From Candidatus Scalindua sp. (GTDB lineage: Bacteria > Planctomycetota > Brocadiia > Brocadiales > Scalinduaceae): a DNA stretch of 64,000 nucleotides. Positions 1 to 64,000 of this stretch are shown here, piece by piece (within the stretch, counting starts at the first letter, position 1; each line of letters opens with the position of its first letter). The notes under the pieces are model-generated. The model was not told where the DNA came from and did not search any database. It worked only from the letters and a program-made list of their open reading frames with translations. The DNA is taken from the NCBI GenBank assembly GCA_031316155.1, contig JALDRB010000018.1, forward strand, positions 1 to 64,000. The letters run 5' to 3'. Position numbers and translations under genes: made by a program.

Positions 1-2
1 CT

Positions 3-653
3 GTCGCCGTTAAGATGATCATGGGATGTTCTTTCGGAATCGCCCTGACACTCGTCATCTTTGCAGGGTCAGAACTGTTTACGGGGAATAATATGGTGAT
101 GTTCATCGGTGCCCTCAAGGGTAAGTGCGGATGGGGGACGATGTTCTGGGTATGGTTTGTCTGCTATTTCGGTAACCTTGCCGGAGCCTTGGCGCTGGCT
201 GGTGTCATGTCCTGCACGGGACTGGCAGATGGAGGCGTCACCGGCGGATTTATCGGAAAGGTTGCGAGCGCAAAGATGAACGCAGGATTCTGGTTTTTGT
301 TTACCAGAGGTATACTCTGTAACATTCTGGTATGTCTGGCTGTCTGGACGTCGGCAAAAGCAAAAGACGATGTCTCAAAAATATTTCTCATTTTCTGGTG
401 CCTCTATGCCTTTATCGCCTGCGGTTTTGAGCACAGCATCGCAAATATGACGATATTTGGAACGGCTCTCATGACTGAGCATCCCGATACCGTCAGCATC
501 GGAGGTTTTACCTGGAACATGTTGCCCGTTACTCTGGGGAACATCCTTGGTGGTATGTTTCTCGGTGGCGTCTATACGTATGCTACCTTACAACCTGAGT
601 CTGTGCGAGTACTTGATAACGAATACAACAAGCAAAAGGCTGATAAGGCTTAG
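3..653 (+). CDS. Formate/nitrite transporter (FNT family), N-terminus outside window
   Basis: FNT-family pentameric channel for small monovalent anions (formate or nitrite) in the cytoplasmic membrane. The frame is open to the left edge, so roughly the first 60-80 residues are missing. Visible are the family signature FAGSELFTGNN near the start, several glycine-rich membrane segments, and the late FEHSIANM and GNILGG motifs that mark the pore-lining half-helices of FNT proteins. The protein ends with a short charged tail. The next gene encodes an HPP membrane protein, and a Cache receptor and a c'-type cytochrome follow, so nitrite is a more likely substrate than formate; this substrate call is inference. 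Family call is firm, substrate is not. Confidence 0.93.
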   Translation, partial: VAVKMIMGCSFGIALTLVIFAGSELFTGNNMVMFIGALKGKCGWGTMFWVWFVCYFGNLAGALALAGVMSCTGLADGGVTGGFIGKVASAKMNAGFWFLFTRGILCNILVCLAVWTSAKAKDDVSKIFLIFWCLYAFIACGFEHSIANMTIFGTALMTEHPDTVSIGGFTWNMLPVTLGNILGGMFLGGVYTYATLQPESVRVLDNEYNKQKADKA

Positions 654-1356
654 CACTCCTTATGGTTTAGCGCAGTGAATGTGGTATTAATGAAGAGAGC
701 TTCAGGAGTGGAGGATCTCCTGATTAAGGCGATCTATAAACTGAATGAGCTCAGATTTGAATTAAACGGAAGTTTTGCTGTGCTATCCTGAGCAAATTTA
801 ACAGTACTTTGTTGTTTGAAGTATGAGCATTATTGAGCACAAAGAGAAGAAGCACAACCATGTTCGAGACAAATATTCATAAAGGATGCTCCTGTCTTGA
901 TCATGGCTGTGCATATCTTCTTATTTTCATGTATACTCATCTGATAACGGTTTTCGGATAAAATCCGAGATAAAATTGAGCGAGTAAAGTCCTCGGCGCC
1001 TTTTGTCCGGGGAAAGTCCTCGGCGTTTTTTGTCCGGGGATACCTTCACCAAGGTTTGGTTTCCAGTAAAACCGAAAACCAAATCGGTTTTAGTATATCT
1101 AGGTTTTACGATGCTTTACTGAAAGGTTAAATTTCCAAATACACCTGCCCGTTTCGTCCGAAAAGAATCGGTTCAGGTAACATGAAGCAAAAATTTTGGA
1201 GTTCCTTTGTTGAATAGAGAACGTTAAAGCTTCGTTTCTCTGTTTTACTGAGGGGTTTCCGGAAGATTCCAATCAGAAATACGTAAAAAAATAAGCCAGG
1301 ATTCAGATAGTGCCAACCTATTACCCGTAAGATCTTCAAAGGAGGAGAATAGCGCG
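654..1356. other. Intergenic region between FNT and HPP genes
   Basis: About 700 bases with no gene I can support. It holds a weak inverted repeat CAGGAG/CTCCTG at 703-722 that could end the FNT transcript, a 33-codon open frame at 690-791 with no clear ribosome site, and a copy of the dispersed repeat element at 931-1100. The ribosome site AAAGGAGG of the next gene lies at about 1338-1345. Confidence 0.5.
931..1100. repeat. Dispersed repeat element, long form, copy 1
   Basis: One of five related copies in this window (also 9498-9592, 12121-12168, 15779-15870, 43754-43968). The left end reads GTATACTCATCTGATAACGG and the right end carries AACCAAATCGGTTTTAGTAT. Between them is an internal block with GAGCGAGTAAAG and two TCCGGGG-bearing direct repeats, shared only with the copy at 43754. 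It has no coding capacity. It resembles a miniature inverted-repeat element or REP-like sequence, but the mobilising enzyme is not identified. Confidence 0.8.
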
Positions 1357-1884
1357 ATGTCGATAATGAATAATTTCTTTAATCAGATAAAAGGGTTGCC
1401 CAGGGCGCCACAACCAGCAATACCAGCAAGAGAGCTGTGGATAACTTTTATTGGTTCAATAATTGGTATAGGTATTACCGCTTCTCTCGCCTTTGCATGG
1501 AAATGCCCTATGTTACTGGGACCTTTCGGGGCAACGGCAGTATTGGTGTATGGCGCCTACAAGGCGCCGCTGGCACAGCCGAGAAATGTTTTATTAGGCC
1601 ATGTTCTCGGCGCCCTTATGGGCGCGTCAGTCTATGACTTTTTTGGAATCACCTGGTGGTCCCTTGCCCTTGGGGTCACTCTTGCAATTTTGTTTATGAC
1701 AGTAACCTATTCGGTACATCCACCTGCAGGCGCAACCGCATATGTTGCCATCCAGACCGGGGGTCTGGGTGTCGGTTACTGGTATATTTTAAACCCTGTT
1801 CTCATTGGCGCCGTTATTTTGGTCTTAGTCGCCGTTATCGTTAACAAGTATGCCAAAAGAGAGTACCCCACGCATTGGTGGTAA
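1357..1884 (+). CDS. HPP family integral membrane protein
   Basis: Small membrane protein of 175 residues with about four transmembrane helices and the family-defining motif HPPAGATA in the third helix region (about residues 122-129). Early in the protein PMLLGPFGATAVLVY is also typical. HPP proteins have been linked to nitrite transport in plant chloroplasts and cyanobacteria (established knowledge of the family). Here it follows the FNT channel, which fits a role in moving or sensing nitrite. The start is supported by a strong ribosome site AAAGGAGGAG about 10 bases upstream. There are no signs of truncation. Family call is firm; transport role is inferred. Confidence 0.9.
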   Translation: MSIMNNFFNQIKGLPRAPQPAIPARELWITFIGSIIGIGITASLAFAWKCPMLLGPFGATAVLVYGAYKAPLAQPRNVLLGHVLGALMGASVYDFFGITWWSLALGVTLAILFMTVTYSVHPPAGATAYVAIQTGGLGVGYWYILNPVLIGAVILVLVAVIVNKYAKREYPTHWW

Positions 1885-2160
1885 ACAAAATCTTCATCTT
1901 CGGATCAGGTACCGGTGACTATCAACAAGCTGTTTTGGGTAAACAACCACTGCATGCTCTATTCACCTCTATCTTCCATCACCGGTTCTGGAGTATTCTC
2001 TTCATAATATTTGTTATAAAACAGGCTGCATAGTAAAGATAATTCGCTTTTTTTTAGCTAATCGAATATTAAAAAGAAATATGGAGGAACGTTTCCTCCG
2101 TTAAAATATCCGGGGTTTGTGTGTACACATGATAAAAAATGTTAATTTACGGAGAAAAAA

Positions 2161-3723
2161 ATGAAAATCTCAATTAAAAAATATATCATCCTGTTACTCA
2201 TTATTTTTACCCTGCTTCCGTTTGTATTATTACGAATTGTTGCGTATCCGAAAATAAATTCTGATCTTAAAACCGTTATCATGGATAATCTCAGAATTAT
2301 TGGACACAAACAGACTGAACTGGTGACGACCTGGATGCGTGAAAGGATGAAAGATGCCATTGTTGTGGCAAGCAATCCCTATATGGCCAATAGCGTTAAC
2401 TTCAAAAGAGGTGACGGAAATTTTGAAAACACCTTACAGTATCTGGAAAAGGTAGTTGCCGAGTACGGTTACAAGGGAGCGTTTGTTGCTGACGCCAAGG
2501 GGATAGTCACAGTCGCCACGGTTGAAGATAATATTGGGAGAGATATTTCAAAAACCGATTATTTTAAACATGCAATAGAGGGAAGGACATACGCTTCAAG
2601 TATTATGCCATCCGACGTCCCCCTCATAAACGAGTATGAGGAGAAAGAGGTAGGATTACCGACCATGTTTGTTACAACACCTGTTAAAGGCAAAGAAGAC
2701 GCAATAATCGGTGTTGTAGCGTTACGGATCCATGTGGGCATGCTGAGTAATCTGCTGCAGAGTTATAAGTTCGGGAAAACGGGAGAGACCTTTCTTGTTA
2801 ACAGCGAAGGATACATGCTGACCGAGTCAAGGTTCACCGATCAATTAAAAAACTTAGGCCTGATAAAGACACGTAGCGCACTGGAACTGAAGTTGCTTAA
2901 ACCGGGTACGAACAAATTAACCTATGGCGTCGAGCAGTGCATCGCAGGCAACAACGGTTCAGATGCAAAAGGATACACAGATTATGCAGGGATTTCTGTT
3001 CTCGGGGTGTGGAACTGGCTCCCCGAGTTCAACTGGGGTGTCGTTACAGAGATTGACAGGGGAGAGGCTTATGGGGCTGCATACAATCTGAAATACATCG
3101 TTACTGCCCTGTTACTGGCAATCGCATTTCCTATCGTAGTAGTTGCCTACTTCGTTGGGAAAAAATTCTCTTACCCGATTATTCATTTAACGGAGATAAC
3201 GGAAAAGATGGCGGCAGGGGATTTAACGCAGCGTGCTGACATAACGAGCAGGGAAGATGAGATCGGTGTCCTGGCAACTTCTTTCAATACGATGGCTGAT
3301 AACCTGGCTAAAAAGAAAAAAGAGACCGAAGAATCAGAAAAAAGATACCGGGAAATATTTGATTACCTTCAGGCAGGTATCTATCAATGTGAACCCGGTA
3401 CTTATGGTGTCTTTACGTGGGTCAATCAGGCGTGTGCCGAAATGTTTGGTTACAAATCACCGGAGGAGATGATCGGTACCACCGTAAAGGATATTTATGT
3501 AGATCCTGAGGATAGAGAGCGGCTTGTAAAGAAGCTGGAAACGGAAGGAGTCTGGAAGGACTTCCGATCACTTTGCAAAAAGAAAAATGGAGAGACGTTT
3601 AACACCGAACGTACCTCAAACTTGATAAGAGATGCTGAAGGGAAATCTGTACGTATTGTCGGCGTAATCAGGGAGATAAGTAAAGGTAAACTTGCAGATA
3701 GTGGGACAAAAAAGCCCGAATAG
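2161..3723 (+). CDS. Cache-HAMP-PAS membrane receptor without an output kinase
   Basis: Membrane receptor of 520 residues. In order: N-terminal helix (about 8-28), a large extracytoplasmic double-Cache sensor (about 35-310, with EYGYKGAFV and FGKTGETFLV, both typical), a second helix (about 316-338), a HAMP linker (to about 395, with EDEIGVLATSFNTMADNL), and one PAS domain (about 400-510). The protein then stops: no histidine kinase, GGDEF, EAL or methyl-accepting domain follows. The start has GGAG seven bases upstream. It lies between an HPP protein and a membrane coiled-coil protein. A close homologue of the sensor part is encoded at 19113-20633 beside NarK. It may sense nitrite, nitrate or another small anion, but the ligand and output partner are unknown. 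Confidence 0.88.
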   Translation: MKISIKKYIILLLIIFTLLPFVLLRIVAYPKINSDLKTVIMDNLRIIGHKQTELVTTWMRERMKDAIVVASNPYMANSVNFKRGDGNFENTLQYLEKVVAEYGYKGAFVADAKGIVTVATVEDNIGRDISKTDYFKHAIEGRTYASSIMPSDVPLINEYEEKEVGLPTMFVTTPVKGKEDAIIGVVALRIHVGMLSNLLQSYKFGKTGETFLVNSEGYMLTESRFTDQLKNLGLIKTRSALELKLLKPGTNKLTYGVEQCIAGNNGSDAKGYTDYAGISVLGVWNWLPEFNWGVVTEIDRGEAYGAAYNLKYIVTALLLAIAFPIVVVAYFVGKKFSYPIIHLTEITEKMAAGDLTQRADITSREDEIGVLATSFNTMADNLAKKKKETEESEKRYREIFDYLQAGIYQCEPGTYGVFTWVNQACAEMFGYKSPEEMIGTTVKDIYVDPEDRERLVKKLETEGVWKDFRSLCKKKNGETFNTERTSNLIRDAEGKSVRIVGVIREISKGKLADSGTKKPE

Positions 3724-3839
3724 GAACAAACCGATCAAGACAATACTTAAAAGAGTAGGTGTATTTGGGGATAGAGAAGAAAGATAAGGTGTTTAAAATT
3801 ATGAGAAATTTCAATACACTTTACAAGGAGTAGAAAGAA

Positions 3840-4244
3840 ATGGGAAATGCAAAAAGCATTGGTCTCTCCGTTAATGCGAAGACCATCGTTATGATACTAC
3901 TGTTTTTAAATGTCGGTTTTACGGTTAAGATGATCAACAAATATAACGAAATGAAGGATGCCGGTTATGTCAGGGAAAAGACCTTCGAAGAGCAGATGCA
4001 AAAAAGGGTTATGAAGGCCTTCGGTTCGGTAGAAGAGATGAACAAAATAGTAGAAGATGCTACAAAGCAGAGACAAGAAGCTGAAAAAACGTTAGAAACC
4101 ATGAGAGAACAAGATGCTGAATACCGGCGCATGAACAAGGAACTTTCATCTGCAAGGGAGCAGCTATTATCCGAAAGGTCTAAATTACAAAGCACGATTG
4201 AAGATCTGAAGAAAAAGCTGAAAGATGCCGAAACGAAAAAATAG
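3840..4244 (+). CDS. Small membrane-anchored coiled-coil protein with GYVRE motif
   Basis: Protein of 134 residues with one transmembrane helix near the N-terminus (about 12-32) followed by a long charged coiled coil (about 60-134, rich in Glu, Lys and Gln). Just after the helix it reads AGYVREKTFEEQ. The same arrangement, a helix ending in VGF, a short charged stretch and GYVRE, forms the C-terminal part of the Cache receptor at 19113-20633. The two are therefore related, and this protein probably works with the Cache receptor directly upstream (117 bases away). AAGGAG sits 10 bases before the start. Function otherwise unknown; it could be a signalling stalk or adaptor. Confidence 0.72.
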   Translation: MGNAKSIGLSVNAKTIVMILLFLNVGFTVKMINKYNEMKDAGYVREKTFEEQMQKRVMKAFGSVEEMNKIVEDATKQRQEAEKTLETMREQDAEYRRMNKELSSAREQLLSERSKLQSTIEDLKKKLKDAETKK

Positions 4245-4345
4245 TAGTGTCATCCATACTGGCAGTCACGGTACATTTTTTTGATCTCAAAAACGATTCC
4301 AAGGTTACAAAATTTGCAATAAAGGTTTCCATTAGCAGAAAAGGT

Positions 4346-4393
4346 AAGAAACGCAAAGACCAGGTTTTTTAAAACCTGGTCTTTGCGTTTCTT
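4346..4393. terminator. Perfect 23-bp hairpin, probable terminator
   Basis: Two perfect complementary arms of 23 bases (4346-4368 and 4371-4393) separated by TT, with core AGACCAGGTTTT/AAAACCTGGTCT. It lies 100 bases after the coiled-coil gene with no gene on top of it. The T-rich tail is short (CTTTACT), so it may act in both directions or serve as an RNA stabiliser rather than a simple terminator. Confidence 0.7.
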
Positions 4394-4666
4394 TACTGAA
4401 ATTTCCATTCCCAATAGCACAATTGTGGCGCTGTAATTAACTCAAAAGACAAACCACTCATATGGACAATTCTGGCTATAGCCCTGAGTTCTGGCGCCAT
4501 TTGCAGCCCTCAACGATTTACTCATCAATATTTTGCATTTATAAAAACACAAACATTATCTTACCGAGTCGGCTTCCCATCCCAAACTGAACAAAATTAA
4601 AAAATTTTCCTGTGCACTTTCCTTGCGGACAGGAAATAGGCAAAAAACAAATTATTGGTATTTATT

Positions 4667-4694
4667 TTGAGATTTTTGTAATATACGATATAAT
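4667..4694 (+). promoter_or_regulatory. Sigma-70-type promoter for the cytochrome c' gene
   Basis: TTGAGA at 4667-4672, a 16-base spacer, then a perfect TATAAT at 4689-4694. It lies about 155 bases before the cytochrome c'-like gene and after the strong hairpin, so that gene likely has its own transcript with a long leader. Confidence 0.6.
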
Positions 4695-4848
4695 TTATTA
4701 AAGAAGCTCCGCAAAAAATATAAGTTTATGAAAAAGGGCAGATGGTTTCTATACCCGGATAGAGGCGAAAGGAGGTTGAAAAGAGCTTGTAAAAAAGTTT
4801 AATCTAATAAAAAGCATTGAGAACTATTTTTTAGAAGAGGAAATCTAA

Positions 4849-5376
4849 ATGGAAAGAATGAAACAGATATCTTTAAGTGTACTCTGTATATTTGTAATAA
4901 CATTAGGTATCGCGACATTTTCCTGGAAAGGAAAGGAAGCATTAGGAGACGTTGACAGGAGTATTAATGTCCATGACACAACTCCAACCAGAGCTCTTAT
5001 GCAGGTAATAAGTTCTCATACATCGAAAATACTGGACGCTATCATGATTGGTGATTTTGACGCTGTTGCCCATGAGACAGGCAAGTTAGTGGGAATCAGT
5101 AAAAATTTAACGAATACGTACTTTCCTGATGGAGCAGAAGGGCGTGAGTTCAAGGTTGAGGGGAGCAAAGAATCCAAAAAGGTAACAAAAAAAGAGTTTG
5201 AAAAATATGTGAAATTAGTTTCCGAAGCCTTTGAAAAATTAGAGGAAACCTCCCGGAATGAAAACATTGTGGAAACCTACAATAGTTTCGACTCAATGTT
5301 AAGAAAGACCTGTTTTGCCTGCCATGAGGTTGCCCGTATCGATTGGCCGAATTTTATGAAGCAAGCCGGAGGTTAA
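4849..5376 (+). CDS. Cytochrome c'-like monoheme protein (class II type)
   Basis: Exported protein of 175 residues with an N-terminal signal or anchor helix (about 5-25) and a helical body. A single heme-binding motif CFACH lies near the C-terminus (C155, C158, H159), the position seen in class II c-type cytochromes (cytochrome c' and c556). Proteins of this fold bind NO or carry electrons, so a role in nitric oxide handling is plausible in this nitrite cluster, but that is inference. AAGAGGAAAT precedes the start. It has its own promoter upstream and a hairpin directly after. A related C-terminal-heme lipoprotein is at 42706-43236. Confidence 0.82.
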   Translation: MERMKQISLSVLCIFVITLGIATFSWKGKEALGDVDRSINVHDTTPTRALMQVISSHTSKILDAIMIGDFDAVAHETGKLVGISKNLTNTYFPDGAEGREFKVEGSKESKKVTKKEFEKYVKLVSEAFEKLEETSRNENIVETYNSFDSMLRKTCFACHEVARIDWPNFMKQAGG

Positions 5377-5387
5377 TCTGTATCTTA

Positions 5388-5420
5388 CAACGCATGTACC
5401 GAGTCTCGGTACATGCGTTG
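5388..5420. terminator. Hairpin terminator between convergent genes
   Basis: Perfect 16-base arms CAACGCATGTACCGAG and its complement around a single T, followed by TCTCTTTTCCCTTG on the plus strand. It starts 12 bases after the cytochrome gene and faces the 3' end of pntB, so it suits a terminator of the plus-strand gene. Confidence 0.8.
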
Positions 5421-5507
5421 TCTCTTTTCCCTTGTTTCTTCGCGGAAAACTATCCAGTAATTATAAACATAACACATAATAGCGGCAGCGCAGTCTTTTT
5501 CGTCTCA

Positions 5508-6881
5508 TCAGGACTTGAGCAATTTTACCATTTTCCCAAGACTCTCTTTCGCGTCACCAAAAATCATCATTGTCTTGCTATTATAAAAGAGCTCATTATC
5601 TATACCTGAGAATCCCGGGCTCAGACTCCTTTTACAGATGATTACGTTTTTTGCCTTATCGGCATTGAGGATTGGCATACCATAAAGAGGGCTCTTTTTA
5701 TCAAACCGTGCAGCAGGATTAATCACATCGTTTGCCCCAACTACCAACACAACATCTGTATTTTGAAAATCATCGTTAATGTCTCCCAAATCAAAGAGTA
5801 GATCGTAGGGAACATTAGCATCTGCAAGGAGGACGTTCATGTGCCCCGGCATTCGCCCTGCAACCGGATGAATTGCATAGCGAATTTCCTTATCACCTCT
5901 ATCGATCAGAGTCTTTGCCAGTTCGTGTAAAACATACTGGGCTTGTGCGACCGCAAGGCCGTAACCGGGAATAATAATAATCGATTGTGCGCTATCAAGA
6001 ACCATCACCGCATCTTCTTCCACATACCTGACAACCTTGCGGGTTTCTGTCTTAAAAATGTCTTCTGTATCAACAACCCCGGCGTTACCAAAAATCACGT
6101 GAGAAAGAGACCGGTTCATTGCCCGGCACATGATGCGCGTGAGTATCACGCCTGAAGCCCCGACAAGTGCCCCACTGATGATAAGAACATTATTTGAAAG
6201 GACAAAACCCGTGGCTGCTGCTGCTAAACCCGAACATGAGTTAAGGAGAGATATGACAACAGGCATGTCTGCACCACCAATAGGCATAACAAACAAAATC
6301 CCCAGGACAAAAGCAACAGCAAGAATTGCCAGCAAACCTGTGTTATTGACAGGATTAATAACCACAAGAAAACCAAAAACAAGAAATGACAGAGATAACA
6401 GTGAATTCAAGGGTCTCTGCATCCTGAAAACAAAAGGAGCAGATTTTATTAATCCTTGCAGTTTTCCATAAGCTACAAGACTACCCGCAAACGTCAGAAC
6501 TCCTATAAACAAACTTATTACCAGTGAAACAATCATGCTGGTCTCCAGCACACCGTCGCTCCGATAGTATTCTGCTAATGCGACAAAAGCTGACGCCCCA
6601 CCGCCAAGACCATTAAACAGGGCAACTATCTGCGGCATTGCCGTCATCTGAATCTTTTTCGCTACAATGGCGCCAATGGCACTCCCTATGATGAGACCGA
6701 TGACAATAAAGGTAAAATGTAAAATCTCCCTGTCAAAGAGCGTTACCACTATTGCCAGAAGCATACCAATCATCGCAAACTGGTTGCCTCTTCGTGCCGT
6801 CTTGGGAGAACTGAGGTTCTTGAGACCAATGATAAAGAGTATTGATGAGATGAGATAAGTGATTGTCGTTATCGTTGACAT
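5508..6881 (-). CDS. pntB: NAD(P) transhydrogenase subunit beta
   Basis: Membrane and NADP(H)-binding subunit of the proton-translocating transhydrogenase, which moves hydride between NADH and NADP+ at the cost of the proton gradient. The 457 residues match the family length. The first two thirds hold about eight to nine transmembrane helices (with FNGLGGGASAFVA near residue 90), and the last third is the soluble NADP domain III, with GYGLAVAQAQ, HPVAGRMPGHMNVLLAE-like and VVGANDVINPAA motifs. It is the last gene of pntAA-pntAB-pntB, 10 bases after pntAB. Intact and well conserved; it supplies NADPH for biosynthesis and for the nearby peroxide defence. Confidence 0.97.
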   Translation of the reverse strand: MSTITTITYLISSILFIIGLKNLSSPKTARRGNQFAMIGMLLAIVVTLFDREILHFTFIVIGLIIGSAIGAIVAKKIQMTAMPQIVALFNGLGGGASAFVALAEYYRSDGVLETSMIVSLVISLFIGVLTFAGSLVAYGKLQGLIKSAPFVFRMQRPLNSLLSLSFLVFGFLVVINPVNNTGLLAILAVAFVLGILFVMPIGGADMPVVISLLNSCSGLAAAATGFVLSNNVLIISGALVGASGVILTRIMCRAMNRSLSHVIFGNAGVVDTEDIFKTETRKVVRYVEEDAVMVLDSAQSIIIIPGYGLAVAQAQYVLHELAKTLIDRGDKEIRYAIHPVAGRMPGHMNVLLADANVPYDLLFDLGDINDDFQNTDVVLVVGANDVINPAARFDKKSPLYGMPILNADKAKNVIICKRSLSPGFSGIDNELFYNSKTMMIFGDAKESLGKMVKLLKS

Positions 6882-6891
6882 AAGAGATTTT

Positions 6892-7206
6892 TCAGTTTTT
6901 CTTCTTGTCTTTCTTGAACATTTCCAACATCCGGTCTGTTACTAAAAATCCACCAACGACGTTTACGGTAGCAAAGATTACGGCCAGCAACCCCAGTATT
7001 GCACTCAACCAGGAGTGCCCGGCACCGGCGCTTATGAGCGAACCCACAAGTGTTATGCCGGAAATTGCGTTTGTTCCCGACATGAGCGGAGTGTGTAAGA
7101 GAGGTGGCACCTTTGCGATTACCTCAATCCCGATAAAGATCGCCATAACAAAGATATAAATTGATACCAGCAAAGATTCAACCACGCGCCTGCCCCTCCG
7201 TTTCAA
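6892..7206 (-). CDS. pntAB: NAD(P) transhydrogenase subunit alpha part 2
   Basis: Small membrane part of the transhydrogenase alpha chain, 104 residues with three hydrophobic helices. The motif PPLLHTPLMSGTNAISGI is diagnostic of this subunit. The reading frame overlaps the 3' end of pntAA by up to 29 bases. The first seven residues are very basic, so a GTG a few codons inside may be the true start, which would shorten the overlap. It works with PntAA (NAD-binding) and PntB in one membrane complex. Confidence 0.95.
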   Translation of the reverse strand: MKRRGRRVVESLLVSIYIFVMAIFIGIEVIAKVPPLLHTPLMSGTNAISGITLVGSLISAGAGHSWLSAILGLLAVIFATVNVVGGFLVTDRMLEMFKKDKKKN

Positions 7207-8326
7207 ATGCTTTTTTTACCATTTCATTCACTATTTCACCTTTGTGAGTAATACAGGTGCTCCTCGTTATTTCGTCTTCAAAATCAAAAGAACCATCTTT
7301 TGTGGTATATAAGTGCTGAAAAAAAGTTGTGATGTTTTTCGAATACATCCGGCTTGCATCGACAGAAAGAGATGAAGACAGATTAACATTACCGCATATA
7401 ACGATATCGTATTTAACGATAGTCTTTCCAACTTCCGTAAGCTCACAATTGCCTCCCTGTTCTGCTGCAATGTCAACGATGACAGAACCTTTCTTCATCA
7501 TTTTTACCATCTCTTCTGTTATTAAAGTGGGAGCCTTCTTTCCAAAGACTTGAGCAGTTGTTATTACAACGTCATTTACGGCCATCCTGTTCCCAATGAT
7601 TTCTCTCTCTTTCTTCAGGAATTCTGCCGACACCTCTTTTGCATATCCGCTGGCCGCCTCAGCATCTTTGACCGGTTCCATCTCTACAAAATGAGCCCCG
7701 AGACTCGCTACCTGTTCTCTTACCGCAGGACGTGTATCAAACGCTTCAACATTCGCTCCAAGTCTCCGGGCTGTCGCAATAGCCTGCAAACCTGCAACTC
7801 CGGCTCCAAGTACCAGCACCTTAGCCGGCGGAATAGTTCCAGCAGCCGTCATCATGAGGGGGAAAAACTTGCTCAGATGACTGGCAGCAATAAGTACCGC
7901 ACGATAGCCTGAAATGGTTGTCATCGAGCTGAGAGCATCCATGCTCTGGGACCGTGCAAGACGGGGAATGCATTCCATGGCAAAACTGGTTATACGCTTT
8001 CCTTTCATAATCTGTATAACATCAAGTCTTGAAGCGGCAAACAGGAATCCTATATATGCTGAATGAGTTTTCATCAACTCAACTTCGATCTTCTCAAGAG
8101 GATGAATCTTTAAAATTACTTCCGCCTCAGCGTAGAGATCCGGTGCATCAGGCCTAATCAATGCGCCTGCTTTTTCATATTCGCTATCAAGGAAAAACGA
8201 TCCTTTTCCCGCATCTTTTTCTATGAACACTTCATGCTCACCTTTTCTCAGCTGTTCAACCATTTTCGGAATAACAGCTACGCGTCGTTCTCCTTCTAAA
8301 ATCTCTTTTGGTATCCCTATCTTCAT
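7178..8326 (-). CDS. pntAA: NAD(P) transhydrogenase subunit alpha part 1
   Basis: Soluble NAD(H)-binding domain I of the transhydrogenase, 382 residues, related to alanine dehydrogenase. It shows the N-terminal GIPKEILEGERRVA block, the loop ARSQSMDALSS that contacts NADP at the domain interface, and the Rossmann motif VLGAGVAGLQA (about residues 172-182) followed by FDTRPAVREQ. First gene of the split three-gene operon, the arrangement common in non-enterobacterial species. The sequence is intact. Any promoter would lie in the 395-base gap to the divergent ferritin-like gene. Confidence 0.97.
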   Translation of the reverse strand: MKIGIPKEILEGERRVAVIPKMVEQLRKGEHEVFIEKDAGKGSFFLDSEYEKAGALIRPDAPDLYAEAEVILKIHPLEKIEVELMKTHSAYIGFLFAASRLDVIQIMKGKRITSFAMECIPRLARSQSMDALSSMTTISGYRAVLIAASHLSKFFPLMMTAAGTIPPAKVLVLGAGVAGLQAIATARRLGANVEAFDTRPAVREQVASLGAHFVEMEPVKDAEAASGYAKEVSAEFLKKEREIIGNRMAVNDVVITTAQVFGKKAPTLITEEMVKMMKKGSVIVDIAAEQGGNCELTEVGKTIVKYDIVICGNVNLSSSLSVDASRMYSKNITTFFQHLYTTKDGSFDFEDEITRSTCITHKGEIVNEMVKKAFETEGQARG

Positions 8327-8533
8327 ACGTCATTACAGCCTTTTTGCTGATAAATACCCAAATAGTCCAACTGAATTGATGAGGAAAAGCACATTCTAAC
8401 AGGAGCATTCTCAAGCTGTTTTAGAATAGAATATTCTAACAAATATGTCAAGAAGACAATTCAGCCCTTTAAATAATCATTTGAACAACAAAATATTTTC
8501 TCAATATTTGTTTGTTTTTCCACTGTCAAAGTT

Positions 8534-8563
8534 TATAATAAACTGATATGCATGACAGTTTAT
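8534..8563 (+). promoter_or_regulatory. TATAAT box with overlapping dyad ahead of ferritin-like gene
   Basis: A TATAAT at 8534-8539 overlaps the left arm of an inverted repeat, ATAAACTG at 8538-8545 and CAGTTTAT at 8556-8563. The dyad sits where a repressor would block polymerase. It lies about 160 bases before the ferritin-like gene. The cognate regulator is not known; a peroxide or metal repressor is only a guess. The rest of the 8327-8721 gap shows no gene. Confidence 0.4.
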
Positions 8564-8721
8564 AAGTAATTCTTTTTATCTAAGGTGTTTCGTTTTAAGG
8601 GTTTTTTATCTTGAACTTTTCCTCTCAAGCTCGTAAGTGATAAGGGGTAGGAAAAACCTGAGTAGCGGAAATTGATAAAGCCAAATAAAAATTAATCCTT
8701 TTAAAAAGTGAGAGTATTGAA

Positions 8722-9210
8722 ATGGATATCTATACATACGCAATGCAAATGGAGAAAGATGGCAAGAAGTATTACGACGATATGGCCCAGAAAACCGGTA
8801 ACCCCGGGTTTAAGAGTATCCTGAAAAGGATGGCTGATGCGGAGGTAAAACACTACAAGGTATTATTAGCTATGCAAAAAAATGAAAAAGCAGAGTTTGA
8901 GACCGATTCAGAGATATTTACCCATGCTAAAAATGTTTTTACAAAAATGAAAGAGGAAGGAAAAGACCCTGATTCAGAATCTTCACAGGTAGCTCTTTAT
9001 CAGAAGGCGCTTGAAATTGAGAAAGAAAGTCATAAGTTCTATAGAGAAAAAGCCGATGAGGAGCAAGACTCGCATAAAAAAGAGATAATCTTAAAAATAG
9101 CAGCGGAAGAAAAAGATCACTGTGTATTACTGTCCAACATCATCGAATTTGTAACAAAACCGGAAAGCTGGCTTGAAAATGCGGAATGGTATCATCTTAA
9201 TGAATATTGA
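8722..9210 (+). CDS. Rubrerythrin/ferritin-like diiron protein
   Basis: Soluble four-helix protein of 162 residues in the ferritin-like superfamily. Two EX-n-EXXH-type helix pairs are visible: MEKDGKKYYDDMAQK with DAEVKHYKVL, and EIEKESHKFYREKA with AAEEKDHCVLL. Such motifs bind a diiron site used for peroxide reduction or iron handling. There is no C-terminal rubredoxin domain, so it is not a classic rubrerythrin. It opens a run of peroxide-defence genes ending with a second ferritin-like protein at 15213-15758. No signal peptide, so cytoplasmic. Confidence 0.85.
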   Translation: MDIYTYAMQMEKDGKKYYDDMAQKTGNPGFKSILKRMADAEVKHYKVLLAMQKNEKAEFETDSEIFTHAKNVFTKMKEEGKDPDSESSQVALYQKALEIEKESHKFYREKADEEQDSHKKEIILKIAAEEKDHCVLLSNIIEFVTKPESWLENAEWYHLNEY

Positions 9211-9497
9211 TAACCATCCAGCAAAAAAACTGCCAGAGAGTTTACCGATTCTCAGATAGGTATCGAAATAAAGTAGACATAAGCTGTTTAACCCGTCACC
9301 CGAAACAATATCATTGTTTACTGAATATACAGAAAAAAAGACAACTCAACAATGATGATTGAAAAAAACCATTAACAGGCTGGCCGCGAAATACCTCTAA
9401 AGCCGAAAATATCTTTTTCATCACTTTTAAACAAAAATGAAATTCAACCAGCAAAAAAACAAGGTGTTTAATCATCTGTTCGCATTGCATCGGTAGT

Positions 9498-9592
9498 ATT
9501 CTAAAACCGATTTGGTTTTCGGTTTTACCTGTCTGCGTGCGTTCCTTTCCTTACGCACAGGCAGGCCCGAAAACCATTACGAGATGAGTATA
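9498..9592. repeat. Dispersed repeat element, short form, copy 2
   Basis: Begins CTAAAACCGATTTGGTTTTC and ends CATTACGAGATGAGTATA. Its centre is an inverted repeat CCTGTCTGCGTGCG/CGCACAGGCAGG that can fold. It lies 45 bases before the katG start codon, so the katG promoter is within or upstream of it. Its right half (9543-9590) recurs just after katG at 12121-12168 in the same orientation. Confidence 0.85.
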
Positions 9593-9597
9593 AATGA

Positions 9598-12117
<2,520 letters not shown>

Positions 12118-12120
12118 TAA

Positions 12121-12168
12121 CCTTTCCTTACGCACAGGCAGGCCCGAAAACTATTACGAGATGAGTTA
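12121..12168. repeat. Dispersed repeat element, partial copy 3
   Basis: Forty-eight bases starting three bases after the katG stop codon, nearly identical to 9543-9590 (CTTTCCTTACGCACAGGCAG near the start, ATTACGAGATGAG near the end). Same orientation as copy 2, so katG sits between direct repeats. The left half of the element is missing. Confidence 0.8.
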
Positions 12169-12323
12169 TTATTTCTGCACGTGCCGGCAAGTCCCTGCAA
12201 CCGGGAAAATATTGAAAAAACGAGACAGTTATCATAATGAGTCTCGCCTTCTTACGCAGGCAACACGAGGAAAATAAAAGAATATACCGCAATGGCCTCG
12301 GTAATACCAATCAGGTTACTCCT

Positions 12324-13199
12324 TTATTCTTCGTTTTCCTGTTTTGCAAGGATTGTACCAAGGAAATAATTAACCTGGCGTACTTCTGAACTGTTTAATA
12401 AAAACGGATCGAATGACCGCATCTTCTCAACAGTTTCTATCCATTCATCCGCTGTTTTTTTCGATCTAAATATCCGCTCAATGGGGTGACACGTACCACA
12501 TTTGCTCAAAATAATCTTCAAACCCAGTTCAATATCCATCTTGGAGTCGTCGATCCCCAGGTTTTTTACTAAATATCCTATTGCCTGTATCTCCTCCAAT
12601 TCGTTCATGTTTTCGGGATCTTTCGCCCGCATACGTGATACATAATAGCGCCAGTCAGCTTCTGTTTTATTATGAGAATAGACCCTTTCGAGAGAATGGC
12701 ATTTAACACACTTTTCATGTACCACTTTTCTGCCAATTTTCAGGTTAACTTTCAACGGCTTTCCATTATGTGTAAGAGTGATAAACTGATCGCCTGTCAG
12801 AGAAACCATATAATAACCCGCACTCATGGTAACCGTGATAAAGACGGAAATCAATATCAGTACACCGTAGACAACCAGACTTTGATGATATCTCCTAAAG
12901 AGATAAATGATACAAACTTTTATACCTATCAGAGGAAAGATAGAAATTCCAATATAAGCATGAATCGTGTCTTTGCTTGAGAGAAAAACAGAACCCATGG
13001 TAAATTTTTGAAACATAATTGCGCAGAGAAACAAATAGAGGACGATAAAGATGTATCCTGTTATGCGATGCCCCCACTTAAAAAATTTTGGATGATTTAC
13101 CTGCTTTTTACGGCCCTGCAAGATGGCAATGAGCGTGACGGCAACGATACCAACACAAAGTAGACTAAATGCCAGTACCGAATTAATGATTGGACTCAT
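12324..13199 (-). CDS. Membrane protein with four helices fused to a diheme c-type domain
   Basis: Protein of 291 residues. The first 135 contain four transmembrane helices with histidines H44 (WGHRITGY) and H80 (IHAYIGI) placed in helices 2 and 3, as in b561-like heme proteins. A soluble part follows with two c-type heme sites, C164-C167-H168 (CVKCH) and C234-C237-H238 (CGTCH), each followed by a similar block (SLERVYS and PIERIFR), so the heme domain is an internal duplication. It could pass electrons between quinone or a b heme and periplasmic partners. It stands between katG and a peroxiredoxin but on the opposite strand. Exact family and partner unknown. Confidence 0.8.
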   Translation of the reverse strand: MSPIINSVLAFSLLCVGIVAVTLIAILQGRKKQVNHPKFFKWGHRITGYIFIVLYLFLCAIMFQKFTMGSVFLSSKDTIHAYIGISIFPLIGIKVCIIYLFRRYHQSLVVYGVLILISVFITVTMSAGYYMVSLTGDQFITLTHNGKPLKVNLKIGRKVVHEKCVKCHSLERVYSHNKTEADWRYYVSRMRAKDPENMNELEEIQAIGYLVKNLGIDDSKMDIELGLKIILSKCGTCHPIERIFRSKKTADEWIETVEKMRSFDPFLLNSSEVRQVNYFLGTILAKQENEE

Positions 13200-13454
13200 A
13201 ATGATCTGATTATCAGTTGATAAGATTTTACTCTTGAAGAAGCATAATCATTAAAACAAAATCTCTCAGAAATAGCAATAACCTCTCAGAAATTAAGAAA
13301 ATATTGAAAGACTATACATAGATTTAGAATAACTGTTATAATTTTATCCAACGAACATAACTGAAACAGCAATTTTACTGTATTATCAGTACACTAAGAA
13401 CATAAATCTTTTTTATTGAAACAATAATGCATTGTAGTAAAATTGACATATTCA

Positions 13455-13463
13455 TGGTATAAT
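13455..13463 (+). promoter_or_regulatory. Extended -10 promoter element for the peroxiredoxin gene
   Basis: TGG directly before a perfect TATAAT (13458-13463) makes an extended -10 element, 50 bases before the peroxiredoxin start. A TTGACA at 13443 is too close (9 bases) to be its -35 box. Confidence 0.5.
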
Positions 13464-13513
13464 CATCCCTCGTTTTACTTACCATAATATAATTTTTAGA
13501 AAGGAAGGGAACA

Positions 13514-14113
13514 ATGAGAATATTAGTTACGAGAGAAGCGCCCGATTTTACAGCGCCTGCCGTGTTAGCAGACGGCACTATCAAGGAAGATTTTAAGCTG
13601 TCTGATTTGAAAGGAAAATACGTAGTACTTTTCTTCTATCCGCTGGACTTCACTTTTGTGTGTCCGACGGAGATAATTGCCCATGATCACCGGCTGGACG
13701 AATTCAAGAAACGAAATATAGAGGTCGTCGGTATCTCTATCGATTCACAGTTTAGCCATTTTGCCTGGCGGGAAACGCCTGTTGAAAAGGGTGGGGTTGG
13801 ACCTATACGATTCCCGATGGTTTCAGATATTACCCACTCAATTACCCAGGCTTACGGTATTGAACATCCCATAGGCGTTGCCCTGCGCGCCTCTTTTCTC
13901 ATTGACAAAGACGGTGTTGTTCAGCACCAGGTGGTCAACAATCTCCCCCTCGGACGGAATGTCGATGAGATGCTTCGGGTCGTTGATGCTTTGCAGCACC
14001 ATGAGAAGCATGGAGAAGTCTGCCCGGCAGGTTGGAAGAAAGGCGATGAGAGCATGAAACCTACAGCACAAGGGGTAGCCAAATATTTATCCTCTCATTC
14101 GAAAAAGCTATAA
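13514..14113 (+). CDS. 2-Cys peroxiredoxin (AhpC/Prx1 type)
   Basis: Thiol peroxidase of 199 residues that reduces hydrogen peroxide and organic peroxides. The peroxidatic cysteine is C50 in FTFVCPTE and the resolving cysteine is C170 in GEVCPAGW, so it is a typical 2-Cys dimeric enzyme. The extended C-terminal arm after C170 is complete. GAAAGGAAGG lies seven bases upstream of the start. It is followed by a membrane protein and a second peroxiredoxin on the same strand. Reductant (thioredoxin or AhpF-like) is not encoded here. Cytoplasmic, no signal peptide. Confidence 0.95.
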   Translation: MRILVTREAPDFTAPAVLADGTIKEDFKLSDLKGKYVVLFFYPLDFTFVCPTEIIAHDHRLDEFKKRNIEVVGISIDSQFSHFAWRETPVEKGGVGPIRFPMVSDITHSITQAYGIEHPIGVALRASFLIDKDGVVQHQVVNNLPLGRNVDEMLRVVDALQHHEKHGEVCPAGWKKGDESMKPTAQGVAKYLSSHSKKL

Positions 14114-14161
14114 CAGGCAAATTCGTTATCAATAGTTTTTGACTTTCAAGGTATTTCTCTT

Positions 14162-14635
14162 ATGCTCTTATCTTGGATTACGTTTATACACCTTATGTCG
14201 CTTGTTGTCTGGATTGGGAGCATGATTTTTTTCTCCTTTTTCGGAGCCCCCAGTATTTTCAAAGTCCTGGGAAGAGAGTTAGCAGGCGATGTGGTTGGTG
14301 ACATTTTTCCGAAATACTGGTTAATTGGCTATGTTTGCAGCATAACAGCTCTCGGAAGCCTGATTTACCTCTGGAGATTCGGCAAGTCTGGTGTTACGGC
14401 AAGGATAATTCTCCTTGCCGTAATGATGGTTTCGACTTTTTATACCGGTTTGTATATCGGATCGAATGCAAAAGAGATTAAGGCGCAGATGCTCACAACA
14501 GAAGATGTTGAAAAGAAGGAGGAACTGAGACACCGTTTTTCAAAGATACACCGACACTCTATGGTAATGAATGTAATAATTCTCATTCTCGGTATCGTTA
14601 CCGTTTTCATGACAGCGTATTATGTTAGAATTTAA
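14162..14635 (+). CDS. DUF4149-type four-helix membrane protein
   Basis: Integral membrane protein of 157 residues with four predicted helices. The opening WITFIHLMSLVVWIGSMIFF and the late RFSKIHRHSMVMN match the pattern of the DUF4149 (TMEM205-like) family, in which conserved histidines sit at the membrane surface. Its function is not established. It lies between two peroxiredoxin genes with short gaps (48 and 34 bases), so all three are probably cotranscribed. Possible role in redox or heme handling is only suggested by position. Confidence 0.75.
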   Translation: MLLSWITFIHLMSLVVWIGSMIFFSFFGAPSIFKVLGRELAGDVVGDIFPKYWLIGYVCSITALGSLIYLWRFGKSGVTARIILLAVMMVSTFYTGLYIGSNAKEIKAQMLTTEDVEKKEELRHRFSKIHRHSMVMNVIILILGIVTVFMTAYYVRI

Positions 14636-14669
14636 AGCAACCTGTTAATATGATCTGTGAGGAGAAATT

Positions 14670-15164
14670 ATGGTTAAGATCGGTGCAAAAGCCCCGGATT
14701 TTCGTTTACAAAATCAAGATGACAATGATGTTTCGTTAAAAGAGTTTGCGGGAAAATGGGTAGTGTTGTATTTCTATCCTAAAGATAATACATCGGGATG
14801 CACAAAAGAGGCTTGCGATTTTACCGAAACGCTCAAGGATTTTGAAAAACTTGATGCTGTCGTATTAGGAGTGAGCCCGGATAGTACGCTTTCGCACAGG
14901 AACTTTATCGAAAAACAGAACCTGGGAATAACCTTGTTAAGTGACCCGGATAAGAAGGTCCTCAAAGCATACGGAGCGTGGGGAATAAAGAAAAACTATG
15001 GCAAAGAATACGAAGGAGTTATTCGTTCAACATATATCATATCTCCGGAGAAAAAGATTTCCGAAATCTGGAGCAATGTGAAAGTTCGTACGAAACGTAA
15101 AAATGGGGAAGTACGTCACGTCGAGGTTGTAAAAGAAACCCTTAAAGAGCTTCAGAAAAAGTAA
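14670..15164 (+). CDS. bcp: Peroxiredoxin of the Bcp/PrxQ type
   Basis: Thioredoxin-dependent thiol peroxidase of 164 residues. The peroxidatic cysteine C44 and the resolving cysteine C49 are five residues apart in SGCTKEACDF, the mark of atypical 2-Cys PrxQ enzymes. GVSPDS and LLSDPDKKV are further family motifs. The C-terminal part carries a few more lysines than usual (VRTKRKNGEV). GAGGAG lies upstream of the start. Third gene in a likely Prx-DUF4149-Bcp transcript, followed 48 bases later by a ferritin-like protein. Confidence 0.95.
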   Translation: MVKIGAKAPDFRLQNQDDNDVSLKEFAGKWVVLYFYPKDNTSGCTKEACDFTETLKDFEKLDAVVLGVSPDSTLSHRNFIEKQNLGITLLSDPDKKVLKAYGAWGIKKNYGKEYEGVIRSTYIISPEKKISEIWSNVKVRTKRKNGEVRHVEVVKETLKELQKK

Positions 15165-15212
15165 TACACTTTTGCAAAACAGACCCTTTTTCATGAAACA
15201 GGACAATCAAAT

Positions 15213-15758
15213 ATGAACAGCAAAAAAGAAACCTCAAATAAGTCAAGTTCTCAAAGGAAATCTGCTCCCATGGATACAAAAGATGAATTGTTACATACCA
15301 TCGAAACATCAATGGCAGAAGAATTGAAAGCAAGCAGCTTTTACAAGGAGATCTCGAAGCAACTGGAAGATAAGGCAGCAAGATTCAAATTTGAAGTAAT
15401 GTCTGATGCTGAACAGAAACATTATGAGCTCTTGAAAGAGTGGTGTGAGGAAAAATATGGGCTAATACCAGAAACAAAAACAATCAAAGAGGCAAAGATA
15501 GTTATCATAGAGAAACCCAAGAAAAAAGCCACGTATGAGGATATCATCAAGATAATAATCGCATCAGAGGAAAGGGCATGCAGATTTTATGAAAATGCTG
15601 CAAAGGAGACAAAAAATAGTGACGCAAAAAAGCTCTTCGAAAAGCTGGCAGAAATAGAGGGCAAGCATGTCGTTCAATTTAAAGATGAATTTCGCATAAT
15701 AACGGAACCTTCCCTCTCGTGTGGAGAAGAAGATATCCCTTGGATGCTGGAAGTATAG
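15213..15758 (+). CDS. Second rubrerythrin/ferritin-like protein
   Basis: Soluble four-helix protein of 181 residues with two glutamate/histidine helix pairs: MAEELKASSFYKEI with DAEQKHYELL, and ASEERACRFYENAA with EIEGKHVVQF. These fit a ferritin-like diiron site. The first 20 residues are polar and low in complexity (many Ser and Lys); M20 could be an alternative start. A linker rich in Lys (IEKPKKKATYED) separates the two halves. Closes the peroxide-defence run. It is a relative of, not a copy of, the protein at 8722-9210. Confidence 0.82.
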   Translation: MNSKKETSNKSSSQRKSAPMDTKDELLHTIETSMAEELKASSFYKEISKQLEDKAARFKFEVMSDAEQKHYELLKEWCEEKYGLIPETKTIKEAKIVIIEKPKKKATYEDIIKIIIASEERACRFYENAAKETKNSDAKKLFEKLAEIEGKHVVQFKDEFRIITEPSLSCGEEDIPWMLEV

Positions 15759-15778
15759 GATTATCTATTTATTCTCAT

Positions 15779-15870
15779 ATACTAAAACCGATTTGGTTTT
15801 CTGTTTTACCTGTCTGCGTGCGTTCCTTACGCACAGGCAGGCCAGAAAATCATTACGAGATGAGTATATA
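15779..15870. repeat. Dispersed repeat element, short form, copy 4
   Basis: Starts ATACTAAAACCGATTTGG and ends CATTACGAGATGAGTATA, closely matching copy 2 at 9498. The right end overlaps the last codons of the minus-strand TDT-type gene, supplying its stop codon and final residues. Confidence 0.85.
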
Positions 15871-17163
15871 ATCATCAGAAATGTTTTGTGTGTGTTTACC
15901 ACCGGTGTGAATCGGCTCTCTCAAAAGAAGACTGCCGGTTAATGAACCCACATTAGGAGAAACCTGGTAGTAGCCATGAGACGCAGAGACAAGGGGCAAA
16001 GTTATGGTAACCATGGTGGTAACAAACCAACGGATACTGAACGAACATACCGCAATTTGTAAAATATGTATTGCTCTTCTGCGTAACGAATACCATTTTA
16101 TTGTCAATGCCTGCAAAGCTATTGTCTTCCATACAGGTATCACGATCAAGTGAGCAAGAGTAAAGGCTGAAGCAAAACAGTAGACAAGAGCGCCGGCAAT
16201 CGAACAATAGAGAGAAAACATGATAATGACATGTTCATCAAATAATCCGGTTAACTGCTTTGTGCCGGCAGCGTATAAAGACAGGGAAAGCACAATTTCC
16301 CAATACCCCACGGTAAACGGTATCGCCCGGCTGCCGTAAACCTGTTTTCTTATTGCCAGGATAATCAGAAATGGCAACCACCATAATCCTATAGACCAGA
16401 AAAAGAGAGAAAATCCTTTCAGGAACGGAAGCAAGTCCACAAAAGGGCCTCCCGTCATCTGCACCTGTTGATATAACGCTGCGCAGACAACTGTCGTAAC
16501 CGCCGCAGCTCCGGTATTCATCCAGTACGGTGACAGTTCTGTATCACGGGTGACGGGATAAAAAACAAGCCTCCAGATCATGAGCGTCATACATATCAGA
16601 TACAGAAATGTGCCAACAGACCACAACGCAAACGAAAAATATTGAATAAGCAGTGTATGCCCTGTCATCTGTCCGGCAACATCTACACTCAACAAGGCAG
16701 TAAACTGAGTGCCTGTTGTAACAAAGAACCATCCCCCGTGCAGGACATCTTCAATCTTTCGATCTTCAGATTTACGGTACAGAAACAGAATCGTGAACGT
16801 CGACAGCGTGATGCTTACCCAGAGGACAAGGGCCGCATACCAGAAAATGTATGTAACGGTATGCCAGCCAAACAGCTTAGAAGCACAGATACCCATGAGA
16901 GCCGCAATCCCGACAAGGGAGAAAGAGTACTGCAGCCTTTCAGGATCGAGCAACTCGTGTAAAAGATCTTCATAGTATAAGATCGCCTTGATAACCAGAA
17001 AAAGCGCCACGGTAAAGAACACTCCCATGCCTGTGATAAAAAGATAGGAAGATACCGAGCTGAAGCCATAAGAGGACGCACTGAGCGCCATCATGATCGT
17101 AGCCATACCCACAATAAACCAGCGGATGTTTACCGAATATGACGCGAATTGTAATATATTCAT
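15853..17163 (-). CDS. TDT/SLAC1-like anion channel fused to the start of a second copy
   Basis: Membrane protein of 436 residues. The first 360 or so look like a full TDT-family (TehA/SLAC1) protein with about ten helices and the block HGGWFFVTTGTQF near residue 142. Residues 367-402 (ILQIAVCSFSIRWFVTTMVT onward) repeat the N-terminus (ILQFASYSVNIRWFIVGMAT), so the start of a second paralogue is joined in frame. The last residues and the stop lie in a dispersed repeat copy. Family members carry small anions or C4-dicarboxylates; here nitrate or nitrite is suggested by NarK four bases upstream in the same operon. The added tail is odd and may be non-functional. Confidence 0.82.
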   Translation of the reverse strand: MNILQFASYSVNIRWFIVGMATIMMALSASSYGFSSVSSYLFITGMGVFFTVALFLVIKAILYYEDLLHELLDPERLQYSFSLVGIAALMGICASKLFGWHTVTYIFWYAALVLWVSITLSTFTILFLYRKSEDRKIEDVLHGGWFFVTTGTQFTALLSVDVAGQMTGHTLLIQYFSFALWSVGTFLYLICMTLMIWRLVFYPVTRDTELSPYWMNTGAAAVTTVVCAALYQQVQMTGGPFVDLLPFLKGFSLFFWSIGLWWLPFLIILAIRKQVYGSRAIPFTVGYWEIVLSLSLYAAGTKQLTGLFDEHVIIMFSLYCSIAGALVYCFASAFTLAHLIVIPVWKTIALQALTIKWYSLRRRAIHILQIAVCSFSIRWFVTTMVTITLPLVSASHGYYQVSPNVGSLTGSLLLREPIHTGGKHTQNISDDYILIS

Positions 17164-17167
17164 ACTA

Positions 17168-18502
17168 TTATAGTGTTATCGGTTCCATATTCTTAGCAAT
17201 CTTCTTGCCAATCTTCTTGCCAATCTTCTTGCCAATCTTCTTGCCAACCTCAGCAAAGATAATTTCTTCCTCTGGCATTTCATTGTTAACCCTTGGAGAA
17301 GTATTCTCCACTCTTGTTATTTTACCGTCCCTCTTTATAAATGTCTTCTTTTCCATAAAGGAGAGACACATCAGACAGACAAGAGATATGAAGATAAAGC
17401 CGAGAGAATTATTGTTGGTATACTCTTTGATTGTACACATTATTATCGGGAGAAAAAAACCTCCAAGCCCTCCGGCTGCTCCCACTACACCTCCTACGGT
17501 ACCGGTATCTTTTGGAAAATATTCCGCGACAAGTTTAAAAACAACACCATTACCGATACCTAATAAAATTGCCATGCAATAAAAAGCTGCAATGCCAAGT
17601 ATCAGAGAACTGTTCAGATTCAGGTAGAAGAGAACACCAATGAGTGAAAGGGAAAGAACTGTCAAAAGGTTTCTTCCCGAAAAGATGTCTCCCAGATACC
17701 CGCCTAAAATCCTTGAAAAAGTTGCCAGAAATACAAATACCGAAGTTAACGTTCCAGCCTTTATAGGCGTAACGCCGAAAGTATCTATGAGATAAGATGG
17801 CAGAAACAACGCAAAGCATACAAAAAAGCCAAAGGTCATAAAATAAAAAAGGGAAAAGACCCATATCAAATGTGAAGACTTATAAACCTTTAGCTTATCA
17901 TTGAATGTTTGAGGTATTACATTCTCCGGTTTCGGTGCATCAGCTGAAAAAATCCAGTAAAGAGCGGCCATCAAAAGTAAAGGAATGGAATAAAAAATAA
18001 ATGCCTTGTTCCATCCTACAGATTCTGCAATAAACGGCGCGCCAAAGACTGCCAGGGCAGTGCCTATATTCCCGACACCATAAATTCCCAGTGACAATCC
18101 CTGTTTTTCTCTGGGATACCATTGCGATACCTGGGGAATACCAACCGCAAATGATGCACCGGCTACACCAAAGAAAAAACCGCATACGAGTAACATCAGG
18201 TAACTATGTACAAAACCCGCAAAGAACATGGGGAAAAAAGTAAATAACAGCAGAGCGCTGAATACTTTTCTCCCCCCATATTTATCTGTCAAAATACCAA
18301 CTGGCACTCTGACAATAGAACCGAGTAAAACCGGTGTCGCAAGTAACAATCCTACTGCCGATGAAGACAGATTGAATTCCGCCTTCATATATACCGCTAA
18401 AGGGCCAAACAGAGACCAGCCGGCAAAGCATACGGCAAAAGCTAACGTAGCAAGTATCAGAACCCTTGTGTTTCCCTGTAATGTGACTGCAGAGTTACTC
18501 AT
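17168..18502 (-). CDS. narK: NarK-type nitrate/nitrite transporter (MFS)
   Basis: Major facilitator with twelve predicted helices, 444 residues. It carries the nitrate-signature regions: GGVVGAAGGLGGFFLP in the second half and a glycine-rich helix GIGNGVVFKLV before it, plus the MFS loop motif DKYGGRKVF. It moves nitrate in or nitrite out across the cytoplasmic membrane. The last 40 residues are charged and include a fourfold GKKI repeat coded by a 12-bp tandem repeat. Followed at four bases by the TDT-like channel gene; preceded by PAS, Cache and response-regulator genes on the same strand, so expression is probably tied to that sensor set. Confidence 0.93.
   Translation of the reverse strand: MSNSAVTLQGNTRVLILATLAFAVCFAGWSLFGPLAVYMKAEFNLSSSAVGLLLATPVLLGSIVRVPVGILTDKYGGRKVFSALLLFTFFPMFFAGFVHSYLMLLVCGFFFGVAGASFAVGIPQVSQWYPREKQGLSLGIYGVGNIGTALAVFGAPFIAESVGWNKAFIFYSIPLLLMAALYWIFSADAPKPENVIPQTFNDKLKVYKSSHLIWVFSLFYFMTFGFFVCFALFLPSYLIDTFGVTPIKAGTLTSVFVFLATFSRILGGYLGDIFSGRNLLTVLSLSLIGVLFYLNLNSSLILGIAAFYCMAILLGIGNGVVFKLVAEYFPKDTGTVGGVVGAAGGLGGFFLPIIMCTIKEYTNNNSLGFIFISLVCLMCLSFMEKKTFIKRDGKITRVENTSPRVNNEMPEEEIIFAEVGKKIGKKIGKKIGKKIAKNMEPITL
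17198..17245. repeat. Four-copy 12-bp tandem repeat in the narK 3' end
   Basis: The unit AATCTTCTTGCC (plus strand) occurs four times without a change, coding the repeated GKKI tail of the transporter. Units of 12 bases keep the reading frame, so copy number can change by slippage without breaking the gene. Confidence 0.93.
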
Positions 18503-18566
18503 AATACAATATCTCCTGTAATCTATATGGTAAAAAAATTTTCAAAACAATTATAGCATTGAAATG

Positions 18567-19028
18567 CTATATATACTGAAAAAATTCGAAGCTGGACTGA
18601 ACCTTTGAGGGTAAATGGTAATAGTGATCATCAACAATGAGCTTACTGTTTTGTTTTATATAAAACAGTTTGTCTTCTCTTCCTTTCATGAGAGTAAAAA
18701 AAACATTTACCTTTCCATCCCTGATCAACATGGATAAGGTCTTTTCATGATCATATGGATGTGCATACAACTCATTAATCTTTTTTCCAATTACCTCATC
18801 GGGAGAGGTGAAACCGAGAAGTCTTGCACCTTCAATATCAATATTCAACAGAACACCATCATACGATGATTCATACTCAAACCACCCCTTTTTTGTCGCT
18901 TTTGTTGCAACGTCCTGTTTTACACCTTGATTTTTTACTCTTTCCTCTGTTGACAAAATTGCGTTATTCATTGATAACTCCTTTTGATTTTTTACTTTTT
19001 CCTTTGTTGATAAAATTGCGTTGCTCAT
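18567..19028 (-). CDS. Single PAS-domain protein with duplicated N-terminus
   Basis: Soluble protein of 153 residues. Residues about 50-150 form one PAS domain (GVLLNIDIEGARLLGFTSPDEVIGKKI region, then INELYAHPYDHE). The first 34 residues contain a repeated peptide, NAILSTKEKVKNQ and NAILSTEERVKNQ, caused by a 57-bp tandem duplication that also copied the ribosome site, so translation may start at M1 or M20. There is no output domain. It sits between the Cache receptor and narK on the same strand and resembles the PAS region of the receptor at 2161-3723. Likely a stand-alone signalling module for this cluster; ligand unknown. Confidence 0.78.
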   Translation of the reverse strand: MSNAILSTKEKVKNQKELSMNNAILSTEERVKNQGVKQDVATKATKKGWFEYESSYDGVLLNIDIEGARLLGFTSPDEVIGKKINELYAHPYDHEKTLSMLIRDGKVNVFFTLMKGREDKLFYIKQNSKLIVDDHYYHLPSKVQSSFEFFQYI

Positions 19029-19042
19029 TAATTACTCCTTTC
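18914..19042. repeat. 57-bp tandem duplication carrying a ribosome site and start codon
   Basis: On the minus strand GGAGTAATTAATG (start at 19028) and GGAGTTATCAATG (start at 18971) each precede a near-identical coding stretch. The two units are 57 bases apart and in frame. The boundaries given are approximate. Confidence 0.7.
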
Positions 19043-19112
19043 ATAATAAATATAGTGTTCTAAAAATAGCACTGACAAACCTGACCATACTTCCCACTGT
19101 TCTTTGAAAACG

Positions 19113-20633
19113 TTAATTCCACACTGCTACTTTTTTTTCCGGTGAGAAATCTTCGTCTTTTATAAACTCATCATCCTTATCTTCCGGTTGAAGAATATTT
19201 TCAGACCTCAATTTGTGATACTCTCTCTTGAACTCCTGCATGTTATCTTCGATAAAGGATTCCTTTTTTCGGGAACCAAATGTACCGATTTCACCAAATA
19301 CACTAAGAGGGTTGGATATCCTGTACTGTTGTTCTCTGACATACCCGCGCTCTTTATTCAATTCATACCCATCCATGATAGCTGTCAGAAAGCCTACCAT
19401 TACAATAATCGCTACACCAATTAAGGTCTTTTTGGGAAGAGCCATATTTTTTATCATGTAGCCAACACTCATTTTTCTGTGTACCAGCGAGGCGATAACG
19501 ATTGCAGGAATAATAATCACGAGCATGAGAGACTTTATCATTGTATTAATGTTATTTACCGTAACGAATGCTTCATCGGCATCTATTTCAACCATGAGTC
19601 CCATGTCCAGATCTTCCAGCCATGACCATGCGCCGACGACTTTAATGCCCCCATAATCATGATACCCTTGCAGGTCTTGACCGGTTGTCTTTTCCGTTAT
19701 GCATGCTGTTACCCCTTTTGTTAACATATTTGTATTCGGGTCCTGCACGGTGTGAGACGTTTTCCAGGTATCACCTGCATCTTTCATATGATGACGGGAA
19801 AATCTTGATTCTGTGATCATGGTACCGTCTCCATTTACCAAATACGTTTCCCCTGTCTTTCCTAATACAAAATTTTTCGTTACCTCATCCAGCATGGACA
19901 TCTCCATCCAGAGTAAAACAGCCCCGGTGACCCGATGGTCAGCCCCCTTGATGGGGTACGATATAAACAGAGAAGGCGCCTCATCCTGCTGTTCTTCATC
20001 CGTAATAATATCTGGTGTGTGCTGCATCCTCTGCCATGGAAGGTATGGCTGGGGAGTCATTCTATTATGTGATACTTTATCAACAGAGAAGTGAGTAATA
20101 TCTGAAATATGTGATTTGCCATCATGCAGAGTCTTCTGAACCACTTGAAATGGGTTGTCCTTCACGATATTCATACCCTTCAGTTTAAAGGTATTTTCCT
20201 TCATGATATCCAAACCCGTAAGTGATTTTTCGCCTAAAGTAGTCAGATGGATTTTACCATCGGCATCACACACGAATATCCCTTTATAACCATAATCCGC
20301 CTTTGCACATTCCATTTGAGCTTTTAACCGTAAATACTCCTGCTCGTTGCCTTCATCTATTATACTCACGAAATCTTTGTGTCCGTAAATCAGTTCGGTA
20401 CTTTGAATAGCATCGGAAATAGAACGTGCATGAGATCTCCTCTCTTCCAGAAAAAGGTTCAGACTGTTTTTTTGTTTAAGGAGCGCTTCATCCAGATTTG
20501 TTTTAACATGCTGTTTCAACTCATCTTTTGCATTGGGAAATGCAACAACTCTAAATAACATAAGTGGTAATAAAGAAAAAAAGATAAGGGTAACGGTAAT
20601 GAGTACTATACTCTCTTTAAATAACCTTTTCAT
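19113..20633 (-). CDS. Cache-domain membrane receptor fused to a GYVRE membrane module
   Basis: Receptor of 506 residues. An N-terminal helix (about 8-30) and a double-Cache sensor (to about 360) are homologous to the receptor at 2161-3723 (compare DYGYKGIFV, LGKTGETYLVNGDG, and GYHDYGGIKVVGAWSWL). Two further helices follow at about 370-392 and 405-425. The second ends in a segment with RGYVREQQY like the separate small protein at 3840-4244, then a charged tail. HAMP and PAS domains and any kinase are absent. Downstream on the strand are a PAS protein and narK; upstream is a response regulator. It probably senses an anion outside the cell; the route of output is unclear. Confidence 0.85.
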   Translation of the reverse strand: MKRLFKESIVLITVTLIFFSLLPLMLFRVVAFPNAKDELKQHVKTNLDEALLKQKNSLNLFLEERRSHARSISDAIQSTELIYGHKDFVSIIDEGNEQEYLRLKAQMECAKADYGYKGIFVCDADGKIHLTTLGEKSLTGLDIMKENTFKLKGMNIVKDNPFQVVQKTLHDGKSHISDITHFSVDKVSHNRMTPQPYLPWQRMQHTPDIITDEEQQDEAPSLFISYPIKGADHRVTGAVLLWMEMSMLDEVTKNFVLGKTGETYLVNGDGTMITESRFSRHHMKDAGDTWKTSHTVQDPNTNMLTKGVTACITEKTTGQDLQGYHDYGGIKVVGAWSWLEDLDMGLMVEIDADEAFVTVNNINTMIKSLMLVIIIPAIVIASLVHRKMSVGYMIKNMALPKKTLIGVAIIVMVGFLTAIMDGYELNKERGYVREQQYRISNPLSVFGEIGTFGSRKKESFIEDNMQEFKREYHKLRSENILQPEDKDDEFIKDEDFSPEKKVAVWN

Positions 20634-20694
20634 AATTCACACCTCTTTCAAGATAAAATTACCATGGCATACGAATTACTCTTGCCCGGTTTCA

Positions 20695-21063
20695 TCAATC
20701 AACTATTTCGTTAAGACATAACTTAATATCATCCATGCTAAACGGTTTTCTAATTACTTTTTTTGCCCCTTTACAGATTGCCTTCCTTGCCATATCTTCA
20801 CATGTATAAGCAGTAATAATTATGATATTGCAGGGATAGTGTGCTTTTTGTATCTGCTCTAACAACTCGATCCCATCCATACCGGGCATTTTCATGTCTA
20901 ATAATACCGCTGTGTAATTCACCTTTTTCATAGCCTGGAGTGCTTCAAATCCGCAAGTTGCCACAGTTGTCTCATAGCCGATATCTGACAATGAATTTGA
21001 CAACACTTTCCTATACCCTTCTTCATCATCAACAATCAGTATTCTTTTTGATATCATTCTCAT
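20695..21063 (-). CDS. Single-domain response regulator (receiver only)
   Basis: CheY-like receiver of 122 residues. The acid pocket D12, D13, phosphoacceptor D56 (LLDMKMPGMDG), T84 and K106 (IRKPFS) are all in place, so phosphorylation is expected. There is no DNA-binding or enzymatic output domain. It lies 61 bases upstream of the Cache receptor gene on the same strand and is probably the first gene of the RR-Cache-PAS-NarK-TDT set. No histidine kinase is in this window, so the kinase must be elsewhere, or the regulator works by protein contact. Confidence 0.92.
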   Translation of the reverse strand: MRMISKRILIVDDEEGYRKVLSNSLSDIGYETTVATCGFEALQAMKKVNYTAVLLDMKMPGMDGIELLEQIQKAHYPCNIIIITAYTCEDMARKAICKGAKKVIRKPFSMDDIKLCLNEIVD

Positions 21064-21481
21064 AGCCTTATTTTTTTTCGGAACACAGAATCAATTCACT
21101 CATCTAGATAGCAACCAATATGCCTGTAAAAATAAACAAGACGGGAAATACTCATAAGTGCCTTTCAGTCAATGAGATAAAATTTATAAATAATTAAATG
21201 AACATCGTGTATCAAAAAAGCGCTGTAACCATTTTGTTTCGTAATTCTTTTTCATAATATGCATAACATACCAGTATACAAAGAGATAGAAAAAAGAAAC
21301 AGAAAGGTTATTGATGGAAACAATTTGGTTGCAGTTTTTGGAGAAGATGGTGTCACCTGTTGCAGTTAAAGTTAGTAAACACATCAAATATTAAATAGTT
21401 TGAAGCTATCGGTGAGTACAAAGTTGATTGGGGACCGAATTAAATGGAGAACCCAAAGCGGCGTGATTCGTTCTCAGAGAT

Positions 21482-21664
21482 TTGATCAATGCAACTGTTG
21501 GTTTCGAAGAGCCGGCTATAGAGGCAGCAAAACCAGGTAAAAGCCTTCACAGAATGCTTTCAGCCAAAGGCAACCCAACAATGGATAATTTGACAACAAT
21601 TTTTAAAGTACTTCGTCAAAAATTGAATGTTGTTATCGAAGTTCACACAGTACCTTGTCATTAA
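21482..21664 (+). pseudogene. Remnant of a HigA-like (COG3636) addiction-module antitoxin
   Basis: Short open frame of 60 codons. Its second half, LHRMLSAKGNPTMDNLTTIF followed by a short KVLRQKLNVVI stretch, matches the C-terminal helix-turn-helix of small antitoxins in the COG3636 group (pattern LYKALSxxGNPTxxTLLKVLxALGL). The expected N-terminal part is not in frame and no toxin gene is seen beside it. I therefore read it as a decayed antitoxin. The rest of the 21064-21916 gap shows nothing I can support. Confidence 0.5.
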
Positions 21665-21916
21665 GCATGCATACCTATAACACCTGTAAAAGGCCCCGTT
21701 TCTCAAGCAAGAAATCTTCACTATACCTGAAAGGGATTGATTTTTCGGACATTTGAAAGATGTAACAGATAAATAAGAAAATGCGACTCTGACTTGATTT
21801 CAAAATATAGCAGTTATAATTATTTACTTAAAATGTTATCATGGATAATCACTAATCAGGATCTCTCACCACTCTTTTAGATTCAAGGATCTGCCTGATG
21901 ATCGGGTTTTTCCGAA

Positions 21917-23032
21917 ATGTGGTGCAACAAAAAACCTATTCAGGAAAGAAGAATAATAAGGAGTATCATTAAATTTACTGCGATTAACTGTTTATTTGCT
22001 CTTGTCCTTATCAATGTTTCGATACAGCCGTTTACCACTGCCGGAGGCAGGGTTGATATGACGTATGGCAGAGGCAGAAGTATGCTGGCCGGAACTGATT
22101 CAAAACGTTCAAAAGAACTTATCCAGCCAATTCCCATAAGCTTTCGCTACGACACGGCAAAGGTGGAATTAGGAAAGAAATTATTTTTTGAACCCAGATT
22201 GTCCAAATCCGGCTGGATAACCTGTAACTCCTGTCATAACCTCTCAACCGGCGGCACAGACAATTTGCCAAGCTCTATCGGTCATAAATGGTTTTTCGGT
22301 CCGATAAATTCACCTACCGTACTGAATGCAAAGTTCAATCTGTCACAATTCTGGGATGGCCGCGCAAAGGACTTAAAAGAACAGGCAGGCGGACCCATAG
22401 CCAATCCTGTTGAAATGAGTTCAACCCATGAGCTGGCAGTAAACGTATTGCAGTCTATACCGGAATATGTGCAATGGTTTAAAGAAGTATACGGTGATGA
22501 GGAAATTAATATCGACCGTGTTACCGATGCTATTGCTGCATTTGAAGAGACGTTAACCACACCAAACTCAAGATTTGATCATTGGCTGAACGTCTATGAT
22601 GAAACCATTTCCGAATTTGAGAAGGAAGGATACGATTTATTTAAGGGCAAAGGCTGTATAATCTGCCATAATGGTGTTGGTGTAGGAGGAAACGCTTACC
22701 GGAAATTTGGAATGATAAAACCGTATGACAAAGACACTCATACTCTTGGCAGATACAATGTAACAAAAAAAGAGGAAGAGAAATACGTATTCAAGGTTCC
22801 GCTGCTGAGAAATATTGAGTTGACGGCTCCCTATTTCCACGACGCAAGCACATGGGATTTGGATGAAGCGGTTAACATCATGGCCGAATATCAACTGGGA
22901 GCAACCCTTACTGATGATGAAACAGGCAGAATTGTTGCGTTCCTGAGAACCTTAACCGGAGACCAGCCTTCAATAACCTATCCGGTTCTACCGCCCTCAA
23001 CCGCAGCTACTCCGCAACCAAACCGGAATTGA
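21917..23032 (+). CDS. Diheme cytochrome c peroxidase (CcpA/MauG family)
   Basis: Exported diheme enzyme of 371 residues that reduces hydrogen peroxide with electrons from a small cytochrome. An N-terminal helix (about 20-40) serves as signal or anchor. Heme sites are CNSCH (C103-H107, high-potential or peroxidatic side) and CIICH (C247-H251). Typical family blocks are ELGKKLFFEPRLS, INSPTVLNAKFN, QFWDGRAKDL, and FKVPLLRNIELTAPYFHD. The length fits, with an extra proline-rich tail. Extends the peroxide defence to the periplasm-like space. Start codon choice is uncertain because several Met or Val are near the N-terminus. Confidence 0.94.
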   Translation: MWCNKKPIQERRIIRSIIKFTAINCLFALVLINVSIQPFTTAGGRVDMTYGRGRSMLAGTDSKRSKELIQPIPISFRYDTAKVELGKKLFFEPRLSKSGWITCNSCHNLSTGGTDNLPSSIGHKWFFGPINSPTVLNAKFNLSQFWDGRAKDLKEQAGGPIANPVEMSSTHELAVNVLQSIPEYVQWFKEVYGDEEINIDRVTDAIAAFEETLTTPNSRFDHWLNVYDETISEFEKEGYDLFKGKGCIICHNGVGVGGNAYRKFGMIKPYDKDTHTLGRYNVTKKEEEKYVFKVPLLRNIELTAPYFHDASTWDLDEAVNIMAEYQLGATLTDDETGRIVAFLRTLTGDQPSITYPVLPPSTAATPQPNRN

Positions 23033-23094
23033 TTTCGTACTTTTTATAAACAGAGAAGAATGATTATACATTTATATCAGTAAAAAAGCTGAAA

Positions 23095-24624
23095 ATGACC
23101 ATCACCCCCTCCCTGCTCTACAACTACCTTCAGTGTCCTCACCGCGTGTGGCGGGATAAATACGGTCCGCAAGCGGAAAAGTCGCAGGAAACGAATCCTT
23201 TTGTTGAAATGCTCTGGAATAAAGGTATCCAGCATGAGAAGAAAGTTGTGAGTAAACTTGGTGAACTTACAGATATTTCAGAGGGATCTTATGATGAGCG
23301 TTTCGATATGACTGTTGAGAGGATGAAAAACGGCGCTTCGCTGATCTACCAGGGCGTTATTAAACATGATGATCTTTTTGGTATTCCGGATCTTCTTAAA
23401 AAAATGCCAGACGGTGATTATATTCCGATTGATATTAAATCCGGCATGGCGCTTAGCGGGGTTGATGAAGAAAAAGGAGACGAGGGTAAGCCGAAAAAAC
23501 ATTACGCTGTTCAGCTTTGTTCGTATGCCGACGTTCTATATAATCTTGGCTTTTCAAAACAAAAACGCGGCAAGATTATCGACGCCGGTTTAAACGAAGT
23601 TGAATTTGATCTTCTTGCTCCCCGGGGGCCCCGTACACCTGAAACATACTGGCAGCTTTATGAAAGAATCAGAAATAATGTATCGCTTTTGATTACCAAT
23701 CAGGAGAAAAATTATCCTGCGATGCAGGGCGTATGCAAATTTTGCCCCTGGTATGAAAGCTGCAAAAAATGGGTTGAGAAAACGCACGATCTTTCAGGGT
23801 TGTTCTGCGTCGGAAGAAGAGTACGCGACGCTCTTAACGACAATCTTCATATCCACAAAATAGAAGAAGTTCTTGATATAGATATTGAAAGCATAATGGA
23901 AGAAAAGAAACGGGATAAACAGTTCCTGAAAGGCATCGGCGAACCATCTCTTAAGAAAATAGTAAGGAGAGCACAGATATTTTACAAGACCGGAAAGCCG
24001 GTTCTATACGAAAGCATCACTTTCCCTGAAGTTTCATATGAACTGTTTTTTGATATCGAGAATGATCCCACCCAGGAATTTGTTTATTTACACGGAATTT
24101 ACGAGCGGCATAACGGACAGGAAAGATTTCTGGACTTCACGGCAACGGAACTTACTCCCGAAGCCGAAAAAGAAGCATGGCGCAAATTCTGGGAATATAT
24201 TGATTCGCTCCCTCAAAACGATTATGCGGTTTACTATTACTCCGCGCACGAAAAAACAACATACAAAAAGCTGCAAAAACTCTATCCCGACATTATTTCA
24301 GCCGGAAAAGTTGAAAAATTTTTTGAAAACCCTGCTGTTATCGATCTTTATAACGATATCATCCAGAGACAAACGGACTGGCCGCTCGGAAGTTACGGGA
24401 TAAAAGCAATCGCCCAATATCTTGGCTTTCATTGGCGTGATGAAACACCATCCGGTGCACTTTCAATTCAGTGGTTTAATAAATATCTCGAGGATAAAGA
24501 TCCTGCAGAATTACAGCGAATCCTCGACTACAACGAGGACGACTGCAAAGCCATGATGGTTTTGAAAGATGCTTTACAAGTCCCCGGAAAGGCTGATCCA
24601 CTATTCACACTATTCAACAGGTGA
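23095..24624 (+). CDS. TM0106-family RecB-like nuclease with RNase H-like C-terminus
   Basis: Protein of 509 residues. The N-terminal half is a PD-(D/E)XK nuclease: GIPDLLKKM and YIPIDIKSG hold the catalytic Asp, Asp and Lys. Four cysteines, C14 (LQCPHRVW) and C214, C217, C223 (VCKFCPWYESC), match the [4Fe-4S] ligand layout of Cas4 and AddB nucleases. The C-terminal half (from about residue 315, YELFFDIENDP) is an RNase H-like exonuclease domain ending in DYNEDDCKAM. Such proteins occur widely and are not tied to CRISPR; no array is nearby. Role in DNA processing or defence is likely but unproven. Intact. Confidence 0.88.
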   Translation: MTITPSLLYNYLQCPHRVWRDKYGPQAEKSQETNPFVEMLWNKGIQHEKKVVSKLGELTDISEGSYDERFDMTVERMKNGASLIYQGVIKHDDLFGIPDLLKKMPDGDYIPIDIKSGMALSGVDEEKGDEGKPKKHYAVQLCSYADVLYNLGFSKQKRGKIIDAGLNEVEFDLLAPRGPRTPETYWQLYERIRNNVSLLITNQEKNYPAMQGVCKFCPWYESCKKWVEKTHDLSGLFCVGRRVRDALNDNLHIHKIEEVLDIDIESIMEEKKRDKQFLKGIGEPSLKKIVRRAQIFYKTGKPVLYESITFPEVSYELFFDIENDPTQEFVYLHGIYERHNGQERFLDFTATELTPEAEKEAWRKFWEYIDSLPQNDYAVYYYSAHEKTTYKKLQKLYPDIISAGKVEKFFENPAVIDLYNDIIQRQTDWPLGSYGIKAIAQYLGFHWRDETPSGALSIQWFNKYLEDKDPAELQRILDYNEDDCKAMMVLKDALQVPGKADPLFTLFNR

Positions 24625-24671
24625 CACCATACCCAGGCGGGTGCGGTGCAATACAATAAGAAGGTGAAAGT

Positions 24672-25532
24672 ATGAAAATCAAGTTGATATCTTTTATGAT
24701 TCTGGGTTTATTAAGTTTTCAATCAGTATTGGTTGCTCAACAGACGAAAGGGCCTTTCCGGACGGTAGACCGGGAAAGCCTCAAGCGTGCAATGGAAATG
24801 GTTTTAAAGAAGGATACCGGTCCGGAACCGGCCTATGATCCAACTACCACACCAAACGGTGTAAGATACCAGACAGATGTTATTGTTTATCTGTTAGAAA
24901 ATGAGGCAAGGCAGGATTACGAATCGCCGGAAGAAACACTCCCTCTTCTTGTCGGTTATAAAGAGTGGTATCAGGCTTTTAAGAGTATTAACTGCCGGGA
25001 TCAGGATGTCCCCGAATATGTAGAGAGAGCTTACAAATTTAAGCAGAATATGGTAATCGACTATAATCGGAACAAAGTAATTAAGGAAACATATGATACC
25101 GGTATCCCATATCTGGCTGCTAATATTACGCTCTTTTGGGAATCCCCGGAAAAGAGTCTCTCTTATAAAGACTTGGATTCAAGACCACCACTAAAAGTTA
25201 TATATGAGAGAGTCATGACTTATCGATTCCTTAAATACAAAGATGATAATCTTGTTGTATGTGACCAGATAGAAGGACTAAAAGGAAAAGCCCTTAAAGG
25301 TTTTCTCAGAATCTTCGGGAAGGTCCATATGGTACAATATCGAACCGCAGCCGTGAAAGATGGGCCTCAGTATGTGTTAGTGGAAGTAAGGAAATTTCGG
25401 TGGCTTTTCGGTTCGAAGACAGATTTGACTATCACACCTGACGGGGTTACTCTGGAAAGTGTACCTGAGAAAGAAAAACAAAGACTTCGCCGCAAAATCA
25501 AAATTCAGTATGAACCCCTGAAGCCGGGTTAA
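24672..25532 (+). CDS. Exported protein of unknown function
   Basis: Protein of 286 residues with a clear signal peptide (about 1-22, ending VLVAQQ). The mature part is soluble, rich in Tyr, Lys and Arg, with few cysteines and no motif I recognise. It begins 47 bases after the nuclease gene with AAGGTG near the start. The C-terminal 60 residues are basic. It does not look like a transporter or a cytochrome. Function unknown. Confidence 0.7.
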   Translation: MKIKLISFMILGLLSFQSVLVAQQTKGPFRTVDRESLKRAMEMVLKKDTGPEPAYDPTTTPNGVRYQTDVIVYLLENEARQDYESPEETLPLLVGYKEWYQAFKSINCRDQDVPEYVERAYKFKQNMVIDYNRNKVIKETYDTGIPYLAANITLFWESPEKSLSYKDLDSRPPLKVIYERVMTYRFLKYKDDNLVVCDQIEGLKGKALKGFLRIFGKVHMVQYRTAAVKDGPQYVLVEVRKFRWLFGSKTDLTITPDGVTLESVPEKEKQRLRRKIKIQYEPLKPG

Positions 25533-25636
25533 AAATTTTGCTTCTGTCAGCAAACGTTTTCCGGCCTTTATTCCTTCCTTCCTGCCCGACGAGCTTTTTG
25601 GCGGGTGCGGTGAATAATCTTTTGTATTGTAAAACA

Positions 25637-25768
25637 ACCCCGCTCTTTTATCATATCCCTGAACAGGAAACAGTCACAATCCACCTTTACCACATTTGAA
25701 ATATCTTCAAAAAACGGCCTGATTATGAATACCTTAATCACCTGTCAATTTAGAGATGCAGCTGATTA
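25637..25768. repeat. Duplicated segment, copy A
   Basis: About 130 bases closely matching 27266-27398, sharing TCAATCCACC-like and TTTGAAATATCTTC stretches and the gene start ATTATGAATACCTTAATCAC. The copy ends where the rhodanese gene stops. It is a truncated start of the small gene found whole at 27354-27689; about 11 codons are shared before the sequences part. Confidence 0.8.
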
Positions 25769-26308
25769 TTCTGTATCCGGATGGTATTCCGCTTCAAGCA
25801 ACCTTCCCCAATGGGAATTGTATGGATGGACCTTATGAATCTCCTTTTTACCTTGTACAAGCGGTTTCCCTTCATTCGCCCATTTAAAGAGTGAGCCTTC
25901 CAGGTTGTGTACTTCAGTAAACCCCATTTTCTGCAGTTTCTCTGCCACGATTGAGGATCGATAACCGACAGAGCAGTAAACTACGATAGGATCGTCTTGT
26001 TTGATGTTTGCCAGGTATTTCGATGGATCTTTGTTATATGGTATGTGCCGTGCGCCTGAAATATGGCTTACCTGAAACTCCTCCTTTTTCCTGGCATCTA
26101 TTAAAATTACAGCTCCACCCCCGGGGCCGGTTATCCATGAATATAACTCATCCGTCCGGAGTTGTTTAACTTCCGGGTATTTATTTCTGATATCTCTTAA
26201 CACTTCTGCCCAGGCCGGTGTTTCTTGATTTTGTGAACAACCTGTCATTGTTGCTATTGCTGTTAATACTGACATTACGATTAAAATACGGAGCTTTTTC
26301 TTATTCAT
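25766..26308 (-). CDS. Rhodanese-domain lipoprotein
   Basis: Exported protein of 180 residues with a lipobox (MTGC, lipidated C24) and one rhodanese domain. The active cysteine is C112 in YCSVGYRSS, a normal six-residue loop, and the substrate-side block LIDARKKEEFQVSHISGA is present. Rhodaneses move sulfane sulfur from donors to thiol acceptors; being anchored outside the cytoplasm suggests a role in sulfur detoxification or cytochrome maturation, which is inference. It lies between two duplicated segments and opposite to its neighbours. Confidence 0.9.
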   Translation of the reverse strand: MNKKKLRILIVMSVLTAIATMTGCSQNQETPAWAEVLRDIRNKYPEVKQLRTDELYSWITGPGGGAVILIDARKKEEFQVSHISGARHIPYNKDPSKYLANIKQDDPIVVYCSVGYRSSIVAEKLQKMGFTEVHNLEGSLFKWANEGKPLVQGKKEIHKVHPYNSHWGRLLEAEYHPDTE

Positions 26309-26743
26309 CTATTCAGGTATCTCATCCCTTTCGTGAAGATTCCGGTAATCGGGCTTCCTGTCAAAGAGGGGTTTTCAAGTGCATGAATGCTTAAAAAATT
26401 GCAAACTCCTATTAAGGCCTGTCCAGACTAATTGATTATTATGAAAAAATATAGCGTTAAAAACAAGGCTATTCCGGAATTGAACAATACTTTTGATTAC
26501 CTTAAGGATCAGAAGTCGAAGCAAATTGCCTGGATAGTTTGTGCCGGTAGTAGTTACAGGTTAGAGAAATGATGGAGTTCCGTATATTCAAAAGGCCGGA
26601 TTAAAATATTTGACGCCATACATCAGTATCCGTTAGAATTCAATTTTACCCTGCTGAAAACTGTACATAAGGTTAAAATTTTCCACTTTATTCTCATTGT
26701 CTTTTTATTAATTACCTGTCAGGCTGTGCAGGTAAAAATAGTG
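26309..26743. other. Intergenic region with a small unassigned open frame
   Basis: No supported gene. A 43-codon open frame at 26441-26572 (starting MKKYSVKNKAIPELNN) lacks a good ribosome site and shows no known motif. The region otherwise holds the upstream side of both the rhodanese and lipocalin genes. Confidence 0.4.
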
Positions 26744-27254
26744 ATGAAAAAACTATTAATACTATTGGCTTTGTTCATAATGGGGTGTGCTGGAATACTT
26801 GAAAATGTGAAGCCCGTTGATAATTTCAAGTTAGATAGATACCTGGGGAAGTGGTACGAAATTGCGAGGTTAGATCATTCATTTGAACGAGTCTGACCCG
26901 AATAACAGCAGATTATGGTTGCGGGATGACGGTGGTGTCAGAGTATTAAACCGCGGTTATTCCACTGAAGAAAACTCATGGAAAGAAGCTGAAGGAAAGG
27001 CTTATTTTGCAAAAGGACCTGATCAGGGCTACCTGAAAGTTTCTTTCTTTGGTCCCTTTTATGGTTCTTATATCGTGTTTGAACTTGACCATGTGAATTA
27101 TCAATATTCACTGGTATCCGGCCCCAACAAATCATATTTGTGGCTTCTGGCCAGAAGCCCGAAAATCAATGAGGATACAAAAGATAAACTTATATCAAAA
27201 GCTGCAGCATTAGGTTTTGATACGAAAAAGCTCATATATGTAGAACATGAGTAG
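26744..27254 (+). pseudogene. Lipocalin (Blc-type) lipoprotein gene with two frameshifts
   Basis: The first frame gives a lipoprotein signal (LFIMGC) followed by the lipocalin GXW region, YLGKWYEIARLDHSFER. A single-base loss near 26891 moves reading to a short middle frame (LTRITADY), and a second single-base loss near 26917 moves it to the final frame, which gives LRDDGGVRVLNRGYSTEENS and the rest to the stop (LLARSPKINED, GFDTKKLIYV). Joined, the product is a complete bacterial lipocalin, a family of outer-membrane-type lipid carriers. The two lesions in an otherwise conserved sequence mark recent inactivation or a sequence error. Confidence 0.83.
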
Positions 27255-27265
27255 TTGCATAACTA

Positions 27266-27398
27266 CCCCACTCTTTTATCATATTCCTGAACAGGAAGCA
27301 GTTACAATCCACCTTTACCACATTTGAAATATCTTCAAAAAAACGGTCTGATTATGAATACCTTAATCACTTATCAGTACAGAGATGCATCCAATTAT
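27266..27398. repeat. Duplicated segment, copy B
   Basis: The other copy of the segment at 25637-25768, covering the upstream region and first codons of the small gene at 27354. The rhodanese and lipocalin genes lie between the two direct copies. Confidence 0.8.
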
Positions 27399-27689
27399 AA
27401 AGAGTTTGATACCGTGATTATTCGTGGACTACTTTCCTTAAAGGATCTTGAGGAATATTTATACGAGAAAGAGTTCTTTATTCCTTCAGAAACTCGTATG
27501 AAAGATCTGCAGCCGGAAAATCTAAATCAGGATGACCATATTTGGCATGAAATACCGGAGATCAATCATACAAACCAAAAGCCTACGGTAAAAATTACCG
27601 CTCAAGATATCATATCCAATTTTAAAAAGGCATCTCTTAAGGGATGGAATATACTTGAAGCTTCAAAACGAATAGGATTATTTATATGA
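27354..27689 (+). CDS. Small conserved-looking protein, function unknown
   Basis: Protein of 111 residues starting MNTLITYQYRDASNYKEFD. An in-frame ATG 30 bases upstream exists, but the start at 27354 is preferred because both duplicated segments conserve it. Mixed alpha/beta, no signal peptide, no motif recognised; acidic middle with HIWHEIPEI. Its stop is 9 bases before the HNH endonuclease start, so the two may be cotranscribed. It could be an immunity or accessory partner of that nuclease, but this is speculation. Confidence 0.6.
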   Translation: MNTLITYQYRDASNYKEFDTVIIRGLLSLKDLEEYLYEKEFFIPSETRMKDLQPENLNQDDHIWHEIPEINHTNQKPTVKITAQDIISNFKKASLKGWNILEASKRIGLFI

Positions 27690-27698
27690 GAAGAAATC

Positions 27699-28603
27699 AT
27701 GTCTCTTGACCATGAAGTTAGATTAGCTGCTTTCAGCTGGTTATCAGAACAAGTCAATATTCATGGGGATGTTCTTTCTCGTGAATTACTTGCAAAAGGA
27801 TTTGTCTTTCAAGATCATAGAATACCATTGGTTTCACCTGGTTTCACCACAGGGAATATTTAAACCCAAGATACTAGATTTACCTCTCTCAATTACAACG
27901 GCACCAAAAGGACCTTATGATGACAGTTTTAATCAAGAAGGTTTTCTTGCCTATAAATATCGTGGTATAAACCCAGAACATCAAGATAATGTCGGATTAA
28001 GGAAAGCTTTAAACAAATACGTTCCTTTAATATATTTCCATGGAATTGTTCCAGGAAAATATTTAGCAGTTTGGCCTGTATACATTATTGCCGATGACCC
28101 TTCTAATTTAACATTTACCGTTGCAGTAGATGACTGTGAGGCTATTTATAAAGAACCGAGCCAAGTTAGAGAGGGGGCATATGCTAGACGTGCCTACATT
28201 ACTACTACAGTCAGAGCGAGACTTCATCAGAGAGGTTTTAGAGAAAGAGTCCTCGTTGCTTATCGTTCTCAATGTGCATTTTGCAGGCTTAAACACTTAG
28301 AACTGCTAGACGCTGCTCATATAATCCCTGATATTGAATCTGAAAGTATGCCAACTGTAGATAATGGAATTGCTTTATGCAAATTGCATCATGCAGCGTT
28401 TGACAGTTTTATTCTTGGTATCAATCCTGATTACACCATTGAAGTTAGAGAAGATGTGTTAGAAGAAAAAGAATGGCCCAATGCTTCAGCATGGTTTAAA
28501 AGATTTACATAAGTCTCGAATAATATTACCGTCTTCTCAAAATTTGTGGCCAAACAGAGAGTTAATTGATAGAAGATATCAGAAATTTAAGAAAGCTGTA
28601 TAA
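27699..28603 (+). pseudogene. HNH endonuclease gene with a 10-bp duplication and a second frameshift
   Basis: The first frame from ATG 27699 gives MSLDHEVRLAAFSWLSEQ to RIPLVSP. A tandem copy of TGGTTTCACC (27829-27838 and 27839-27848) breaks the frame. The second frame gives the body: PQGIFKPKILDLPLSI, then the zinc and HNH region with CAFC, LLDAAHIIPD and NGIALCKLHHAAFD (HNH_2 type). A single extra base near 28471 moves reading to a third frame that gives the normal C-terminus (HGLKDLHKSRIILP, then ELIDRRYQKFKKAV). Joined, it is a complete HNH nuclease of about 297 residues. Likely inactive as written, unless short products act alone. Confidence 0.85.
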
Positions 28604-28663
28604 AGAGCGGCCTAATAAAACGTGCTTAGAATGCAATAGATTAGGATCGACCCCAATTGCTTT

Positions 28664-28933
28664 GTGGAAAAATTATCAGTTGACCTGGCATCCGGCTACG
28701 ATAGTTCAAAAGGCTACTCAGCTCAGAATTTTTGGTATATGAGGCAGTTTTATTATGAATATAAGGGGAATCGAAAACTCCAACAGCTTGTTGGAGAAAT
28801 TCCATGGGGATATAATATCATGATTCTTTCTAAAGTAAAAAAAATAGATGAAAGAGAATATTATATAAAAGCCTCTTCTAAGCTTGACAGGAGCCTACTA
28901 ATGGGTGACCACAAGTTCTTGTACAAATTGTAA
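28664..28933 (+). pseudogene. Fragment of a YhcG/DUF1016 nuclease
   Basis: Eighty-nine codons matching the N-terminal helical domain of DUF1016 (YhcG) proteins: KLSVDLASGY, GYSAQNFWYMRQFYYEY, LVGEIPWGYNIMIL and DEREYYIKAS. Full-length members have more than 300 residues and a C-terminal PD-(D/E)XK nuclease, which is missing here; the frame ends after an unrelated tail. Together with the HNH lesion it marks this stretch as a decaying defence-gene area. Confidence 0.72.
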
Positions 28934-29624
28934 GTTTTGGTATAGTTTAAGGTGGGTTTTAAGAGGTATATTCAGTTGGTTAAAAAATTTTCTAGTTGTC
29001 ATACTCTGTCATATTGACAAATGAAATAGTTTAGTGTAATACTATTCTCGACGCGGAGTACGGTATATCCATGTCAAAAGGACAGTGAGTACACCGTCGA
29101 CATTAATGAGCATAACACCATATTCCTGTTATACTTTGTACTGTTTGCCTGCATGGTAAACTACACATTTCATATTAATACATTCAGTTTTGAAAAACAT
29201 CTCTCAAAGATGTAATAGATCATACAATATAAAAGTTACCGGTTGTTCATGAGCTTACGGTTGCTTCAATCTGTACTAAGAAATTTAACTTGAACTAGAT
29301 ACGTTTCAAAGAATACTTTTGTATATCGTAGTTTAACTTCTCATGTTTTTGTTAAATTCGTAGCCCGGAATCACTTTTTCACATTCTCGTACGCAGTTTA
29401 GGGTAGACACTATTCCTTTCTCTGTTTTTTGTGAAACATGTTTCAAGTACTTACTTTTATGCAAATAAGATTAATATGAAATGGGGGATAAGGAAAATGG
29501 GAAGGTGTGAGGGTGGATGAGTTGTACTGACCTCATTTATATGTTAGATGGATAGAAATACATGAACATTCTTACATCATTTAGCCATTACCGAATCACG
29601 ATATAACACAGGAAATAGTGATAC
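28934..29624. other. AT-rich intergenic region before the helicase gene
   Basis: About 690 bases with no open frame of note, no repeat of the dispersed family and no RNA gene I can recognise. It must hold the promoter of the helicase-methylase operon, but I cannot place it with confidence. Confidence 0.4.
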
Positions 29625-32600
29625 ATGAGTAATTCAGCAATACGAGATAATCATTCAAATGGTACCGTTGGTGATTTTTTAAAACAAGTTATCACCAAAA
29701 ATTCTGATATTTCCATAGTATCCGCATATTTTACAATTTATGCGTATCATCGTCTTAAGGGTAACCTTGATGGTATCAATAATCTCAGATTCCTGTTTGG
29801 GGAGCCGACATTCATCAAATCTATGGATCCAGACAAAACAAACGTAAGGGATTTTAAGATTGAGGATGATAAAATTGTAATTCCTCTTGAAAGTCGATTA
29901 ACTCAAAAGAGTGTCGCAAAAGAATGTTCAGAATGGATTAAAACAAAAACAGAAATTCGTTCCATGGTGAAACCTAATTTCCTGCATGGAAAGATGTACC
30001 ACATTCATCAAGAAAGTGGAATAGAGAAAGCGATTGCAGGCAGTTCAAATTTTACCGTTAACGGATTGGGACTTGGCGGCAGCAAGAATATCGAGTTGAA
30101 TCTTGTAGTTGACAGTGACCGTGACAGACAGGAACTGAAAGAGTGGTTCGACTCTATCTGGAATGACCAGACAGGGCTTGTTGAAGATGTTAAAGAGCAG
30201 GTGCTTAAATACCTTGAACAGCTCTATCTGGAAAATGAGCCCGAATTTATTTACTACAAAACACTGTACCATATATTTGAAAATTACCTGGATGAGCAAA
30301 AGAAGGGGGGGCTGCTTAATGAGCGCACCGGCTTCTTCGACAGTGAAATATGGGATACTCTTTATGATTTCCAGAAAGACGGCGTTAAAGGAGCAATAAA
30401 TAAAATACTTAAGCACAATGGATGCATTATTGCCGACAGTGTGGGTTTGGGCAAAACTTATGAAGCCTTGGCAGTTATAAAATACTTTGAATTATTGAAT
30501 AATCGTGTCCTTGTTGTTTGCCCGAAAAAACTGACTGGTAACTGGACAATATATCAGGCCAGCCAAAATCATGTTTTAAACCCATTTAAAAAGGACAGGT
30601 ACAATTATACCGTTCTTTACCACACCGATATGGCACGGGAATCAGGCCGTTCTGCTGCAAACGGTATCGATTTGGAAAATTTCAACTGGGGTGCTTACGA
30701 TCTTGTCGTTATTGATGAATCTCATCATTTCAGAGGGAATCCAGTTGAAAGCGCGAGAGAAGACGGTTCATTAAAAATGAATCGTGCGAAATGGCTGATG
30801 GAAAAAGTCATTAAATCCGGCGCAAAAACAAAAGTCCTCATGCTCTCGGCCACTCCGGTAAATAACAGTCTGCGCGATTTACGCAACCAGATTTCTTTCA
30901 TTACCGAAGGCAGGGAAGACGCACTCCTTGAATGCTGTAAGATAAAAGACATCGGGCAGACACTTAAAAACGCCCAGACGCATTTCACATTGTGGGCAGA
31001 CCATACAAAAAACCCCAATCGGTCTATGAAACAGCTATTGGAGAGGCTCGATTCTTCTTTTTTCAAACTCCTTGATGAACTTACCATCGCCCGCTCAAGA
31101 AAGCATGTTAAAAGTTTTTATAAAATTGAAGCTATTGGAAAGTTTCCTGAAAGAAACAAACCGCATTCCGTTTATCCCGAGATCGATTTGAAAGATCGTT
31201 TTCCCTCCTACGACCGTATAAATAAGCAAATACTTGAATACAAATTGTCGGTTTTTAATCCCTCGGCTTATGTTAAACCGGAAAATCAAAAAAAGTATGA
31301 AGACATGGCAGTGACGCAGGTACTTAATTTTAAGCAAACTGACCGTGAAAACTTCCTTATCGGCATGATGAAGGTGAATTTTCTTAAACGGCTTGAAAGC
31401 TCAATAGAGTCATTTGAAATATCTCTGGGCAGAACCATTCAGAAAATTGAAAAACTTGAAAACAAAATAAACGATTTTTTAAAAGATCGAAAGGATTCCC
31501 GGGAAGAGTCTCTGGAAAGCATAGCACCGGATGAGGAAGAGCTGGAAGAAAATGGCGATGACATGGAACAGTGGCAGGTTGGTAAAAAACTTAAATTCGA
31601 CCTGGCGGATATTAATCTACATGATTGGCTTGTTGATCTCAAAAAAGACAAAGAAGCGCTTGTCGATTTACTCAATAATGCATGCGCGGTGACGCCGGAA
31701 AGAGACGCGAAACTCGCGGAATTAAAAAAACTCATAAAAGAAAAAGTAAATACACCATTCAACGATAACAATAAAAAAGTTATTGTTTTTACTGCCTTTG
31801 CGGATACGGCTATGTATTTATACAAAAACATCGAAGAGTGGTGTCAGAGTGAATTGGGTATACACTCTGCACTTGTCTGCGGAAGCTACACGCAAACTAC
31901 CTATGGTAAAACTGATTACGATAGTATTCTTCTTAATTTCTCACCTGTATCCAAGAATCGCTCAAAAATGACATTGGCAACTCAAATGGTACTTTTCAAG
32001 ACAGATATTATTGATGAAATTGATGTTCTGATTGCCACCGACTGTATCAGTGAAGGCCAAAACTTGCAGGATTGCGATTATCTTATCAACTATGACATAC
32101 ATTGGAACCCGGTACGGATCATACAAAGGTTCGGGCGTATTGATCGGTTGGGTAGTATAAACGCAACAATTCAACTGGTTAATTTCTGGCCGACAAAAGA
32201 CCTTGATAATTACATCAACCTGAAAGAGCGTGTAGAATCCCGCATGGCTCTGGTGGATGTTACTGCAACAGGAGAGGATAATGTATTAAATACGGAACAG
32301 ATTGAAGAACTCATTACGGAAGATCTGAAATACCGCAACAGGCAATTGAAAAAATTGAAGGATGAGGTTCTTGACCTTGAAGACATGGATGAATCCGTCT
32401 CTCTTACCGACTTTACTCTGGATGATTTCCGGATAGAACTCATGAACTTCATTGAGAATAACCGAAAGCGTTTAGATGATGCACCATTCGGACTCTATGC
32501 GGTAGTTCCATCTCCATCGGGAGAGCATGCCGATTTATTCGAATCCGGTCAATTTACCGAAAATGAAAGAGATATAATCAAAACCGGTGTAGTATTCTGC

Positions 32601-32987
32601 CTGAAACAAAAGGGAGAGAACGAAGGCAACGAGGAAGTTAATCCTCTCAACCCCTACTTTCTGGTCTATATCCGCAGCGATGGTTCTGTGAGATACAACT
32701 ACACCCACGCCAAACAGATTCTGGAAATCTATCGCCTCATGTGCCAAAATAAAAAAATCCCTTATGATACATTGTGCGAACTCTTCAATGAAGATACTCA
32801 AAATGGTAAGAATATGGATGAATATACAGAACTGTTAAAAAAGGTGGTTGAAGAAATTATTCGGATGTTTAAAAAGAAAAGTAGCCATAAGCTCACATCA
32901 GACAGAGGTGCTCTGCTGATACCATCAACGAAACAGTTGCATGATATGGACAACTTTGAACTGGTTACATGGCTGATAGTGAGGTAA
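29625..32987 (+). CDS. PLD-domain SF2 (SNF2-like) helicase of a candidate defence module
   Basis: Protein of 1120 residues. Residues about 10-190 form a phospholipase D-like domain with one HxK site (H121, K123 in FLHGKMYHIH) and GSSNFTVNGL. A helicase core follows: Walker A ADSVGLGKT (270-278), motif II DESH (364-367), motif III SAT (408-410), then after a coiled insert (about 600-700) the second RecA domain with FTAFADTAMYL, ATDCISEGQNLQDCD and QRFGRIDRLGS. The C-terminal 200 residues are helical. Four bases separate its stop from the methylase start, so they form an operon. Known families of this shape act with large methylases in DNA restriction; the role here is inferred. Confidence 0.9.
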   Translation: MSNSAIRDNHSNGTVGDFLKQVITKNSDISIVSAYFTIYAYHRLKGNLDGINNLRFLFGEPTFIKSMDPDKTNVRDFKIEDDKIVIPLESRLTQKSVAKECSEWIKTKTEIRSMVKPNFLHGKMYHIHQESGIEKAIAGSSNFTVNGLGLGGSKNIELNLVVDSDRDRQELKEWFDSIWNDQTGLVEDVKEQVLKYLEQLYLENEPEFIYYKTLYHIFENYLDEQKKGGLLNERTGFFDSEIWDTLYDFQKDGVKGAINKILKHNGCIIADSVGLGKTYEALAVIKYFELLNNRVLVVCPKKLTGNWTIYQASQNHVLNPFKKDRYNYTVLYHTDMARESGRSAANGIDLENFNWGAYDLVVIDESHHFRGNPVESAREDGSLKMNRAKWLMEKVIKSGAKTKVLMLSATPVNNSLRDLRNQISFITEGREDALLECCKIKDIGQTLKNAQTHFTLWADHTKNPNRSMKQLLERLDSSFFKLLDELTIARSRKHVKSFYKIEAIGKFPERNKPHSVYPEIDLKDRFPSYDRINKQILEYKLSVFNPSAYVKPENQKKYEDMAVTQVLNFKQTDRENFLIGMMKVNFLKRLESSIESFEISLGRTIQKIEKLENKINDFLKDRKDSREESLESIAPDEEELEENGDDMEQWQVGKKLKFDLADINLHDWLVDLKKDKEALVDLLNNACAVTPERDAKLAELKKLIKEKVNTPFNDNNKKVIVFTAFADTAMYLYKNIEEWCQSELGIHSALVCGSYTQTTYGKTDYDSILLNFSPVSKNRSKMTLATQMVLFKTDIIDEIDVLIATDCISEGQNLQDCDYLINYDIHWNPVRIIQRFGRIDRLGSINATIQLVNFWPTKDLDNYINLKERVESRMALVDVTATGEDNVLNTEQIEELITEDLKYRNRQLKKLKDEVLDLEDMDESVSLTDFTLDDFRIELMNFIENNRKRLDDAPFGLYAVVPSPSGEHADLFESGQFTENERDIIKTGVVFCLKQKGENEGNEEVNPLNPYFLVYIRSDGSVRYNYTHAKQILEIYRLMCQNKKIPYDTLCELFNEDTQNGKNMDEYTELLKKVVEEIIRMFKKKSSHKLTSDRGALLIPSTKQLHDMDNFELVTWLIVR

Positions 32988-32990
32988 AAC

Positions 32991-35900
32991 ATGGAACAAA
33001 GAGAGACTAAGCTAAACATAAAAGCTGCGATTGAAAAATTTCAGAAAGGCAATCTGACCGATAACTCCCTCTCTCTCTTCAAGGCGTTCGGGTACAATAC
33101 AGAACGACAACAGCCGTTTGAAAAGAAGACTTATGCCTATTTCAAAGAGTTTTATCTGGACAGTAACTCCCGCTTTAATGAAGACAAGGCGCTTGTTTCT
33201 CAGTGGAACTATATAGACCTGCTTTTTCAGCTTTCCAGGGACGAGATAAGCCCTCAGCTTGGTTTATTTGATACAAAACAGGTTGATCGGACGATTATTG
33301 AAACCTACCTCTTTTTTGTTATAGAACTCTGTGAGGAATCGTATAGCAGAACAGCACTCAGCCAGATAACCCGTGAAATTAATAAGGTATTCCCTATGCC
33401 GGCTATGGTATTGCTCAAACACGGTAATACTCTCACCTTATCAGTTATCAACCGGCGTCTGCACCAACGGGATGAGCAGAAAGATGTGCTTGAAAAAGTA
33501 ACACATATTAAGGACATTTCAACAGAAAAGCCCCACCGTGCTCATATTGAGATACTCTTTGACCTTTCCTTTGACGAGCTTCTTCGTATTCACAAATTCA
33601 GTAATTTTGTAGAACTGCACAAAGCCTGGCAAAAGACGCTTGATATCAAAGAGCTGAACAAACGCTTTTATAAGGAGCTTTCAAACTGGTATTTCTGGGC
33701 GATGCATAATGTTTACTTTCCGGGTGCATATCCTGACGCTGATGATAAATCAATATTCAAAAATGATGAAAAAGTCAGAGAACATAATGCCAAGAATCTG
33801 ATACGTCTTTTAACAAGAATCCTCTTTATCTGGTTTACCAAAGAGAAGAATCTGATACCGGATGAACTGTTCGATGAATCCTTTATCAGGGATAATTTGC
33901 TGAAAAGCTTTGAGCCGCGCAGAAAAGACGTGTCTGGCCCCCAATCGCATGAGAGCAAGTATTACCGCGCGATATTACAGAACCTTTTCTTTGCCACGCT
34001 GAACCAGACTGTCGGCAAGAGAGAGTTCCGCAAGGGCGGACAGCACATGAATGTAACTAACCTGATGCGCTATGAGTCATATTTCAAGGACAGGAAAATC
34101 TTTCTCGACCTTGTAGAAAAAACCGTACCATTTATGAACGGAGGACTATTTGAGTGCATCGATAAACCTTCCCCAGACCTCAAAGGAAAAAAAGGCGGCG
34201 ATTTCATTATCTATGAAGACGGATTTTCCGACAGGCCGGACAACGAACTTTGCGTTCCCGATTACATCTTTTTCGGCACCTCAGAGCACGCGGACCTGAG
34301 CGAAGAGCTGGGAGACAAAAGCAAAGATGTGGAAGTCAAAGGGCTTCTGAATATTCTCAAGTCTTACAAATTCACCATAACAGAGAATACGCCTATCGAA
34401 GAAGACATTGCACTTGACCCTGAACTTCTGGGCAAGGTTTTTGAAAACCTGCTGGCAAGCTACAACCCTGAGACCAGAACAACAGCCCGGAAACAGACCG
34501 GATCTTTTTATACACCGCCTGAAATTGTCAATTACATGGTGGATGAAAGTCTGATTGCGTACTTAAGGCAGAGAATGGATGATGCAGGCATCAAGGACAA
34601 AGAAACAGATTTGCGAGACATGATTGGCTACTCTGAAAACCCAAATCCGTTTAGCGCAGAAGAGACCGCCATTCTGATTGAAGCCATCGATACCTGCAAA
34701 ATCCTTGACCCTGCATGCGGTTCGGGAGCGTTCCCCATGGGTATACTGCATAAGCTGGTGCATATCCTGGACAAACTCGACCCCAAAAATGAGCTTTGGA
34801 AAGAGAAGCAGATACAGAAAGCGAGTATGATTGACGACGTCGCTATCCTGGACCAACTGATAGAAGACATTGAGGCAGCGTTTAATAATAACGAGCTCGA
34901 TTATGGACGCAAACTCTATCTGATTGAAAACTGTATTTATGGCGTGGATATACAACCCATTGCCAGCCAGATCAGTAAACTCAGGTGTTTTATCTCCCTG
35001 ATCGTTGACGAGAGGATAGATAAAACGAAAGATAATTTCGGTGTTAGACCATTGCCGAATCTGGAAACAAAATTTGTTGCGGCTAATACCCTCATCAGGT
35101 TAGAAAAACCTAAAGGACAGTTATATCTCAATAACCCTGAAATAAATAAATTGGAGGAACAAATCAAGGATGTGCGCCACCGCCTTTTCAATGCAAAAAC
35201 TCCTGTAACCAAGCGCAAATTGCGAGAGGATGATAAAACTCTCCGTGAGAAAATGGGAGATCTACTTGTAGACTGTGGCTGGAGAAACAATACCGCCCGC
35301 CAGCTTGCAAGTTGGGACCCTTACGACCAGAATGCAAGCAGTCCGTTTTTTGATCCAGAGTGGATGTTTGGAATTACGGATGGGTTTGATCTGGTGATTG
35401 GGAATCCGCCGTATTTAAGAATTCAGGGTATTTACTCGGCTTCCGAAGAATTATTAAATTATTATAAATTAAACTTTAAATCAGCAACGGGTAGATTTGA
35501 TTTATACTGTTTATTTACGGAGAAGGGTTATCAATTAGCAAAAACTGGCGGTCAAGTTAATTATATCATGCCATTTAAGTGGACTAACGCATCCTTTGGA
35601 AAAGGTTTAAGAAGCTATTTGTCTGAAAACCAAGCTGTAGAAAAAATGATCTCTTTTTCTGATTTTCAGGTGTTTACTGCCTCAACATATTCATCACTCT
35701 TGTGGTTAAGCAAAACTCCCAAGGAGGACTTTGACTATATTAAGTTAGACCGGGACTTATATAGTGAAAAAGAATTAAATTTTTGGTTAGGCAATTTAAA
35801 AAAGTGTAATTTTGCACAAATAAACTTTAATCAAGGGAGCAATGTTTGGCAATTAATCTCTAATAACTTAAAAGCTGTATTTCAAAAATTAGATTCGCAA

Positions 35901-36929
35901 GAAACAAAAATAGCAGATATTACAGATGGAGTGTACCAAGGAATTGTTACAGGTGACAACAAAGTATTTGTATTAACTGTTATAACAACTGATGCTAATT
36001 ATTTCAATTGTTACTCAGAAGCGCTGAAAGAAGAATTTAAAATTGAGAAGACAATATTACACCCATTGGTAACTGGTAAGGAAATTTCAAAGTTTTGTAT
36101 AAAGCAGGGTGAAAAAGTTATTCTGTATCCATATCAAGAGCATAATGGAAAAACCGTTCTTATAGGAGAAGCAGCTCTTAAGTTAAAATATCCTTTAGCA
36201 TATAGCTATCTGCAAAAAAATTATAGTAGGCTTTTAAATCGTGGGAGTAAATCCATGAAGTATCCTTCATGGTATGCATTATGGAATCCACGTAAAATGG
36301 ATAGACTTAGTGCGCACAATAAAATTCTTACTCCTGATGTCTGCTATACTCCTCAAATGTGGTTAGATGCTAATATCGGTTTTTACCATATTGATACAAG
36401 CTATGCAATAATTACAAAACCAAATTTTGCTACTTTGATTTTTCCTTTGTATGCAATTTTAAATTCCACTCTAATGTGGTTTTATTTAAAAAATACTGGT
36501 GCAGTATTAAGAGGCGGATTCTTTAGATTTAAGACCTCCTACTTGGAAAACTTTCCTATACCTAAGCCAGATTTATTAAAAACACAAATTGAAACTTTTA
36601 AGACATCTGTTTTGCTTATTGAATTTTGCAATAAATTAAATAATTTAACAAGAGATATATTGTATGATATTTTAAACGCCCTTGTTTTCAACCTCTACTT
36701 CCCAAACCACATGAAAGAACGAAATATAGATGTCCTGCAATTTGTAGAAAAAGATATTGCCGAGGTGATGCAGGACAAAGAGTTTGATACCTTAAACAAC
36801 AGTCAAAAAGAGCAGGTAATAGCAGAACTCCACAAACGCTGGAGCGACCCTAACAGTGAAATACTCAAACGGATGAACAGCTTTACCAAAAAAAGCCCAG
36901 AAATCTTAAAGCCGATTATAGAAGGGTAA
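32991..36929 (+). CDS. Eco57I-like N6-adenine methylase/restriction protein
   Basis: Protein of 1312 residues. The N-terminal third (to about 470) includes IELCEESYSRTAL and a helical region typical of large type IIG-like enzymes; I cannot identify a certain nuclease motif. The methylase core has QTGSFYTPPEIV, SAM-binding motif I ILDPACGSGAFPMG (about 571-584), YGVDIQPIASQISKLR, and catalytic NPPY at 805-808. After that comes a target-recognition region (about 815-1230) with PFKWTNASFGKGLR, then a helical tail. The bases become clearly more AT-rich right after the NPPY codons, suggesting that the recognition part was exchanged. Cotranscribed with the helicase upstream. Confidence 0.92.
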   Translation: MEQRETKLNIKAAIEKFQKGNLTDNSLSLFKAFGYNTERQQPFEKKTYAYFKEFYLDSNSRFNEDKALVSQWNYIDLLFQLSRDEISPQLGLFDTKQVDRTIIETYLFFVIELCEESYSRTALSQITREINKVFPMPAMVLLKHGNTLTLSVINRRLHQRDEQKDVLEKVTHIKDISTEKPHRAHIEILFDLSFDELLRIHKFSNFVELHKAWQKTLDIKELNKRFYKELSNWYFWAMHNVYFPGAYPDADDKSIFKNDEKVREHNAKNLIRLLTRILFIWFTKEKNLIPDELFDESFIRDNLLKSFEPRRKDVSGPQSHESKYYRAILQNLFFATLNQTVGKREFRKGGQHMNVTNLMRYESYFKDRKIFLDLVEKTVPFMNGGLFECIDKPSPDLKGKKGGDFIIYEDGFSDRPDNELCVPDYIFFGTSEHADLSEELGDKSKDVEVKGLLNILKSYKFTITENTPIEEDIALDPELLGKVFENLLASYNPETRTTARKQTGSFYTPPEIVNYMVDESLIAYLRQRMDDAGIKDKETDLRDMIGYSENPNPFSAEETAILIEAIDTCKILDPACGSGAFPMGILHKLVHILDKLDPKNELWKEKQIQKASMIDDVAILDQLIEDIEAAFNNNELDYGRKLYLIENCIYGVDIQPIASQISKLRCFISLIVDERIDKTKDNFGVRPLPNLETKFVAANTLIRLEKPKGQLYLNNPEINKLEEQIKDVRHRLFNAKTPVTKRKLREDDKTLREKMGDLLVDCGWRNNTARQLASWDPYDQNASSPFFDPEWMFGITDGFDLVIGNPPYLRIQGIYSASEELLNYYKLNFKSATGRFDLYCLFTEKGYQLAKTGGQVNYIMPFKWTNASFGKGLRSYLSENQAVEKMISFSDFQVFTASTYSSLLWLSKTPKEDFDYIKLDRDLYSEKELNFWLGNLKKCNFAQINFNQGSNVWQLISNNLKAVFQKLDSQETKIADITDGVYQGIVTGDNKVFVLTVITTDANYFNCYSEALKEEFKIEKTILHPLVTGKEISKFCIKQGEKVILYPYQEHNGKTVLIGEAALKLKYPLAYSYLQKNYSRLLNRGSKSMKYPSWYALWNPRKMDRLSAHNKILTPDVCYTPQMWLDANIGFYHIDTSYAIITKPNFATLIFPLYAILNSTLMWFYLKNTGAVLRGGFFRFKTSYLENFPIPKPDLLKTQIETFKTSVLLIEFCNKLNNLTRDILYDILNALVFNLYFPNHMKERNIDVLQFVEKDIAEVMQDKEFDTLNNSQKEQVIAELHKRWSDPNSEILKRMNSFTKKSPEILKPIIEG

Positions 36930-37172
36930 TAAGATGAAAAAAAATTCCGAAAAATAGTCAGGTCTCAACTTTCAATAAATTACTTCAAAAATTTGACCAA
37001 GAAAACAACATTTTCCCGTATGATTAACAGATCGGTATAACATTACATAAAAAATTGTATACTGTTAAGTGACTATTAAAAGACACTTGAAACAATTCAG
37101 ATATACTATAAAATTCGTAACTATACTGAAACTGTAGAAGAATTTGTTATACAATTAAGGAAGTGTTAATTT

Positions 37173-39980
37173 ATGGATCACGGTGCTCATTTTTACAAAT
37201 GCGATTTTCAAGTTCATACTCCAAGAGATAATAATTGGATCGGTGAAAGACCATTGACGGATGATGACCGTAAGTCTTATGCTGATGATTTTGTCAAAGC
37301 ATGTCGAGAAAAAGGAATCAATGCAGTTGCGATAACTGACCATCATGATTTTGCTTTTTTCAATTATATAAAAAACTCAGCAAGCAATGAACTAGATAGT
37401 ACCGGAACTTCTATACCAATCGACAAAAAATTAATCGTTTTTCCTGGAGTAGAGTTAACATTATCAACTCCACCATGTCAAGCTATCGCAATAATGGACG
37501 CTGATTATCCTCCTAATAACCTAAATCAAATTCTCCATTTATTTGCTATTACACCCAATGGTGATACAGAAGCTACAACAATTGAAACAACTCCAATTAC
37601 AAATGAGATTGTGAATAGTTTCGAAGAATTGTATAAGAAACTTAACACTATAGAAACACTAAGGGGTAGATTTATTGTATTTCCTAACTTAAACGAGGGC
37701 GGACGACATACACTTTTACGTGCAGGTAATGCTGAGCAATACAGAAAAATGCCTTGTGTTGGAGGATATGTAGATGGAGCTATCACGCAACATGGAACAG
37801 GAAACACCAATATAGTAAATGGCATAGCTCGGGAGTGGGGATATAAAAATGTTGCTGTATTTCAAACATCTGATAATCGACGTAGAGATTTTTCAGACCT
37901 TGGAAATCATATAACATGGGTTAAATGGGCAATTCCTACAGCAGAAGCTCTCCGTCAAGCATGTTTGGCTAAAGAATCAAGACTTAGCCTTGTAACTCCA
38001 GAACTTCCACAAACCTACATTAAGAAATTAGATGTTACAAACTCAAAATTCTTAGGTTCTTTTAGCTTTGACTTTAATCAACAATATACGTCCCTCATCG
38101 GTGGAAGAGGTACCGGAAAATCGACTATTCTTGAATATTTAAGGTGGGGTTTATGTGACCAGACTTTTATTACTTTTGATCCAGAACAACACTCTGAGAT
38201 AGAAAAAAGACGTCAATCATTAATAGAAAAAACATTGATTCCCTTTAATGGTGAAGTAAGAGTTACATTTAGCTTGAATGGCATAGATCATATTATTAAG
38301 AAAAACTCAACAACTAAAGACATATTATTGAAAATTGCGGATGGTGAATTTGAACTAGTCAAAGAAGATGAAATAAGAAGAATTCTTCCTATTCAAGCAT
38401 ATAGTCAAAAACAGTTAAGTAACGTTGGTGTTAGAACCGAAGAACTTAAAAGATTTATCCAGCAACCAATTACCACTCAATTGAACAACCTAAAGTTTAA
38501 GCTTACTGATAATGCAAAAAAAACAAGAAGCAGTTACAATAGTTTTGTAAGAAAAAAAGAAATTCAAAATGAAGTAGAAGAATTTAAATTAGAAATAAGA
38601 TCGCTAAATAATCAAGTTGAAAATCTTCGCAAATCTCTATCTGGAATTTCTAAAGAAGATCAAGAAATAATCTCTCAAAAAAGCAAGATTGATTCAGAGC
38701 AAAGCTTAATTTCGACAGTACAAGCAGAGTTTTTATTAATATCTACCAAGGTTGATGAATTAATTGTGTCTCTTGAAAAGTATCCAGAACCATTCCCCAC
38801 AGATATTGAAATTGAAAATGAGGATATTATGACCTCAATTAATAGACTTAGAAAAGAAAAGTTTGATGAATTAACTAAACATGCTAAGCAGGTTCAAACC
38901 TCACTAAACGAAGAAAACATGAAAGAATTAAATAGATACCTTGATAAATGGAGTGAGAAGAAAGGCGAGTTTGAAACTAAATATGAATCAGCAAAGGAAA
39001 AGACATCATCCAATCAGCAGCAAATAAATGAAATTCAAAGAATAGAAAAAAGATTACAAGAATTATCTAGTACATTTCATGAAAGAAATGCTGTTTTAAA
39101 AGACATGGGAGACTCTGCTGAAGAATTTAATAACTTAAGAGAAGAATGGTACTCGATGCATCAGAGTAAAGTAAACCTTCTCAAAGAACAAGCGAAAGAA
39201 TTTTCGCAATTATCAAAAGGCCTAATAAAAGCAGAAATAACGAAATCTATTGATATTAGTCAATTAAAAACTCATCTGCTATCGGCTGTTTCTGGGACAC
39301 GGATTAGAGAAGAAAGAATTCAAAACCTATGTGACTTTATTTTAAAAGATGAAAATCCATTAGAAGCATGGAAAAATATTTTATCGGAGCTAAGGCAACT
39401 TGCTGAACTGAAAATCTCAGAAGAAAAGAAACTAAGTATACCTGAAACAGCAGTGTTAAATGAATGTGGATTTAATGAGAAGAACATAACAAGAATTATT
39501 GAAATTATGACACCTGAAAACTGGTTAGATATTGCTACAACTGAAATTGAATTCAATCCTGATTTTAAATACACTACCAGTAATCAAATGGGAGATGTAA
39601 TTCCTTTTTCAGAGGCATCTGCAGGCCAACAAGCTACTGCGTTATTAACCGTTTTATTAAATCAACCAGGGACTCCACTTTTGATAGATCAACCAGAAGA
39701 TGATATTGATAATAGAGCAATTAATGAAATAATCAACAACATTTGGAATGCAAAAAAGAAAAGACAATTAATCTTTACAAGTCACAATGCGAATCTAGTT
39801 GTTAATGGCGATTCTGAGTTGGTAATTTGTTGTGATTATAGAGAAGCAGGGGACCAGACAAGAGGAATAATTAAAGCAAAAGGAGCAATTGATTCTAAAA
39901 ATGTAAAGGACGAAATTACATCGGTTATGGAAGGTGGCGAAAAAGCATTTCGATTAAGAAAAGACAAGTATGGCTTTTAG
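37173..39980 (+). CDS. PHP-domain SMC-like ATPase (TrlF-like)
   Basis: Protein of 935 residues. The N-terminal PHP phosphoesterase part (about 8-290) has the metal ligand motifs DFQVHTP (H15) and AITDHHDF (D56-D59), and later EGGRHTL and FQTSDNRR. An SMC/Rad50-type ATPase follows: Walker A GGRGTGKST (310-318), long coiled coils (about 440-700), signature SEASAGQQATAL and Walker B LLIDQPEDDIDNR (about 836-848). This matches ATPases that I recall as the TrlF family, often in defence islands. The gene is very AT-rich and starts 243 bases after the methylase, so it may have its own promoter. A role in the same defence module is inference from position. Confidence 0.85.
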   Translation: MDHGAHFYKCDFQVHTPRDNNWIGERPLTDDDRKSYADDFVKACREKGINAVAITDHHDFAFFNYIKNSASNELDSTGTSIPIDKKLIVFPGVELTLSTPPCQAIAIMDADYPPNNLNQILHLFAITPNGDTEATTIETTPITNEIVNSFEELYKKLNTIETLRGRFIVFPNLNEGGRHTLLRAGNAEQYRKMPCVGGYVDGAITQHGTGNTNIVNGIAREWGYKNVAVFQTSDNRRRDFSDLGNHITWVKWAIPTAEALRQACLAKESRLSLVTPELPQTYIKKLDVTNSKFLGSFSFDFNQQYTSLIGGRGTGKSTILEYLRWGLCDQTFITFDPEQHSEIEKRRQSLIEKTLIPFNGEVRVTFSLNGIDHIIKKNSTTKDILLKIADGEFELVKEDEIRRILPIQAYSQKQLSNVGVRTEELKRFIQQPITTQLNNLKFKLTDNAKKTRSSYNSFVRKKEIQNEVEEFKLEIRSLNNQVENLRKSLSGISKEDQEIISQKSKIDSEQSLISTVQAEFLLISTKVDELIVSLEKYPEPFPTDIEIENEDIMTSINRLRKEKFDELTKHAKQVQTSLNEENMKELNRYLDKWSEKKGEFETKYESAKEKTSSNQQQINEIQRIEKRLQELSSTFHERNAVLKDMGDSAEEFNNLREEWYSMHQSKVNLLKEQAKEFSQLSKGLIKAEITKSIDISQLKTHLLSAVSGTRIREERIQNLCDFILKDENPLEAWKNILSELRQLAELKISEEKKLSIPETAVLNECGFNEKNITRIIEIMTPENWLDIATTEIEFNPDFKYTTSNQMGDVIPFSEASAGQQATALLTVLLNQPGTPLLIDQPEDDIDNRAINEIINNIWNAKKKRQLIFTSHNANLVVNGDSELVICCDYREAGDQTRGIIKAKGAIDSKNVKDEITSVMEGGEKAFRLRKDKYGF

Positions 39981-40148
39981 AAGTATAATTTTTCGATCTT
40001 TATTTCATCACTGTACTGGTGTCACCTATTGAGATAAATAGCAAGAGCAAAACAAACTCTCCCTACCAGATGATTCCTCAATTAATTGATTAATCAAACC
40101 ACATAAAAGTTACACAAATATCAAAATTACTTTCACCCTCTATGTAAA

Positions 40149-40451
40149 GGGGTCAAGTCTGCTATTGACTATTTTCCTTGATGATGTTACATTGTTGCAA
40201 CACGATAGGGGTCAAATCTTTCAAATTGACAAAAACAACTCAATCCCTGCCTGAATGATACAATTAACACATTTTGAAAATCGTATTACAAAGAGAATAG
40301 AGGAGTAGCTTGAATCGAATTCTGTAATCCGGGAGACACACTATTTATCTGTGATAAGAGATTTGATACGGGGTATTACACATTCATATACTGGGAAATG
40401 GGGTCAAGTCTGCTATTGACTATACTCCTTGATGATGTTATATTGTTGCAA
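40149..40451. repeat. Direct repeats of a REP-like sequence upstream of the transposase
   Basis: Two copies of about 52 bases (40149-40201 and 40400-40451) share GGGGTCAAGTCTGCTATTGA and then CCTTGATGATGTTA with few differences. A partial third, GGGGTCAAATCT, is at 40208. The complement CAGACTTGACCCC recurs after the transposase at 41423. The second copy ends at the transposase start codon. Confidence 0.85.
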
Positions 40452-41431
40452 TGTCAAGACCGCTCAGAATACAATACTCGGGTGCGTGCTATCATTTAAT
40501 GAATAGAGGACGTCGCCGTGAAACCATATTCCCAAAGAAAGAAGATTATATAGCCTTTACTGAGATATTAAAGGAAACAGTATCAGCATGGAATATTAAA
40601 ATAGTTGCATATTGTTTAATGTCTAATCATTACCATCTTTTAGTCCAGACACCCGAAGGGAATCTTTCACGGTGCATGAGGCACATAAATGGTGTTTATA
40701 CTCAGAGATACAATCGCAGGAATAGGCATGATGGCCAATTATTCAGAGGAAGATATAAATCTATTTTATTAGACAGTGACAATTATCTTACCGTTTTGGC
40801 AAGGTATATTCACCACAATCCGCTACGGGCTGGAATAGTTAGCCGATTAGAGGATTATGCCTGGAGCAGTCATAAAGGATATCTGTCAAAATCTTCTCAA
40901 TGGAATTGGTTAGACAAGGAAAGCTTCTTTGAATTATTGACTCATGATAAATCAAAACGATTGAGAGAATATAAGGAATTTATGAATGAGGAAGATCCAG
41001 AAGAGATAGTTAATGTATTTAAAAAGAAGAACTATCCTTCTATACTGGGAACCGAGGAATTTATAAACTGGGTAAAAGAGAAATATTCAGCCTTTCTATT
41101 TAAAGAAGAAATTCCTGAGACGAAGCTGTTGGCCCCAGACAAGGAAAAAATAATACTTGCCGTTTGTAAAGAATACAAAGTCAAAATGTCTCAATTATAT
41201 GGTATCCGTCGGGGAGCAGTTAATGAGCCAAGAAATATAGCGATTTACTTAACAAGATATATGTGGCGCGATTCTTTAAAGGAAATAGGCAAAGAGTTTA
41301 AGATTGTTAAATATAGTAGCGTAAGCAGTATAATTGAAAGTGTAAAGTCAAATCTCATAAGTAACAAAAGACTGAAAAAACATGTAGATAATATAAAAAG
41401 AGATTTACAGTTAAGCTATCGGCAGACTTGA
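40451..41431 (+). CDS. REP-associated tyrosine transposase with DnaA-like C-terminal domain
   Basis: Transposase of 326 residues in the Y1/IS200-like RAYT group. The HUH metal site is H60-Y61-H62 (MSNHYHLLV), and a tyrosine in ARYIHHNPLRAGIV (Y119) is the likely nucleophile. Residues about 229-315 resemble the DnaA C-terminal DNA-binding domain (NIAIYLTRYMWRDSLKEIG), an addition seen in some members. RAYT enzymes cut and join single strands at REP hairpins; here REP-like repeats flank the gene on both sides in inverted orientation, so the whole unit 40149-41460 is probably the element. The frame is intact and possibly active. Confidence 0.92.
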   Translation: MSRPLRIQYSGACYHLMNRGRRRETIFPKKEDYIAFTEILKETVSAWNIKIVAYCLMSNHYHLLVQTPEGNLSRCMRHINGVYTQRYNRRNRHDGQLFRGRYKSILLDSDNYLTVLARYIHHNPLRAGIVSRLEDYAWSSHKGYLSKSSQWNWLDKESFFELLTHDKSKRLREYKEFMNEEDPEEIVNVFKKKNYPSILGTEEFINWVKEKYSAFLFKEEIPETKLLAPDKEKIILAVCKEYKVKMSQLYGIRRGAVNEPRNIAIYLTRYMWRDSLKEIGKEFKIVKYSSVSSIIESVKSNLISNKRLKKHVDNIKRDLQLSYRQT

Positions 41432-41460
41432 CCCCTAATCTGACTGACCCCTGACCCCTA
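41423..41460. repeat. Inverted REP-like end after the transposase
   Basis: CAGACTTGACCCC at 41423-41435, the complement of the upstream repeat, followed by two further TGACCCCT units. It overlaps the last codons of the transposase and marks the right border of the element. Confidence 0.75.
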
Positions 41461-41467
41461 ATTTGAC

Positions 41468-41614
41468 CTACCATGTAATGTCAAGATCAGTATCATATAC
41501 CAAATTATGTCTCAAATTATCTTGACCTCTGAGTAACAGTTCTGAATTAACCGTTTTTCCCAAACTATTTACTACTATCATAGCAAATAGAAGGAATAAT
41601 AATTTCTTTTTCAT
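41468..41614 (-). pseudogene. 5' fragment of an exported protein cut by the RAYT element
   Basis: GGGGAG precedes an ATG that gives a signal peptide (LLFLLFAMIVVNSLG) and then SELLLRGQDNLRHNLVYDTDLDITW, shown here in two parts because the motif YDTDLDITW is common in exported planctomycete and proteobacterial proteins. The frame stops exactly where the REP-like sequence begins. The missing remainder was probably displaced by insertion or deletion. Confidence 0.6.
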
Positions 41615-42284
41615 TTTTAAATCTCCCCTATAATATATAACAAATTGTAAACAAGATATGATCCTATAAATATTGTCATTTCCGTGTACTACCCTTCACA
41701 AAAACTCATCCAATATTATTTTTTACTAAATTTTATTACCAGGGGGGTATGTTCCCTGCCTGTCTGCATGTAATAATATTAATCCCTCTCATAGCCTGAA
41801 CACGACAAAAGATTTATAGCATACCATTGGGATTAGTGTAACGGAACTGGTGTCGCATCTTGACAGGATTGTATGGGTTCCTGTCATCATACGTTTGATG
41901 GGAACGATGTACCATTCAGGTATCTTTTATCTGGTTCAGCCTGTAAAGAGAGAATTCGGAGAAAAATACGCTTCAATTACGGATGTTAGTTTTACAGCAA
42001 AGTACCGGGCGAGTTGTATACAAAATAAGATCATCGTTTGACAGATCAGGCAGAGACGAGATCACTAAGATGGGCATACTCCTTTGGTAAGGTTTGGGCG
42101 ACACCTGCTTGAAGTTTCTTAAAAATAGAGAATAAACGTTCTAACTTTCTGTGGTTAAAGGCCTTGACATAATGTAAATTTTCATTTGACTTTGTTTATA
42201 AAAGAGAGTAAGGTAAAATTCATAGATTTCTTATTTAAAAGTACTAGAGTTTCGATATTTGTCTTTTCTAATAGGAGGGGTGAT
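41615..42284. other. Intergenic region, no supported gene
   Basis: About 670 bases. A 63-codon open frame at 41850-42041 has no ribosome site and no recognisable motif, and I do not accept it. The ribosome site AGGAGGGG of the next gene is at about 42273-42280. Confidence 0.4.
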
Positions 42285-42554
42285 ATGAGTAAACTTATTT
42301 TAGCTACGATATTCTTATTTTGTGGTTCAACCGCCTTTGATACTTACGATGAATATGTGGTAAAAGATATACCTGCCCATGCAGTAAAAGACTACTATAA
42401 GACCTTAGATGTTGCGACTGCACAAAGGTCAGTTGCTCAGGAGATTCAGGAACAACAGAAACTTCAAAAAGAGCAAAGAGAGGCTATTGAGCTTATTAAA
42501 CAGGAAATCAGGGCATTACAGCTTTTACGTAGCCAGGCTGTTGAACTGTTATAA
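42285..42554 (+). CDS. Small exported coiled-coil protein
   Basis: Protein of 89 residues with a signal peptide (about 1-17, LILATIFLFCGSTAF) and a charged helical C-terminal half rich in Gln and Glu (AQEIQEQQKLQKEQREAIE). The start at 42285 is chosen over an upstream in-frame start because AGGAGGGG lies five bases before it and a signal peptide follows. Function unknown. It faces a cytochrome c'-like lipoprotein gene across a hairpin. Confidence 0.7.
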   Translation: MSKLILATIFLFCGSTAFDTYDEYVVKDIPAHAVKDYYKTLDVATAQRSVAQEIQEQQKLQKEQREAIELIKQEIRALQLLRSQAVELL

Positions 42555-42634
42555 AACTCATTTACCTTAGCTATTTTTATTAATACAAGCGGAAAGGGAG
42601 AGTTTTTGCAGTATTTTTTCCATCGGAGCGTTTT

Positions 42635-42672
42635 TTTGTGCTTACGAGTATAACTATACTCGCAAGCACAAA
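42635..42672. terminator. Bidirectional hairpin between convergent genes
   Basis: Arms TTTGTGCTTACGAGTA and TACTCGCAAGCACAAA with one mismatch and a short loop, preceded by a run of T on the plus strand. It lies between the ends of 42285-42554 and 42706-43236. Confidence 0.7.
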
Positions 42673-42705
42673 CCTCTTAAATCGGAAATGTCCGGATAGT
42701 AAAAT

Positions 42706-43236
42706 TTATTCATCTATCCGAATACTTAGGTTTGGAGAAATGATTTTTAGACTATCAAGTTCCAATTCACCTTCAACCTCCTCATTAAATATTGCATGAC
42801 ACTCATCACAAGACTCTGTTAGCCTGGTAAATTCCAATTTTGAATTAATGTCATCATGATCCCTGCTGCACAAGATTAGATTGTTTACCGCATGGACAAT
42901 TTTGTCACGGAAAGCTACGAACCCTCTTGGAGGCCCCTTGTGTTCAGCCTCATAAAGCTCCACACACGTATCGCCGATACCTTCTTTGATTTCTTGTGCC
43001 CAGATATCTATTTCCACCCAATCATTGTTTTTCACTCCTCTTCCCAGCCTCTTCATTGCCATGGAGGCCTTCTTCATGGCCCTTACTAAACCAAAATCAG
43101 TAGGTTTCTCTTTTTGTACGTGTTCAACACTCTCAACATTCACTTCCTCCACTTCAACTTCCTCAGGCTTTTTACAGGAAGCAATGGACAGGCAAACTAC
43201 CAAAATAGTTACTGCTGCTATCATTGAACGGCTCAT
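42706..43236 (-). CDS. Cytochrome c'-like monoheme lipoprotein
   Basis: Exported protein of 176 residues with a lipobox (SIASC, lipidated C21), an acidic linker rich in Glu and Val, and a helical body ending in one heme motif CDECH (C143-H147). The late heme position and helical body resemble class II c-type cytochromes, as in 4849-5376. Anchored outside the cytoplasm, it could bind NO or carry electrons; neither is shown. A second monoheme lipoprotein follows upstream on the same strand. Confidence 0.8.
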   Translation of the reverse strand: MSRSMIAAVTILVVCLSIASCKKPEEVEVEEVNVESVEHVQKEKPTDFGLVRAMKKASMAMKRLGRGVKNNDWVEIDIWAQEIKEGIGDTCVELYEAEHKGPPRGFVAFRDKIVHAVNNLILCSRDHDDINSKLEFTRLTESCDECHAIFNEEVEGELELDSLKIISPNLSIRIDE

Positions 43237-43391
43237 TCTCTCCCCTTATCTGAATTTTTCAATAAAATATTCGATAGATACAATTTAACTGAACCATATT
43301 TAGCGATTGTTACTTACTCGCCATTTCTTTACCAACGATATGAACGCTTACGATATTATCACCCGTAACCATAACAATCCCGTCATCATCG

Positions 43392-43709
43392 CTAACTCAT
43401 ACTTTTCAGATAGGTCTTTATTTTCTCCGCCTCTTCTAACGTTATAAACTTTCTGGCGGCCTTGGTATCGTGCGTGTAGTCGATAATGGCTGTCCACTCT
43501 TCAGAGGAAAAACCATCAATATCGGGCAGTTCATGGCACAGAGAACATTTATTCTTGAAAAGATTCTGGCTGACTAAGTCCGTTTCTATCTTACGTAAAT
43601 CCTCTTTTTGTAACCCCTTTGTCACCGTTGTCGAACAGCCGGAAATAATCTGCTGAATAAGAAAAAGAAAAACTATTAAAATTGTGTAAACATTACTATG
43701 TATCTTCAT
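43392..43709 (-). CDS. Small monoheme c-type lipoprotein
   Basis: Protein of 105 residues with a lipobox (IISGC, lipidated C25) and one heme motif CSLCH (C55-H59) followed by a short helical domain (FSSEEWTAIIDY, TLEEAEKIKTYLKSM). The pattern of a heme site then SSEEW and a C-terminal YL helix is common in small electron-carrier cytochromes. Probably a local electron shuttle on the outer face of the membrane. Lies on the same strand as the c'-like lipoprotein, 155 bases upstream of it. Confidence 0.82.
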   Translation of the reverse strand: MKIHSNVYTILIVFLFLIQQIISGCSTTVTKGLQKEDLRKIETDLVSQNLFKNKCSLCHELPDIDGFSSEEWTAIIDYTHDTKAARKFITLEEAEKIKTYLKSMS

Positions 43710-43753
43710 CTTTAATTCACCTTTCTGTTATCATCAATATTCATGAAATTTGT

Positions 43754-43968
43754 TATACTCATCTCTTAATCATTTTCTGGCCTGCCTGTGCGTAAGGAAC
43801 GCACGCAGACAGGTAAAATCCGTGATAAAACTGAGCGAGTAAGGTCCTCTGCGCTTTTTGTCCGGGGAAAGTCCTCGGCGTCTGTCCGGGGATACCTTCA
43901 CCAAGGTTTGGTTTTTAGAAAAAGCTAAAACCACATCGGTTTTAGCATATTACATAAAATGAGTATAT
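43754..43968. repeat. Dispersed repeat element, long form, copy 5
   Basis: Begins TATACTCATCTCTTAATCAT and carries CCTGCCTGTGCGTAAGGAAC, then the same internal GAGCGAGTAAGG and TCCGGGG block as copy 1, and the AAAACCACATCGGTTTTAG right end. It runs into the 3' end of the siroheme reductase gene. It combines features of the long copy (931) and the short copies (9498, 15779), linking them as one family. Confidence 0.85.
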
Positions 43969-44777
43969 TATCCATTTTCCAATGAACCTATGCAGTGAGA
44001 AGCCTCGGCTTTCTCACAGGCATCCTTTGCAGTCTTGATCAGGTCATCGAATGGGGTGTCGAGCATTGACAAAACGTCTGCTCTGAAGGTCTCAAAACCG
44101 ATGCGTGAAAGGGTCTTCGCAAGTCTCTCATTTGGTTGAGCCTCCTTACGGTAAACTCTCAGCACTGCCGCCAGGTACTTCGGGATATCATCAGGCTGGA
44201 TTCCCGAAGCGAGTTCCTCTGCAATAACAGGAGTTGCGCCCATCTTACCGCCAATGAAAATCTTCCATCCGTCAACGGTTCCATGGATACCGAAGTCGTT
44301 CAATTTGGTGTTTGCGCAACAGTTTGGACAGCCTGACACACTAACCTTGAACTTCATCGGGGTGGGAAGTCCTCGAAACATCTTTTCCAGTTCGGTTGCC
44401 AGCGGTATCGTCCGCTGGAGTCCAAATGGTGAAAAATCTGCTCCCGTGCAGCTCTTCACCTGTCGAACGTCCCTGCCGACAGAACGAATTTCAAAGCCTG
44501 CATTATGGACTGCCTGTCTAGCGGCGTAGTACTTGTGTTCGGGGATTCCGACGATAATCAGACTTTGAGCTGTCGAGAAATGACCAACGGTAGCATATTT
44601 TTCGATAATCTCCGAGAGTTTACGAAGCTGTGCTGCAGAAAAGCAGCCTGTCGGAATACCGACGCAAAGTGAATAATTCCCATCCCTCTGTTTTCCGAGG
44701 CATCGATAACCTGGTTGTTTTTTTCGCTCAAGAGTCTCTTGTCTCAATTTCGGGTCAGGAATAGCTGTCGTTTCCAT
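43968..44777 (-). CDS. Siroheme/[4Fe-4S] nitrite or sulfite reductase-like protein
   Basis: Protein of 269 residues with the ferredoxin-like half domain (VGIPTGCFSAAQLRKL, VGHFSTAQSLIIVGI) and the 4Fe-4S/siroheme half. The expected C-X5-C pair reads C110 then S116 (SCTGADFSPFG), so the second cysteine is a serine; the C-X3-C pair is present as C150 and C154 with an extra C153 (SGCPNCCAN). This alters a presumed cluster ligand and leaves activity open. No flavin domain is attached. AGGAGAAAG precedes the start. A decayed copy lies at 54990-55802. It may reduce nitrite or sulfite, or use siroheme for another purpose. Confidence 0.83.
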   Translation of the reverse strand: METTAIPDPKLRQETLERKKQPGYRCLGKQRDGNYSLCVGIPTGCFSAAQLRKLSEIIEKYATVGHFSTAQSLIIVGIPEHKYYAARQAVHNAGFEIRSVGRDVRQVKSCTGADFSPFGLQRTIPLATELEKMFRGLPTPMKFKVSVSGCPNCCANTKLNDFGIHGTVDGWKIFIGGKMGATPVIAEELASGIQPDDIPKYLAAVLRVYRKEAQPNERLAKTLSRIGFETFRADVLSMLDTPFDDLIKTAKDACEKAEASHCIGSLENG

Positions 44778-44891
44778 GCCTTTCTCCTTTCCTTATAAAT
44801 TATTTTCCTCTTTTTATCTCTTTTGATTTCTGCTTCACGAGAAACCATAAAAAGTGGTACAAGTATCAATATCATTGCAAAGATGATTAAC

Positions 44892-45404
44892 TCAATCCTT
44901 TGAAAAATCTTTAGCCCGAAGATCTAGAAATTTCAAACTGAGAGCTAATAAAAGAATTGAACCAGGCAGCACGAACAATTCCCATGTCAAGTTCTTTAGA
45001 TTCAACAGAGCAACTTCTAAAAACTTTACAAATAAAATAATAATTATTACTTCAGCCAAAGTGTTTTTCAAATGAGCAAGGCTAGGTATACTTATCCATT
45101 TAAGCGTTCCTGATTCGTCGATGCCTGAATGTTTAGAAATAAACAGACCGTAAACACCGTAGGCAAAGATCAATAATACTAAAGCGATTAAAAAAGCATC
45201 TAAAGATTTTATTAAATACGACGTTGTAACATCTGCTTTTTTCAATCGGATCAGAGATTCGTGAGGTATTCTCCCAAAAACAATGGATCCAATGGCCTTA
45301 TATGTCTTTAAGGCACCTACAAAAAACATTACCAGAGAACCTGTTAACGAGCACACAATCGCAATCCAGCTTACATACCGAAATGAATACAGTATACGCT
45401 CCAT
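44892..45404 (-). CDS. UPF0114 (YqhA-like) membrane protein
   Basis: Membrane protein of 170 residues with four helices. The blocks YGVYGLFISK, LKWISIPSLAHLKNTLAEVI and ILFVKFLEVAL match the UPF0114/YqhA family. Biochemical role is not known. It lies between the siroheme protein and DUF488 genes on the same strand, with loose spacing (114 and 308 bases). Confidence 0.82.
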   Translation of the reverse strand: MERILYSFRYVSWIAIVCSLTGSLVMFFVGALKTYKAIGSIVFGRIPHESLIRLKKADVTTSYLIKSLDAFLIALVLLIFAYGVYGLFISKHSGIDESGTLKWISIPSLAHLKNTLAEVIIIILFVKFLEVALLNLKNLTWELFVLPGSILLLALSLKFLDLRAKDFSKD

Positions 45405-45712
45405 AATTTCACCTCAAATCAAAGAGATTAATATTTAAAGATAGAAAACATACTTTTCCATTTCTCTAAAAAAATTAACAACATATTCACTTATATATTT
45501 GACCTATTTTTGAATACAATACGTTGATACTTAAATCATATTAAACATCCATACAGTTAATTATCTTCTTTCAGGATCCTTTTCTTCTTTCCTATTCGGA
45601 TAACCGTCCATATACCGTACCTTTCCCTTCAGTATACACCCTTTCTGCAATGGGAGACAGACTTTCTTTAACCTTAGACATTCATCTTTCTTCTGATGCG
45701 GGCAGTCCCAGC
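45405..45712. other. Intergenic region, no gene seen
   Basis: About 300 AT-rich bases between the UPF0114 and DUF488 genes. No open frame, repeat or hairpin of note. Confidence 0.5.
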
Positions 45713-46057
45713 TCATCTCGTTTCCAGTACCTCCAGAAGCGCTTGTGCATTGTTTCTTTCCTCATCCTTGGCAGCATACAACAAAGTAACCTTTTTACCT
45801 TTTCCCAAATCCATCAATTGTTTCAATAACTCTTCTTTTTCTTTCAATTCACTGCGGTATCTGCTTTTAAACTCCTCCCACCGCTCCTCTTTATGAGCAA
45901 ACCATTTCCGAAGAGCGTTGCCGGGGGCAATCTCTTTCACCCAATAATCGATCCCTGCCTCCTCTTTTTTAAGACCCCGAGGCCAGAGACGATCAATTAA
46001 AACCCGAATACCATCATTTTTGTCCGGTTTTTCATAAACCCGTTTTGTTACGAACAT
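45713..46057 (-). CDS. DUF488 family protein
   Basis: Soluble protein of 114 residues. RVLIDRLWPRGLKKEEA near the start and VTLLYAAKDEERNNA near the end are characteristic of DUF488 (YeaO-type) proteins. The molecular function is unknown. It begins 15 bases after the aldo/keto reductase gene, so the two are likely cotranscribed. Confidence 0.88.
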   Translation of the reverse strand: MFVTKRVYEKPDKNDGIRVLIDRLWPRGLKKEEAGIDYWVKEIAPGNALRKWFAHKEERWEEFKSRYRSELKEKEELLKQLMDLGKGKKVTLLYAAKDEERNNAQALLEVLETR

Positions 46058-46072
46058 CTGAGAACAATCCTT

Positions 46073-46918
46073 TCATGCCATACATTCTTTATCCAATCTA
46101 TCGACATCTTGTTGCTTTAATCTCCAACCCATCGCCCCGAGATTATCTTCCAGGTGGCTGGTTTTTGATGATTTCGTTACGGCAACAATCCCCTTTTTCG
46201 AAATTAACCAGTTCAGGGAAATTTGCGCCTGAGTTTTTTTGTATTTTTCGGACAACTCATCAAGGAGTTTAAAGCCGGGTTTTGCAAGCTTACCTTTGGC
46301 CAGGGGTCTCCACACAATTATGAGGATATCATTTTTCTGACAATAGGGAATTATCTGAGATTCCATGTCATGGGTAACATGACCGTTATTTCTGACAAGC
46401 AGGTTGTATTCAACCTGGTTAGCGACAATTCTGTTTTTCGTGTATCTCTGTGCTTCTTTTATCTGTTCAACAGAAAAATTACTCACCCCGATAAAACGAA
46501 TGAGCTTTTGCTCGATTAAATAATCCATAGCCTGCATGGTTTCCTGAATTGGAATCTTCGGATTAGGTAAATGAATCAGATATAAATCCAGGTAACTGGT
46601 CTTTAATCTTTCTAAACTCATTCTGGCTGATTCAGTGAGATCATTATTTTTCAGGTGTTCAGGAGAAACTTTCGAAGTAATAAATAAACCGTTTCTATCA
46701 AAACCCTGAATCGCCTTTCCAACCAATTCTTCTGTATGGCCTTTTGCATATGATTCTGCCGTATCAATGTGTGTTATTCCCAATTGGATTGCAGTTTTTA
46801 TTGCAGAAATATGTTCTTTATCCTGTGTGGTATCTGCTTCAACATCTCCTCCTAAACGCCAAGTACCGAGACCTACAACCGGTATTTCTGCTTGACCGGT
46901 TATTTTTTTGAATTCCAT
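46073..46918 (-). CDS. Aldo/keto reductase, copy 1
   Basis: NAD(P)H-dependent TIM-barrel oxidoreductase of 281 residues. The catalytic tetrad is complete: D52, Y57, K83 and H116 (HIDTAESYA, TSKVSPEHL, LYLIHLPNP). GVSNFSVEQI and VAVTKSSKTSHLEDNL mark the cofactor region. Reduces carbonyls; the substrate is unknown. A second copy at 55816-56661 is closely similar along its whole length. Upstream on the same strand is DUF2024; downstream DUF488. Confidence 0.93.
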   Translation of the reverse strand: MEFKKITGQAEIPVVGLGTWRLGGDVEADTTQDKEHISAIKTAIQLGITHIDTAESYAKGHTEELVGKAIQGFDRNGLFITSKVSPEHLKNNDLTESARMSLERLKTSYLDLYLIHLPNPKIPIQETMQAMDYLIEQKLIRFIGVSNFSVEQIKEAQRYTKNRIVANQVEYNLLVRNNGHVTHDMESQIIPYCQKNDILIIVWRPLAKGKLAKPGFKLLDELSEKYKKTQAQISLNWLISKKGIVAVTKSSKTSHLEDNLGAMGWRLKQQDVDRLDKECMA

Positions 46919-46968
46919 ATCAACCTCTCGTTAAGAAATACTTCATACCGTTTCTCTTGGTATGTTTT

Positions 46969-47229
46969 TCAATTACACTCTTCAATCTCGCAAATACAGT
47001 GGCCCTGCTCTTTAATGGTCTTTTCAAGATCCACTGACGCCGTTTCTATGTGCCAAAAGAGGCATTCTTTCGTTGTGAGCGGAAGCTCCTCTTGCCCAAC
47101 TCTTTTTAAATACTCACGACCGTATTGAATAACTTTATCGTGGGGCTGATCCACCGGGACGATAATTTCAAAATGCCTTGCCGTTCCATTCTTCTTTACG
47201 ACATACGTATCAAAGACAGCTACTCTCAT
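46969..47229 (-). CDS. DUF2024 family protein
   Basis: Small soluble protein of 86 residues. The N-terminus VAVFDTYVVKKNGTARHFEI and the later ECLFWHIE match the DUF2024 family; function unknown. First gene of the likely DUF2024-AKR-DUF488 transcript. A dyad that may be a TetR operator lies about 175 bases upstream. Confidence 0.85.
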   Translation of the reverse strand: MRVAVFDTYVVKKNGTARHFEIIVPVDQPHDKVIQYGREYLKRVGQEELPLTTKECLFWHIETASVDLEKTIKEQGHCICEIEECN

Positions 47230-47405
47230 ATTTTTAAATCCCGCATTTCAAGATGCGATAAGCTTGGGCGGTATGCAATTCAACGCTAAAATATAAATAT
47301 GAAATAATCTCAATACTTCATGGGTGTTTTGATCTTTTTTGTAGCTGCCGACAATTCCACCAACCGTAACTTAGTATATTAATGTTTACATAATATGTCA
47401 AGAAA

Positions 47406-47425
47406 AAGTAAATATACGTTTACTT
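47406..47425. promoter_or_regulatory. Dyad operator candidate for the TetR regulator
   Basis: Perfect dyad AAGTAAA-N6-TTTACTT in the gap between the DUF2024 gene (minus) and the TetR gene (plus). Size and symmetry fit a TetR-family operator. It could control both directions. Confidence 0.5.
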
Positions 47426-47603
47426 CCAAAATTGAATTTATATAATACAAACACAGATCACCAGGAAACAGTTCCCTTTAAATACAGTAGTTACTTGTAA
47501 CCTAATATCATCCAGGAGAGGACAAAGGGGAGGTCAATTATTGATTTTGTTGAGTTAATTCAATAACCATTCAATTAATGAAAGATATATATGGAGGAGA
47601 TCT

Positions 47604-48194
47604 ATGCAAATTAGAAAATCTACAAAGATCAGAAGACAACAGATTGTAAATATTATTCGAAGAATAATTTCATCTCAAGGCATTGAAGACGTTACCATAA
47701 GTGAAATAGCGATACATATGGGAACTACCAAAGGGGCTATTTACCGTCATTTTAAGAGCAAAAGGGATATATTGAAACTTTTAATAGAGAATATTGAAGA
47801 AACTCTCATGGAGGTTATTGATAAATCGGTAACAGATAAAGATCCGGTTCAAGACCTGAAAAACATTCTGCTTAACCAGCTCACTCTTGCAAAAAACCGC
47901 CGTAAGACCTCTTTGGTTGTTATTTTAGGAGCAATGCAATTCAGTGATCCTATCATACGAAAAAAGATTGCACAATTGATAGAAAAATATTTGCGCAGAA
48001 TAGAAGAGATCCTTTCAAAGGCTATAGAGTCAGGAAAGGTAAAAAGTGAAATTAACCCGCAAACATCTGCAATAGCCTTTTTTGGACTTATCCAGTCCAG
48101 TATTACAATGTTGTCATACAAAAAGTTTGATTTTGTTCCGGAAGAATTGCATTCGCAATTGTGGAATATCTATCATCTGGGAATCGGGCTTTAG
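47604..48194 (+). CDS. TetR-family transcriptional regulator
   Basis: Regulator of 196 residues. The N-terminal helix-turn-helix is at about 30-55 (TISEIAIHMGTTKGAIYRHF), followed by a helical ligand domain. GGAGGAG lies upstream of the start. It faces an MFP-RND-OMF efflux operon on the opposite strand and is the natural candidate for its repressor, though it does not share an intergenic region with the operon's first gene (54211). A dyad lies about 180 bases upstream of its own start. The inducer is unknown. Confidence 0.92.
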   Translation: MQIRKSTKIRRQQIVNIIRRIISSQGIEDVTISEIAIHMGTTKGAIYRHFKSKRDILKLLIENIEETLMEVIDKSVTDKDPVQDLKNILLNQLTLAKNRRKTSLVVILGAMQFSDPIIRKKIAQLIEKYLRRIEEILSKAIESGKVKSEINPQTSAIAFFGLIQSSITMLSYKKFDFVPEELHSQLWNIYHLGIGL

Positions 48195-48336
48195 CTTAAT
48201 ATTGTCTGGCACGGAGTTTGATAAAAATTTGATGTTAATTATCTTCTCTTTTTTAAATCACGTAACTTTAACTAATGAGTACAAGAATCTCTTTTGGATA
48301 CATTCTTGAGATAGTGTAGTTAGTATTTCACATAAA

Positions 48337-49764
48337 TTACTTCCATCCCCCGCCCAGCGCCTGGTAAATACTAACCATTGCGTTCATTTGCTGTACTTTC
48401 GTTTCAATCAATTCCATTTTCGCTTGCAGCGCATCACGTTGGGTCATTAACACTTCCAGATAATTTGCCCTGGCCGATTTGAACAGCTTGCCTGCAAGAG
48501 TAATCGACTGGGTAAGTGCCTCCACCTCCTTTGCCTTCAGGTCATATTTTTTTTTCAGGTTACTGATATTTGACAGTTTATTGACAACCTCAATGTAAGC
48601 GTTCAGAACGGTACGTTCGTAATTGTAAACAGCTTGTATCTGCTTTGCGTTTGCATTGTAGTAGGCAGCCTTTAGTGCGAGTCTGTTGATCAAGGGCACC
48701 GCCAAATCTCCGGCTAAATTATACAGCATGGATTCTGGTCTTATTAAATACTTCGGCTCAAATGCCTGATAACCTACGCCTGCAGTTATGCCTAACGAAG
48801 GATAAAACCTTGCTCTCGCAACCTTCACATCCAACTTTGCTGCTGCCAGCTCCAGTTCGGCTTGTTTAATGTCTGGACGGTTGGTCAATAATTGTGATGG
48901 AAGACCGGCATGGATCGTGTCAGGCGCCAAATCATTATATCCCTGAGAGTTTCGCTGAACAGGCTGAGGGAATCTACCCACCAGGAAGTTGATCCTGTTC
49001 TCCGTTACCGTGATCTTTTGTTCAATAGTGTACTGATAACTTTGGTTTTTGAGCACCTCTGCTTCAAACTTGCGCACTGCCAGTTCGGTGGCTTTAGCTG
49101 CCAGTTTCTGCAGCTTTACGATTTCTAGGGCATTTTTTTGGATTTCAATGTACTTTTTTACTGCTGCCAGCATGTTATCGAAAGCCATCAGTTCGTAATA
49201 AGAGCTGGCTATTTCGGCAACCAGCTTAGTTACCATGAAATTTTTACCTTCAATTGTGGACAAATACTTCAATGCCGCTGCTTTTTTGGCATTCCGCAAC
49301 TTTTTCCATATATCCACTTCCCATGAAACATTAGCGGATATCAGATAATCCTGCAGTGTTCCAGGGAACTCCTCACCGGGTTTAATGTCAAGGTTTTTTT
49401 CAACAGCCCCTTTCCTGGTAAACTCGCCCACCTTGTCAGCCCCGGCTCCCGCTTTAAGTTTCACAAAAGGTAGATACTCCCCTTTTCTGGCCCGAACCTC
49501 ATTTCCAGCAATGATAATTTCCTGCAGTGTGATATTCAGTTCCTGGTTGTTTTGCAGCGCGGTATCAACCAGGGCTATAAGATTGGTATCGGTAAAAAAT
49601 TCCGCCCAACTAACCTGTGCCGTATTGGTTGTCTCCTGCACATCATGATAACTTTCTGGAACACTGTTGTTTTCTGTTTTCTGTAACAACGCAGGTGCAC
49701 AGCCTTTGAATACCAGCGAAATACAGATTATCCCTATATAGCTCAATATGTTGTTTTTATTCAT
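48337..49764 (-). CDS. Outer-membrane efflux channel (OMF, NodT/OprM type)
   Basis: TolC-like lipoprotein of 475 residues with a lipobox (LVFKGC). Two related halves of long helices with beta strands form the trimeric tunnel; LLTNRPDIKQAELELAAAKL and ARARFYPSLGI are typical. It is the last gene of the MFP-RND-OMF operon and lets substrates leave across the outer membrane. The presence of a true outer membrane channel fits a Gram-negative type envelope. Intact. Confidence 0.94.
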   Translation of the reverse strand: MNKNNILSYIGIICISLVFKGCAPALLQKTENNSVPESYHDVQETTNTAQVSWAEFFTDTNLIALVDTALQNNQELNITLQEIIIAGNEVRARKGEYLPFVKLKAGAGADKVGEFTRKGAVEKNLDIKPGEEFPGTLQDYLISANVSWEVDIWKKLRNAKKAAALKYLSTIEGKNFMVTKLVAEIASSYYELMAFDNMLAAVKKYIEIQKNALEIVKLQKLAAKATELAVRKFEAEVLKNQSYQYTIEQKITVTENRINFLVGRFPQPVQRNSQGYNDLAPDTIHAGLPSQLLTNRPDIKQAELELAAAKLDVKVARARFYPSLGITAGVGYQAFEPKYLIRPESMLYNLAGDLAVPLINRLALKAAYYNANAKQIQAVYNYERTVLNAYIEVVNKLSNISNLKKKYDLKAKEVEALTQSITLAGKLFKSARANYLEVLMTQRDALQAKMELIETKVQQMNAMVSIYQALGGGWK

Positions 49765-49856
49765 GGTATTTCATTTCTTTGATTACTCTCTTTTTCGCTC
49801 CTTAACAATCTTTTAATTAGTTTGTTAGCCTTCCGCAGATTTTTTAAGATCTTGTT

Positions 49857-52800
49857 CTAACTTTCTTTTGAATGTACATCTTCTTCGCTCAGGCCGGTGG
49901 AAAGGCCAGTACAAACGCTGAGATGTTTGTCTTTTGAATGTACATATTCTTCGGTCAGGGGTATGTCATATTCACCTCTCACGAGTTGGCGGCCTTCTGT
50001 GAGTTTACCGAATATGTAATACAATCCGGGAATAACGATTACCCCGAAAACGGTTCCGATAAGCATACCCCCAAGAGAGGATGAGCCTATGGTACGATTA
50101 CCAATGGCACCAGGACCGGTGGCAGTAACCAGGGGTATCAATCCCGCACAAAAGGCAAAGGAAGTCATCAGGATCGGTCGAAAACGCACCCTGGCGCCTT
50201 CTATGGCCGCATCGAGTATGGTCGCTCCCTGTCGATGTTTCTGAACGGCAAATTCCACGATCAGCACGGCATTTTTGGTCAGCAAGCCGATCAACATGAT
50301 CATTCCCACCTGGGCGTAAACGTCGTTGGCCAATCCCGTGAGCTTGAGCAGTAAAAACGAACCAAATATTCCGATCGGCAGGGAAAAGATTACCGCTAAT
50401 GGCAAGATGAAGCTCTCGTACTGTGCGGCAAGCACCAAATAGACAAAAATGAGCACGATAGCAAAGATATAAACCGCTTCATTTCCCCGTGCGGCTTCAT
50501 CAAACGAAAGGCCTTCCCAGGCGATGTCATACCCTATGGGCAAAACTTCCTCAGCTACCTCCCGTATCGCTTGTATGGCCTCGCCAGTGGTGTTCCCCTG
50601 TGCGGGAAACCCCCTGATGGCTGCCGAATTGTATAAGTTGTAACGGGTAATTTCATTGGGGCCTTGTGTTTTTTTCATCTTCATAAATGATGAATAAGGC
50701 ACCATCTCATCATGGTTATTTTTTACATACAGTTTCTCAATATCCGATGGGAACCTTCGGCTTTCCGGAACCGACTGTGTGTAAACTTTGAAAAAACGGC
50801 CAAATCGAATAAATCCTTGCTCATAAGTACTCCCTATCAGAATGTTGAGGTTTTCTATTGCTCTTTCGATAGACACTCCTTTCTGCATAGCAACTTTGTT
50901 GTCTATCTCCAACTCATATTGAGGATAATTGGCCGCATAAAAGGTAAATAAGCCGGACAGCTCTTTTCGCCTGCGCATGGCGTCCATAAATTCATTATTT
51001 ATTTTTTCAAATTCATGGTAATCCGTAGAATTGGTTTTATCGAGCAGGCGCAGGGAAAAACCGCCGGAAGAACCAAATCCCGGCACAGGAGGTGGTTCAA
51101 AAAACTCTATGATGGCTCCGAGATTCTTCGTTTTTTCTTCCATTTCCTCTATGATCTCACGAACCGATTGTTTACGCCCCGACCAGTCCTTCAGGCTGAT
51201 CAGGCATGTCCCCGCATTAGAGCCTCGTCCTTCTGTCATGATCTCATAACCCGCCAATGAAACAACCGATTCAACACCATCAATTTCTTTGCAAATTTTT
51301 TGCAGATCTTGGGCTACCTGATTGGTTAATTCCAGAGTGGAGCCCGGAGGGGTTTGTATAATGGCATAGATTGTCCCCTGGTCTTCGCCGGGAACAAATC
51401 CTGTCGGAACAACTGTGCTTTCCAGGAATATTCCTACACCAAATACCAGCAATATCCCGAAAGTGACCAATCTTCTGTTTGCTATTAATTTCAGCAATCC
51501 TACATATCTTCCTGTCAGCTTTTCGAACCCCTTGTTAAAATAGCCGAGCAACCACTTGATCGGTGATTTTCTTCTCGTTTTACCATGCGTATTCTTCAAT
51601 ATGATAGCACACAGCACCGGTGTAAGGGTAAGTGCAACAATACCCGAAATAATAATGGAAGCAGCCATCGTAATTGAAAACTGCCGGTAGAATACACCTA
51701 CCGGGCCCGTCATGAATGAGACAGGGATAAATACTGCTGTCATAACCATTGTAATGGCAATAATGGCGCCGCTGATCTCTTTCATCACATGTTTGGTGGC
51801 ACTGTATGGCGACAGGTGCTCTTCATCCATTTTGGCATGTACGGCCTCTACCACCACAATGGCATCGTCAACGACAATACCAATGGCCAGCACAAGGGCA
51901 AATAAGGTGACCAGGTTGATGGAAAGTCCGAAAAACTGCATGACAAAGAAGGCGCCGATCAGGGATACCGGAACGGCCAGTGTTGGAATTAACGTGGAGC
52001 GCCAATCGCCAAGAAAGATAAATACGACTAAAGCTACCAATATAAATGCGTCTCGTAAAGTATGCATCACTTGTTCAATAGAGGCACTCAAAAATTGCGA
52101 TACATCATAACTGATCTTATAATCCATTTCCGGTGGGAATTCCGCTTTTAATTCTTCCAGTTTGGCCTTTACCTGCTTAATTACATCTTTGGCATTACTG
52201 CCGACTGTTTGTTTTAAAACAATGGATGCCGCCGGATGACCGTCAATGTTGGAATAGATGTCAAAAAATTCGCTTCCCAGCTCTACATTGGCTATATCTT
52301 TCAGGTAGAGTATTTCACCTTCTTCATTGGCCCGAATGATGATATTCCCATATTGTTCCGGCTTGTTATACCTTCCCTGGTATGTCAGCACATATTCCAC
52401 CGATTGCGCATGTATTCCTGAACTTTGCCCTAATCTTCCCGGCCTGCCTATGATGCTTTGCTCCGCCATTGACTTCATCACTTCTTCTGCCGAGATGTTA
52501 TATGCCCGCATCCGATCAGGTTTCAACCAGATGCGCATGGCGTATTTCCGGCTCCCCAGTATTTGCGCCATCGCTATACCGTTAATTCGTTGTATTTCCG
52601 GTATCATTTTGGTATAGACGTAATTGTAAAGGAACATTTCATCGGTATCTCTATCTTCACTGTATAGGTTCACATACATCAACATGCTGGGTTGTATCGG
52701 TGTGATGATAACTCCTTCCCGTTGAACCAGCAGAGGAAGAAGGGGCATCACCTGATCCACCCTTGTTTTCACTCTTATAACCGCCTGATTAGGATCAGTA

Positions 52801-53090
52801 CCTGGTTCAAATATTATCCGGATGGTAGCCTCTCCGGCACTGGTAGCGTCAGATGCTATGTACCTCATTCCCTGAACACCATTGATAGCCGTTTCCAATG
52901 GAATAATGGTGGAATTAACCAACACATCGGCACTGGAGCCCGGATAAGCGATAAAAATATTTACCGTTGTGGGAGCGATTTCCGGAAACTGCGATATCGG
53001 CAGCTGTGTTATGGCCAATCCACCCATGAAAATAATGACGAGCGATATGACAATTGCAAATATGGGTCTATGAAGAATTGTACTGAACAT
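49857..53090 (-). CDS. RND multidrug efflux permease (HAE1/AcrB type)
   Basis: Proton-driven inner-membrane pump of 1077 residues with twelve helices and two large outer loops. Diagnostic blocks are FIAYPGSSADVL, the proton-relay region GIVVDDAIVVVEAVH, PTGFVPGEDQGT, QYESFILPLAVI and PILMTSFAFC. The C-terminus carries a short in-frame repeat (EEYVHSKD and EEDVHSKE). It pairs with the adaptor 32 bases upstream and the OMF 92 bases downstream. Substrates are likely hydrophobic drugs or metabolites; not specified by the sequence. Confidence 0.96.
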   Translation of the reverse strand: MFSTILHRPIFAIVISLVIIFMGGLAITQLPISQFPEIAPTTVNIFIAYPGSSADVLVNSTIIPLETAINGVQGMRYIASDATSAGEATIRIIFEPGTDPNQAVIRVKTRVDQVMPLLPLLVQREGVIITPIQPSMLMYVNLYSEDRDTDEMFLYNYVYTKMIPEIQRINGIAMAQILGSRKYAMRIWLKPDRMRAYNISAEEVMKSMAEQSIIGRPGRLGQSSGIHAQSVEYVLTYQGRYNKPEQYGNIIIRANEEGEILYLKDIANVELGSEFFDIYSNIDGHPAASIVLKQTVGSNAKDVIKQVKAKLEELKAEFPPEMDYKISYDVSQFLSASIEQVMHTLRDAFILVALVVFIFLGDWRSTLIPTLAVPVSLIGAFFVMQFFGLSINLVTLFALVLAIGIVVDDAIVVVEAVHAKMDEEHLSPYSATKHVMKEISGAIIAITMVMTAVFIPVSFMTGPVGVFYRQFSITMAASIIISGIVALTLTPVLCAIILKNTHGKTRRKSPIKWLLGYFNKGFEKLTGRYVGLLKLIANRRLVTFGILLVFGVGIFLESTVVPTGFVPGEDQGTIYAIIQTPPGSTLELTNQVAQDLQKICKEIDGVESVVSLAGYEIMTEGRGSNAGTCLISLKDWSGRKQSVREIIEEMEEKTKNLGAIIEFFEPPPVPGFGSSGGFSLRLLDKTNSTDYHEFEKINNEFMDAMRRRKELSGLFTFYAANYPQYELEIDNKVAMQKGVSIERAIENLNILIGSTYEQGFIRFGRFFKVYTQSVPESRRFPSDIEKLYVKNNHDEMVPYSSFMKMKKTQGPNEITRYNLYNSAAIRGFPAQGNTTGEAIQAIREVAEEVLPIGYDIAWEGLSFDEAARGNEAVYIFAIVLIFVYLVLAAQYESFILPLAVIFSLPIGIFGSFLLLKLTGLANDVYAQVGMIMLIGLLTKNAVLIVEFAVQKHRQGATILDAAIEGARVRFRPILMTSFAFCAGLIPLVTATGPGAIGNRTIGSSSLGGMLIGTVFGVIVIPGLYYIFGKLTEGRQLVRGEYDIPLTEEYVHSKDKHLSVCTGLSTGLSEEDVHSKES
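49864..49959. repeat. In-frame direct repeat at the 3' end of the pump gene
   Basis: Thirty-base units at 49864-49893 and 49930-49959 (sharing TCTTTTGAATGTACAT and TTCTTCG-TCAGG) are 66 bases apart, a multiple of three. They code the repeated VHSK tail peptide of the pump. Confidence 0.8.
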
Positions 53091-53122
53091 GATTGTCTTT
53101 TTTACCTTTCTTGTTGCTTACA

Positions 53123-54211
53123 TTATTCTGCATATAATTCCAGGTGAGCCATAACCGAATCAGGCTCCTGAAATTCATAGGTTATTACATCCTTATCTCT
53201 TACTTTGCGCAAACCTTGTAAAAGTATCTTATCGCTTTCAGTCAAACCTTCTTTTACCACATAGATGTGCGGCATTTCTTCGCCTATAGTAATTTGTCTT
53301 GATCTTACCACATTGTTTTCATCTATGACAAAAACGTATTTCTTGTCCATGATCTCAAAGGTGGCTTTCTGCGGGATCAGCAAAGCATTTATGAGCAGAT
53401 CTGTCATTTGGATATTACCTGTTTCCCCATGCCTTAACAGTCCTTCCGGGTTGGGAAATGTTGCCCTGAAAGCAATATTGCCTGTTTCGTTGTTAAAATC
53501 GGCTTCAATGGCGGTGACTACTCCAGGGTATTCAAAAAGCTGATTATTTGCCATTTGTAACTTTACTTCTACCGGGCTGTCGTTTTTTTCCCTCGTTTTG
53601 TAATCTAAATATTCCGCTTCCGGCACATTGAAATACACCCACATTTCACTGTTGTCCGATAAAGTGGTAAGCAGTTCGCCTTCTTCCAAAAGGCTTCCAA
53701 GCCTTACATGGAAGCGATCTATCAAACCATCAAAGGGGGCTCTGATCTCCGCAAACCTCAAGTGTGCCTGGGCCAAGTCCATTTCAGCCTTTGCTTTATC
53801 GAATCTGGCCTTACTCATTGCCAACTCATTAGGAGATACTACATTGTTGTCCGCCAGCGACTTAGTATTTGAGTATTCAATTTTTGCCCCTTCTGCTTCG
53901 GCCTGTGCTTTCTCAAATTCGGCCTGGTATATGACGGGCATGATCTGAAACATAATCTGCCCCTTCTTTACCAACTGCCCTTCATCTACAAAAACCTTCT
54001 CTAAGTAGCCTCCTTCGAGTGCTCTTATTTCAATATGTTGTATGGCATGGATTTGACATACGTAATCCCTGGTAATGGAAGTGTCTTTTCTCGTCGGGCA
54101 GGTAACCAGAAATTTGACTTCCTCTTTTTTATGTTCTCCGTGTTCTGTTTCACAGCCTGTATGGCATAACAGGGCAATCAGGCTTACGAGTATGAGTATT
54201 CTTTTCATCAA
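53123..54211 (-). CDS. Membrane fusion protein (RND adaptor, AcrA type)
   Basis: Periplasmic adaptor lipoprotein of 362 residues with a lipobox (HTGC, lipidated C20). In order: a lipoyl half (EGGYLEKVFVDEGQLVKKG), a coiled-coil hairpin (about 100-150), the second lipoyl half (IRAPFDGLIDRF), beta-barrel and membrane-proximal parts (GEEMPHIYVVKEGL). It links the pump to the outer-membrane channel. First gene of the intact efflux operon. The promoter probably lies in 54212-54430, which shows no clear -35/-10 pair. Confidence 0.95.
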   Translation of the reverse strand: MMKRILILVSLIALLCHTGCETEHGEHKKEEVKFLVTCPTRKDTSITRDYVCQIHAIQHIEIRALEGGYLEKVFVDEGQLVKKGQIMFQIMPVIYQAEFEKAQAEAEGAKIEYSNTKSLADNNVVSPNELAMSKARFDKAKAEMDLAQAHLRFAEIRAPFDGLIDRFHVRLGSLLEEGELLTTLSDNSEMWVYFNVPEAEYLDYKTREKNDSPVEVKLQMANNQLFEYPGVVTAIEADFNNETGNIAFRATFPNPEGLLRHGETGNIQMTDLLINALLIPQKATFEIMDKKYVFVIDENNVVRSRQITIGEEMPHIYVVKEGLTESDKILLQGLRKVRDKDVITYEFQEPDSVMAHLELYAE

Positions 54212-54427
54212 TTCAATACTCCAGACATTTAAAATGTTTATTATTAGACAATTAGAAAATTAAAACGGGTATATTTGTTGCTAAGCTGGTCAGCAAAAAG
54301 GATAGATAGAGCCTCTACTTGAAAACCTGCTTACATCGCTGATGCATTCACACTAATGAAGCGCTTTAAGCAGCAACGTAAATTGATTAAACAAGCCAGG
54401 TAGCAAAGGCTCCTTATTCAGAAAGAA

Positions 54428-54754
54428 TCAAAGTAGGAATACTTCAAATTGAAGGTACAAGGGGGGATGGTAAAGGTAGCAAGTCGATAAGGGGACAGAC
54501 CAGAACGGCGACGCATCTATAATGTGATGTATTAATTGCCCCCCGTTCAAATAATGCCCCTGAAGAATCCTTTGTTTCTTTTTAGCATCTTCTTCCGGAT
54601 CACATTCTTCACCCAGAAAAGATTTGAAAAAAAAGTTCAGAGGGTCATTGTCATCATCAACAATAACACCGGAAAAGCTATCCTGATGTGAATCGATCAA
54701 AGTCTCATCTTGCTGATGATTTGACTGAGCATTAAAAGATAAACGGCTTCCCAA
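54428..54754 (-). CDS. Uncertain small protein upstream of the efflux operon
   Basis: Open frame of 108 codons with only a TTG start and no convincing ribosome site. Upstream codons still open to about 54788 read hydrophobic (LYVAFSALSDLG), like the end of a signal peptide. It contains GGQLIHHIIDASPFW, a His-rich stretch, and an acidic region. No family recognised. It may be a degraded gene. Confidence 0.3.
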   Translation of the reverse strand: MGSRLSFNAQSNHQQDETLIDSHQDSFSGVIVDDDNDPLNFFFKSFLGEECDPEEDAKKKQRILQGHYLNGGQLIHHIIDASPFWSVPLSTCYLYHPPLYLQFEVFLL

Positions 54755-54989
54755 ATCCGAAAGAGCAGAGAATGCTACATATAAGGATTAATGAAAGCAT
54801 TGATTTTGAGAATCGTTTAACCATAAATAAGCAATAGCACCTTTTAACAAAAGCGCAAATATAATTATTCAGTAATATTCAATAAAAAAAAGTATAGTAA
54901 GATTATCACCATAATTCAACTATATTTTCTTGAAAGCTTGAGAAGCTTGACCCCCATGGACTTGCTGTACTCTTCTCCGCTCAACCATA

Positions 54990-55802
54990 CTACTTTCGGT
55001 TTTCCAATGAACCGATGCAATGGGAAGCTTCATCTTTTTCTCGGCCTCCTTCGCAATCTTTTTTATCAGATCATAGAATGGAGCGTCGAGCATTGATAAA
55101 ACATCTGCCCTGAATACATCAAAACCAATGCGGGAAATAGTTTTGTAAGCCTCTCATTTGGTTGAGCCACCTTTCTGTAAATCCTCAGTACCGCCGCCAG
55201 GTACTTTGGAACATCATCGGCTGTACTCCTGATGCGAGTTCACGGGCAATGACAGGAGCCGTTCCCATCTTGCCGCCAATGAAAATATTCCATCCTTCCA
55301 TGGTTCCGTGAAGTCCAAAATCATTCAATTTGGTGTTTGCGCAACAGTTTGGACAGCCGGAAACACTTCGCCTTGAACTTCATTGGGGTGGGCAGCCCGC
55401 GAAATGCTTTTTCCAATGCCGTTGCCAATGGCAACGTCCGCTGGAGGCCAAATGGTGAAAAATCAGCCGGACAACACTTTATCTGGCGGACATCCCTGCC
55501 AATGGAACGAATTTCAAAGCCCGCTTCCAAGGACTGCCTGTTTGACGTTGTAGTACTGACGCTCCGGAATTCCAGCGATAATCAGACTCTGAGCTGTTGA
55601 GAAATGTCCGACCGCAGCAAATTTTTCAATAATGTCTGAGAGTTTACGAAGTTGCGCTGCGGAAAAGCAGCCGGTGGGAATACCAACGCAAAGTGCATAA
55701 TTTCCATCTCTTTGTTTTCCGGAGACATCGATAGCCGGGTTGTTTCTTACGCCCAAGAGTCTCTTGCCTTAGTTCCGGATTGGGGACCGCTGTTGTTTCC
55801 AT
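54990..55802 (-). pseudogene. Decayed second copy of the siroheme reductase-like gene
   Basis: Clearly homologous along its length to 43968-44777 but split over frames. The start METTAVPNPELRQETL (55802) is preceded by AAAGGAGAAAA; a frame change near 55745 leads to CVGIPTGCFSAAQLRKL, another near 55525 leads to IRSIGRDVRQIK and GLQRTLPLATALEKAF, another near 55365 disrupts the SGCPNC region, and further shifts follow before the shared end SHCIGSLEN. The serine that replaces a cluster cysteine in the intact copy is also present here. It is not expected to give a working protein. Confidence 0.88.
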
Positions 55803-55815
55803 ATTTTTCTCCTTT

Positions 55816-56661
55816 TCATACCAAACATTCTTTATCCAATCTATCGGCATCCTCTTGCCTTAATCTCCAGCCCATTGCCCCGAGATTCTCTTTCAGGTGA
55901 TTTATCTTCGATGATTTCGTTACGGCGACAACCCCCTTTTTTGAAATCAGCCAATTTAAGGCAATTTGAGCCTGAGATTTATTGTATGTTTCGGCTAATT
56001 CATCCAGGAGCTTAAACCCGGGTCTTGCAAGCTCACCTTTTGCGAGGGGTCTCCATACAATAATGAAGATATTGTTTTTCTGACAATACGGAATAATCTG
56101 AGATTCCATATTACTGGTAACCCTACCACTATTTCTAACAAGTAGGTTGTATTCAATCTGATTGGCAACGATCCTGTTTTTCGTATATCTCTGTGCCTCC
56201 TTTATTTGTTCAACAGAAAAATTGCTCACACCGATAAAGCGGATGAGCTTTTGCTCAATCAAATAATCCATGGCCTGCATGGTTTCCCGAATCGGGATTT
56301 CAGGATTGGGCAAATGAATCAAATATAAATCCAGATAATCGGTCTTTAATCTTTTCAGGCTCATTTTGGCAGATTCAATAAGGTCATTATATTTCAGGTG
56401 TTCAGGAGAAACTTTCGAAGTAATAAACAGGCTTTTTCGATCGAAATCCTGAATCGTCTTTCCAATCAGTTCTTCTGTGTGGCCTTTTGCATACGCTTCT
56501 GCGGTATCAATAAATGTTATTCTCAGTTGAATTGCCGTCTTTATTGCAGAAATATTTTTATTATCCTGCGTGGTATCCGCTTCGTTTTTTCCTCCAATAG
56601 CCCATGTCCCGAGACCGATAACAGGTATTTTTATTTGACCTGTTAATTTTTTGAATTTCAT
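55816..56661 (-). CDS. Aldo/keto reductase, copy 2
   Basis: Intact 281-residue aldo/keto reductase, nearly the same as 46073-46918, with the full catalytic tetrad D52, Y57, K83, H116. It ends 13 bases before the decayed siroheme reductase copy on the same strand, whereas in the other unit the two are separated by UPF0114 and DUF488 genes. So a block was duplicated and one of the copies gained or lost the two genes in between. Substrate unknown. Confidence 0.93.
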   Translation of the reverse strand: MKFKKLTGQIKIPVIGLGTWAIGGKNEADTTQDNKNISAIKTAIQLRITFIDTAEAYAKGHTEELIGKTIQDFDRKSLFITSKVSPEHLKYNDLIESAKMSLKRLKTDYLDLYLIHLPNPEIPIRETMQAMDYLIEQKLIRFIGVSNFSVEQIKEAQRYTKNRIVANQIEYNLLVRNSGRVTSNMESQIIPYCQKNNIFIIVWRPLAKGELARPGFKLLDELAETYNKSQAQIALNWLISKKGVVAVTKSSKINHLKENLGAMGWRLRQEDADRLDKECLV

Positions 56662-56742
56662 GTCAACCTTGCTCTATCAAGAATGTTTGTTCATACGTTA
56701 TCCATTTTTCACCCCCGCGCACTGCTCTTGGCAGCAACCGGT

Positions 56743-58353
56743 TCATTCATTATAACGATTTTTATATGCAGTCTTTATTACTTCCAGTTCTTCTTCTGAA
56801 AGACCCTTCATCCACAAGTGTTCTTCCCGCTCCAGCAATTTCTCAATTTTTTGTTCGTATTTCATCTTCATCTCATCACTCTTTTGGGCAGCGGCCTTAA
56901 TTACCGCAGGTAAAAATTTCATATAATAGTGTTTCGCCACCTCATACATTCCATGCCAGTGAGCATAATCAGGCCCCATCATACTTGCGCCATGCCGCGC
57001 CCTTCTGCCTTCATGATGCCACAATTCCCAGAAAACCCATTGTACTTCATGGGCAAACGGGACATTTGGATTTAAGATTTCATCCTCAGTCAGGGCATTC
57101 ATCATTGCCTGTGCAGGTTTCGCAAATTTTTCGTTGTAGAGATTCACGAAATTGTCAAATTGCTGATAAAAATTGTCGACATGGGTTTTATTATGGCAAT
57201 TCCTGCATACACCCTTCATTTTCTCACGCCGCTCCTGCCAGGTCACAATTTTAACAACACGTTTTGGAACGGTTTTCCTGACCAGCTTTTCCTCTTGCAC
57301 GATTTTTTCAACCACCTGAACTTTTTCGCCAATCTCAGGCAGTTCGCGGGTATCAGGATAATCTTCCTTAAAACCATCTTCATAGACCACGATATTTATT
57401 TTTGTGCTGACTGCCGGCCGAAGCGTCCAGCTAATTCGTTCGCCAACATCATGGTTACTGGCATTGTACTGTCCTTCCGATGTCATATAGCTACTGATAT
57501 GACAGGTAGTGCACGTTGGAGCGGCTGAGTAATCCTTTCCCAACACCCAGCTGCCTTCTTTATCCATTGCCATGTGACCAATATTTGCGGAATACGCGAT
57601 TCCATGCTTTGATTCCCGGTAGATTTCTATTTGCGGATGATCAGGGCCCATGTGGCATTTACCACAATTTTCAGGAGCTCTGGACAATTTTGCATCAAAT
57701 GAATGCCTCGAATGGCATGCATGACACGAACCTTTTGAACCATCCGGATTTAACCGGCCTATTCCGCTGTTTGGCCATGTTTCCGGATCAATTACCGGGC
57801 GCCCTTTTTCCCGTACTATTTCACCCGCATCATCACGCTTAAACCTGATTATACTTCCATGGCATTGCCAGCAACCGTTAACGGCATCGGCATTATTGTC
57901 CGGAAGGCCGATAACCTTCTCTGCAAGCACATTATCAAGACTGGCAAAGATTTCACCGGCTTTTGCATGATGACTTTTTGAAAATTCTTTATACTCCTTT
58001 GCATGACAATGTGAGCAGTCTTTGGGTGTAACCAGGGTAGAGATCAAAGCCCCCATATGCTGCCAGGCGTCTATCTCTCCCTTATTAGCCTTGTGACAAT
58101 CAACACACCCTACCCCTTCCTGAGCGTGACGCGACCGTTCCCATTCCATTACCAGAGCGGGCGCTAGATTCTTATGGCATTCGGCGCACATTTGATTTTG
58201 CGCTGTTATTGCCGGACCTGGCTTTGCATCGATCTGGTGTTGTTTTTCCTCTTCATGCGACTCATGAGCCTGTGTACCCATGGCGCTCAAAAATAACACT
58301 CCAACAGAAAAAAACAGATAGATAAATTTGAGCACATTTATTTTATTGCACAT
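56743..58353 (-). CDS. Octaheme hydroxylamine oxidoreductase-like cytochrome c
   Basis: Exported multiheme enzyme of 535 residues. A signal peptide (about 1-29, LFLSAMGTQA) is followed by eight CXXCH sites with histidines at 60, 87, 117, 165, 214, 234, 285 and 387. The HAO fold is marked by the heme-4 site CWQCHGS, RISWTLRPAVS, and MMGPDYAHWHGMYEV near residue 460, where the tyrosine that can cross-link the active heme lies. About 50 residues between hemes 7 and 8 (about 318-370, charged and valine-rich) look like an insertion. The start at 58353 is chosen because AAGGAG precedes it and a signal peptide follows; the frame opens 42 codons earlier. Such enzymes convert hydroxylamine, hydrazine or nitrite; direction here is not known. 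Confidence 0.93.
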   Translation of the reverse strand: MCNKINVLKFIYLFFSVGVLFLSAMGTQAHESHEEEKQHQIDAKPGPAITAQNQMCAECHKNLAPALVMEWERSRHAQEGVGCVDCHKANKGEIDAWQHMGALISTLVTPKDCSHCHAKEYKEFSKSHHAKAGEIFASLDNVLAEKVIGLPDNNADAVNGCWQCHGSIIRFKRDDAGEIVREKGRPVIDPETWPNSGIGRLNPDGSKGSCHACHSRHSFDAKLSRAPENCGKCHMGPDHPQIEIYRESKHGIAYSANIGHMAMDKEGSWVLGKDYSAAPTCTTCHISSYMTSEGQYNASNHDVGERISWTLRPAVSTKINIVVYEDGFKEDYPDTRELPEIGEKVQVVEKIVQEEKLVRKTVPKRVVKIVTWQERREKMKGVCRNCHNKTHVDNFYQQFDNFVNLYNEKFAKPAQAMMNALTEDEILNPNVPFAHEVQWVFWELWHHEGRRARHGASMMGPDYAHWHGMYEVAKHYYMKFLPAVIKAAAQKSDEMKMKYEQKIEKLLEREEHLWMKGLSEEELEVIKTAYKNRYNE

Positions 58354-58554
58354 ATTTTTAATTCTCCTTTTTGACGAAATCACATTTCTTTTTAATTCAT
58401 GGAAAAACAACTTTCGAGCGATTGAGTCAGAATATAATTTTCCATGAAAAAATAGACTTGAAGATACAATTGTTTTCAAAAAATTAGCTCAATAAAAGGA
58501 AACCTTCACGATTTTTTGCAACCGTTCAGGTCTGAGGTACTGCGGTAACGAAAC

Positions 58555-58587
58555 AACCCTGACAGGGTTCCAAACCCTGTCAGGGTT
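58555..58587. repeat. Inverted-repeat hairpin AACCCTGACAGGGTT
   Basis: Perfect 15-base arms (58555-58569 and 58573-58587) around CCA. Each arm is itself nearly palindromic. It lies 200 bases upstream of the octaheme cytochrome start. I recognise it as a motif type dispersed in many genomes, but no other copy is in this window. Confidence 0.75.
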
Positions 58588-58958
58588 AACACTTCCTTCC
58601 CTTTCTTTCGGTCCCGGGATTTATTTTATTACTTTCTGATAATTTCAGCCCAGTCTAACAAAGACACAACGAACATTCTTGCTACAAAAAGATATTTGTT
58701 TAAATTGTCAATTACGTTAAATAGTTTATCCCTTCGTAACACAAATACAAACTTTATTTGTTCCTGCTTTTATCAAAAAAATAAATAAAATCGTCGGAGT
58801 CAGGATTCTTACATCCAGCGCCGTTAACTGGAGAGGGCAGTAACGATAAAAAGCAGAAATGAACAGGATTTCATAGGAATGAGCTATAAAACAATAAATC
58901 TTAACTCGGAACAATTTTGCTTGACCTTGACGGAGAAAATAAATAAAAATAAAGTAAT

Positions 58959-58972
58959 TAAACAAGCGTTTA
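58959..58972. promoter_or_regulatory. Dyad operator candidate for the second TetR regulator
   Basis: TAAAC-AAGC-GTTTA, a short perfect dyad flanked by TAAT and GTTAAT, 64 bases before the TetR start. This form (AAACAAGCGTTT core) is typical of TetR-family operators. Placed to control the TetR-MFP-RND operon. Confidence 0.5.
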
Positions 58973-59035
58973 GTTAATATCCTATTACTATGAGAACCTG
59001 AATTACTGGAAAGGCGCGCAAGGAGTGAAAAATTA

Positions 59036-59654
59036 TTGGCGGGAAAAAAAGTAAAGACACCAAAAAAAACAGCAAGGAAACTATCCTCAGATCAGCCGAA
59101 AAACTGTTCGCGCAACAGGGTTTTGAATTGTCTACGGTAAGAGAAATCGCCAATAAATCAGGCATTAATGTCGCAATGGTTTATTATTATTTCAAAACCA
59201 AGGATGAACCTCTATCAGAAGATTATTGAGGAATCCTTCAAAATCCTCTTCCAGTCTCTAAAGGAAGGGGTTGATCAAGGAAAAAAACCAGAAGAAAAGA
59301 TACATGATGTTATAGAGGTATATATCTCCTTTTTATCATCATAAGGACCTTCACCGGATTATTCTCAGAGAGATGATATCTAAATCAGACCACATTGATA
59401 TGATGGTAAAAAGTTATGTTTCAAGGAATTTCAAACTGGTACATGGCATAATTAAGGATGGAGTTCAAAAAGGGATATTCAGGGAGCACGACACTGCGTT
59501 TTCCACCTTAAGCTTAATAGGCATGATCCTCTACTACTTTACCTATGAGCCCATCTTTACAAGACTGATCTCAGCGAAAAAAAGGAAAAAACCTGTTACC
59601 GAATTCCTTCCTGACCATATTTTTAAGTTGTTTATAGAAGGAGTAAAAGCTTGA
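59036..59654 (+). pseudogene. TetR-family regulator gene with two frameshifts
   Basis: From a TTG start at 59036 with AAGGAG upstream the first frame gives a TetR helix-turn-helix (TILRSAEKLFAQQGFELSTV, then INVAMVYYYFKTKDE). One extra base near 59209 shifts to a frame coding LYQKIIEESFKILFQSLKEG and onward; a loss near 59340 shifts to the last frame (MISKSDHIDMMVKSYV). Joined it would be a normal regulator of about 205 residues. Its end overlaps the adaptor gene start. As written it is inactive. Confidence 0.85.
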
Positions 59655-60868
59655 AACGATTTATAAATAACATCTTATGTTGTGTTAATTTTCGCAAGGT
59701 TAACGTTAGGGATGCCTTTATGCGGAGAGTTTTAATCATCAAGGTATCGATGGTGTTTTTAGTGACAGCACACTCATTTTTTTTCGCAACTATCACGTTC
59801 GCTCAGGATCAAGCTTCTGTAGTAAAAGTTAAACCGGTTGAATTCAAGAGCGCTGAAATGCGCCGTACCGTCACCGGAAACCTGCGCGCTTACCGGCGCT
59901 CGGATGTCGCAAGCCAGGAGTCCGGTCTTGTTGTTCAGGCTGACAGGAGGGAAGGGGAGGCGGTAAAAAAGGGTGATGCATTGGCTGAGCTCGATGCACG
60001 GAGACTCAGTCTTGAGGTTGAACAGGCGGGCCATGACGTTCAAATAAAACTGGCTGCCATCGAGCAGCGAACTTCCGAGCTTGCAACCTACCAGGAGGAA
60101 TTAAACCGGAGAATCAAGTCGCAGGAACTGGCTGCCGGAGCAGTCAGCAAGGAAGCCGTCCGGCGCGCAAAAATGGTTCTTGTCGTCGCACAGTCAGCGC
60201 AAAAGGCCGCGGAAAGCGAGTATGAAATTGCCCGCGCGCGTCTTGCCCTCCTTAAGGTTCGGCTGGATGATACGGTGATACGCGCGCCCTTTGACGGAAA
60301 TATTGTCAGAAAACACGCGGAAACGGGTGAGTGGATTAATCCGGGCAGTCCCATCGTTACCCTGATCTCAAGCGACCTTATTGAAGCCGTCTTCGAGGTG
60401 TCTGAGGATTTTTCAATGCAACGGCTTCAATCATTAAAAACAATTACCGTTCATTTGAAAGAGCGGAATATTCACGTTGAATCGGAGGATATCAAAGTCA
60501 TTCCGGATGTTGATCCCCGTTCAAGACGTTATATTCTGATAGCCGTGGTGAAATCCGGTGAACATTTTCTTGCCCCGGGAATGAGCGTGACCGCCACAAT
60601 TCCGACAAATGAAAAGGGCGATTACTTGGTTATTCCCACTGACTCCATTATGAGGGATTCGGGAGGCGAGTTTGCGTACAAGATAGGGAAAGGACACGAT
60701 GGGAATTCTGTCGCCGTCCCTGTTTCTCTCCGTGTATATTTTGCAATAGATGATGGTCTTTACATACAATCAGGCGACCTCAGTAAGGGAGACTTAATTG
60801 TAGTCGAAGGCAACGAACGTTTGCGTCCCCTGTCACCTGTGGCCATCTTAAAAACGGATAAACCATGA
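59651..60868 (+). CDS. Membrane fusion protein (RND adaptor), second efflux operon
   Basis: Periplasmic adaptor of 405 residues from TTG 59651, or shorter if it starts at ATG 59717 (MRRVLIIKVSMVF), which gives a cleaner signal peptide and is the likelier start. Lipoyl halves (ESGLVVQADRREGEAVKKGD and IRAPFDGNIVRKHAETGEWI), a helical hairpin between them and a beta-barrel (DVDPRSRRYILIAVV) are in order. Intact, unlike the TetR and pump genes around it. It overlaps the pump start by four bases. Confidence 0.9.
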   Translation: MKRFINNILCCVNFRKVNVRDAFMRRVLIIKVSMVFLVTAHSFFFATITFAQDQASVVKVKPVEFKSAEMRRTVTGNLRAYRRSDVASQESGLVVQADRREGEAVKKGDALAELDARRLSLEVEQAGHDVQIKLAAIEQRTSELATYQEELNRRIKSQELAAGAVSKEAVRRAKMVLVVAQSAQKAAESEYEIARARLALLKVRLDDTVIRAPFDGNIVRKHAETGEWINPGSPIVTLISSDLIEAVFEVSEDFSMQRLQSLKTITVHLKERNIHVESEDIKVIPDVDPRSRRYILIAVVKSGEHFLAPGMSVTATIPTNEKGDYLVIPTDSIMRDSGGEFAYKIGKGHDGNSVAVPVSLRVYFAIDDGLYIQSGDLSKGDLIVVEGNERLRPLSPVAILKTDKP

Positions 60869-63800
60869 ATCTTATAAAAAAAGCAATTGAACAACCCATT
60901 ACGGTAGCCGTTGGTATTATACTGGTAATCATTGCGGGTATTATAGCGATTACAAGAGTTCCTGTTCAAATGACTCCGGAAGTGGAGGATACCGTCATTG
61001 CCGTCACTACCCGCTGGGAGAACGCAAGCCCTCAGGAGGTCGACTCAGAGATCATTGATGATCAGGAGGAAAAACTTCAGGATTGTCAAACTTGCGGATT
61101 ATGAGTAGTCTCAGTCAACGCGGACAAGGTCAAATCCGTCTGGAGTTCGCAACAGGCGTTGACAAAGACGCCGCCCTGCGCGAAGGTAAGCGACAAGTTA
61201 AGAGAGGTTCCCGATTATCCGGAGGACGTTCTTGAACCTGTTATTGATGACACAGATCCTGAAAGCAATGACTACATCGCCTGGTTTCTGATTAGAACCC
61301 CTGACCCTGATTTTGATATACAATCCCTGCAGGATTTTGTTGAAGACAGGGTAAAACCCATCCTGGACAGAGTGCCCGGGACTTTCAGAAAGCAATGTTC
61401 TGGGGGAAGAGAACGGGAAACCCAGATTCACTTTGACCCTGTGTTGATGGCTCAACGCCGGATAACCGTTCCGGATTTCATTCGCGCGATACAGGCGACA
61501 AACTACAACTTTTCAGCAGGCGCCATGGCGCAGGGTAAATTAGATATCCGTGTTCGCGCCCTGGGCAGATTCAGTTCACCTGATCAGATTCTTGATACGA
61601 TAATAAGGCAGGATGAATCGGGGCCGGTTTACGTGCGGGATGTTGCAACGGTAGCAGAAACGCTTAAAGAGGAGACAGGTTTTATCCGGTCCAACGGGCA
61701 AAATGTACTGGCAATGAATTTCCAGAAAGAACCGGGCGCCAACGTGATGGAGGTGATGGAAAAGCTGAAAGAAAGAGGCGGATAGGGTTAATGCTGAAGG
61801 CGGCATTCTGGACAGCTATGCAAAGGCGCATGGAATTAAAGGCGGGTTAGAGTTCTTTTTCAGGTCTATGACCAGACCGATTATCAATCAGGCGTTTCAA
61901 CTTGTCAAGAGCAATATTGTTTTTGGCGGAATACTTGCCGTAATCGTCTATATTACCTTCCTGAGAGTCTCTTCGATCTATTGGCATTATTGCCATCGCA
62001 ATTCCCATTTCAATAGTTGGTACTATTGTAATCATGGTTGCTTTGGGCCGCACTATTAATGTTATAAGCCTGGCGGGAATAGCCTTTGCCGTCGGGATGG
62101 TTGTTGATAACTCTATCGTTGTGCTGGAAAACATCTACCGACATATGGAAATGGGAAAATCCAAAATCAACGCGGCGCTGGACGGCGCGGTGGAGGTCAG
62201 TGGTGCTGTATTGGCGTCGACACTGACAACGCTGCTGGTATTTATCCCCATACTTTTAATCCGGGAAGTCTCAGGACAGCTTCTGCGAGACATTGCATTA
62301 GCCATTATTGCAGCGGTAGGGCTCAGCTACATAGTGTCAATTACCGTGGTGCCAAGCGGCGCGGCACTGTTTTTGAATGTGAATGGCAAAAAACGACTGA
62401 AACAGGAAAAAATACAGACCGGAAAAACGGCGGACGCCTCAACAGGAAAACTTGCGGGGATCATTCACTCTTTCAGAACCGCCCGCTACTATCTCTCTAA
62501 TTTTCCCCAATATCTGTACAAACTGGTATATTGGCTGAACGGAAGCATGATGAGAAGGGTTTTGATTATCTCTGTTTTCATCATGGTGACTTTTCTGGGA
62601 ATCATTGTAACGATACCCCCGATGGATTATTTGCCTTACGGAAATAGAAATTTGACATTCGGACTTATGATACCGCCTCCTGGATATAATTAACACAACT
62701 CAAAGAGCTTGGTGATCGTGTCGAAAAAAAAATACGACCTTTCTGGGAAGCGAATGAAAATCCGAATGGCATGGACAGCCATCTGTATGAAGTGCCATCA
62801 GATACTGTTTTGAATTCTCCCCTGATCACCCCGCCACCGATAAAACATTATTTTATGGGGGGAGGAAGAAGTGGAGCGACGCTTTTTCACGGGTGTATCA
62901 GCGCTGATCCCAAGCGTGTCGTGGATCTGGTATCGTTATTTAAGGCGTCGACAGCACAGGACACACTTCCGGGGTGTTTACTCCTTTGCGTTTCAAAGTC
63001 CGTTATTCCGTATAGGCGGCAGAACGGGAGGCGCCGTAAAGATTGATCTGACCGGCTTCGATCAGGAAGACATCAGTCAGTCCGCGTCAGCTTTGTATGG
63101 GGCATTGGTTCAGGAGTACGGAAACACTGCCGTACGTCCGGACCCGGCAAATTTTAATGTGCCGGCTCCAGAGCTGCAGATAATGCCCGATCTTGACCGG
63201 TTGACAGACCTTAATCTGACCGTTGAAGATCTTGGCCTGACAGTTCAGGCAAACGGCGACGGAGTGCTTTTTCGTAAAGATTATCACCTTGGCGGAGATA
63301 TCATTGATTTAAAATTGATTTCCGGGACGCCGTCGGCCAGAATCACGATTACAAATCTTGGCGATGCAAAAATGGCTGCTCCCTGACGGGGTTGTCATGG
63401 GACTGAACACGGTATCAGATTTTAAATGGGTAAGGGAGCCAGAAGAAATCAAGCGGGTAGACCGTCAGAGAGCCGTAACGCTGGAGTTTACCCCGCCGAA
63501 AGGGATGCCGCTACAGAAAGCGATCAACGGGATCAACCAGAAGGTCTCTGAATTAAAGCTGGCAAATGCGATTCTGCCCGGTGTAGAGATTAAACTGGCG
63601 GGTTCCGCAAGCAAGTTGACCGAAGTGAAGGAGGCGTTGCTTGAGACGGAAGCGCGATAGGAACGCTGACAAGCGCGTTATTCCTCTCCATGGTGATTGT
63701 ATATCTGATCATGTGTATTTTATTCCAGAGCTGGATATATCCATTCGTCATTATGTTCAGTGTTCCGCTGGCCACTTTTGGCGGATTCCTGGGCTTAGCG

Positions 63801-64000
63801 CTGGTTCATTACTGGAGCGTAGTTGACCGTTACATGCCCGCACAAAACATGGACGTTCTCACGATTATCGGATTCGTCATCCTGGCGGGTGTGGTTGTCA
63901 ACAATGCGATATTGATTGTAGCGCAGACATTGAACTTTTTACAATATGACAAGAAACTGGAACCGCGCAAGGCGATTTCAATGTCGGTTGAAAGCCGTGT
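60865..64000 (+). pseudogene. RND efflux permease gene broken by many small indels, runs off the window
   Basis: Successive frames code the parts of one AcrB-like pump: N-terminal helix and IPVQMTPEV-like start (60865 on), LSNLRIMSSLSQRGQGQIRL in another frame (about 61083), KLREVPDYPEDVLEPVIDD (about 61195), FDPVLMAQRRITVPDF (about 61435), LAGIAFAVGMVVDNSIVVLE (about 62068, holding the proton-relay Asp), and the second half from 62871. Breaks occur near 61080, 61186, 61385-61400, 61787, 61855-61890, 61960-62035, 62690, 62870, 63380 and 63655. The pattern is a decaying gene. The 3' end is outside the window. Confidence 0.9.

Follow-up and report, generated by a model that had tools for sequence, protein, structure and literature searches.

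The window, which here means the whole 64,000-nt stretch analysed (contig JALDRB010000018.1 of Candidatus Scalindua sp., from a draft assembly in 26 contigs, below G000), carries on its minus strand a channel gene, with a gene for a NarK-like transporter just upstream and a palindromic repeat element across the channel gene's 3′ end. The features at the locus, with the basis for each in brackets, are the following.

15778-15868, strand not assigned: 91-bp palindromic repeat element with ends TATACT/AGTATA (alignment of copies)
15853-17163, minus strand: channel ORF, 436 aa, ATG start
15856-15957, minus strand: rest of the tail, residues 403-436 (recognisable in relatives' tails)
15958-16071, minus strand: tail repeat, residues 365-402, a partial further unit with ATG changed to ATA (repeat alignment)
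16072-17163, minus strand: complete channel unit, residues 1-364, 1092 bp (PF03595, AlphaFold/Foldseek, common unit length)
17050-17163, minus strand: N-terminal block, residues 1-38, where the repeated stretch first occurs (alignment score 85)
17168-18502, minus strand: NarK-like MFS transporter (PF07690)
18567-19028, minus strand: PAS-like protein (weak PAS matches under the cut-offs; conserved order)
19113-20633, minus strand: Cache-domain sensor-like membrane protein (dCache_1, E 1.9e-10, just under the cut-off)
20695-21063, minus strand: response-regulator receiver protein (PF00072, E 4.9e-28)

The channel ORF consists of one SLAC1/TDT unit of 364 residues and a tail of 72 residues. The match to PF03595 (SLAC1) spans residues 12-336 and is above the cut-off (E 5.3e-30; 105.1 bits, cut-off 27.9). 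With TIGR00816, which describes the TDT subfamily proper, the protein scores 51.5 bits, far under the NCBI cut-off of 237.25; the score of its fused counterpart in the related genome G001 is 90.7 (same cut-off).

An internal repeat of the start block

The tail opens with a second version of the start of the unit. Residues 365-402 match residues 1-38 without a gap and with a local score of 85, while 2000 shuffles of the tail gave a mean of 30.1 (SD 4.8) and a maximum of 59, so the repeat is real and far beyond chance. An ungapped scan over offsets 40-364 gave residues 365-404 a score of 82 at offset 364 (runner-up offset, 21). Over the 38 codons identity is 45% at the amino acid and 62% at the nucleotide level, and codon 365 is ATA where the corresponding codon 1 is ATG. 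A sequence-only reading made earlier had picked out this repeat of the N-terminal block, with its start codon changed from ATG to ATA, and on both points it was right, the tail being in phase with the beginning of the unit that it partly copies; the limits that it gave, 367-402, are correct as a range, but the match actually begins at 365. It had also pointed to 15870-15900 as the junction. The similarity to the unit ends instead at about 15958, and no likeness to the channel unit was seen in residues 403-436.

Relatives with two fused units

The channel or a paralogue is present in 45 of 59 related genomes searched. Within the Scalinduaceae the family-wide search gave a match in 14 of 17 genomes, and the channel itself, defined at about 68% identity or more, is found in seven of the 17, the window's included; the remaining genomes have paralogues at only about 30-35% or no match. 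In five of these seven (G001, G006, G012, G013 and G015) a single ORF of 774-840 aa spans two complete units. The start blocks are exactly 364 residues apart in all five fused proteins, and Pfam finds two SLAC1 stretches in each of the two that were scanned. The 12 complete units of the seven genomes have the same length and can be aligned position by position without an indel, while the first unit (A) and the second (B) of the five fused relatives differ at 16-22% of nucleotides. In G010 a stop closely follows the single unit and there is no tail. The protein of the window genome, one unit followed by the tail, keeps the fixed 364-aa period of the tandem-fused Scalinduaceae channel but lacks the second complete unit. 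The tandem pair of TDT channels envisaged from the window alone does therefore have a counterpart among relatives, as tandem units, though these are fused in a single ORF and are not two genes. In an rpoB tree G000 and G001 stand together, and G010 falls in another branch of the g2 clade than its four fused genomes.

Single-unit relatives at about 50% identity occur in Brocadia, Jettenia, Loosdrechtia and other Planctomycetota. One channel relative, at G053:C12:1421160-1422268, is interrupted by several stops. In a phylum sample of 392 genomes, which took in only few Scalinduaceae, a SLAC1 match was present in 52 and two matches in one long ORF were seen only in G006, itself a Scalinduaceae genome; among 83 matching ORFs in 80 loci, two complete copies were confined to four Scalindua loci. 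No fused pair was seen outside the Scalinduaceae in the samples searched. Literature searches returned no report of fused or tandem SLAC1/TehA units, nor of SLAC1 in anammox bacteria, and the available portions of two anammox transport papers make no mention of tellurite, dicarboxylate or SLAC1. Tandem-fused SLAC1/TDT channels are probably a Scalinduaceae-specific family of which the window gene is a one-unit member, a judgement that applies jointly to the whole explanation put together below.

Age and probable decay of the tail

Six of the seven channel-bearing Scalinduaceae genomes have the tail behind their last unit, and G010 alone is without it. A partial third unit is detected by hmmsearch after unit B in three proteins (i-E 7.9e-7, 3.2e-7 and 1.2e-5), and in G001, where only 25 codons are left, with an i-E of 0.41. 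Beyond residue 402 the window tail is recognisable in G013, G015 and partly G012, by motifs of the kind LLREPI..GGKHTQN..DDYI and FLRETV..GTKHPQN..GDYI. Tail lengths are 25, 65, 72, 84, 84 and 108 codons, and the position of the stop varies in most genomes.

Sequence comparison points to different pressures on units and tails. The units have dN/dS values of 0.18-0.28 (11 pairs), the mark of purifying selection. Tails within the g2 clade are close to neutrality, at 0.80-0.91 in five pairs and 3.35, from about six changes, in the sixth, and there the tail looks like a decaying remnant. The window tail against g2 tails gives 0.44-0.84, and against the G001 tail 0.24 over 25 codons only; G001 against g2 tails gives 0.19-0.29 in three pairs, again over just 25 codons, with the fourth pair not computable. 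In the genus of G000 and G001 the tail may accordingly be constrained, chiefly near its start when G001 is in the comparison.

These relatives bear on how the tail arose. The sequence-only reading took it for the stump of a second channel copy, the recent partner of a tandem pair in the window lineage, deleted with the repeat element at the junction. The tail is indeed a partial second copy and the element does overlap the end of the ORF; however, in every one of the five fused relatives a tail of the identical kind comes after the complete unit B, and some 90 bp separate the element from the point where the repeat similarity ends. That intervening stretch of tail is, moreover, recognisable in relatives that have no element. 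A recent deletion with the element at its junction is rejected by the relatives' tails, and the account as a whole is very improbable. Given its place behind unit B in those relatives, the tail is better regarded as old: the remnant of a further, mostly lost unit common to the family, and not something that a recent deletion left in the window.

The repeat element and a missing carbonic anhydrase

The stop codon (15853-15855) and the final four codons of the channel gene come from the element; that the last codons lie in an element copy had been noticed beforehand. In the window this copy forms a long hairpin. Further copies in the window are at 9513-9594 and 43753-43818, with part of one at 12122-12171. 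Among the matches listed there are at least 43 in the window genome (scoring covered 40 of 274 candidates), 37 in G001, which are weaker, and between 0 and 6 per genome in the remaining 15 Scalinduaceae genomes. G013 and G015 have GATTATATA where the window element starts, without the element, which suggests insertion at a TATA site.

What comes next to the channel differs between G001 and the window. After the channel, G001 has an alpha-carbonic anhydrase gene (PF00194) and then rubrerythrin, and the window has the element and then rubrerythrin. The carbonic anhydrase gene lies directly after the channel in two genomes, the products being 72% identical:

L042:10948-11718, plus strand: alpha-carbonic anhydrase of G001
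L043:420-1187, minus strand: alpha-carbonic anhydrase of G010

A search of the window genome for a carbonic anhydrase gave no match. Since this gene is missing where the element is found in the window, the element marks the loss of the carbonic anhydrase, or adjoins its site, rather than a loss of channel sequence.

Gain or loss of a unit

The module of the family is an in-frame 1092-bp (364-aa) unit, its start block recurring at the head of each later unit with ATG changed to ATA, and once more as the worn tail. As the start block recurs at each unit and in the tail, recombination of these direct repeats with one another could add or remove an entire unit while keeping the reading frame. The states to be accounted for in this way are unit-unit-tail in relatives, unit-tail in the window genome and unit alone in one relative. 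Two histories may connect them. In one, unit-unit-tail was already present in the Scalinduaceae ancestor; recombination between units then cost the window genome and G010 a unit apiece, and gene conversion made the two units of G001 alike. In the other, the unit-plus-tail form of the window is ancestral, and G001 and the g2 clade each doubled it separately, through unequal exchange of the start block with the tail. Loss of a unit in the window lineage and independent gain elsewhere are, on the sequences at hand, about equally likely; each history falls somewhat short of an even chance, independent doubling by the slightly smaller shortfall.

Independent doubling fits the trees best, though not decisively. 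The B units of the four g2 genomes cluster (99/98 protein, 100 DNA), as do the A units of three of the four (97/94 protein, 100 DNA), the placement of G015A being less sure. G001A and G001B also cluster (96/96 protein, 82 DNA; 84 at the nucleotide level with outgroups), and the best full-length tree, in which g2 A and B stand apart from the rest, counts against an ancestral pair. Constraining the trees to one old duplication, in either of two ways, worsens lnL by 5.7 and 6.5, a difference that is, however, not significant (AU p 0.26 and 0.14). Against independent doubling it can also be said that two exchanges are needed at nearly one place, and that over the first 375 nt G000 clusters with G001A alone and not with the two G001 units together (78).

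The case for an ancestral pair comes from a mosaic pattern at 37 sites where the four g2 genomes show a fixed difference between units A and B. The single unit of G000 is A-like in its first third (14:1) and B-like in its last third (3:10), and that of G010 likewise (14:1, then 2:10), as a recombinant of A and B would be. Nine Brocadiaceae-side outgroups show no such switch (10:6, 9:4), but they are about 50% diverged and saturated. G001A, however, has the same A-to-B switch (13:3, 4:8), as G001B does weakly (11:4, 6:7), and because G001A shows it the mosaic in the window unit is suggestive only.

A second pattern, found in both genera and also in keeping with an ancestral pair, is at the start of unit B, where the first 22 nt or so are tail-like and the remainder unit-like. 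In a test with few sites, ten runs and uncorrected p values, G001B has five tail sites to one unit site up to nt 30 and then 1:8 (p 0.011), the tail-like start gives p 0.021-0.045 in three g2 genomes and 0.09 in the fourth, and with another reference set the g2 switch is lost (p 0.17-1.0). On these patterns, recombination of the start block with the tail, or of one unit with another, is plausible as a mechanism.

It is also conceivable that the single unit of the window is an assembler's collapse of two, the assembly being a draft and tandem repeats being prone to collapse. The difference of A and B in the five fused relatives is nevertheless too great for this, and only a recent homogenisation would permit it, so that collapse has very little to recommend it.

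Fold and gate

The AlphaFold model of the window protein has an overall pLDDT of 75.9, with the tail as one helix (363-395) of low confidence. Foldseek returned 21 matches at E<=0.001, to SLAC1 (6), 'At S1/S3 trimer' (6), TehA (8) and 4ycr, whose title names no protein, and the model has the SLAC1/TehA fold. A sequence search of solved structures (profile, E 0.001; single protein, E 10) found no match. A model of the fused protein, made from a seven-row alignment, had a mean pLDDT of 39.5; it was unusable and is left out. The protein is most likely a channel of SLAC1/TehA type with one extra, weakly constrained C-terminal helix, for which any role would be putative.

Passages of PMC10645844 describe SLAC1 as a trimer that passes chloride and nitrate, with F450 part of the AtSLAC1 gate and F450-P451 in the ninth helix; the F262A change in TehA is described there as raising conductance. 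When we placed the gate position on our alignment, the non-anammox canonical relatives had Phe there in 13 of 13, followed by Pro in 12 and by X in one. The window protein has Leu-Ser instead of Phe-Pro, at unit positions 292-293 (16285-16290). Among the 12 Scalinduaceae units it is Leu-Ala or Leu-Ser in 11, mostly Leu-Ala, and Phe-Ala in one; the four Brocadiaceae-side sequences checked have Phe-Ala. The gate residue is not decisive for membership in the fold family; the gate of the putative nitrate/nitrite anion channel may be altered.

Gene neighbourhood and likely substrate

The NarK-like gene scores 236.5 bits with TIGR00886 (NarK family), under the cut-off of 311.7. Most of the loci compared, in both families, preserve the gene order response regulator, Cache sensor, PAS-like protein, NarK, channel, and NarK adjoins the channel in all 16 relative loci examined. 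According to parts of the Scalindua profunda paper (PMC3655542), narK there is flanked by genes not assigned to nitrate assimilation. Because it adjoins NarK in a conserved group, the window protein is probably, going by gene neighbourhood, a nitrate/nitrite anion channel, and the carbonic anhydrase beside the channel in other genomes hints at bicarbonate as another possible substrate. Two small repeats were also seen in the flanking genes: a 12-bp repeat in 4.2 perfect copies at the NarK 3′ end (17197-17247), giving a GKKI repeat at the C-terminus, and a 57-bp tandem pair (87% matches; 18927-19041) which doubles the N-terminus of the PAS-like protein.

The explanation that, taken as a whole, we consider likely is that the window gene is a one-unit member of a family in which whole units are gained or lost in frame, and that it encodes a nitrate/nitrite channel of SLAC1/TehA-type fold.

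Relation to known systems and implications

With SLAC1/TehA (TDT, PF03595) the window protein shares sequence family, fold and placement in a membrane anion channel family. It differs in its C-terminal start-of-unit helix, in having Scalinduaceae relatives with two fused units, and in the gate residues and low TIGR00816 score already given. The NarK-linked channel of the Brocadiaceae (Brocadia, Jettenia, Loosdrechtia) has about 50% unit identity with it and the same place after NarK, but consists of one unit followed by some 70 aa of unrelated C-terminal sequence, with Phe-Ala at the gate in the four checked. Hydrazine synthase (HZS) of Scalindua profunda, in parts of PMC3655542, is likewise a case of subunits, beta and gamma, in one chain in Scalindua; the fused channel, however, joins two units of the same kind, and its known relatives are, in the passages cited above, trimers.

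One may speculate, though we think it unlikely, that the Scalinduaceae adjust how many pores each polypeptide of this normally trimeric channel carries, by adding and removing the 1092-bp unit in frame with the start block as recombination handle; the tail would then be the remnant of a third unit, and the ancestor possibly a three-unit, single-chain trimer. The finding bears on nitrate/nitrite movement in Scalindua, a NarK-adjacent channel going unmentioned in the available portions of the Scalindua paper. The trimers known for SLAC1-type channels are built of separate chains; a two-in-one version that occurs naturally, next to a nitrate transporter in marine anammox bacteria, raises the testable question of how the fused pair assembles, and the family provides a case of in-frame change in the copy number of a whole domain in evolution.

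Follow-up and report, generated by a model that had tools for sequence, protein, structure and literature searches.

Gene content of the locus

In the window, a 64,000-nt stretch of DNA from Candidatus Scalindua sp., three genes lie in a row on the forward strand. Pfam and an ORF check confirmed the three frames read from the sequence alone as open, intact and carrying the domains described. The first (29625..32987, +) encodes an HKD (PLD) nuclease - SNF2 helicase/translocase of 1120 aa. The second (32991..36929, +) encodes an adenine methylase of 1312 aa, with a DUF4391-like N-terminus, an Eco57I-type core and a TaqI-like target-recognition domain. The third (37173..39980, +) encodes a TrlF-family PHP-like/SMC ATPase of 935 aa, which we judge to be outside the core system. 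The helicase and methylase ORFs are 3 bp apart, and 243 bp separate the methylase from TrlF.

The sequence-only reading placed these genes in a defence island, a description that holds only weakly. The flanks do contain an HNH nuclease gene (27763-28512), a decayed YhcG (DUF1016) piece with ORF fragments in two frames (approximately 28566..28933, +) and an IS200-like (REP-associated tyrosine) transposase fused to a DnaA C-terminal domain (40451-41431), but the wider scanned neighbours are metabolic, sensory or efflux genes. We take the decayed piece to be YhcG from recognition of its DUF1016_N sequence rather than from an HMM match. The gene reported as a RecB-like neighbour exists (23095-24624, with PDDEXK_1 and RNase_H_2 domains), but it is 5 kb upstream, beyond rhodanese and lipocalin genes.

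The genome has seven places matching the transposase; near the TrlF gene of genome G051 (L045 11339-12313) lies a copy with 44% identity. Further on, 47604-48194 encodes a TetR regulator and 48337-54211 a complete operon for RND efflux, with outer-membrane channel, permease and adaptor. In G045, from the same genus, which was compared for an empty site, the contig ends right at the flank of the locus.

Helicase and methylase

The helicase matches the PADLOC model C3a139 ('HKD+Snf2') over residues 24-1119 (E 7.2e-126). Its Pfam domains are PLDc_2, SNF2-rel_dom and Helicase_C, with a single HKD/PLD domain. The HKD motif, with HxK at residue 121 and GSSN at residue 139 (about 29985-30050, +), precedes an SF2 motor covering residues ~246-905. 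The catalytic motifs HxK/GSxN, GLGKT, DESH and QRxGR are all present and invariant across relatives of 59-91% identity. Two points weigh against a restriction role: the classical Asp is missing from the HKD motif, and nucleases with a single HKD must dimerise, which other single-HKD restriction nucleases do. The family is widespread, with at least 576 confirmed relatives from many phyla in a GTDB scan.

In the methylase, Pfam matches to Eco57I (124 bits) and TaqI_C (42.5 bits, residues 1025-1190) were found together with the motifs DPACGSG and NPPY, and its closest solved relative is M.BseCI (PDB, E 7.9e-17). The TaqI_C match falls in a variable C-terminal target-recognition region (residues 891-1312; 35661..36926, +). 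The conservation of HxK, GSxN, Walker and DESH motifs in the helicase and of NPPY in the methylase is consistent with the activities predicted for both proteins.

Residues ~51-230 of the methylase (33141..33680, +) form a DUF4391-like domain, which we propose couples the protein to the helicase. A profile made from stand-alone DUF4391 genes, which carry this NCBI annotation in helicase-DUF4391-Mod-Res operons, finds this N-terminal region (hmmsearch, 29 bits). Aligning methylase N-termini with the stand-alone genes gave a probability of 95.4 and E 1.7e-8 over 147 columns (hhalign). These matches show the methylase N-terminus to be a DUF4391 domain. The AlphaFold model of residues 1-250 is confident (pLDDT 89.8), yet the domain model has no PDB or viral fold match at E <= 0.001, and neither a nuclease nor any other function could be read from the fold. 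Such a confident model with no fold match makes a binding role more likely than a known catalytic one.

Association of the helicase with DUF4391 partners

Relatives were gathered in two ways, from 75 genomes of the host's class and from 80 named GTDB loci of the helicase. The latter amount to 1.33 Mb in total, and in 46 of them 7 kb or more of sequence is present on the downstream side of the helicase. A partner bearing DUF4391 adjoins the helicase in 74 of the 80 loci. Partners directly matching the methylase of the window were found in 60 loci, and a type III Mod in 12. Among the six loci with no DUF4391 partner, four stop at a contig edge, L122 has 0.7 kb left past the helicase with one open frame, and in L158 the partner is truly missing. 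The helicase-methylase pair noticed from the sequence alone is a real and widespread module. Within the class of the host, 18 of 75 genomes have the helicase (E <= 1e-60) and 12 have the methylase (E <= 1e-80), mostly adjoining the helicase.

The partner genes of the 80 loci form two classes, being either a methylase like that of the window or a stand-alone DUF4391 gene of ~250 aa. The second class comprises L164, L166-L171, L174, L176-L179 and the annotated plasmids L183 and L184, with L172 and L173 cut off. Wherever the sequence runs on, Mod is the next gene in all of them and Res follows in most. These helicase-DUF4391-type III loci (L183 11219-18017 and L184 7980-17009 among them) sometimes include YhcG too, and are found on archaeal and Acinetobacter plasmids.

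Other genes accompany the pair in part of the relatives. In about 12 of the 80 loci, intact YhcG genes are between or beside the helicase and the methylase. Where YhcG or another nuclease gene is part of the operon, as in some relatives, the real restriction subunit might be encoded there instead. A KilA-N domain gene separates helicase and methylase in two loci (L101 13605-14459 and L142 13344-14156), and in G032 genes for a short prokaryotic Argonaute and SIR2 are directly behind the methylase (L031 3830-7112). Ten loci have an SMC/RecF-type ATPase of ~550 aa behind the methylase (L107 17234-18964, L125 17210-18829, L134 17148-18827 and seven others), mostly with a 4-bp overlap with the methylase end. 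In a subset of loci, this ATPase is seemingly a true member of the operon, and it is not TrlF. Blastp showed no relation between the two, and their profiles align over ~104 columns around Walker A only, so it was discarded as a TrlF counterpart; judging from these alignments, they are different genes of the same superfamily.

In four relatives from the same taxonomic order as the host, the helicase and/or the methylase is broken by stops or frameshifts (L035, L036, L038 and L043, from G017, G034, G043 and G030, respectively). This suggests frequent decay of the helicase-methylase system. Broken genes in several relatives fit the decay of a restriction-modification (RM) system but also a loss of function.

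Modular exchange along the methylase

The similarity of the methylase to its relatives breaks sharply along its length. Its target-recognition region is ~15-25% identical to that of relatives whose helicases are 73-91% identical. Between G052 and the window, identity is 91% in the helicase, 78% in the methylase N-domain (about 80% over the first 200 residues) and 15% in the recognition domain, which is the background level. G001 is the mirror image, with 34% identity in the helicase and 23% in the N-domain, but 62% in the methylase core and 56% in the recognition domain.

These relationships were quantified in 49 helicase-methylase pairs by Spearman correlation and 300 permutations, a design that removes shared ancestry only partly. 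Helicase identity correlates with that of the N-domain at 0.51, a value reached by none of the 300 permutations, with the core at 0.30 and with the recognition domain at 0.11 (36 of 300 permutations). When the N-domain is held fixed, the helicase correlation falls to 0.01 with the core and 0.03 with the recognition domain, whereas with the core held fixed the correlation between helicase and N-domain stays at 0.45. On these comparisons, the DUF4391 domain tracks the helicase, while the core and the target-recognition domain of the methylase have been swapped independently. Docking of residues ~1-230 on the helicase, with the remainder serving as an exchangeable specificity cassette, would produce such a pattern. 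We infer the contact between N-domain and motor from co-variation only, and the correlation may partly reflect shared ancestry.

The TrlF-family gene

The third gene scores 526 bits over residues 3-934 with NF045780, above the curated equivalog cut-off of 350 bits for TrlF. It had been read as a fusion of a PHP phosphoesterase with an SMC-type ATPase. The SMC/ABC ATPase was recovered; the PHP domain reaches 20.2 bits against a Pfam cut-off of 26.4, and several conserved histidines are gone. Its motifs are DFQVHT, PCQ and SDNR in place of the canonical DxHxH, xTH and SDxH. The gene belongs to a subgroup of nine members (39-48% identical; also L045, L097, L180-L182 and L186-L188) in which several of the PHP histidines are replaced. 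Gln takes the place of the first His and SDxR that of SDxH, differences that set the subgroup apart from the TrlF of Photorhabdus. With those histidines lost, the PHP domain is probably not a standard phosphoesterase. The layout of a PHP-like domain followed by an ABC ATPase also resembles the anti-phage protein Ppl (NF042955), but the score of 187 bits is far under its cut-off of 1000.

The sequence-only reading proposed that the three genes form one system. A TrlF gene is absent from all 80 GTDB loci, over their full 1.33 Mb. In the host's class, a close TrlF occurs in 2 of 75 genomes and is adjacent to the helicase only in the genome of the window, while G025, G028 and G030 have both the helicase and TrlF (NF045780 model) on different contigs. 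Moreover, its GC3 of 0.217 is the lowest among 27 window genes (mean 0.413, sd 0.068), against 0.40-0.41 in the pair. The absence from helicase loci, the separate contigs, the 243-bp spacing and the deviant GC3 show that the third gene is independent of the pair, and the neighbourhood counts rule out one conserved three-gene system. The functional unit predicted from these neighbourhoods is that of two genes, 29625-36929, and the presence of TrlF beside it is probably accidental or facultative.

The name TrlF comes from the temperature restriction locus of Photorhabdus, where the gene is in an operon with trlG, encoding AlbA_2 and HATPase_c_4 domains (PMC7554251). This was the only relevant paper in our literature search on TrlF, and a search for a PHP-SMC-Schlafen defence system returned nothing specific. 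Unlike in Photorhabdus, no TrlG (Schlafen AlbA_2) gene is downstream of TrlF in the window. We collected 42 TrlF loci outside the window by homology alone. Among the 36 proteins encoded immediately upstream on the same strand, we found N6_N4_Mtase (6), ResIII (6), N6_Mtase (3), Eco57I (3), Methylase_S (2), DUF1156 (2) and BrxL (2), counts that overlap since some proteins match more than one family. Of the 41 proteins immediately downstream, 12 belong to the Schlafen AlbA_2/HATPase_c_4 type (TrlG-like). Individual hosts include a type I operon, a BREX-1 operon with TrlF between PglX and PglZ, a type III Mod-Res operon and a type IIG enzyme. In one locus from Planctomycetota (L091 1871-15851), TrlF is nested in an Hma-like operon with the order helicase-DUF1156-TrlF-473 aa-DUF499. 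A PHP-SMC ATPase does recur behind methylases, among restriction genes of types other than the window pair. Many TrlF genes are solitary.

From these gene neighbourhoods, we conclude that TrlF is a separate acquisition and probably a mobile guest of modification-based defence; a putative functional coupling to its host systems is plausible. The three genes could nevertheless co-operate in this lineage, with the RM pair restricting and TrlF forming an operon-linked second layer when restriction fails. In favour are the common strand, the 243-bp gap and the fact that TrlF elsewhere comes right after methylases and restriction genes of various types. We consider it unlikely, since none of the helicase loci and no other genome of the class has the set, the composition differs and many TrlF genes are found alone.

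Comparison with known systems

We found no dedicated system name for the helicase-methylase pair. C3a139, which the helicase matches over its full length, is a single-protein model that does not include the methylase partner, the DUF4391 link or the exchange of specificity. Type III RM systems are linked through the sister form, in which Mod and Res accompany the same helicase together with a separate DUF4391 gene, but no type III Mod (N6_N4_Mtase) or Res is beside the window helicase, and the window methylase is of the Eco57I/TaqI type.

The earlier exclusion of DISARM and BREX was borne out, with scores far under the cut-offs. The helicase reaches 146.6 bits with the DISARM model NF038317 (cut-off 610) and 98 bits with NF038318 (cut-off 950), below the DrmD family score, and DrmA, DrmB (DUF1998) and DrmC were absent from the scanned window proteins around the locus (Pfam, NCBIfam, PADLOC). 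The methylase reaches 75.6 bits with the PglX model NF033452 (cut-off 500), and no scanned window protein matched PglZ, BrxC or BrxL.

Hma and the DUF499-centred, BREX-related Type-2 systems are closer, having an HKD-SNF2 helicase adjoining a DNA methylase and an RM-like logic. In Type-2 systems, an N-terminal HKD is fused to the SNF2 helicase and accompanied by an N6-methylase (PMC12839542), the same composition as in the window. Hma has been described with an m5C methylase (PMC12839542, PMC8565338), unlike the N6-methylase found here. Given this composition and a weak HmaA match of the helicase (E 6.6e-24), the pair might be a reduced system of this kind that lost the DUF499 ATPase and DUF3780 and kept the family mechanism. 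We regard this as very improbable: no DUF499 (PF04465), the ATPase that defines those systems, was found in the whole genome (92% complete), C3a139 rather than HmaA is the best model for the helicase, and relatives of the helicase pair with DUF4391 and not with DUF499. On the absence of DUF499 we set aside an identity with Hma or Type-2 systems. DUF3780 does not figure among the Pfam matches of the scanned window proteins.

Equally hard to sustain is a reading in which the methylase is a self-sufficient type IIG enzyme, combining nuclease and methylase in a single chain, and the helicase beside it works on its own as a modification-dependent restriction enzyme (type IV, SauUSI-like). The methylase does match type IIG models of PADLOC (E 3.5e-69), and SauUSI-like PLD-helicase fusions act alone. 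Against this, its N-terminus is DUF4391-like with no nuclease fold for the model, the pairing is constant and the DUF4391 domain co-varies with the helicase.

A proposed two-gene restriction-modification system

The pair has the features of the ATP-dependent RM class, namely a motor-nuclease paired with a methylase whose target-recognition domain is exchangeable. We think it likely that the two genes form such a system, composed of an HKD nuclease-translocase and a swappable specificity/modification subunit coupled through DUF4391, with TrlF acquired separately. This reading builds on the architecture and intact motifs of the pair, the pairing statistics, the homology with DUF4391, the modular exchange and the independence of TrlF; cleavage, methylation, contact between the proteins and phage defence by the pair are predictions from sequence.

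In the proposed mechanism, the SNF2 motor with its N-terminal HKD nuclease would be the restriction/translocation subunit. The methylase would mark self DNA with N6-methyladenine, having its target-recognition domain on the same protein, and would dock on the motor via the N-terminal DUF4391 domain. On target sites that lack the mark, the complex would translocate and DNA would be cut by the HKD nuclease, which probably works as a dimer; methylated sites would be left intact. A new specificity would arise by swapping everything behind the DUF4391 domain. In the sister form, DUF4391 is encoded by a gene of its own and the same motor comes with a Mod/Res operon of type III.

The proposed RM system is widespread. 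We found no paper on the methylase pairing of this helicase family or on the role of DUF4391, and its function as a coupling domain is proposed here as new. The DUF4391 link would explain why, to name-based tools, helicase and methylase look like no more than two orphans.

PrrC is the guard of EcoprrI and fires when EcoprrI is disabled. By analogy, we raise a more speculative picture, which we hold only tentatively and as a whole. DUF4391 may be a general plug joining one HKD-SNF2 motor to different methylases, fused to those of the Eco57I type and stand-alone for type III, and TrlF, with or without its Schlafen partner, may be a mobile guard in type I, type III, BREX, Hma-like and HKD-SNF2 operons, firing once the host modification system is disabled.

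The case of TrlF, a recurrent guest of modification-based defence, is a caution against defining systems from single neighbourhoods. DUF4391, recognised as a helicase-linked domain, would make it possible to test how several classes of methylase may be served by a single restriction motor.
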